Below are positions 1-32,506 of a DNA stretch of 32,506 bases, in pieces (position 1 is the stretch's first letter; every line of letters begins with the position of its first letter). The stretch lies in the NCBI GenBank assembly GCA_029907515.1, contig JARYLT010000023.1, positions 1-32,506 of the forward strand, given 5' to 3'. Origin of the DNA: Spirochaetota bacterium (GTDB lineage Bacteria; Spirochaetota; UBA4802; UB4802). The notes under the pieces are model-generated. The model saw nothing but the letters and a program-made list of their open reading frames with translations. It did no database searches and was not told the DNA's origin. The translations under genes were made by a program, and so were the position numbers.

Positions 1-1649
1 AAGATGAAAATCCCACCCGTATGTTTGCTGGTGAAGGCATTGCTGAGCGCACCAATAAACGATTTCATTATCTTTCGTATAATATGCCGGCGGTGCGTCT
101 TTCAACTGCATTTGATTCAGTTACATTATATGGTTGTAATCCTGATAAGCGTCCTGATATCTATGGCAAAATTGGCAATTCAGGTGTATCGATTTCAACG
201 GTCGATGATGTAAAACGTTTATATTCAGGATTTAAGCTGACTGATCCCAATACATCGGTAAGTATGACCATTAATGGGCCTGCACCAATTATGGCTGCAT
301 ATTTTTTCAATGCCGCAATAGATCAGGAATGTGAATTATATATTCAGCAAAATGGATTAACAGATGAAGTAAAAAGAAAAATACAGGAATTGTATCAAAA
401 GCGTAATGCTACACCACCAGTATATAGAGCAGCACAATTGCCTGATGGACACAATGGATTGGGTCTACTGCTTCTGGGTATTCCCGGTGATATGGTTGTA
501 CCATCTGAAGTATACCACAACATTAAGAATCATACACTCAGGACCGTGCGTGGCACTGTACAGGCTGACATACTGAAAGAGGAACAGGCACAGAATACCT
601 GTATATTTTCAGTTGACTTTGCTTTAAAACTTATGGGTGATATGCAGGAATATTTTGTTAAACATACGATAAATAATTTTTATTCAGTTTCTATTTCTGG
701 ATATCATATTGCCGAAGCAGGTGCAAATCCAATAACGCAATTAGCATTTACACTGGCAAATGGTTTTACGTATGTGGAGTACTATTTAGCACGTGGTTTG
801 CATATTGATGATTTTGCTCCCAATTTATCGTTTTTCTTTTCAAATGGGCTTGATCCTGAATATTCCGTTATTGGAAGAGTTGCTCGCAGGATATGGGCAA
901 AAGCCATGAAATATAAATACGGTGCTAATGAGCGCTCGCAATTGCTGAAATACCACATACAGACTTCTGGCCGATCCCTGCATTCACAGGAGATTGAATT
1001 TAACGATATCCGCACTACATTGCAGGCCCTGTATGCAATATACGATAACTGCAACTCACTGCATACTAATTCGTATGATGAAGCCATTACCACACCCACT
1101 GAAGAATCAGTACGAAGAGCACTAGCAATACAGATGATTATTAATCATGAATATGGACTTGCAAAAAATCAAAATCCACTGCAGGGTTCTTTTATCATTG
1201 AAGAATTGACCAATTTAGTTGAAGAAGCTGTTATTGCTGAATTTGACAATATAAGTGCTCGTGGTGGTGTGCTTGGTGCCATGGAAACAATGTATCAGCG
1301 CAACAAAATACAGGAAGAATCCCTGTACTATGAAAACAAGAAGATGACAGGAGAGTTACCTATCATTGGCGTTAATACATTCCTTTCTAAAAACGGAAGT
1401 CCTATTCAAATTCCTGATGAAGTGGTACGGGCAACTCCTGAGGAAAAAGATACTCAGCTTGCTTCACTGGAAGCATTTCATGCTGTATGGAAGCAGGAAT
1501 CAACAGTAGCTTTAGAAAAATTAAAAACTGCAGTGAAGCAACATGAAAATGTGTTTGAAACATTAATGGATGTTGCAAAATATTGTTCATTAGGCCAGTT
1601 AACCGGTGCCCTTTATAGCGTTGGTGGTATGTACAGGCGCAGTATGTAA
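1..1649 (+). CDS. icmF: IcmF-type B12-dependent acyl-CoA mutase, C-terminal part (cut by left edge)
   Basis: This is the C-terminal 548 residues of a fused isobutyryl-CoA mutase/G-protein (IcmF family). It rearranges the carbon skeleton of a branched acyl-CoA using adenosylcobalamin. The reading frame is open to base 3, so the gene starts outside the window. The ATG at 21 is an internal Met in the family motif MFAGEG. Visible family motifs are [60 protein letters not shown] and, near the end, QEESLYYE and LPIIGVNTF. The B12-binding and GTPase domains expected upstream are not in the window. The codon at 591-593 gives Gln in AQNTCIF, where methylmalonyl-CoA mutases carry an Arg that binds the substrate carboxylate. 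From knowledge of the family this favours a non-carboxylated substrate such as isobutyryl-CoA. The stop is 10 bases before rarA. Confidence 0.92.
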
Positions 1650-1659
1650 GTTATGGATA

Positions 1660-2961
1660 ATGAACTTATTTGATAAAAACACATACGTTCCCTTAGCAGA
1701 GCGGATGCGCCCCAAAACTATTGAAGAGTTTGTGGGGCAAAAGCATTTGCTTTCAAAAGGGAAGTTACTGTATTCTATCTTTGAACAAAAGAAAGCTCTT
1801 TCGCTTATTCTGTGGGGCGATCCTGGAACCGGCAAAACCACTCTGGCTCATCTCATTGCCAATGCATGCAATATGGATTCATATTTTATAAGCGCTATCT
1901 CGGCCGGTGTAGCTGACGTACGTAAGGTTATTGATAAGGGGAAGGCCAATAGAACTACAGGTGTTCAAACACTCCTTTTTATTGATGAAATTCATCGCTT
2001 TAACAAGGCTCAACAGGATGCCGTTCTTGGTGCAGTAGAAAATGGTGACATTGTTCTGATTGGGGCAACAACGGAAAATCCGTCTTTCAGCATCATAGCG
2101 CCATTATTGTCACGAACCCGCGTATTGCGGCTGTATCCATTGCAGGAGGATGATTTGCGGGCGATAGTTACTGCAGCAATAGCCAGTGACCAGGAACTAT
2201 CGCACAAAAATATAACGCTTGATGAAGCTGCACTGGATGCACTGGTACAGCTTGCAATGGGTGATGCCCGACGTGCATTGAATATACTTGAGGCTGCGGC
2301 ATTTCTGAAAGGGCAGGGCACAATTGATAAGGATACAGTTTTTGAAGCCTACAAGGAACAGAGCATTGCATATGACAGGGCTGGCGATAAGCATTACGAT
2401 ACTATTTCGGCGTTTATAAAATCATTACGTGGCTCTGACCCCAACGCTGCGGTGTATTACCTGGCACGCATGCTTGTTGCAGGGGAAGACCCTGAGTTTA
2501 TTGCACGGCGTATGGTAATATTTGCTTCTGAGGATGTAGGGAATGCGTATCCACTGGCGCTTACTGTTGCAACAAGTGGGATGCTGGCTGTGAAAAATGT
2601 TGGCTTGCCTGAGTGTGAAATTATACTTGCCCACATGGCAACATTTTTAGCATCATGTCCTAAAAGTAATGCCAGTTACATGGCACTGGTTAATGCCAAA
2701 GAAATTGCGTCAAGTGATGTACATGAAATTCCGCTCTACCTGCGTAATGCTCCCACACAACTCATGAAGCAGCTGGGATATGCAAAAGGCTATAAATATC
2801 CTCACGATTATCCAGGACATTTTGTTGATGAAGAATATCTCCCCAAAGAAATAAAAGATTTGATTTTTTACACACCTTCTGAAGAAGGGAATGAAAAGAA
2901 TATAAAAGAACGGCTTGCCAGAATGTGGCCAAAAAAGTACAAGAAGGAGAAAGGTGAATGA
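1660..2961 (+). CDS. rarA: Replication-associated recombination protein A (AAA+ ATPase, RarA/MgsA)
   Basis: A 433-residue clamp-loader-like AAA+ ATPase that acts at stalled replication forks. Walker A is GDPGTGKT at residues 53-60, Walker B is LLFIDEIHRF around 105-114, and the sensor-1 region holds TTENPSF. The C-terminal half has the family signatures RRMVIFASEDVGNA and LRNAPTQLMK. Length matches the family's usual 430-450 residues. The ATG at 1660 is chosen because the protein then begins MNLFDKNTYVPLAERMRP, as in relatives. The longer in-frame start at 1606 would run inside the mutase gene. The gene follows the mutase by 10 bases and its stop overlaps the pyrE start (ATGA, 2958-2961), so the three are likely co-transcribed. 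Confidence 0.93.
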   Translation: MNLFDKNTYVPLAERMRPKTIEEFVGQKHLLSKGKLLYSIFEQKKALSLILWGDPGTGKTTLAHLIANACNMDSYFISAISAGVADVRKVIDKGKANRTTGVQTLLFIDEIHRFNKAQQDAVLGAVENGDIVLIGATTENPSFSIIAPLLSRTRVLRLYPLQEDDLRAIVTAAIASDQELSHKNITLDEAALDALVQLAMGDARRALNILEAAAFLKGQGTIDKDTVFEAYKEQSIAYDRAGDKHYDTISAFIKSLRGSDPNAAVYYLARMLVAGEDPEFIARRMVIFASEDVGNAYPLALTVATSGMLAVKNVGLPECEIILAHMATFLASCPKSNASYMALVNAKEIASSDVHEIPLYLRNAPTQLMKQLGYAKGYKYPHDYPGHFVDEEYLPKEIKDLIFYTPSEEGNEKNIKERLARMWPKKYKKEKGE

Positions 2962-3518
2962 ACGATAAACAAAGATTATTTGAAATTTTATACCAGAAGT
3001 CATTTATGTACAGGGACAATCCGCCATTTACACTGGTTAGTGGCAAACAAAGTCCTTACTATTTTGACTGCAAGGCAACAACACTTGATCCTGAAGGTTG
3101 TATTTTAGTGGGCAGGTGCATGTTTGAATTAATAAAGGATTTACCAGCTGATGCAATTGGTGGATTAACATTAGGTGCCGATCCCATTTCACTGTCAACG
3201 GCTATGCATGCGTTTGCTCAGGGCAAAGTTTTGTATCCACTAATTGTAAGGAAAGAACCAAAAAAACATGGCACTCAAAAGTGGATAGAAGGCAATACTA
3301 ATAATGTAAAAAATGTCATTGCCATTGATGATGTAATCACCACCGGTGGTTCCACCATCACTGCAATTGAACGGTTGACTGAATCAGGGCTTAGCGTCAT
3401 TGCAGCAGCAGTTATTATTGACAGACAGGAAGGCGGCCGTGAAGCCATTGAAGAAAAGGGTATCAAAGTACTATCATTATTTACACGTTCTGATTTTGAT
3501 AAGAAGCGGTTGGGGTAA
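2958..3518 (+). CDS. pyrE: Orotate phosphoribosyltransferase
   Basis: A 186-residue enzyme of pyrimidine biosynthesis that joins orotate and PRPP to give orotidine 5'-monophosphate in the cytoplasm. The PRPP-binding loop IAIDDVITTGGST lies at residues 121-133. The flexible catalytic loop VRKEPKKHGTQK lies at 97-108 with its Lys and His residues. The substrate region FTLVSGKQSPYYFD is at 24-37. Length is slightly below the usual 200-215 residues but all core motifs are present. Its ATG overlaps the rarA stop, which implies translational coupling. The gene ends 9 bases before a terminal-inverted-repeat element that may also stop transcription. Confidence 0.93.
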   Translation: MNDKQRLFEILYQKSFMYRDNPPFTLVSGKQSPYYFDCKATTLDPEGCILVGRCMFELIKDLPADAIGGLTLGADPISLSTAMHAFAQGKVLYPLIVRKEPKKHGTQKWIEGNTNNVKNVIAIDDVITTGGSTITAIERLTESGLSVIAAAVIIDRQEGGREAIEEKGIKVLSLFTRSDFDKKRLG

Positions 3519-3527
3519 AATTAAAAA

Positions 3528-3670
3528 GGTGTCCCAAAAGTTGTTTGATAAAAATTTCCTTACGCTCATTGAGTAGTTTTGCCACATTTTGTGGCAAAAC
3601 TGTATCGAAATGAGCGGATTATGATAAATAATGTAGCTGGTGTTCACTCAACGGCCAATTTTGGGACACC
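3528..3670. repeat. 143-bp element with terminal inverted repeats and nested hairpin (MITE-like)
   Basis: The ends are perfect 12-bp inverted repeats, GGTGTCCCAAAA at 3528-3539 and its complement at 3659-3670. Inside is a second palindrome, CGCTCATT (3563-3570) with AATGAGCG (3609-3616). That encloses a third, GTTTTGCCACA (3576-3586) with TGTGGCAAAAC (3590-3600) around a 3-base loop. The element carries no ORF, lies between the convergent ends of pyrE and the beta-barrel gene, and could act as a bidirectional terminator. The form is that of a non-autonomous miniature transposable element or REP-like unit. No clear target-site duplication was found, and no second copy was seen in this window. 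Confidence 0.7.
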
Positions 3671-3684
3671 CCCTCTTTTAATAA

Positions 3685-4206
3685 TTAAAAATAGTACAAC
3701 AATCCAACATTAAGTTTTACTATTGTTGTGTCTCTGTCAGCAATGTCATTCCATAAATACCGCAATTCAAGCATAAGTTTCCATGGACCACTTAAATCAA
3801 AATCAACACCTGCAAATCCTTCTATACCTGCATCTGAATCATCATCCATGGTGCTCTCGCTGCTAAAACTATAGTAGTTCAATGCAGGACCAAAACCTAA
3901 AAATGGTGAGAAGCTCTTCTTCCCCATAAAGAACCAGTACCAGTCAATATGGATTCCATACACGTCAGCAAATTCATTATTGGCATCTTCATTTTCCAGT
4001 GATAGGTAATCAATGCCGGGTCTGAACTGCAGATTATTAAACAAAAAGTTACCCAGATCAAAAACAATGCCAAAATTCCATGTGTCATCAAAAACATCAG
4101 CATAGTCATCATACATCTTTGAGTAACCACCCTTAATACCTATGCCAGCAGCAAAAACACTGGAAGCTGCAAAAACCACCAATATTACCAATAATAACTT
4201 TTTCAT
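3685..4206 (-). CDS. Outer-membrane beta-barrel protein, OmpW/OmpX-like fold
   Basis: A 173-residue protein with a clean Sec signal peptide at residues 1-20 (MKKLLLVILVVFAASSVFAA). Alternating hydrophobic and polar strands follow and the protein ends in YYF, the terminal aromatic residue used by the barrel-assembly machinery. Strand-like segments rich in Tyr, Trp and Phe, and acidic loops such as MDDDSDAG, fit a small outer-membrane barrel of about 8 strands. A GGAGG ribosome-binding site sits 5 bases before the ATG. Ligand or function cannot be read from the sequence. It stands alone, convergent with pyrE across the inverted-repeat element. Confidence 0.75.
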   Translation of the reverse strand: MKKLLLVILVVFAASSVFAAGIGIKGGYSKMYDDYADVFDDTWNFGIVFDLGNFLFNNLQFRPGIDYLSLENEDANNEFADVYGIHIDWYWFFMGKKSFSPFLGFGPALNYYSFSSESTMDDDSDAGIEGFAGVDFDLSGPWKLMLELRYLWNDIADRDTTIVKLNVGLLYYF

Positions 4207-4360
4207 ACGCCCTCCAGTATATAAATATTTCTAAATTTGAATATAGTAAATATTTATATAATTAAAATCGCAAGTAAAAAAATGTATTATATAATAAAAA
4301 AAGCTTAATCTATATCAGGCAAGTGAATAAAAAAATATTTCTTTGCTATAATCTTGTAAA

Positions 4361-4732
4361 TTATTTTTTATCAATGATAGCCTTTGCCTTGATGTATAAC
4401 TTTTCAGCTGAAAGCTCTATTGCCCTGTCAATATATTTTGATGCGGCAACATAATCACCACTTTTATACGCATACTTGGCCATAAGATAATTTAAACGGT
4501 GGAATTGCGTATCTATCTTTGAAGCTTTTTTTAATACATGGAATGCATCGTTGTATCTGTGTTTTTTTGCGTAATAATGTGCCAGGTCAATGTATGCACC
4601 AATAAAATTTGGATTGAGCTCTATTGATTTTTTTATAAGCTCAATAGCCTTGTCGTAAAACCCCTGTGATGCCCACTGTAATGCCATTTCATAGAGGTCT
4701 TCAGATTCAATGTCATCGTAATGCTTTGGCAT
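4361..4732 (-). CDS. Small TPR-repeat protein
   Basis: A 123-residue protein made almost wholly of about three tetratricopeptide repeats. The alternating pattern A-x-x-W-x-x-Q-G-x-Y-D-K-A (residues 18-30) is followed by helices with A/G at the usual positions: IDLAHYYAKKHRYNDAFHVL, then YLMAKYAYKSGDYVAASKYI. There is no signal peptide or membrane segment, so it is probably a cytoplasmic protein-binding scaffold. It starts 31 bases after the lipoprotein gene at 4764-5300 on the same strand and is probably co-transcribed with it. The partner is unknown. Confidence 0.75.
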   Translation of the reverse strand: MPKHYDDIESEDLYEMALQWASQGFYDKAIELIKKSIELNPNFIGAYIDLAHYYAKKHRYNDAFHVLKKASKIDTQFHRLNYLMAKYAYKSGDYVAASKYIDRAIELSAEKLYIKAKAIIDKK

Positions 4733-4763
4733 ATAGTACCTATCTGAGTTAAAATAACAAATT

Positions 4764-5300
4764 TTATTTTTTGAATTCCACAGGCACCGATGATTTTATA
4801 TCAATGGTGAATGTATAATAATTAGTTGAAAATGCTGATATTTTCAGGCGATAGTTCCCTTTAGTAAGTCGTTTTAGAGGATCAGTATCATCAGTGCAAA
4901 CAAAGATGTTGCTTTGAAAACGCCAGTTACTATCAAAGTTTTTTGCTATTTCAGAATAGACAGGTTGGAAGGGCTTTTTGGGAAATCGTGAAATATCAAC
5001 AAGCGATTCTAAAATAAAAGCACAACGCACTCTTTTGCCATTCCTGTCCTGAGCAACAACTGAGATGTCAATACAGCGTGTTTCTTCAAGCAAATCAAAA
5101 TATACTTCATATGTTGGGGTTTTGTCAATAAGCTCTTTACTTTTAGGAAGATCATATGAATAGGAAATAAATGTATATAACTTTACGCTTTCCCTCTTTA
5201 TGTTTGCAGTGGAACATGAAGTAAAAAAAACCAGTAAAAATAACAGGTACATAAAAATATTAAAAATTGAAAGCCTATTATGTAATAAATTATTTTTCAT
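4764..5300 (-). CDS. Predicted lipoprotein of unknown function
   Basis: A 178-residue protein with a basic N-terminus, a hydrophobic stretch and a lipobox ending FFTSC near residue 29, so it should be lipid-anchored in the envelope. The ATG at 5300 is preferred over an in-frame TTG at 5306. No strong ribosome-binding site is visible upstream. The mature part is predicted beta-rich (for example YEVYFDLLEETRCIDISVVA and NYRLKISAFSTNYYTFTID) and resembles an Ig-like or carbohydrate-type beta sandwich in general composition only. No family was recognised. It leads the small TPR gene on the same strand. Confidence 0.7.
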   Translation of the reverse strand: MKNNLLHNRLSIFNIFMYLLFLLVFFTSCSTANIKRESVKLYTFISYSYDLPKSKELIDKTPTYEVYFDLLEETRCIDISVVAQDRNGKRVRCAFILESLVDISRFPKKPFQPVYSEIAKNFDSNWRFQSNIFVCTDDTDPLKRLTKGNYRLKISAFSTNYYTFTIDIKSSVPVEFKK

Positions 5301-5440
5301 AATCAATGAGTGATCATGGATGAATTAGCTATAATAGTATAAAAGCAACAATATACGTAAATTAAAATATAGTGTATAATAATTATCGTGATTGCAATAA
5401 AAAATGAGTCAAGAATAAAAATAATGTATATAAAATATAT

Positions 5441-5940
5441 TTAAAACCGTGGAACATATAGAGCAATTGTATCTTTGGTAGTTATAAATTTTTCAATTTT
5501 TCTTTTTTCTACATTATAAATAAAAAGGCCATTGTAACCCGAACTTAAACCGTTAGTAGCAATAATTAGATGTTCATTATCAAGGGCTTCCATCTTAAAA
5601 TATATTACTGCTGAAGCATGACCAATATTTAAAATTTGAGAATATGAACCGGGATTCGACAGATAATAAAGATAGTAGTCAATTTCAGAACTTATTTTAA
5701 ATGATAAAACATATATATGGTTATCATCAGTAACTGCTACATCTATAATGCCATTATCTATTGAACTGCTATTATAATTAATACAGGTATTATCTTTAAC
5801 CATAAATATTGAATTATTTGGACCATTATACCAGAAGTAGAATGCATTCCTATTTTTATATCCATTAATATAAGTTCCAGATGTGGTAGGAGCTGTAATA
5901 GGACTTGTAACCTGAATAATAGAAGAATCAGATACTGTTG
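5441..5940 (-). pseudogene. Truncated third copy of the RLDMYD lipoprotein family (C-terminal fragment)
   Basis: The open frame from about 5940 to 5441 aligns with the C-terminal half of the two upstream paralogues. Shared blocks include NGYKNRNAFYFWY versus GFKTKNYFYLWY, IDVAVTDDNHIYVL versus IDVTVTDDDNVFAI, and SSGYNGLFIYNVEKRKIEKFIT versus TSGYNGLFIYDVDDNKIVKHIT. There is no signal peptide, lipobox or RLDMYD segment. The region abuts the stop codon of the complete gene at 5941-6933. A short product could start at the internal ATG at 5803 (120 residues), but it would lack any export signal. It is most simply a remnant or donor copy left by recombination in a tandem array. Confidence 0.7.
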
Positions 5941-6090
5941 CTATCGCAAAACGTAAAGTGCAATAACGTCTGTGCTTGTAATATGTTTTACGATTTTATT
6001 ATCATCAACATCATAGATAAAAAGACCATTATAACCACTGGTATTACCGGATGATGCTATTACAATGTGCCTGTCATCTAGTGAGTCAAT
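5937..6090. repeat. 154-bp near-identical repeat, copy A (other copy 7250-7403)
   Basis: Bases 5937-6090 match 7250-7403 at 152 of 154 positions by my reading. The repeat covers the last 50 or so codons and stop of two lipoprotein genes plus a few bases beyond the stop. Identity collapses just outside it. This is much higher than the similarity of the gene centres and suggests recent gene conversion or cassette duplication. Confidence 0.85.
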
Positions 6091-6933
6091 ATTAAAATTT
6101 CCAATACTGCCAAAATTAAGAATAGCAGGATAATTGTTATCAGAAATGATGTGTTTTAATTGATATGTACCTGTTTCTGTAACAATTGCAAAAACATTGT
6201 CATCATCTGTAACTGTTACATCTATAAGTGAATTACCTACAGCAGTTGTTGAATTAAGTGTTGTTGTACTAGTGGGTGTAATTCTGAATATTGAATTTAC
6301 TGTGTTAGTGTACCATAGGTAGAAATAGTTTTTTGTTTTAAATCCTCCAAAGGGATTATTTATAGAAATGCCTAATATAGCGGTAAATATAGGAGTAGTT
6401 GGGTTATTCATTGTATAAATATTTACATTGGTGCCATCTGGTTCTACGACATAAATTTCATAATTATTTCCTTTGAATATTCCCAAGGTATTTGCTGGGA
6501 AAGATCCAATTGTTGTTAACCATGTAAAAGTTTCAGAGAGTTGATTAATATATAAACTTGTGGTATCAAAACAGACAAATGAATCATTAAATCCTAATAC
6601 GTTGGGATCGTTTGGGTTTGGAGCTACTGGTGCCCAGGTCTGTAAATCATTTTGTATTAGTATTGTGCTGGATGCATCGTATACTATAATAGATCCTCTC
6701 TGGCTAACCGATATTCCACCAGGTTTATTTGGAAATCCTGGTGTGATATTAAAGATTTTTAAATAATTAACATTTGCTATAATAAGTTTATAATTAAACC
6801 CATCATACGAAATTGCATAAGCTGTTCTTGATTTTCCACTTGCAATGTCATACATATCTAAGCGGTCGCAGGCAGGGAATATACATATACTGGTAAATAA
6901 AATTGAGTACAAAACTATTTTTATTATATTCAT
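5941..6933 (-). CDS. Lipoprotein, RLDMYD family (copy 2), beta-propeller-like
   Basis: A 330-residue lipoprotein with a hydrophobic signal peptide and lipobox FPAC at about residues 19-22, followed by the family segment DRLDMYDIASGKSRTAYAIS. The rest is rich in short beta strands with repeats of the form GxxGLFIYDVDDNKI and TVTDDDNVFAI, which suggests a propeller-like fold. The C-terminal 50 residues are nearly identical to the copy at 7254-8264 while the middle differs strongly. An AAGG ribosome-binding site lies 7 bases before the ATG. The function is unknown. Envelope display and paralogy fit a variable surface or periplasmic protein, but that is inference. Confidence 0.78.
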   Translation of the reverse strand: MNIIKIVLYSILFTSICIFPACDRLDMYDIASGKSRTAYAISYDGFNYKLIIANVNYLKIFNITPGFPNKPGGISVSQRGSIIVYDASSTILIQNDLQTWAPVAPNPNDPNVLGFNDSFVCFDTTSLYINQLSETFTWLTTIGSFPANTLGIFKGNNYEIYVVEPDGTNVNIYTMNNPTTPIFTAILGISINNPFGGFKTKNYFYLWYTNTVNSIFRITPTSTTTLNSTTAVGNSLIDVTVTDDDNVFAIVTETGTYQLKHIISDNNYPAILNFGSIGNFNIDSLDDRHIVIASSGNTSGYNGLFIYDVDDNKIVKHITSTDVIALYVLR

Positions 6934-7253
6934 TTGTATACCTTAAGTAAAATTATTATTTCACGGTTTTAATAATTATAAGTCGTATTTGTTTTTTTAC
7001 AAGTAAAAATAAAAAAATAATGAAATTATATCTATTTTAAAGAAAATAAGTATAATGGGATTTAATAATTATATTGGATTGTTAGCTATATTTACATGAA
7101 AACAATGCGTAATATGTTATGAAATAATTTTTAGTTTATAGCAATGAATTATATACTTATGCGGTATTTTGCAGAGGGATTATATAGAAAATTTCTTATC
7201 TTTAGAAAACTTAAGAAATAGATACTAAAAAATAATATAAACTTTTATCGTTG
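6934..7253. other. AT-rich intergenic region between lipoprotein paralogues
   Basis: About 320 bases without an ORF that I can support. It is very AT-rich and presumably carries the promoter for the 5941-6933 gene on the minus strand. I see no terminator-like hairpin, RNA gene or repeat apart from the few bases of the 154-bp repeat at its right end. Confidence 0.5.
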
Positions 7254-7403
7254 CTATCGCAAAACGTATAGTGCAATAACGTCTGTGCTTGTAATATGTT
7301 TTACGATTTTATTATCATCAACATCATAGATAAAAAGACCATTATAACCACTGGTATTACCGGATGATGCTATTACAATGTGCCTGTCATCCAGTGAGTC
7401 AAT
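7250..7403. repeat. 154-bp near-identical repeat, copy B (other copy 5937-6090)
   Basis: Partner of the 5937-6090 repeat, differing at only two positions that I can see. A second, weaker repeat links the gene starts: 6801-6870 with 8132-8201, encoding the RLDMYDIAS and RTAYAISYDG segments. The two paralogues therefore share both ends and differ in the middle. Confidence 0.85.
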
Positions 7404-8264
7404 CTGGAAAATACCATCTGATCCAAATGAGCTTAAAACAGGATAATTACCATCTGAAATAATTTGTTTTAATATATAATTGCTCGAATCTTGAACTAAA
7501 CAATAAATACCATCATCATCAGTAACAGCTGCGTCAATTAAAGATGAGCCTGTGTCTACAGTTTCATTAACAATTTTTATCATAGAGGAAGAAATCTTAC
7601 AAATAGATTTTTTCGTTTCTTTATTAAATGTGTAAAAAGCTTTTTTTGTTTTATACCCTTTTACAAATGTTCCTAATAAACCAGTATTTAAAGAAGTGTT
7701 AATTACTAAATTTGTATTAAGTTTGTTAATTGAATGAATAGTAACAGTATAAGTTGTACCATTATATTCATAAGCATATAATTGTCCATCGTTCCCCTTA
7801 AAAATGCCTTCAGTAAGAGGGGATAAAGATAAAAGATAATCCCAATAGTCTGTTTGATTATTATAATAATATAAAGTAGATGGAAAAAAATTTACAAATA
7901 TATTGTCAAAACCAAAAACAAATGTTGATTGAGGATAAATATTAGTTATTTTCCACTGTATAAGATTATTTTCAGAAAATGCAGCGGAGTTAAGAGTATT
8001 ATATACAATTATTTCATTTTTATCATTTACTGCCATACCAAAATTTCCCAAAGAATAACTTGGAAGTGTTGTTGCACTTGTAAATTTTTTTTCATAATGT
8101 ATGTTAGCAAGTATTAATGTATGAGTAGTTCCATCATACGAAATTGCATAAGCTGTTCTTGACCTCTGGCTTGCAATGTCATACATATCAAGACGTTCAC
8201 ACAAAGGAAAAAAGAAAATTGCAATTATAGTTATAAAGAAAAAAAGCTTTTTAGAAATTTTCAT
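7254..8264 (-). CDS. Lipoprotein, RLDMYD family (copy 3), beta-propeller-like
   Basis: A 336-residue paralogue of the 5941-6933 protein. It has a hydrophobic leader ending in lipobox FPLC at residues 19-22, then ERLDMYDIASQRSRTAYAIS. Both ends match copy 2 closely. The central 200 residues keep the same layout (GIFKGN, GYKTKK or GFKTKN, IDAAVTDDDGI) with many substitutions. An AGGA ribosome-binding site lies about 7 bases before the ATG. It is divergent from smc across about 370 bases of AT-rich DNA. No known family was recognised. Confidence 0.78.
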   Translation of the reverse strand: MKISKKLFFFITIIAIFFFPLCERLDMYDIASQRSRTAYAISYDGTTHTLILANIHYEKKFTSATTLPSYSLGNFGMAVNDKNEIIVYNTLNSAAFSENNLIQWKITNIYPQSTFVFGFDNIFVNFFPSTLYYYNNQTDYWDYLLSLSPLTEGIFKGNDGQLYAYEYNGTTYTVTIHSINKLNTNLVINTSLNTGLLGTFVKGYKTKKAFYTFNKETKKSICKISSSMIKIVNETVDTGSSLIDAAVTDDDGIYCLVQDSSNYILKQIISDGNYPVLSSFGSDGIFQIDSLDDRHIVIASSGNTSGYNGLFIYDVDDNKIVKHITSTDVIALYVLR

Positions 8265-8636
8265 AATAATTCCTGTGTTTTAGAGTATGGTACATCAAAA
8301 ATACAACGACGGATACTCTAAGTCATCAAATCTACAAGAATAATTATAAAATAATACTAAGCCTACTGAATTTATCTGGTAAAATCGTATAGAACAAATG
8401 TTGAAATTATTAGATCAATAGTTAATTTATAAGATAAATCAAGTGTGTCAATATAAAAAAATGGTTAAACTGTTACACAGGGTATAAAATCAAAAAATAA
8501 TTTTAAAAATTATTGTTGCACATTTAGTGCTATGGTGCAACTAATAGCACGTTATAGTGTGACATAAACAATTAGCAAAATTTGTATATTTTGAACTATC
8601 TCATACGTATTAAAAATCTTTTAAAAGGTGTTGTTG
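8265..8636. promoter_or_regulatory. Divergent AT-rich regulatory region with two interlocking inverted repeats
   Basis: About 370 bases separate the divergent lipoprotein and smc genes. Two inverted repeats interlock: GTTGCAC (8515-8521) with GTGCAAC (8535-8541), and GTGCTAT (8527-8533) with ATAGCAC (8544-8550). Each is a perfect 7-bp dyad and they cannot easily form together. They could be operator half-sites or alternative hairpins in a leader of smc. No convincing -35/-10 pair was found. The rest of the region shows nothing else. Confidence 0.4.
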
Positions 8637-11384
8637 ATGTATTTAGATTCACTTGAAGTATTTGGCTTTAAATCCTTTGCCGATAAAACTAAAATTAATT
8701 TTGAAAAAGGCGTTACCGCAATCGTTGGCCCAAATGGTTGTGGTAAATCAAATATTGTTGATGCCATAAAGTGGGTACTGGGTGAAAAGCAGGCAAAGAA
8801 TATCCGTGGCGATAAAATGGAAGATATCATATTTGCTGGAACCGACCAGCGAAAACCTCTGTCATTGGCTGAAGTATCACTGGTAATTAATAACACCAAC
8901 CGCATTTTAAATATTGATTCAGATACAGTTACCGTTACACGCAGGGTTTTCCGTGATGGTGAATCAGAATATATGATAAACAAATCACCAGTGCGTCTTA
9001 AAGACATTGAAGAACTGTTTCTTGATACTGGCCTTGGGAAGGCATCATATTCGGTTATGGAGCAGGGTAAGATTGACCTTATACTTTCAACCAGGGCTGA
9101 AGACCGCCGATATATCTTTGAAGAAGCTGCTGGTATATCGAGATTCAAAGTTCAGAAAAAAGAATCATTAAAAAAACTGGAAGATACTACTGTTAACCTT
9201 GAACGTCTGAATGATATTATAAAAGAGATTGAACGTGAAAAAGATTTTAAATCAAAACAGGCGGAAAAAACCAAGATATACTTTGGATTACGTGAAAAAT
9301 ACAAGAAAAATGACATAGCGTTGCAGCTATTACGCTACAGGGATTTTCAAAAAAAACTGCAAAAAGTTACCGAAGATCGTCAGCGCATTTTTGATGAACG
9401 TGAAGAACTTTCAAAAAAGGTTGCTTTAATTTCATCTGAAAATGAAAATGATGAAAAAAGAAAAAATGATATTCAGTTGCAACTTTTTGAATGGGATAAA
9501 AAACTTCATACATATACCGTGAAGGTAGAAGACATAGATGGCAAAACTTCACGCAATAAGCAATTAATACAGCAACAGCAACAGCGAATAGCAACAACAA
9601 AGCTGCGTATTCAGGAAATTGAAGAAGCAATTAAAAGGCTTGCTGAAGAAAAAGAAAAAAATATTGAACAAAGCCACACTATAGTAAAAAATATTGCCAG
9701 TGATAAAGAACAGCTTGAAAACCTTTATGCACATCGTAAAAAGAAAATTCAGAATATCCATAACTATCGCGATACCATTGAACAAAAAAAACATTCCATT
9801 AAAGACCTTGAAAGTGAGGTAAAAAAATTACGTGAATCGTTGGAGATAGTTATCAGGCAACTGGTTGATGCCATTGAAAAACGTAAACATGAATTGGAGT
9901 CTTCTGAAGCAGAGCGTGAGCTGGTGCGTGAACGCATACATGCTGCATTAACAGGTGCTGAGGAAAACTTACAAAAGGCATTGCACAACCTTTCGCTCAA
10001 TCTGGTACATGAAGCAAGTGAAGTGTTGCAAAAGATTGATTTTATTGCATTAAAACATGACATACAGCTTTTTGAAAATTATGAGGATGGTTTCAGGTCA
10101 ATACTGTTTGATAAAACAGGTATCCATGCACAAAAAGAACAACTTGATTCAAGTATTCATAAGGCAAGTGCTGATATTGAACAGTTGCGAAATGATATAA
10201 GCCAGTTAGAAATAAGTATCCGTAATGAACAGGAAGAGCTTGAAGAAGTTAATAACATGATAACTCGTGTTGAAAAAGATTTATCAAAGAACGAAAATGA
10301 AAAAGCATGGATTGATAAGCATATACAAACTATAGAACGGCAGATTGCCGAAGATACCAAACAAAAGACTCACCTGGAAAATGAGATTCAAAAAATTCAA
10401 CAGCAGATTGATGATCTCACAAAAGAAATTGAACAGTGGCAGAATAGCCTTGTGGAATTTAATGAAAAAAGCAATGAGTTAAAGCAACAGATCCATGAGC
10501 TTGTTACAAAGCGTGATGAAATAGAAAAACGTATTATTGGCCGCAAACAATCTTCAAAAAAAGATATGGAACAATTGCAGCGATTGGCTGACCGTATCAG
10601 TGCACTTGACAAAAACATTGTTGAATTTCAATTCAGGCTAAATTCCATAGAGGAGTATCTCTGGACAGAATATGAAACACGTATTGCTGATACAAAAATA
10701 CAGGTTGATGAATCAATGTATGAAAGCATAAACAACGAATTGCAGGATATAAAAAGGCAAATACAGGAACTTGGTCCAATTAACAATCTGGCTATTGAAG
10801 AATATAAAGATTTAAAGAAGCGCTTTGAATATTACATTGAACAGAAAAAGGATATAGAAAAAGCTCGTGAAGATATACTTTCAGTTATTGCTGATATTAA
10901 TAAACAATCAGTGGATTTATTTTTACAAACATTCAAAGAAATTCAGAAAAACTTTCAGGAAATATTCAAACAGCTTTTTAATGGCGGTGAAGCTATCATT
11001 GAATTGACCGATCCTGAAAATATTTTAGAAAGCGGTATTGAGATTATTGTCCGTCCGCCAGGAAAAAAGAATAAAAACATCAATATGCTTTCAGGTGGTG
11101 AGCGTTCAATGATTGCAATAGCTCTATTATTTGCAACGTATATGGTAAAGGCATCACCATTCTGTTTTCTGGATGAGATTGACGCAGCCCTTGATGAAGA
11201 AAATATTGGGCGCTTTATCAGGCTTGTTCAGAAATTTTCAAAATCAACACAGTTTATCATTGTTACTCATAATAAAAAAACAATGAGTGTATGTGATTCA
11301 ATTTTTGGAGTAACAATGGAAGAACCTGGTGTTTCAAAGGTACTATCTGTTAAACTTGAAACAGCGTATGCAATGACAAAGTAA
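8637..11384 (+). CDS. smc: SMC-family chromosome segregation ATPase, short form without a recognisable hinge
   Basis: A 915-residue SMC-like protein. The N-terminal head has MYLDSLEVFGFKSFADKT and Walker A GPNGCGKSN at residues 31-39. The C-terminal head has the ABC signature LSGGE at 818-822 and Walker B FCFLDEID around 842-849. Coiled-coil arms run from about 170 to 440 and from about 500 to 760. The centre, where a hinge of roughly 150 residues with Gly-rich dimer motifs is expected, holds only a short mostly helical stretch around FENYEDGFRSILFDKTG (from residue 479). Typical bacterial SMCs are about 1,150-1,190 residues. The ATG at 8637 has AAGGTG 6 bases upstream and gives the family N-terminus. 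A GTG at 8628 would add three residues. Confidence 0.88.
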   Translation: MYLDSLEVFGFKSFADKTKINFEKGVTAIVGPNGCGKSNIVDAIKWVLGEKQAKNIRGDKMEDIIFAGTDQRKPLSLAEVSLVINNTNRILNIDSDTVTVTRRVFRDGESEYMINKSPVRLKDIEELFLDTGLGKASYSVMEQGKIDLILSTRAEDRRYIFEEAAGISRFKVQKKESLKKLEDTTVNLERLNDIIKEIEREKDFKSKQAEKTKIYFGLREKYKKNDIALQLLRYRDFQKKLQKVTEDRQRIFDEREELSKKVALISSENENDEKRKNDIQLQLFEWDKKLHTYTVKVEDIDGKTSRNKQLIQQQQQRIATTKLRIQEIEEAIKRLAEEKEKNIEQSHTIVKNIASDKEQLENLYAHRKKKIQNIHNYRDTIEQKKHSIKDLESEVKKLRESLEIVIRQLVDAIEKRKHELESSEAERELVRERIHAALTGAEENLQKALHNLSLNLVHEASEVLQKIDFIALKHDIQLFENYEDGFRSILFDKTGIHAQKEQLDSSIHKASADIEQLRNDISQLEISIRNEQEELEEVNNMITRVEKDLSKNENEKAWIDKHIQTIERQIAEDTKQKTHLENEIQKIQQQIDDLTKEIEQWQNSLVEFNEKSNELKQQIHELVTKRDEIEKRIIGRKQSSKKDMEQLQRLADRISALDKNIVEFQFRLNSIEEYLWTEYETRIADTKIQVDESMYESINNELQDIKRQIQELGPINNLAIEEYKDLKKRFEYYIEQKKDIEKAREDILSVIADINKQSVDLFLQTFKEIQKNFQEIFKQLFNGGEAIIELTDPENILESGIEIIVRPPGKKNKNINMLSGGERSMIAIALLFATYMVKASPFCFLDEIDAALDEENIGRFIRLVQKFSKSTQFIIVTHNKKTMSVCDSIFGVTMEEPGVSKVLSVKLETAYAMTK

Positions 11385-11405
11385 AAAAATAAAAAAGGAG
11401 CCAGG

Positions 11406-12752
11406 GTGGAACTTAAACGCCAGTTAGGACTTTATACCGGAATACTTGTTATCATTGCCGATATGATAGGCACCGGAATCTTTATGACCACCGGTAATAT
11501 TTTAGGCATTACTCAGAATGCCCTCATTGTTATGCTGCTATGGATTATTGGTGGTGTAGTGGCGCTATGTGGTGCCTTAAGCTACAGTGAGTTAGCTACT
11601 ATATGGCCTGATGCTGGTGGCGAGTATGTGTACCTGAAAAAAATATTTGGAAACCTTCCAGCATTTTTAACAGGATGGGTTTCACTGTTAGTTGGATTTA
11701 GTGCACCCGTTGCTACAAGTTCCATGCTACTGGTCCAGTATCTCAATACATTTTTTGTCAATATCAATGCAACTTCCGTCACTGCATTCACTGGCAATGT
11801 TTTCTGGCAAAAAACTATTGCCTGTGGGATTATTGTGTTATTTGCGTTTACCCATATCATTGGAGTCAGAAAGGGGAGCAATATCCAGAACATACTTACA
11901 GTGATAAAAATTGGTATTGTGATTGCGTTTATTGGTGCAGGTTTTTATGTGCTCAATAGTTCCGGCATCAGTCGTCTGTATGCACACTATGGACCACTGC
12001 AAATAAAAACCATACCATTTGTTGGATTATCGCTGCTTATGGTGATGTTTGCATACACAGGATGGAATGGTGCAACCTATATTGCAGGAGAAATCACCAA
12101 TCCCGAAAAAAATCTTCCAAAGATAATGTTTTGGGGAGTAACTATTACTACAATATTATACATCCTGCTGAATGTAGTTTATTTAATGTCCACAGATGCA
12201 TCATCTATTATGGGCAAAGATGAAATAGGTGCAATAGCTGCAAAAGCCCTTTTTGGTCCTGAAGCAAGTAACTTTTTCAGCATAACTATCGCTCTGATAT
12301 TACTATCATCGGTTTCAGCACAGATGATGTTGGGACCGCGTGTTTACTTTGCAATGGCAAAAAATAAAATGATATTTCATTCACTGGCAAAAGTTAATGA
12401 ACGTTTTGGAACGCCGGTACATGCAATACTATTACAAATGGTGCTGGCAATCATCTATGTGTATTCCGGTAGTGCAATGACACTGGTAATCTATATGGGA
12501 TTTGCGCTTAATGTATTCCCCGTACTGGCAGTTATAGGACTTATTGTAGCACGCAAAAAATTTCCTGATTTGAACAGACCATATACCACACCACTGTATC
12601 CGTTAGTACCTTTAACGTACATTATTCTTTCAATCATCATGATGATTGCTGCATTGTGCTGCTGGACAATTACATCTGTATTTGCAATTGGAGTGTTGCT
12701 TTTAGGAATACCTGTTTATTATGTATGGCAAAGAAAAGTTGTCAATCAATAG
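11406..12752 (+). CDS. APC-superfamily amino-acid permease
   Basis: A 448-residue polytopic membrane protein with about 12 hydrophobic segments. The N-terminal signature is IIADMIGTGIFMTTG at about residues 17-31, followed by GALSYSELATIWPDAGGEYVYL, the classic first-helix and helix-3 pattern of the LAT/APC group. FAYTGWNGATYIAGEITNPEKNLP (from about 216) is the conserved loop after helix 6. It probably exchanges or imports amino acids across the inner membrane, substrate unknown. It starts with GTG, with AAGGAG 7 bases upstream, 21 bases after the smc stop, and is likely co-transcribed with smc. Confidence 0.88.
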   Translation: MELKRQLGLYTGILVIIADMIGTGIFMTTGNILGITQNALIVMLLWIIGGVVALCGALSYSELATIWPDAGGEYVYLKKIFGNLPAFLTGWVSLLVGFSAPVATSSMLLVQYLNTFFVNINATSVTAFTGNVFWQKTIACGIIVLFAFTHIIGVRKGSNIQNILTVIKIGIVIAFIGAGFYVLNSSGISRLYAHYGPLQIKTIPFVGLSLLMVMFAYTGWNGATYIAGEITNPEKNLPKIMFWGVTITTILYILLNVVYLMSTDASSIMGKDEIGAIAAKALFGPEASNFFSITIALILLSSVSAQMMLGPRVYFAMAKNKMIFHSLAKVNERFGTPVHAILLQMVLAIIYVYSGSAMTLVIYMGFALNVFPVLAVIGLIVARKKFPDLNRPYTTPLYPLVPLTYIILSIIMMIAALCCWTITSVFAIGVLLLGIPVYYVWQRKVVNQ

Positions 12753-12863
12753 AGCTTATATATTTTTTTACTTTGAAAATGTAACACATCTGTTTTAATT
12801 TAGTAATAATAAACTTATTGAAAACTATTTTAAATAATTGTAAATAATATATAGATTACGACT

Positions 12864-13637
12864 ATGCAAACCAAACAATACACTCTTACCCCTGCAGCAG
12901 GCAAGCGCCTTATTGCTAAAGCCATTGCTGTTATGCCACAGGTGCAGGAAGCGTTGGAAAACAAAACCATCGTCATTGTTTCAGGTACTACAAATGGTTA
13001 TGTTGCTGAAGAGCTTTTACAAAGCATAGGCCAGAGTGAAGGTTTTTCTAAGCAGCGTTTTTTTAGAGGTATAACACTTCCGCCACGATATAAGGTAAGT
13101 CAATCAGGGAGACTGGAAGATGGTAGAACATTTGCCGCTGATGTTTTAATAGAAAAGGGAAAATGGATAAAAGATAAATCATTATTTGAAGTAGTAAATG
13201 ATTTGCAGGAAGGTGATATTATTTTAAAAGGAGCAAATGCAGTAAACATTGATACCAAACAGGCTGCAGTGCTTATAGGTCATCCGCAAGCAGGCACTAT
13301 TGGTGTTATCATGCAGGCAGTTGCTGGTCGCAGAGTCAAATTATTTATCCCTGTTGGATTGGAAAAAAGAATATCAGGAAACATAAATGAGCTTCCACAG
13401 CTTATCAATTCACCACAAACCAAGGGAATACGCTATTTCCCGGTAACAGGCACTATCATAACAGAACTTGAGGCTATTCATATACTTACGGGATGTCATG
13501 CTTTGCTTTTTGCAGCAGGGGGAGTAAGTGGTGCCGAAGGTTGTGTATGGTTAGCTGTTACTGGTACAGAAGAGCAAATACGAAAAGCTGATGAAGTTAT
13601 AGAGACAGTCAGATATGAGAATAATTTTGTAATTTAA
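12864..13637 (+). CDS. Conserved-looking protein of unknown function
   Basis: A 257-residue soluble protein with no signal peptide or membrane segment. I do not recognise the family. Visible features are an alpha/beta pattern (NKTIVIVSGTTNGYVAEELL, VKLFIPVGLEKRI), the segment EGDIILKGANAVNID around 117-131, and a Gly-rich stretch HPQAGTIGVIMQAVAGR around 140-156. The C-terminal part, CHALLFAAGGVSGAEGCVWL and TGTEEQIRKADEVIETV, resembles small alpha/beta ligand-binding domains in general layout. There is no clear ribosome-binding site before the ATG. Its 3' end overlaps the convergent gene at 13609 by 29 bases. Coding pattern and length make it a real gene. Confidence 0.7.
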   Translation: MQTKQYTLTPAAGKRLIAKAIAVMPQVQEALENKTIVIVSGTTNGYVAEELLQSIGQSEGFSKQRFFRGITLPPRYKVSQSGRLEDGRTFAADVLIEKGKWIKDKSLFEVVNDLQEGDIILKGANAVNIDTKQAAVLIGHPQAGTIGVIMQAVAGRRVKLFIPVGLEKRISGNINELPQLINSPQTKGIRYFPVTGTIITELEAIHILTGCHALLFAAGGVSGAEGCVWLAVTGTEEQIRKADEVIETVRYENNFVI

Positions 13638-15789
13638 AAACAATCAAAATAAACCCCAATACAATCAATATCACTAGCGAATAAATCCCAAAAAACGGAA
13701 GCAATACAAATGGTGTTATCAATGCACCAGATAATGCACCACTGTGATCGGCAGCATCAAGAGTTGAAGCTAAAAGCTGTATATCATTGGTTTTCCTGTT
13801 AAGTAATAGTGGTATAAAAGAACCGGTAGTTGCTGCAATGAGTATAATTGAAACATACAACAGTATTGCGTTATTGTAGATAGTAAAACAAAATAACATC
13901 ACTAAGCCAGTAATTAATACCATAATCCTTGTAATAAAAAAATCTTTTTGTGTAAATGTGGATGCACTGCCTATTGCTAATCCTAACATAAACAATGCAT
14001 TACAAAGAGCAATTTTATAATACAAAACACCAAACACATTTTGATACGCAATAAGTGCAATGATCATTGTTGCCATGCTGATAAATCCGCTTACAAATAT
14101 TATGCTGCCAAAAATTATGTGTTGAGTTCCCCGTGATTTGAAATACCATAAGCTTAAAATTACTATTAGTATTAACAAAAGTATCATCAACAAAGGATTG
14201 GTAATAATACGTTCTGCTTCTGAACTGGATTGTTTTAATGAATTAGCTAAATATTCAAAGTATCCTTTTGGTAAAAGGTCACTGTTTATGACATGTTCAG
14301 ATTGTAATTGTTTTGCAAGATATTCCTGTTGCGATTCCTGAAAATACATTTTAAATTCCTGGGGACTAAAGCCCGGCACAAGACTGCGTATTGTTTTTGA
14401 AATAGGAGATGTTGAAAAATTTTTTATATACTGTGACAGATAGTTACTGGTATCAGTATTACGGTTATAATTAAGTCCAATACAGTAAATAGTATCCCCT
14501 GCTGAAATAAGTGATGAAGGGAATACTTGCCTGAAGCTATTTATAACTGATGCAATATATCGCCTGAGAGAAGGATTCATAATATTGGCAAAGCCTTCAA
14601 TCTGAATAATGCACACGCCAATATTTGTTAAATGTAGTTTACAATCTTTAAAAAATTCTACGGTATATAACCGATTATGCATAATGCTGTCAGGGGGTGG
14701 TGGCAAAATGATGACAGCATTATATTTTTTGCCTGTTGATTTTAAGTAATGGCGTGTATCGTCATAGTAAACATTTATTAATTGTGAGGGGAAATCTGGA
14801 TATATTGAAATTATTTTTTGCTGTACAATATTCCACATCACCGGGTCAACAGTAACATGGTCAATAGAAGCACCTGCAAATGCAAAAACGTAATGCAGGA
14901 AGGCAGTATCTCCTGAAATGAGGATATCTGTATCTTTTAACACAGAGCCCGTGGAAAGTAATGCGTGAATGATAGGTCGTACCTGGTAGTCGTCTGGAAA
15001 TTGTGCATACAGGTTATTGTTTCCATACAGTACAATGGTGTCATCAACACCTGCAACAAACATCATCTGATAGGGGGTACGTCTATATTCAAGTAGTGTA
15101 CCAGGATGATTTGCAGCAAATGACAGTGAGAGCAGTTTCTTCTCAACGTATGATGAGTGAGCTATTACAAAGGCAACAATAACCATAGCAATAACTATCG
15201 CCAAACGCTTGATTCTTTGTTGTACAACAGTGAATGAAATAATGCAGGCAATGATGAAAAGAATAAGTGTGGTTCCTAATGGGTTAATTTTTTGTATGAT
15301 TAAAAATGTAAATGCTATTCCACCAGTAAATGCGCCAAGTGATTCAAGTAAAAATACTACAGTTCCAGGATTGTTAATTGTTAAACGTGAGCATGCATTA
15401 ACTAAAACTGGAAAGATATATCCAATAATGAAGCATTGCGGTAAAAGACATACCAATGCAATAACAAGTTCCACTTCAAGTGGGTAAAATGAATCATACG
15501 TGTGATAGAATATAGGTGTACAGTATAGCAGTATAAGCGAAATACATACTAAGCTCGGATGAAGTAAAATGTTATGGGCAATACTGCTGAATTGATGCGC
15601 TTGTATTTTTTTGCTTATGGCTGCACCAGCGGTGATACCAGCAAACCACAACACCATAATAATACCAATAGATAGTTCATTGCCCCTGAAAAACATGAGT
15701 AATTCACGAATCATAATTGCCTGGGCAATGCTAGCTGAAATGCCAATGAAGAATGTAGATATATATAAAAATACACGGTTGTATTTCAT
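13609..15789 (-). CDS. Polytopic membrane protein with internal spermidine-synthase-like domain
   Basis: A 726-residue protein in three parts: about seven N-terminal membrane helices beginning FLYISTFFIGISASIAQ, a soluble Rossmann-like domain at about 240-420, and about six C-terminal helices. The soluble domain resembles spermidine synthase, with DILISGDTAFLHYV, then VTVDP for the nucleotide-binding acidic residue. YNAVIILPPPPDS with NRLYTVEFF follows, similar to the LPDP-NRFYT-EFF pattern of membrane-fused aminopropyltransferase-like proteins. The Asp used for catalysis in true spermidine synthases is not evident at ILPPPP, so polyamine synthesis is doubtful. The ATG at 15789 overlaps the radical SAM stop (ATGA), and an earlier in-frame ATG at 15798 is possible. 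It is the third gene of the AmmeMemoRadiSam operon. Confidence 0.78.
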   Translation of the reverse strand: MKYNRVFLYISTFFIGISASIAQAIMIRELLMFFRGNELSIGIIMVLWFAGITAGAAISKKIQAHQFSSIAHNILLHPSLVCISLILLYCTPIFYHTYDSFYPLEVELVIALVCLLPQCFIIGYIFPVLVNACSRLTINNPGTVVFLLESLGAFTGGIAFTFLIIQKINPLGTTLILFIIACIISFTVVQQRIKRLAIVIAMVIVAFVIAHSSYVEKKLLSLSFAANHPGTLLEYRRTPYQMMFVAGVDDTIVLYGNNNLYAQFPDDYQVRPIIHALLSTGSVLKDTDILISGDTAFLHYVFAFAGASIDHVTVDPVMWNIVQQKIISIYPDFPSQLINVYYDDTRHYLKSTGKKYNAVIILPPPPDSIMHNRLYTVEFFKDCKLHLTNIGVCIIQIEGFANIMNPSLRRYIASVINSFRQVFPSSLISAGDTIYCIGLNYNRNTDTSNYLSQYIKNFSTSPISKTIRSLVPGFSPQEFKMYFQESQQEYLAKQLQSEHVINSDLLPKGYFEYLANSLKQSSSEAERIITNPLLMILLLILIVILSLWYFKSRGTQHIIFGSIIFVSGFISMATMIIALIAYQNVFGVLYYKIALCNALFMLGLAIGSASTFTQKDFFITRIMVLITGLVMLFCFTIYNNAILLYVSIILIAATTGSFIPLLLNRKTNDIQLLASTLDAADHSGALSGALITPFVLLPFFGIYSLVILIVLGFILIVFKLQNYSHI

Positions 15790-16907
15790 AGTGTCCATAT
15801 ACCAGGGATTGCAGTATTGCAGTACGGACATTTCCCTGATTTAAGTTTGTTTGTTGTTGTATAAAAACCGCTTCGTTCTATAACAGTTTTGCCGCAGTTA
15901 TGGCAATAGGTATTGTTGGCGCTATGCCCTGGGACGTTGCCTATATACACATATTTAAGTCCTTCAGCAAGAGCAATTTCCCTGCACCGTTCAAGAGTTG
16001 ATACTGGCGTAGGAGGAATATTTTTTAATTTGTATATTGGATAAAACCGTGTGAAGTGCAGGGGCGTTGTGCTGCCACAGTGAGTTTTAATAAAGCGAAC
16101 CATTGCCCTGATATCATCAGGATTGTCATTTAATGTGGGAATAACGAGATTTACCAGTTCAAGCCATACATTTTTTTTCTTAGCCAGTTCAATATTTGAA
16201 AGTACTGGCGATAGATTCCCACCACATATTTCAGAATAAAATTTCTGTGAATATGCTTTGAAATCAATCTTGATGGCATTGAGCAACGGATATAACATCT
16301 CGCTGGCTTGTTTATTGAGATAACCATTAGAAATGATGACACAGGATATGTTGTCTTTTTTTGCTACCTGTACAGTGTCGTAGATGTACTCATACTGAAT
16401 TGATGGTTCATTATATGTAAAGGCAATGACTGGCGTTTTGTGTTCTTTAGCCTGCTTTACAAGCTGAACAGGGGTTATATACTGGCTGTCAAGTTCTTCA
16501 GGCTGTGACTGTGAAAGCTGCCAGTTCTGGCAAAATTTGCAGCTAAAATTACAGCCAGCGGTTGCTACTGACAATGCATCATTGCCTGGCAAAAAATGAT
16601 ACAATGGCTTTTTTTCTATTGGGTCTATATGATATGCAGCAATACGTCCGTATACCAGGCTGTATAGTTTGCCATCCATGCACTGTCGGGCTTTGCATAA
16701 ACCCCTTGTGCCGTTTGTTAGCATGCATTGATTGGGACACAAATTACACTGTACGGTTTGTGCATCAATTTTTTTCCAGTGTAAAGCCTGGCGATAGTTA
16801 CTGGCAATAACATCTTCTGGCAGGAATGGAATAACCGAGCCAACCACAAGAGCTTGCATTGAATATAAACAGCTATGTAAAAATTCTTTACGAGTAACAG
16901 ATCTCAT
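15786..16907 (-). CDS. AmmeMemoRadiSam-system radical SAM enzyme with Tat-like N-terminus
   Basis: A 373-residue radical SAM protein related to pyruvate-formate-lyase activases and of the kind encoded with Memo and AMMECR1 proteins. The [4Fe-4S] motif CNFSCKFC gives Cys119, Cys123 and Cys126. An N-terminal Cys cluster, CNLCPNQC with GLCKAR (Cys54, 57, 61, 71), and a C-terminal CHNC...CPYC pair (probably zinc) frame it, as is usual for the family. Residues 1-35 are unusual: TRKEFLHS followed by a hydrophobic stretch, close to a twin-arginine export signal but with Lys for the second Arg. Its substrate is unknown. It follows the Memo-AMMECR1 fusion by 60 bases and overlaps the next gene. Confidence 0.88.
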   Translation of the reverse strand: MRSVTRKEFLHSCLYSMQALVVGSVIPFLPEDVIASNYRQALHWKKIDAQTVQCNLCPNQCMLTNGTRGLCKARQCMDGKLYSLVYGRIAAYHIDPIEKKPLYHFLPGNDALSVATAGCNFSCKFCQNWQLSQSQPEELDSQYITPVQLVKQAKEHKTPVIAFTYNEPSIQYEYIYDTVQVAKKDNISCVIISNGYLNKQASEMLYPLLNAIKIDFKAYSQKFYSEICGGNLSPVLSNIELAKKKNVWLELVNLVIPTLNDNPDDIRAMVRFIKTHCGSTTPLHFTRFYPIYKLKNIPPTPVSTLERCREIALAEGLKYVYIGNVPGHSANNTYCHNCGKTVIERSGFYTTTNKLKSGKCPYCNTAIPGIWTL

Positions 16908-16967
16908 ATTTACAATCCAGATTCTTATTGGATAGAACCAATGTCACATTAAAAACATCATAAAATG

Positions 16968-18476
16968 TTATTTCATGATTTCATGTTCACTGAAAATTGC
17001 AGCAGTAAACGTGTACATTGTTACAGAGTCATATTCAAATGGATAAATTCCTGCCTTTTCACACGTGTGCTGAAAAAATTGCTGTTTTGTTAAACCATAT
17101 TCTGTTGCTACCTGTGGAAGCAAAACACCCCGCCTGTTGCCTTTTACAACAATAAGGCCATCAGTTCCCAGACGCAATTCATCCAGTGATGCAATTGGTT
17201 TATATGGCGATAACACAGATATTTCAATATGTATTTTTTTATATTCATCTTTTGTAAGTGGTTTAAAGCGTGGATCTTTAAAAGCAGCATGTGCAGCACA
17301 CTCAATAACGGTTTGGTATAGCGGTTTTACAGGATCAATATAACCAATACAACCCCTAAGATTACCATTTATAGTTAATGTAACAAAGGCACCTGCGTTT
17401 TGTTTACAGTGTTCAGGGATTGTTCCTTTATATTCTACTAATGTTTTATTCTTCAGCATGGTTTCAATGGATTGACGAGCTAATGAAAGCAAAAATTTTT
17501 TATCATCATTGGATATATTACAGGAACTATCGCCCAATATGGTTGTGCTTATGGTATTAATTTCACCTGTTAGTACTACAGCTGCATAACTTACCGTGTT
17601 ATCGTAGTCGCCAGTAATGCTGGCTGACGTTGCATACGCTACTAATTCTTTTGTATGTACCTTTGACAATAATAATAGCCCTAACACTATTGCATTATGA
17701 CCACATATTGTAATGCCTGTTGACTGGCAGTAACTATAAAATTTTTCAGTGTTTTTTGAAAGTATATAATCAATTGCTTTCATATCATCACGTTTGATGT
17801 ATTCCATACGCGTATCTGGTTGCAGCTTGTAATAGGGAGCATAGCTAAATCGTTTGCCATGGTGGGTAAAATCGCTGCTTATGACAAATAGTGGCTTTTT
17901 ATAGTGCGCTATTGCCTGTAATAATTGCGTAGCTGCCTGTCTTGCTTGCTGTATTGTTACATTGCCTGCAAGCACAGGAAGGATGGGGATCCCAGAGAAA
18001 TAATGCTGAATAAACGGCAATTGAATTTCGATAGAATGTTCGGGGTCAAAGGCATTGTTGTTAAACGTAAAAGTATTGTTTTGGGTCAATGTGTGTATTA
18101 CTTTCTGTTCAACGGTAACAACACCTAAAGGAGTTTTGATAGCATCATAAACGGGAAGGGCAAATCCAGTGAAATATTCGTAGTGAGATGGTCCTATTAT
18201 GACAATAATATCAGGTTTATAGCTTGATATAGCACTATAAGCTTTTGCAGCAACATGAGCACTGTACATATAGCCTGCATGAGGAACTATTATGAGTGGA
18301 ATGTGTGATATTTGCTGTGATGGATGTTCTGATGATGAAACGTATTTCAAAAGTTCATTTTTATCGGAAGGATACCATGATCCTGCTAATCTGGATTGTT
18401 TGGTAATGCTATAGCTTTCAGTGCATTGTAAAGAAAAAAGTAATATAAGTAATGCTATTACTGGTATACGATTCAT
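16968..18476 (-). CDS. Exported Memo-AMMECR1 fusion (AmmeMemoRadiSam proteins B and A in one chain)
   Basis: A 502-residue fusion. Residues 1-18 form a hydrophobic leader ending FSLQC, a relaxed lipobox, so it is probably a lipoprotein or at least exported. Residues 27-305 are a Memo domain (dioxygenase-like fold). Its putative metal residues are all kept: His66 in PHAGY, His98 in GPSHY, His147 in DPEHS, His205/206 in SDFTHHG, and Cys258 in ICGHN. Residues about 323-500 are an AMMECR1 domain with LRGCIG at 373-378 and LLPQVATEYG. Human Memo and AMMECR1 are separate proteins and the bacterial reaction is undescribed to my knowledge. It is first in a likely three-gene operon. There is no Shine-Dalgarno sequence before the ATG. 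Confidence 0.9.
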   Translation of the reverse strand: MNRIPVIALLILLFSLQCTESYSITKQSRLAGSWYPSDKNELLKYVSSSEHPSQQISHIPLIIVPHAGYMYSAHVAAKAYSAISSYKPDIIVIIGPSHYEYFTGFALPVYDAIKTPLGVVTVEQKVIHTLTQNNTFTFNNNAFDPEHSIEIQLPFIQHYFSGIPILPVLAGNVTIQQARQAATQLLQAIAHYKKPLFVISSDFTHHGKRFSYAPYYKLQPDTRMEYIKRDDMKAIDYILSKNTEKFYSYCQSTGITICGHNAIVLGLLLLSKVHTKELVAYATSASITGDYDNTVSYAAVVLTGEINTISTTILGDSSCNISNDDKKFLLSLARQSIETMLKNKTLVEYKGTIPEHCKQNAGAFVTLTINGNLRGCIGYIDPVKPLYQTVIECAAHAAFKDPRFKPLTKDEYKKIHIEISVLSPYKPIASLDELRLGTDGLIVVKGNRRGVLLPQVATEYGLTKQQFFQHTCEKAGIYPFEYDSVTMYTFTAAIFSEHEIMK

Positions 18477-18482
18477 GTTGAT

Positions 18483-18511
18483 AAAATAAAATATTTTTTT
18501 TTAATTGTCAA
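18483..18511 (-). promoter_or_regulatory. Candidate promoter for the Memo-AMMECR1 fusion operon
   Basis: On the minus strand TTGACA lies at 18511-18506, then a 17-base spacer, then TATTTT at 18488-18483. The predicted transcript start falls at or within a few bases of the ATG at 18476. That, with the absence of a ribosome-binding site, would mean a leaderless message if this promoter is the real one. AT-rich DNA produces such matches by chance, so confidence is low. Confidence 0.33.
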
Positions 18512-18644
18512 TTTGAAATATGAAATAATAGTATAAGAATTAAGTATAAATTCATAAAATATATAAATCGATATCGAATAATATATAAAAAAATTCTTGA
18601 CAAAATTGACATAATATTTCGATGATTTATACATACCGTCTATA

Positions 18645-18653
18645 TGGTATAAT
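18645..18653 (+). promoter_or_regulatory. Candidate extended -10 promoter for the secreted Cys-rich protein
   Basis: TGGTATAAT at 18645-18653 is a full extended -10 element (TG-N-TATAAT). It would start transcription around 18660, just upstream of the G-rich ribosome-binding site and the ATG at 18676. No good -35 hexamer sits at the matching distance, which extended -10 promoters can tolerate. A TTGACA at 18606-18611 with TATACA at 18628-18633 is an alternative. Confidence 0.42.
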
Positions 18654-18675
18654 TCATTATAGATATGGGGGGTTT

Positions 18676-19395
18676 ATGAAGAGGTTTGCTATTTTGGTAT
18701 TAGTGGCAGGTTTTGTATTTATTGCATCAGCCGGATTCAGCACAACCTATATTCTGCATTTAAATGGTATGTGTTCTACTAACTGGCTTGATGGCAAAGG
18801 AACAGCACGTTTAGCAAGTGCACCCGGTTATGTTTCTGTAAACTGTTACGTTGATAATCGTAGTACGATAGCTTATTCGGTCAGTCAGTTTAAAACTAAC
18901 TATCTTGATGTATACTGTAAGGGAAGTAACTGGTGTTATATCGTAAACTACAGTGCCGGTGATGTTATAATGGGGTATATCAATGCTAATTATGATCCAC
19001 AGTGGAATATTGCGTATGTATATACAACCGCTGGTGCTGGTGGCGGAAGTGAAATAGCAATAAAAGGCATATCCGATCTTTTCACCTGTAACTTAGCAGG
19101 GCAGTTGGGTGTTAGTACAGTTCGTAATATGTATAACCATAATGATACCAATGGTATAACAATTTATCACATAGGTGGATATAAGGGAATTTTTGGTGCA
19201 TCTCTATTGTTACCTGGGGAGGATGATGGCGCAGTTGCATATCATTCATCAGGAGCATGTGTAAACTCGGGAAGCTATTCAAGTCTATGTACATGTACTC
19301 ACTGGACAAATCATGTTATTGCCTATACATGTACTGGTTATTACCTGGATCATTTTGGAATGAAAATGAAATTTATATATCAGTTAGGATGGTAG
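18676..19395 (+). CDS. Secreted Cys-rich protein, possible alpha/beta hydrolase
   Basis: A 239-residue protein with a Sec signal peptide (MKRFAILVLVAGFVFIASA, 1-19) and nine Cys in the mature part (33, 57, 81, 87, 138, 195, 205, 207, 219), which suggests disulphides. The layout resembles a lipase or esterase: an early strand and turn YILHLNGMCS, a nucleophile-elbow-like CYIVNYSAGD with Ser93, a Gly-rich TTAGAGGGSE, a possible acid in GEDDGAVAYH (183-184) and a late His in YLDHFG (226). The first Gly of GxSxG is Asn, so catalysis is uncertain. The ATG at 18676 follows a GGGGGG run 4 bases upstream. The in-frame ATG at 18622 would bury the signal peptide. A strong terminator follows. It is divergent from the Memo-AMMECR1 fusion. 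Confidence 0.6.
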   Translation: MKRFAILVLVAGFVFIASAGFSTTYILHLNGMCSTNWLDGKGTARLASAPGYVSVNCYVDNRSTIAYSVSQFKTNYLDVYCKGSNWCYIVNYSAGDVIMGYINANYDPQWNIAYVYTTAGAGGGSEIAIKGISDLFTCNLAGQLGVSTVRNMYNHNDTNGITIYHIGGYKGIFGASLLLPGEDDGAVAYHSSGACVNSGSYSSLCTCTHWTNHVIAYTCTGYYLDHFGMKMKFIYQLGW

Positions 19396-19419
19396 TTGAC
19401 ATTATTTTTCCTGCCACGG

Positions 19420-19448
19420 GCGCGGTTTGAAAGAGCCGCGCTTTTTTT
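19420..19448 (+). terminator. Rho-independent terminator after the secreted Cys-rich gene
   Basis: Stem GCGCGG (19420-19425) pairs with CCGCGC (19436-19441) around a 10-base loop, followed directly by a run of seven T (19442-19448). It lies 25 bases after the stop codon at 19395 and isolates that gene from the next one. It is one of the few GC-rich spots in the window. Confidence 0.88.
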
Positions 19449-19573
19449 CATAATTTCAAATAGCAATGTTCTTTATCCCGAATTAAAGAAATTAAAGAAT
19501 ACTTTAGAATAAAATGGTTTTTAATGGAAAGTATGATATTTAGAACTACGTAGTAATGGTAAGAGGATACTAT

Positions 19574-20674
19574 ATGAAAATAAAAGGGAGTCATATAGCA
19601 ATACTGTTGGTTATTATAATTATAGTGATTATTATGCTGATTTCAAAATCAGAAAATAATAACCAGCCTTCAACAATTTCGGCAGGCAATAGTTCAAAAG
19701 GCTATGGAACAGTGCTGGAGCAGATGGGGCTCATTTCGCCACAGGAGGCACTACAGGATTATAAGCAATTAGCAATTTATCCCCCAAACAGCAGGCCTCT
19801 GAGTAAAGAAAACATCGATTTACTTATGCCAAATCGTCGTTATGAGCAACCATTACCAATAGAAAAAGACAGTGACATCTATTATCTTTTTACTGCAGAC
19901 AAGTATCGAGTCATTGGTGATGAACCAATCACATTTGTGCTTATGGTACTTCAGGGTACAAAGCCTGACTCAGATAGGGTGCCAGTAACAATTACTAAAT
20001 CAATTATTAAAAAAGGTATTGATATAAAAACTGCAAAATATGTGTCGGAGCTATCGCTCATAAAAAATAATGTTGGTGACTATACTGCTGATGTTACCTG
20101 TGCACAGGTATTTACATCGGATAAAAAAACAGGTACATACTGGGCCCAGGTTGAATTTAAGGCTGCAGATGAAGTAGTTGATGCCTCTATACCATTTGAA
20201 TATTTCCCGGAAAATACCATACCGGCAAAGTTTACCGGAAATTTCAGGGACTACATAAAAAATGGTTCTTTCTATATTGATGTTGAAATTGATGTATTAA
20301 GAAAAGGCTATTATATTATTGATGCAAATCTTTTTGATAATGAACTTGAACCTGTAGCTTATACAATAGAAAAACGGGAATTACAAGCTGGCAGGCAGTG
20401 GGTTCCTCTTTTATTTTTTGGAAAAGTACTTTTAGATAAAAAAGCAAAACCACCTTTTGTGTTGCGGGATTTGCGTGGCTACCGATTCATTGAAGCAACA
20501 ACGCCTGATCCGGAATTTATGGACCGGGAAATGATGAAACCGTATGATGGTGAATATAAAACTAAGGTAAGCAGTTTAGATGGTTTATCGGATAAAGAAT
20601 GGGATGATGAGCAAAAACGAAAACGCATTGAGTTTCTTGAAAAAGAAAGCATGGGCGACATTGGTGTTCAGTAA
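19574..20674 (+). CDS. Membrane-anchored envelope protein of unknown function
   Basis: A 366-residue protein with one N-terminal membrane segment (about residues 7-25, IAILLVIIIIVIIMLIS) and a large domain that should face the periplasm. The body is beta-rich, with segments such as YYLFTADKYRVIGDEPITFVLMV and NGSFYIDVEIDVLRKGYYIIDANLF that look like Ig-type sandwich strands. The C-terminus is charged. The ATG at 19574 has AGAGGA 6 bases upstream. An in-frame ATG at 19556 is less likely. It precedes the thioredoxin-like lipoprotein by 9 bases, so the two form a pair. No known family was recognised. Confidence 0.68.
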   Translation: MKIKGSHIAILLVIIIIVIIMLISKSENNNQPSTISAGNSSKGYGTVLEQMGLISPQEALQDYKQLAIYPPNSRPLSKENIDLLMPNRRYEQPLPIEKDSDIYYLFTADKYRVIGDEPITFVLMVLQGTKPDSDRVPVTITKSIIKKGIDIKTAKYVSELSLIKNNVGDYTADVTCAQVFTSDKKTGTYWAQVEFKAADEVVDASIPFEYFPENTIPAKFTGNFRDYIKNGSFYIDVEIDVLRKGYYIIDANLFDNELEPVAYTIEKRELQAGRQWVPLLFFGKVLLDKKAKPPFVLRDLRGYRFIEATTPDPEFMDREMMKPYDGEYKTKVSSLDGLSDKEWDDEQKRKRIEFLEKESMGDIGVQ

Positions 20675-20683
20675 CTGATAACT

Positions 20684-21070
20684 ATGAATAAAAATATTAT
20701 TTATATAGTTTTACTTATATGTGCGATAGTTCATAGTATTGGATGTTCTGCCAAAAAAGAAACTCATCCAACAATCCAGCTTGTAATTCTGAGTGCCTAT
20801 AATTGCAATTCATGCTCTGCAATTGATGATACTATTGAATACCTTCAGCGTATAGACAGAGCACTTGAAATAAAAAAAGTGGATATACACAATCCCGAAG
20901 GCGCAATGTATGTATCACAGTATCATTTATGGAGGATACCTGTATATCTTTTTTTAGATGGCAATGGCATGGAATTGTACAGACTTGAAGGTGAGCAAAG
21001 TCGGAGTGAGATAGAAAAAGGATTATCAATAGCTAAACAGCGGATAACAAATCGAAATAAACCTGAATAA
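20684..21070 (+). CDS. Thioredoxin-like lipoprotein with CxxC motif
   Basis: A 128-residue protein with a signal peptide and lipobox SIGC (Cys21). The mature part has a thioredoxin pattern: strand IQLVILSAYNC, redox motif Cys41-Asn-Ser-Cys44, a second strand LEIKKVDIHN, and the cis-Pro site RIPVYLF (Pro86) followed by the DGNGMELYRLEG hairpin and a final helix. It should act in the periplasm as an oxidoreductase anchored to a membrane. At about 108 mature residues it is a minimal thioredoxin fold. It starts 9 bases after the membrane-anchored protein and may serve it or the Cys-rich secreted protein nearby. Confidence 0.82.
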   Translation: MNKNIIYIVLLICAIVHSIGCSAKKETHPTIQLVILSAYNCNSCSAIDDTIEYLQRIDRALEIKKVDIHNPEGAMYVSQYHLWRIPVYLFLDGNGMELYRLEGEQSRSEIEKGLSIAKQRITNRNKPE

Positions 21071-21106
21071 AAAATAAAGAAACTATACAAATAAAAAATT
21101 AAAATA

Positions 21107-21134
21107 TTGTATTGACAAATATTACTATTATAAT
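21107..21134 (+). promoter_or_regulatory. Candidate promoter upstream of the TonB-dependent receptor
   Basis: A perfect TATAAT lies at 21129-21134 with a weak TTGTAT 16 bases upstream at 21107-21112. A perfect TTGACA at 21112-21117 is only 11 bases from TATAAT and would need a different -10. The transcript would start near 21141, leaving a leader of about 37 bases to the ATG. Given the AT content this is only a candidate. Confidence 0.3.
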
Positions 21135-21177
21135 AAATGTAGCACTATAAATTAAATAATTTTTAAGGATGGTGCTT

Positions 21178-23112
21178 ATGAAACGTTTAGTCTTATGTTT
21201 TGTAGCAATTTTACTATTGTCTATCCCTGTATTTTCTCAGGAAGGGGACAATGTTATCCAGTTAGATGATGTAATTGTGTCTGATACTGTATTGTATCCA
21301 GGTGCGTATTATTCAATTCCAGGTAATACAGTAAAAGACAGTGTAAATACTGACCTGATAAGCGTCATTAAAAGCCAGGTACCATCATTATATACTGGGT
21401 CTAACAGGGTAATGGGGTATGGCGTTGCTCGAAGTGGTGCGGCTACAATATCAATTCGTGGTATAGGCAGATCGGGATGGGGGCCAACTACTGGAATTCC
21501 TATTCTTTACAATGGTATGGATACAACAATGGGTATTATGGGACATCCGGTTGCAGATATCATGACCATGAAAAATGTTGAGCGAATTGAAGTGTTAATT
21601 GGACCTCAACCGGTATTATTTGGTTCAAGTGCAATGGGTGGTGTTATCAATGTTATCACAAAAAAACAAAAAGAGGATGGATTTACAACAGAATTGCAGG
21701 GTTCCTATGGTACATGGAATACTACTGAGGATTACCTGTACCACATGGGTAAGTTTGGTAATATAGATTACAGTGTTGGGTATCAATTTCAAAAAACTGA
21801 TGGCGACTGGAAGCAAACAATAAATGGCAAAACATACACATCAGACTTTATGCAGCATAATGGAACAGTTCATGTTGGCTATACTCTATCCAAAAACTGG
21901 TATGCATCAGTTGATAGCTATGGCATGAAGCAAAATATCAATGATCCGGGACCAGAAGGAATAAGTGCTTTAAGTGGAGTTCCACTAACAAACCAATTAA
22001 ATCTTTTAGAAGAGTTTGATATTACTCGTGGTGGTGTTGTGGCTAAATTAGCCCATGATTATGGTACCTACAGTGGTTCGCTACAGGCAGAAGGCAACTT
22101 TGGTCGTCATGAATCAACGCAGGAGTCAACGGGAGCTGATAAATTTTACTCAAGTGACTCTTCATATGCAGTCAGATTAAAGGAAGTTGTTAAACTATGG
22201 CAGGGGAATACTTTAACTGCAGGTGCTGAATGGCGGCGGTATGGTGGTACAGCAAAGGACAGGTCATCAGGCACTTATTATTTAGATGATAAATTCATGT
22301 ATGATACCAGCGTGTATGTCCTGATGGATCAAAATCTTTTTAAGGATGTTCTGAGTATTAACGGTGGTGCACGATATTCCTATAATTCAGAGTATGGCGA
22401 TTATACAGCCTGGCAGGCGGGAGCAGCGGTTCGTCCACTGGAAAAGACTAAAATGTATACCAATGTGGCAAAAGGATTTAAATTCCCTGATATAAGACAG
22501 GTGTATTTGCAAGGAATGTTCCCTGCTATAAACCCCAATCCAGATTTAAAACCTGAAACATATACATCAGCAGAAATAGGACTGGAACAACAGATTATTG
22601 AGAAAATTAATATACATGTTGCAGGATATAGAATATGGTCTAAGGATAAATTTGTTTATGAAACTCAATGGATAAATGCTCCAGATTTTAACTACAATGG
22701 AGCTGAAGCGTCGGTTACCGTGCAAGCGTTCACGTGGTTAGCGTTCAATGCAGGATATTCGTATATTGATAATGAACAGGATGACACCTATTTACCCTAT
22801 GTACCAAAACATAAAGCAAATGCAGGCCTGACAGTAAGCTACAAGGGTTTTAAAGCTGGAATAGATGGCGAATATGTAAAGGGATTATATGCTGATAAAG
22901 ACGGAGTAAAAGAATTTGACAGTTACCTGGTTGCAAATGCATCGCTGTCATATACAATCCTGGAAAAATACACAGCATTTGTTAATTTCTATAATATTAC
23001 TGATAAAGACTATGCTACATTTGCTGTATTAGTTCCTCCATTAGGGAATTCCTATTGTGAATATCCAATGCCAGGTTTTCATTTCTTAGCAGGGTTGAAG
23101 GCAACGTTCTAA
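21178..23112 (+). CDS. TonB-dependent outer-membrane receptor
   Basis: A 644-residue receptor with a signal peptide at 1-20 (MKRLVLCFVAILLLSIPVFS). Next comes a TonB-box-like stretch near residue 27 (IQLDDVIVSDT), then a plug domain at about 40-150 (ISVIKSQVPSLYTG, ATISIRGIGRSGWG, VERIEVLIGPQPVLFGSSAMGGVINVIT). A 22-strand-type barrel follows, with the late motif KGFKFPDIRQVYL...NPNPDLKPETYTSAEIG and a C-terminal Phe. It imports a scarce ligand through the outer membrane. The ligand cannot be told from the sequence. Metal chelates, haem or cobalamin are typical, and the upstream B12-dependent mutase makes cobalamin only a guess. The ATG at 21178 has AAGGA 8 bases upstream. An ATG at 21169 would sit directly against that site. 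Confidence 0.9.
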   Translation: MKRLVLCFVAILLLSIPVFSQEGDNVIQLDDVIVSDTVLYPGAYYSIPGNTVKDSVNTDLISVIKSQVPSLYTGSNRVMGYGVARSGAATISIRGIGRSGWGPTTGIPILYNGMDTTMGIMGHPVADIMTMKNVERIEVLIGPQPVLFGSSAMGGVINVITKKQKEDGFTTELQGSYGTWNTTEDYLYHMGKFGNIDYSVGYQFQKTDGDWKQTINGKTYTSDFMQHNGTVHVGYTLSKNWYASVDSYGMKQNINDPGPEGISALSGVPLTNQLNLLEEFDITRGGVVAKLAHDYGTYSGSLQAEGNFGRHESTQESTGADKFYSSDSSYAVRLKEVVKLWQGNTLTAGAEWRRYGGTAKDRSSGTYYLDDKFMYDTSVYVLMDQNLFKDVLSINGGARYSYNSEYGDYTAWQAGAAVRPLEKTKMYTNVAKGFKFPDIRQVYLQGMFPAINPNPDLKPETYTSAEIGLEQQIIEKINIHVAGYRIWSKDKFVYETQWINAPDFNYNGAEASVTVQAFTWLAFNAGYSYIDNEQDDTYLPYVPKHKANAGLTVSYKGFKAGIDGEYVKGLYADKDGVKEFDSYLVANASLSYTILEKYTAFVNFYNITDKDYATFAVLVPPLGNSYCEYPMPGFHFLAGLKATF

Positions 23113-23164
23113 GCTCAATACTGCAGTATTACCTATTGTATCAGATTAATAGTAGTAACACATT

Positions 23165-23193
23165 AAAGGTGTGCATTATGCACACCTTTTTTT
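23165..23193 (+). terminator. Rho-independent terminator after the TonB-dependent receptor
   Basis: A perfect 11-bp stem, AAAGGTGTGCA (23165-23175) with TGCACACCTTT (23179-23189), has a 3-base loop and runs into further T residues to 23193. It lies 52 bases after the receptor stop and separates it from the Memo gene. Confidence 0.88.
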
Positions 23194-23273
23194 ATAATTT
23201 GCCAGAATAAAATCACTTGCAAAGAGGGGTATGTTTTATTATATTTAGTATAATCATTCGTGGAGGTTTTAGT

Positions 23274-24092
23274 ATGTGGCAACGCAAACCCGGATTTGCA
23301 GGTTCATTTTATCCGGCAAGTCCTGAAAAATTAAAAAATGAAATCATTACCTACTTATCAAAAGTAACTGTAAAAAAGCTGGAACATCCTGTAGCATTTA
23401 TAGTACCACATGCAGGGTATATTTATTCTGGACCAGTAGCTGCATATTCATATGCTCAGCTAAAAGAAAATCCTGCTGATGTTGTAATTGTACTGGCACC
23501 TTCTCACCGTGCACGATTTAACGGTGCTTCAATTATTACCAATGGTATTTTCAGTACCCCTCTTGGTGATATTACCGTGGATAGTACCATTGCTGGAAGG
23601 CTTCTTGATGAGGAAGTTTTTTTTGAGATTAAAGAAGCACATCAATATGAACATTCGCTCGAGGTACAACTGCCTTTCTTGCAGGTAGTTTTGAAGGATT
23701 TTGTTTTAGTACCGATAGTTATCGGTACCATTGATTTAGAATTATGCACACAGATAGGTAAAAAGTTAGCTCAAGTACTACAGGATGAGAAACGGAATTA
23801 CAGTATTATAATTTCAACCGACCTTTCACATTATTATCACTATGATATTGCCAGAAAAATTGATACTACGTTTATCGAATCATTAAAAAAATTTGACGAA
23901 AACTATCTCTATGAAATGCTGCAAAGCGACAAAGCACAGGCATGCGGTGAAGGCCCTGTGTTGGCTGGGATGGTGGCTTCAAAACAATTGGGAGCCCAAA
24001 GGATTGAAATTTTACAGTATGCAAATTCAGGCGACACAGCAGGCCCTAAAAATGAGGTTGTGGGATATTTAGCTGCTGCGTTTGTTAAGTAA
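23274..24092 (+). CDS. Memo-family protein (AmmeMemoRadiSam system protein B), cytoplasmic copy
   Basis: A 272-residue stand-alone Memo domain without signal peptide. The putative metal-site residues are kept: His46 in PHAGY, His78 in APSHR, His127 in YEHSLEVQLPF, His186 in STDLSHY, and Cys224 in ACGEGP. The end YANSGDTAGPKNEVVGYLAAAF is typical of the family. A TATAAT sits at 23249-23254 and GGAGG 7 bases before the ATG at 23274. The upstream in-frame ATG at 23217 would add a non-conserved hydrophobic stretch and has no good ribosome-binding site. It is paired with the AMMECR1 gene 9 bases downstream and is a divergent homologue of the fusion protein at 16968-18476. Confidence 0.9.
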   Translation: MWQRKPGFAGSFYPASPEKLKNEIITYLSKVTVKKLEHPVAFIVPHAGYIYSGPVAAYSYAQLKENPADVVIVLAPSHRARFNGASIITNGIFSTPLGDITVDSTIAGRLLDEEVFFEIKEAHQYEHSLEVQLPFLQVVLKDFVLVPIVIGTIDLELCTQIGKKLAQVLQDEKRNYSIIISTDLSHYYHYDIARKIDTTFIESLKKFDENYLYEMLQSDKAQACGEGPVLAGMVASKQLGAQRIEILQYANSGDTAGPKNEVVGYLAAAFVK

Positions 24093-24101
24093 GGAGGTGA
24101 T

Positions 24102-24677
24102 ATGGTACAGCTCAATGATGAACAAAAGAAGAAATTACTTGCGCTAGCACGAAGGACTATTGAAGAATATTTAAAAAAAAGAACATTGCCAAAAGTAGAT
24201 TATAACCATGAATTTGCAGATGATGTATTCAAACAAAAATGCGGTGCATTTGTAACACTGCATAAATATGGCGCGTTACGTGGCTGTATTGGTTATGTGA
24301 AGGGGATTAAAACTATACCTGAAGCTGTTGTTGATATGGCAAAAGCATCTGCATTTGAGGATCCGCGTTTTGAACCCTTACGAAAAGATGAGCTTGATGA
24401 TATAGATATAGAGATTTCGGTATTAACACCAGTTGAACCTGTTAATGATATAGGGGAGATAGTTATCGGTAGAGATGGCCTTATAATAAGTAATGGATTC
24501 AGGGCAGGATTGCTTTTACCACAGGTTGCAACAGAATACGGATGGGATGTACAAACGTTTTTGGAGCATACATGTTACAAAGCAGGATTGCCTGCAGATG
24601 CATGGAAATGGGAGAATACAAAAATAGAAAAATTTTCAGCAATAGTTTTTGGCGAAAAGGAGCTAAACTTACGATAA
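24102..24677 (+). CDS. AMMECR1-domain protein (AmmeMemoRadiSam system protein A), cytoplasmic copy
   Basis: A 191-residue AMMECR1 domain. Hallmarks are CGAFVTLHKYGALRGCIGYV with the LRGCIG core, FEDPRFEPLRKDELDDIDIEISVLTP, and GLLLPQVATEYGWD with the later HTCYKAGLP. There is no signal peptide. A near-perfect Shine-Dalgarno AAGGAGGTGAT lies directly before the ATG, so strong translation is expected. It follows Memo by 9 bases and must be co-transcribed with it. The same two domains are fused in the exported protein at 16968-18476. The biochemical role is not established. Confidence 0.92.
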   Translation: MVQLNDEQKKKLLALARRTIEEYLKKRTLPKVDYNHEFADDVFKQKCGAFVTLHKYGALRGCIGYVKGIKTIPEAVVDMAKASAFEDPRFEPLRKDELDDIDIEISVLTPVEPVNDIGEIVIGRDGLIISNGFRAGLLLPQVATEYGWDVQTFLEHTCYKAGLPADAWKWENTKIEKFSAIVFGEKELNLR

Positions 24678-24742
24678 TTAGTATAGTGGATTAATAATGG
24701 CTTTTTTAACTACATTTTATTTACAAAGGAGTCATACGTTTA

Positions 24743-25189
24743 ATGAATAAAATTTTAAAACAAGTATTTATTATGTTACTTATTCAATCAATACTTTTTA
24801 TCTCGTGCTCTAAGAAAAAGGATTATTCTGATATAGATAATTTATTAACACAGTGGGCATATGCAATCAGAAACCTGAACTATAGTGAATATAGTAGATT
24901 AGAAGCTTATCCAAAAGATATAAATACATTCAATGCAATGTATCAGCAATATTATATTGCTAATATAAAAATTGTTAAAGTGGATGAAAAACTTCATCAC
25001 GGTACGGACAACGATGGGAAGCCTTATGAATTTAAAAACGTACAATTTATAGCTTCATTATATAACAGGCAAACTGGCCGTGAACAGCAAATTGTTAATG
25101 GCGATATAAAATTAATTCGTTATATTTCCGGATCCAAAAAAAACAGAGGATGGTTATTGTCAAACAGGACTTTTATCTATCAAGAATAA
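24743..25189 (+). CDS. Small lipoprotein of unknown function
   Basis: A 148-residue protein with a hydrophobic leader and lipobox FISC (Cys around residue 22). The mature part resembles small alpha+beta domains of the NTF2/SnoaL type in outline: helix DNLLTQWAYAIRNLNYSEYSRL, then strands FKNVQFIASLYNR and DIKLIRYI, ending GWLLSNRTFIYQ. That fold call is inference. AAAGGAG lies 11 bases before the ATG. The TPR gene begins 6 bases after its stop, so it probably heads an operon with the TPR protein and the phosphatase. Confidence 0.72.
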   Translation: MNKILKQVFIMLLIQSILFISCSKKKDYSDIDNLLTQWAYAIRNLNYSEYSRLEAYPKDINTFNAMYQQYYIANIKIVKVDEKLHHGTDNDGKPYEFKNVQFIASLYNRQTGREQQIVNGDIKLIRYISGSKKNRGWLLSNRTFIYQE

Positions 25190-25195
25190 TGGATA

Positions 25196-27163
25196 ATGAA
25201 AATACGTAAAAACATAAAGTATATAGTTTTGCAGTATTTGTGTACCAGTTGTCAAAGGATTGGTGTAATATTATTTATTATTCTTTTTTCACAACTAATG
25301 ACTACGGTTGCTATCTCACAAAATCCCAACACCATCGCAGAGATTAACAAACGTGCCCAGGAATATTATGATAAAAAAGAACTTTCAAAAGCCATAATTG
25401 AATGGTTAAAAATACTGGAAATAGATCCAAATAATGAAGAAGTACAGCGAAAAATAGAACTTGTATATGAGGAAAAACATAAAAAGGATATATCATTGCA
25501 AAGAGCAAAGTTATATTATCGGTTGTCAAGGAAAGTGTTACCTGATAATGTAGAAAATGCCAAAAATAATTCAAAGATTGCAATAGAAAATTTTATTATT
25601 GCCTATAGAATGGATCCCAATGACCCTGAATTACAGGTATTACGCGAAGATTTAAAACTTTTAGATAATGAGATAAAACTGGAACTGGCCAAAAAGCGAA
25701 TGGCCGAAGAGATAAAGAAAAAATATTATGTACTGTTGGAAGATGCTAATAAATTAATGCTGGAAAAGCAGTACGAAGATGCCATCAAAATTTGGGATGA
25801 AATATTGCGATTAGTCCCGCTTGATACAGTTGCTCTTGAAGGTAAACGACAGGCTGAATTGGCCATAAGCAACAGATTAAAATATGAAAAGATAATAATG
25901 TTGATTGCATCTGGTGAAGAATTGTTTAAACAAGAAAAATATATCGATTCACGAAATGAATTTTTGCAGGTATTGAATTTAGATGCTAAAAACAGAGTGG
26001 CTAAAGATTATATATCCAAAATAGATGATATTCTTGAAGAAAAAAGGACCTATGAGCAGCGACGTATACAGGCAGAACAGTTTTATGTTGCTGGCATAAA
26101 TAATTTAAAAACATATGAGTTTGACCAGGCAAAAGACAACTTTGAAAATGCACTGGCATTAATTGACAACTATAAGGATGCAAAAGCACAACTGGAAGCG
26201 ATTCCCAGATTAAAAAAAGATTATGAAGAACAACAGCGATTACTAAAACTTCAAAAAATTGACAAAACGTTCCAGGAAGGTTTACTGGCATTAACTGAAG
26301 GTAGATATAGAGATGCAATAGCAGCATTTCAAGCTACGTTAACATTAGACCCTAAGAATGAATTGGCTAAACGCTATCTTTCCACTGCACTTGACGCCTT
26401 GAGGGTGCAGGAAGAAGAAGTTGTGGATGAAAACAACCCATATTATTCCATTGTTCAGCCATTGATTGAATCAGGAAAACGCCTGTATAATCAGGGGAAT
26501 TATGATGAATCAAGAAAACAATGGCAGAAAATATTAAATCTATTCCCACAAAATAGAATTGCTACTGAATATTTGCTACGGTGTGATTTAGCGCAGAATC
26601 CCGAATCATTTAAGAAATTTGCAGATAATATAGTTAATGAAGGAAAAAAGTATTTAGCTGATAGAAAATTTAATGAAGCATATAGAAAATTTGAATTAAT
26701 AGCTTCAATTGATCCTCAGTATCCTGAAATTCAAAATTTAATGGCATTATCACGAGTTGAAAAAAAGAAAGCGGGTTTTGAAGGAACGGATGAAGATTTT
26801 AGAAGACGATATAATGTTGCTATGCAAATGTATCAGCAAGGTGGGAAAAATAACCTGCAAAAAGCACTGGCAGAATTTAGAGTAATTAATAATAAATATC
26901 CTGAATACATTCAGGTAGCAATAATTATTAATAAAATAGAATCGCAGTTGCGTTTTGAGGTAACTGAAGAACGTGAAGTTAAAAAATTGACACCCCGTCA
27001 GCAGGAACTTGTTCGTGAATACTATTTTAAGGGTATCAATTACTATAGTAATAATCAATTTGAACTGGCTATTACTGAATGGAGAAAGGTTTTAGCAATA
27101 GACCCTACTCATGAAAAAGCAAAAAATAACATAAAAAAGTGTTTAATATTATTGGGCAGGTAA
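25196..27163 (+). CDS. Exported TPR-repeat protein
   Basis: A 655-residue protein with a long N-terminal leader (basic residues, then VILFIILFSQLMTTVAIS at about 25-42) that suggests export to the periplasm. About eight to ten tetratricopeptide-type repeats follow, for example AQEYYDKKELSKAIIEWLKILEIDPNN, ANKLMLEKQYEDAIKIWDEIL, EGLLALTEGRYRDAIAAFQATLTLDP and KGINYYSNNQFELAITEWRKVLAIDP. Between them lie charged coiled-coil-like helices. It is probably a scaffold for envelope protein complexes. It sits 6 bases after the lipoprotein and 3 bases before the SpoIIE-type phosphatase, so it may pass an envelope signal to that membrane phosphatase (inference). Confidence 0.85.
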   Translation: MKIRKNIKYIVLQYLCTSCQRIGVILFIILFSQLMTTVAISQNPNTIAEINKRAQEYYDKKELSKAIIEWLKILEIDPNNEEVQRKIELVYEEKHKKDISLQRAKLYYRLSRKVLPDNVENAKNNSKIAIENFIIAYRMDPNDPELQVLREDLKLLDNEIKLELAKKRMAEEIKKKYYVLLEDANKLMLEKQYEDAIKIWDEILRLVPLDTVALEGKRQAELAISNRLKYEKIIMLIASGEELFKQEKYIDSRNEFLQVLNLDAKNRVAKDYISKIDDILEEKRTYEQRRIQAEQFYVAGINNLKTYEFDQAKDNFENALALIDNYKDAKAQLEAIPRLKKDYEEQQRLLKLQKIDKTFQEGLLALTEGRYRDAIAAFQATLTLDPKNELAKRYLSTALDALRVQEEEVVDENNPYYSIVQPLIESGKRLYNQGNYDESRKQWQKILNLFPQNRIATEYLLRCDLAQNPESFKKFADNIVNEGKKYLADRKFNEAYRKFELIASIDPQYPEIQNLMALSRVEKKKAGFEGTDEDFRRRYNVAMQMYQQGGKNNLQKALAEFRVINNKYPEYIQVAIIINKIESQLRFEVTEEREVKKLTPRQQELVREYYFKGINYYSNNQFELAITEWRKVLAIDPTHEKAKNNIKKCLILLGR

Positions 27164-27166
27164 AAC

Positions 27167-28759
27167 ATGGCTGAAGAAAAAAAGATTAAAAAAGAAAAAA
27201 AAGAAAGTAAAGAAAATAAAGGCAAAAACAACAAAGATGAACAAAAAGTAACATCCTCTAAAGAAGTTCGTTTTAGCCTCCGTTTAAAGTTTTCATTAGC
27301 AATTATTGTTCTGGCAAGCAGTATTATTGCTGTTATGACATATTATTTTATACAACAGGAATCTGAATTACTTCGTAAACAAATATTACAGTTTGCCAAT
27401 CGTGAAACTGAACGCCTGGCGGTTATTGCCAGAGAGTCAATAAGTCAAAAGGATGAGTTACCTCTGGTTGGGGCTGTCCAGGATCTTAAAAATCTAGAAT
27501 TTGTTAATTATATTTATGTATTAGATAACAATAAACGAATAATTCAGAATTTTGATCCTGAAAAAAATGGTACTATTATTGATGATGATTTAACCAAAAA
27601 GGCATTTGATAATACCAATACAGAAAAACCAATGCTCATTATATATAAGGATGCAAAAACAGGAATTAATTTTTATGATTTGTCACTTCCTCTATTCCAT
27701 ACAGTACAAAAAGTAAGAATAGGAACAGTACGATTGGGTTTTAGTGAAGAAATTATTTTATCAGAAATCCGTAAAATGACAATTACAATCCTTTTAATCG
27801 GTGCTTTTTTTATTGGACTTTCTGTAATTGGTTCAATTGTGTTATCAAGTATTATTATTAAACCAATTAAAAAACTTACTGAAGGTGCAGTAATTATTGG
27901 TAATGGTAATCTTGATTATAAAATTGAGTTAGATAGTACTGATGAAATTGGTAAATTGGCATCAGAATTTAATCAAATGACTGAGCGATTGAAGGTTGCT
28001 CAGAAGATGGAGATAGAAAGCCGTATTATGCAGGAGCAGATTGATTTAGCTCGTGAAATTCAGGAAGGTCTGAACCCAATGGGGTTTTACAATAAAAAGG
28101 GGATAGAGATTAAAGGATTTACACGAGCAGCAAAAGGTGTTGGTGGTGATTATTTTGATTATATAGATATTGATCAATACAGGGTAGGAGCGTTAATAAG
28201 CGACGTATCAGGCAAAGGGGTTCCGGCATCACTTGTTATGGTTATGATAAGGACAGTATTCGTATCATACATCCGAAAAGGTGATGTTCAGTGTGCTGAT
28301 GTTGTCAAAGCTATTAATGATTCTCTCAGTGCTGATTTTGCTGTAGATAAATTTGCAACATTATTTTTCATGATTTATGACCGCTCCACCCACGAACTAT
28401 CATTTTCAAATGCAGGTCATGGACCATTATTCTGCTATCGATCTGCTTTAGATGCCTGTACTCTGGCAAAATTGGATGGAGTGCCTATTGGAATAATGGA
28501 GGATGTTGATTATAAACAGGCAAAAGTACCTTTAAATGTTGGAGATATTGTTGTGCTTTATACTGATGGAGTGACAGAAATGCGAAATGCCAATAAAGAA
28601 GAATATGGGCAGAAGCGATTAAAAGATTTAATTGTTTCAAATAAACATCTCAATGCAAAGGAACTTGCTGATTTAATTGTACAGGATGTGGATAATTTCA
28701 GAGGGGAAGTACCTCCGCATGATGATATGACACTACTGGTATTAAAACGTACAGCTTAA
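27167..28759 (+). CDS. Membrane PP2C/SpoIIE-type serine phosphatase with HAMP domain
   Basis: A 530-residue RsbU-like phosphatase. The N-terminal 34 residues are very Lys-rich, which is unusual. Membrane helix 1 is at about 41-62, then a periplasmic sensor region of about 140 residues (Cache-like), helix 2 at about 204-226, HAMP at about 227-280 and a coiled linker. The SpoIIE domain from about 300 to 528 keeps the metal motifs: GGDYFDY, ISDVSGKG, NAGHGP, YTDGVTEM and HDDMTLLVLK. Such enzymes dephosphorylate STAS-domain antagonists and so free or capture an anti-sigma partner. A STAS gene lies 9 bases away in convergent orientation, which makes it the likely substrate. Confidence 0.92.
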   Translation: MAEEKKIKKEKKESKENKGKNNKDEQKVTSSKEVRFSLRLKFSLAIIVLASSIIAVMTYYFIQQESELLRKQILQFANRETERLAVIARESISQKDELPLVGAVQDLKNLEFVNYIYVLDNNKRIIQNFDPEKNGTIIDDDLTKKAFDNTNTEKPMLIIYKDAKTGINFYDLSLPLFHTVQKVRIGTVRLGFSEEIILSEIRKMTITILLIGAFFIGLSVIGSIVLSSIIIKPIKKLTEGAVIIGNGNLDYKIELDSTDEIGKLASEFNQMTERLKVAQKMEIESRIMQEQIDLAREIQEGLNPMGFYNKKGIEIKGFTRAAKGVGGDYFDYIDIDQYRVGALISDVSGKGVPASLVMVMIRTVFVSYIRKGDVQCADVVKAINDSLSADFAVDKFATLFFMIYDRSTHELSFSNAGHGPLFCYRSALDACTLAKLDGVPIGIMEDVDYKQAKVPLNVGDIVVLYTDGVTEMRNANKEEYGQKRLKDLIVSNKHLNAKELADLIVQDVDNFRGEVPPHDDMTLLVLKRTA

Positions 28760-28768
28760 CGTATGAAT

Positions 28769-29092
28769 TTATAATAAATCCTCCTCACTTTCATATATGG
28801 TAAAAAATTTATCAAGAGTTGCTAATTTTAATATATTTAATACATCATCATGAATATTCATTAATGCAAACTTGCCATTGTGTGCTCTCATTTTTTTCTG
28901 GCCAGCAACAAGTGCACCAATACCTGAAGAATCCATATAATTAACATCTTTCAAATCTACCACAACACTGGAATACGAACCGTCAGTTACGCTGAATAAT
29001 GCTTTTTTCAATTCACTAACATTATACAGGTCCACTTCACCACTTATAGAAATTACTTTGTGTTCACCAATATCCTTGAATTCTATTTCCAT
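28769..29092 (-). CDS. STAS-domain anti-sigma factor antagonist
   Basis: A 107-residue single STAS domain of the SpoIIAA/RsbV type. The phosphorylation site is DSSGIGAL with Ser55-Ser56, the second Ser matching the phospho-Ser of SpoIIAA. The N-terminal strands VISISGEVDLYN and the VVVDLKDVNYM core are typical. The ATG at 29092 has GGGAG 8 bases upstream. A TTG at 29107 would add five residues. It is convergent with the SpoIIE-type phosphatase gene and probably its substrate. No RsbW/SpoIIAB-type anti-sigma kinase or sigma factor is in the window, so the downstream target lies elsewhere. Confidence 0.92.
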   Translation of the reverse strand: MEIEFKDIGEHKVISISGEVDLYNVSELKKALFSVTDGSYSSVVVDLKDVNYMDSSGIGALVAGQKKMRAHNGKFALMNIHDDVLNILKLATLDKFFTIYESEEDLL

Positions 29093-29174
29093 TGAGCTAT
29101 CTCCCAAACTATTTTACATGTATGTAATTTGTGTATATTATATTAAATTGTAATTTTAATTTCAAGCATATTTT

Positions 29175-30245
29175 TTAGCTAACAGGCAAACTGAAAGAAA
29201 ATTTTACCCAACTGCCGTATTCTGACTCAGCCCAGATTCTTCCCTTATGTTTTTCGATTATTGACTTACAAATATACAGCCCTAATCCAGAACCTTTTAT
29301 TCCCTCAGTTCCTTTTTGTTTTAAACGGGAAAACTTTTTAAACAGCTTGTTCATACCTTCAGGAGGAATGCCAACACCTTCATTAAAAACTGAAAACACA
29401 TATTCGTTGTGTATCTGTTTTAATTCTATATTAATAGTGGTATCTGCTTTGCCATATTTGATTGCATTATTAACAAAATTTGTGACAACAATTTTAAGCA
29501 AATTTGCATCAGCTTTTATTTTAGGTTTTACTTCTATAGTAAGATTAAGTTTCATGTTTTTAATGTTGTTTGCATGTTCCGGCATTTCTACAATTGGTTT
29601 AATAACATCCTCATACAGATCAATTTCCTGCTGAAATGATTCTAAAGAATCAAGTTCCATTTTTGACAAATCAAGATAATTACGAATAATATCTTCTAAA
29701 TACTGGCAGTTACGCAAAATTGTCTCAATAATTTTCTGCTGCTCAGGCGATAGGTTACCAAAATAGCCTTTATACAGTGTTTCGGCTGTTGTGTGAACTA
29801 CCGAAACTGGGCTCTTTAATTCATGTGAAACAATTGCCATTAAATCAAGCATTGCAGCCTCGGCCTTATTCTGGCGGGCATTGATTGCATTATCCACAAC
29901 ATTCCGCAACTCATCTGGTGTAAAAGGTTTGGGAATATAATCAAAGGCCCCCAATTTTAGTGCTTCTCTGGCAGTATCAACTGTTGCAAAACCTGTAAAA
30001 ATTATGACAGTAACATCTGGCTGCTCTTGTCGTAATGTTTTTAATACATCCATGCCACCTAATTGTGGCATTTTTAAGTCTGTAATTACAATATCATATT
30101 TTTTAGATTTGGCTTTTTCAAGTCCTTCTAAGCCATTTGGGGCAGTATCTATCTCTAAATCTTCTCTTCTTTTTAAAATCTTCTCACAACTTTTTAAAAT
30201 AATATCTTCATCATCAATAATCAGGATTTTAATTGTATTTGCCAT
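29175..30245 (-). CDS. Response regulator-histidine kinase (REC-HisKA-HATPase), soluble
   Basis: A 356-residue protein with the receiver domain first: acidic pair Asp11-Asp12, phospho-acceptor Asp56 in VITDLKMP, Thr84, and Lys106 in PKPF. It is followed by a HisKA domain with His141 in SHELKSP and a HATPase_c domain (NNAIKYGK, FNEGVGIPPEG, GSGLGLYICKSIIEKHKGRI). There is no membrane segment or other sensor, so it must be driven by phosphorylation of its own receiver or by a partner. The ATG at 30245 is chosen because MANTIKILIIDD gives the standard REC start. The ribosome-binding site is poor. It is upstream of and parallel to the STAS gene, 82 bases away. Confidence 0.92.
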   Translation of the reverse strand: MANTIKILIIDDEDIILKSCEKILKRREDLEIDTAPNGLEGLEKAKSKKYDIVITDLKMPQLGGMDVLKTLRQEQPDVTVIIFTGFATVDTAREALKLGAFDYIPKPFTPDELRNVVDNAINARQNKAEAAMLDLMAIVSHELKSPVSVVHTTAETLYKGYFGNLSPEQQKIIETILRNCQYLEDIIRNYLDLSKMELDSLESFQQEIDLYEDVIKPIVEMPEHANNIKNMKLNLTIEVKPKIKADANLLKIVVTNFVNNAIKYGKADTTINIELKQIHNEYVFSVFNEGVGIPPEGMNKLFKKFSRLKQKGTEGIKGSGLGLYICKSIIEKHKGRIWAESEYGSWVKFSFSLPVS

Positions 30246-30410
30246 AATAATTACAACACCATTAATCAAGATTTTTTGGTAATTTAATCTATTTACATTG
30301 AAAGCACTTAATGTGTCAAGTAAATAGAAGTTTATGTACTATTTATTATACAAACCCTTAATATCAACAATATATTAATAGTGTCCGTAAAGGTGTGAAT
30401 ATACGCATAT

Positions 30411-31784
30411 TTATTTATAATTTCTTTTTTGTATAAACAGCGTATCTATGAAGTGGGATAGGTCCAGAAAGTTTTTAACTTCACGCATCTCAGTGCAATG
30501 TGGGAAATACAAACTGGCTATACTATCACTCCAGTCCCATAAATGTTTTCTGTCAGGGTTAAGCCAGTAAATATTGCGTGATCGTTCTTTAATTTTGATA
30601 AAAGAATCAAGTCCAGGATCCTGGTTATTATTTCTTGCATCTCCAAGAATTAATACAGTAGTTTTGCTTGTTAATGCATCACTGTAATTCTGTATGAACT
30701 GGTTGAAGCTATTCCCATAATTGCTTCCCCAGCCATAAGTGAAATTGGTGTCGTTAAAAATTGAATTCAAAGCCCTTTCAGGATCCATTTCCCTGAATAA
30801 ATCAGTAATTTCCACTAAATTGCTAATAAATGCAAAAGACCGTACCTTTGCAAATAACGACTGTAATGTATATGTGAGCAGCAACATAAACCGGGAATAC
30901 TGGTTAACCGAACTGGAAATATCACACATGACTACAAGCTGGGGCCTATCAACCTTGCGATCTCTGTGAAAAATTTTAAAAGGTACACCTCCATATTGAA
31001 GATTACGGCGTAATGTTCTTTTAATATCAATCGTGCCCCGTTTTACCCGCTTTTTACGCAATGAAATTCTGTTTTTCATCTTCTGACCAAAGCGCTTGAT
31101 AAACTCACGCATTTCTTTGATTTCATCAGGTTTCAGCTGATAAATATATTTGTTCAGAAGATAATCTTCACGTTGTTTTATGGCACTGCCCATATTGCGT
31201 TCAAACATTCTTCGTCGCAGCATACCCATAATAGCTTCAAATACCTGTGGCGATAGTTCCTGTTGAGTTGAGTCATCGGCGCCACCAGAAGCAAAACGCG
31301 ATCTTCTGTTGAAAAGCGACAAGCCTATTGCACCACCAGCTTCTGACGATTGTATTTCATCAATAAAAATTTTAGTTAAATATTCATTAGATTTTTTGAA
31401 AAACGATTGTGGATGTGAATCTAGAAAATCATCTATGAGAGATTCTAATAAGGATTTTTCTTCCTGGGAAAAAATGAAATCATCAGCATTAGTATGTGAA
31501 GCATAGACTTCCAGTAATGAATCATTCCCCTTTTTTCTCTGGAAAAACTCTTCAAAGCATTGATTGAATATGGGTATATCAGTATAATCCTTAATTAATG
31601 TGGTTGCAAGGGTTTGTTTGAAAATTTCTTTTTCTGCAATTGATATCAAAGGAAGGGCATGCATCATATCCATTACTTCAACAATGGACAGGTTAACGCC
31701 AGCTTTTTTTAATACTTCAGCAAATTCAAAGAAAACACCTTTAGCTTTGTCTTCTTCATTAATGAATGCTTTATCATATATCAT
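30411..31784 (-). CDS. VWA-domain CoxE-like protein
   Basis: A 457-residue cytoplasmic protein. The first 260 residues are helical and basic (RRSRFASGG, KNRISLRKKRVKRGTIDIKRTLRRNL). The C-terminal VWA domain begins RPQLVVMCDISSSVNQYSRF, where DISSS is the DxSxS metal-ion site. LVEITDLF, the downstream Thr/Gly segment NFTYGWGSNYGNSF, and VLILGDARNN also fit. Such proteins work with MoxR AAA+ ATPases in metal insertion or complex maturation, as in CoxD/CoxE of CO dehydrogenase. Here no client enzyme is next to it. It begins 3 bases after the MoxR stop, so the two are co-translated. Confidence 0.88.
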   Translation of the reverse strand: MIYDKAFINEEDKAKGVFFEFAEVLKKAGVNLSIVEVMDMMHALPLISIAEKEIFKQTLATTLIKDYTDIPIFNQCFEEFFQRKKGNDSLLEVYASHTNADDFIFSQEEKSLLESLIDDFLDSHPQSFFKKSNEYLTKIFIDEIQSSEAGGAIGLSLFNRRSRFASGGADDSTQQELSPQVFEAIMGMLRRRMFERNMGSAIKQREDYLLNKYIYQLKPDEIKEMREFIKRFGQKMKNRISLRKKRVKRGTIDIKRTLRRNLQYGGVPFKIFHRDRKVDRPQLVVMCDISSSVNQYSRFMLLLTYTLQSLFAKVRSFAFISNLVEITDLFREMDPERALNSIFNDTNFTYGWGSNYGNSFNQFIQNYSDALTSKTTVLILGDARNNNQDPGLDSFIKIKERSRNIYWLNPDRKHLWDWSDSIASLYFPHCTEMREVKNFLDLSHFIDTLFIQKRNYK

Positions 31785-31787
31785 GGT

Positions 31788-32506
31788 TTAATGAACTATT
31801 ATGGTATTAATATTTTTCTTAACCAGTTCAATATCCTTTTCATATTTTAAAATAAAATTTAACGTATCAATTGCAATATCCCGGTTTAATACTTCACAGC
31901 CAAGAAGAGCTAATGCTTTTGCCCAGTCTAATGTTTCGCTTATACTCGGGTCTTTTTTCAACGGTAGTTTTCGTATTTCATGGATAGTATTAATTATTTC
32001 TTTAATGAGATAGTTACCACATTCAGGAACTTTTAATTTTACTATCTGCTCTTCAAGTTCCTTTGTTGGATAGTCAATGTAAAGATGAAGACACCGTCGT
32101 TTAAGTGCATCAGACATTTCACGTGCGTTATTTGAAGTAAGCAGTACAAAAGGTTTGTTATTTGCAGTAATAGTACCAATTTCAGGGATGGTAACCTGAA
32201 AATCGGATAACACCTCAAGCAAAAAAGCTTCAAATTCAGAGTCAGATTTATCAATTTCATCAATAAGCAATACCGAAGGTGTTTCATTGGTGATAGCTTT
32301 TAAGATGGGGCGTGCTACAAGAAATTTTTCTGAAAAGAATACGTCTTCTTCGGTTGACAATTTGTTCACTGCATCTTTTAATGTAGCCTGATCTTCTAAG
32401 ATTTTTGATAATTTATCCTTAAGTATCTGGGTATAGAGAAGCTGTTTTGCATATTCCCACTCATACAGCGCTTTTGCTTCATCAAGGCCTTCATAGCATT
32501 GAAGGC
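31788..32506 (-). CDS. MoxR-family AAA+ ATPase (cut by right edge)
   Basis: The frame is open from 31788 to the window edge, giving about 239 residues of a MoxR ATPase. The segment read before the first internal start contains CYEGLDEAKALYEWEYAKQ, typical of this group, so the start lies outside the window. Walker B is VLLIDEIDKSD, the sensor-1 segment is VLLTSNNARE, and the arginine-finger region is LKRRCLHLYIDYP. Walker A is not in the window. It acts as a chaperone-like ATPase with the VWA partner immediately downstream. Confidence 0.9.
   Translation of the reverse strand, partial: LQCYEGLDEAKALYEWEYAKQLLYTQILKDKLSKILEDQATLKDAVNKLSTEEDVFFSEKFLVARPILKAITNETPSVLLIDEIDKSDSEFEAFLLEVLSDFQVTIPEIGTITANNKPFVLLTSNNAREMSDALKRRCLHLYIDYPTKELEEQIVKLKVPECGNYLIKEIINTIHEIRKLPLKKDPSISETLDWAKALALLGCEVLNRDIAIDTLNFILKYEKDIELVKKNINTIIVH

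Follow-up and report, generated by a model that had tools for sequence, protein, structure and literature searches.

Two Memo–AMMECR1 loci and their surroundings

The window, a stretch of 32,506 nucleotides on one contig of a Spirochaetota bacterium, a phylum that FlaA matches also suggest, carries two sets of genes for Memo and AMMECR1 proteins (Table 1). In one set, the two domains are fused in a single reading frame behind a leader peptide, and the operon continues with a radical SAM enzyme and a polytopic membrane protein, whose reading frame opens at 15831 and for which 15798 was taken as the start. In the other, Memo and AMMECR1 are encoded by separate genes. The leader-bearing operon and the split pair are transcribed divergently and hence are not one operon.

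Table 1. Positions of the genes belonging to the two Memo–AMMECR1 sets
Feature	Position	Strand	Remarks
Memo (TIGR04336)–AMMECR1 (TIGR04335) fusion, predicted to be exported	16968..18476	-	502 aa; lipoprotein-type leader MNRIPVIALLILLFSLQC, followed by TES
Radical SAM enzyme (TIGR04337)	15786..16907	-	373 aa; Tat-type leader MRSVTRKEFLHSCLYSMQALVVGSVIPFLP; CxxxCxxC intact
Polytopic membrane protein, third gene of the leader-bearing operon	13609..15798	-	~7 helices, aminopropyltransferase-fold domain, ~7 helices
Memo protein (TIGR04336), predicted cytoplasmic	23274..24092	+	start from Shine-Dalgarno sequence and conservation
AMMECR1 protein (TIGR04335), predicted cytoplasmic	24102..24677	+	profile match
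Small lipoprotein-like gene	24743..25189	+	immediately 3′ of the split genes in most genomes of the order
TPR protein	25196..27163	+	kept downstream of the split pair
Second radical SAM enzyme (TIGR04337), leaderless	G000:C149:49092-50072		on another contig than the window

The split pair heads a conserved gene cluster of its own, which in most genomes of the order includes the small lipoprotein-like gene and, in many of these, the TPR gene next. The two systems are separated by ~5 to 6 kb in the window's genus and in genome G028 and by 36 kb in G006; elsewhere they lie on different contigs, which are long in G008, G015, G029, and G031. Between them (18622-23112), the window encodes two proteins without a Pfam match, a thioredoxin-like protein whose matches are weak and sub-threshold, and a TonB receptor, a block kept in 5/5 genomes of the genus. 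Elsewhere in the window (5441-8264, minus strand), tandem paralogous proteins of unknown function have the C-terminal stretch DSLDDRHIVIASSGNTSGYNGLFIYDVDDNKI in common. An Rfam search of the window gave no match, so no riboswitch was seen.

Profile searches bear out the first-pass annotation in its reading of both loci as genuine Memo and AMMECR1 sets. The fusion matches TIGR04336 over residues 27 to 301 (5e-69) and TIGR04335 over residues 328 to 495 (4e-55); the Memo parts of the two sets score 232 and 294 bits (cut-off 26), their AMMECR1 parts 186 and 187 bits (cut-off 99), and a search of the whole genome found two copies each of Memo and AMMECR1 and no others. The positions aligned to H49, H81, D189, H192, and C244 of human MEMO1 are kept in 20/20 fusions (one of them a fragment with a gap at H49) and in almost every split copy. 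Similarly, L373, R374, G375, C376, and G378 are invariant among 18 aligned fusions, and the LRGCIG residues are intact in both sets. The third His of the His/His/His/Cys set noted earlier is thus conserved, but it is no ligand in the human MEMO1 structure, in which iron is held by H49, H81, and C244 only (PMC11081632). The split Memo gene has an ATG at 23274 preceded by a GTGGAGG Shine-Dalgarno sequence, and its start region is kept across the order; it therefore lacks a leader, and a leader is seen on the fusion and not on the split pair, as had been proposed. Among the relatives G005 to G045, a second, weakly matching AMMECR1-like family (45 to 70 bits, ~200 to 230 aa) occurs in most genomes of the order.

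Radical SAM enzymes, leaders, and predicted export

The first-pass annotation counted a single radical SAM gene, which holds within the window; the genome, however, carries a second TIGR04337 gene on contig C149. Both enzymes score well above the cut-off of 220 bits (369 bits for the copy beside the fusion, 376 bits for the C149 copy), and CxxxCxxC is present in 71/71 aligned radical SAM rows. The C149 enzyme starts directly at the domain; the one adjoining the fusion bears a leader. Across the 46 genomes of the order (G000 to G045), the fusion occurs in 20, and both kinds of radical SAM enzyme were found in 17 of these, the other three (G002, G017, and G025) being draft assemblies. Of the 26 genomes that lack the fusion, 23 have exactly one radical SAM gene above the cut-off, always leaderless. 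Given the second gene, the genome holds two complete AmmeMemoRadiSam triads instead of half-sets with a radical enzyme in common.

Nearly every fusion whose N-terminus is intact has a Cys at the end of the leader's hydrophobic stretch, G023 being an exception; this residue, Cys18, is kept in at least 90% of 18 aligned fusions, as in a lipoprotein leader, with a lipobox that is non-canonical within the genus of the window. An RR/RK-type leader is present on 19/19 of the order's cassette-encoded radical SAM enzymes, and their unlinked counterparts begin at the domain. The twin-arginine motif reads RR-x-F-L in most relatives outside the genus and RK within it. TatC was found in the window's genome; in G001, which also has the cassette, no TatC match was seen, which counts against export via Tat.

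The third product, of ~730 aa, was modeled by AlphaFold with a mean pLDDT of 83 and a pTM of 0.84, showing ~14 helices that flank a soluble domain, for which Foldseek returned the aminopropyltransferases 1uir and 3anx as best matches (E ~1e-8). Counts of Lys and Arg in the loops, read by the positive-inside rule, put the N-terminus inside and the soluble domain outside in 14/14 members, which predicts a periplasmic location for the domain. Where spermidine synthases have their catalytic DxxDP segment, the membrane protein reads PPxP (PPxPEN-like) and the catalytic Asp is not kept, which sets it apart from ordinary spermidine synthases. Among genomes of the order, 20/20 that carry the fusion have a strong match to the membrane protein, as against 0/26 of those that lack it; the weaker matches in the remaining genomes are generic aminopropyltransferases.

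Outside the order, lipoprotein-type fusions were found in G056 and G068, the latter from another family of the phylum and with a clear lipobox (LLSGC, locus L203), and G048 has a Tat-type radical SAM enzyme and the membrane protein with no adjacent fusion. Our survey of other phyla covered plasmids and viral contigs; in plasmid relatives from Sinorhizobium, Methylocystis, and Mycobacterium, AmrS has no Tat-type leader. A query of genome contigs with a single sequence matched only a relative in the same genus. In Segatella, a leader-bearing fusion adjoins a leaderless AmrS, as on a plasmid of Segatella hominis (L215:5926-8418), where a fused amrB-amrA with a signal-like N-terminus lies beside a leaderless amrS. 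Export of the fusion hence need not bring the radical enzyme along, and export of the whole set may be special to the lineage studied here.

The same arrangement suggests an alternative for the present operon, namely, that only the fusion is exported and that the radical SAM enzyme has a leader that serves as a membrane anchor or has no function, leaving the enzyme in the cytoplasm and the operon with products in both compartments. Radical SAM chemistry requires SAM and low-potential electrons; the periplasm is not known to offer either SAM or a strong reductant, and radical SAM enzymes are not expected outside the cytoplasm. Our search of the open-access literature found no description of an exported one. 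While the chemical requirement and the RK motif of the window's genus also favor a mixed operon, clear RRxFL motifs in most relatives speak against it, as does the soluble domain of the membrane protein, likewise predicted to lie outside. Moreover, the positive charges ahead of the hydrophobic stretch predict an N-in/C-out orientation, so that even an uncleaved anchor would place the enzyme outside. On balance, we regard a cytoplasmic location of this enzyme as rather unlikely. The predicted relocation of the second set to the envelope is well supported by the leaders and topologies read from these sequences.

Linkage, selection, and the ages of the two sets

Fusion, radical SAM, and membrane protein genes follow each other in the same order and on the same strand in 16 genomes of the order. 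The membrane protein co-occurs with the fusion at a Fisher p of ~1e-13 with kinship ignored. On the order's tree, the fusion state changes ~5 times, with one independent contrast on well-supported branches and no exception; with so few changes, the co-occurrence p-values overstate the evidence. Of the two relatives from IMG/VR, L221 is the informative one, as a single 733-aa ORF (L221:5926-8127) comprises Memo, AMMECR1, and the AmmeMemoRadiSam radical SAM enzyme. Such a triple fusion argues for the three working as a unit and against their being divided by a membrane. Together with the operon and the co-occurrence, it is indirect evidence that they may act together on a common substrate.

These observations bear on the idea, put forward in the first-pass annotation, of a common product that would come from the cytoplasmic pair and be used or repaired by the envelope fusion, or vice versa, with one radical SAM enzyme between them. 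The proximity of the loci (5 kb apart in the genus, within ~6 kb in G028) would fit such a relay, as would the fact that every well-sampled genome with the leader-bearing set also has the cytoplasmic one, both branches persisting side by side. The relay rested, however, on one radical SAM gene serving both pairs, and lost its support with the second enzyme. The first-pass annotation had itself named a second radical SAM partner that pairs only with the split copy as grounds for refutation; this is borne out in part, the exclusive pairing being suggested by compartment and co-occurrence. In addition, the cytoplasmic set is a near-universal core that many genomes of the order carry alone, and the loci lie on different long contigs in the four genomes named above. 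We therefore consider a relay improbable.

Between the window's genome (G000) and G003, dN/dS was 0.155 for the fusion, 0.064 for the Tat-type radical SAM enzyme, and 0.186 for the membrane protein, as against 0.070 for split Memo, 0.077 for split AMMECR1, and 0.047 for the unlinked radical SAM enzyme. Values of 0.05 to 0.19 in all six proteins indicate that both systems are maintained. That the leader-bearing set might be a decaying remnant without activity is suggested by G028, in which the fusion is split into three overlapping frames (L114:7243-9015), by either pseudogenization or assembly error; with dN/dS of 0.06 to 0.19 in this set and every fusion retaining the metal and LRGC residues, we find a remnant very improbable and largely contradicted.

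The Memo tree separates the fusions (96*) from the order's split copies (97*), each as a clade of its own, and the AMMECR1 tree shows the same division with weaker support (90/90); the window's fusion and split copy are never neighbors. Similarly, the cassette radical SAM enzymes group together (100/98, 18 rows), apart from a clade of the order's vertical leaderless copies. Clades of such breadth, each extending across the order, indicate that the division is older than the order and did not arise by local duplication, which agrees with the first-pass view of an old split specialized by compartment. A recent tandem duplication after which one copy acquired a leader, which the closeness of the loci in this genus might suggest, is contradicted by these trees and has next to no probability. 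In the window's genus, the leaderless enzyme (C149) has a long branch, placed with the leader-bearing side (100/99). This placement would fit a replacement of the cytoplasmic enzyme in the genus, but an AU test did not reject its grouping with the cytoplasmic clade (p = 0.317).

A putative envelope copy and its relation to known systems

Of the two complete AmmeMemoRadiSam systems in the genome, we consider it probable that one is the ancestral cytoplasmic core and the other a copy relocated to the envelope that acts on an envelope substrate. The core would consist of split Memo, split AMMECR1, and the leaderless C149 enzyme. In the relocated copy, encoded as one operon, the fusion would be anchored as a lipoprotein, the radical SAM enzyme would be exported folded via Tat with its Fe-S cluster, and the membrane protein would hold its aminopropyltransferase-fold domain on the periplasmic side. 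The exported triad may then perform the same radical and iron chemistry as its cytoplasmic counterpart and use it to modify an envelope molecule, as family knowledge would suggest. The membrane protein may supply or handle a SAM-like cosubstrate, or handle the substrate.

That the radical SAM enzyme indeed works outside the cytoplasm, within a complete envelope system to which a dedicated membrane protein delivers SAM or a similar molecule, is a more tentative proposal, which we hold to be possible but somewhat doubtful. If true, it would place such an enzyme in a compartment where SAM and reductant are not expected. Memo and AMMECR1 occur in humans and most of life, and we know of no member whose reaction is known; Memo, AMMECR1, and radical SAM were reportedly placed in one context by Burroughs et al. 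(2019, JBC). A whole system naturally moved across the membrane would narrow the function to reactions that the envelope allows, and the fourth partner hints at a cosubstrate.

Several known systems invite comparison. Pyruvate formate-lyase activating enzyme and other glycyl-radical activases are the second-best family matches of the radical SAM enzyme beside the fusion, far below cut-offs, and no glycyl-radical enzyme partner was seen in the window. Human MEMO1 (PDB 7KQ8, 7L5C) and the LigB-type extradiol dioxygenases have the fold family and the His/His/Cys metal residues in common with the Memo proteins described here, one of which is, in contrast, predicted to be exported and is fused to AMMECR1; MEMO1 itself has no known activity and showed no dioxygenase activity on the substrates tried (PMC11081632). 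SpeE and the fused MFS-spermidine synthases (NF037959, PRK03612) share the fold of the soluble domain with the membrane protein, to which PRK03612 aligned in its N-terminal helices and domain layout at 2e-24. Unlike these, the membrane protein stays below every cut-off, is PPxPEN-like at DxxDP, and has extra C-terminal helices and a domain predicted to be periplasmic. The closest known relative is the AmmeMemoRadiSam system (TIGR04335/TIGR04336/TIGR04337; amrA/amrB/amrS in PGAP), all three components of which are present here above curated cut-offs and of which a fused amrB-amrA beside amrS is also found on Segatella and Ideonella plasmids. Compared with the known system, one set here bears export-type leaders on every component and has a fourth, membrane component tied in.
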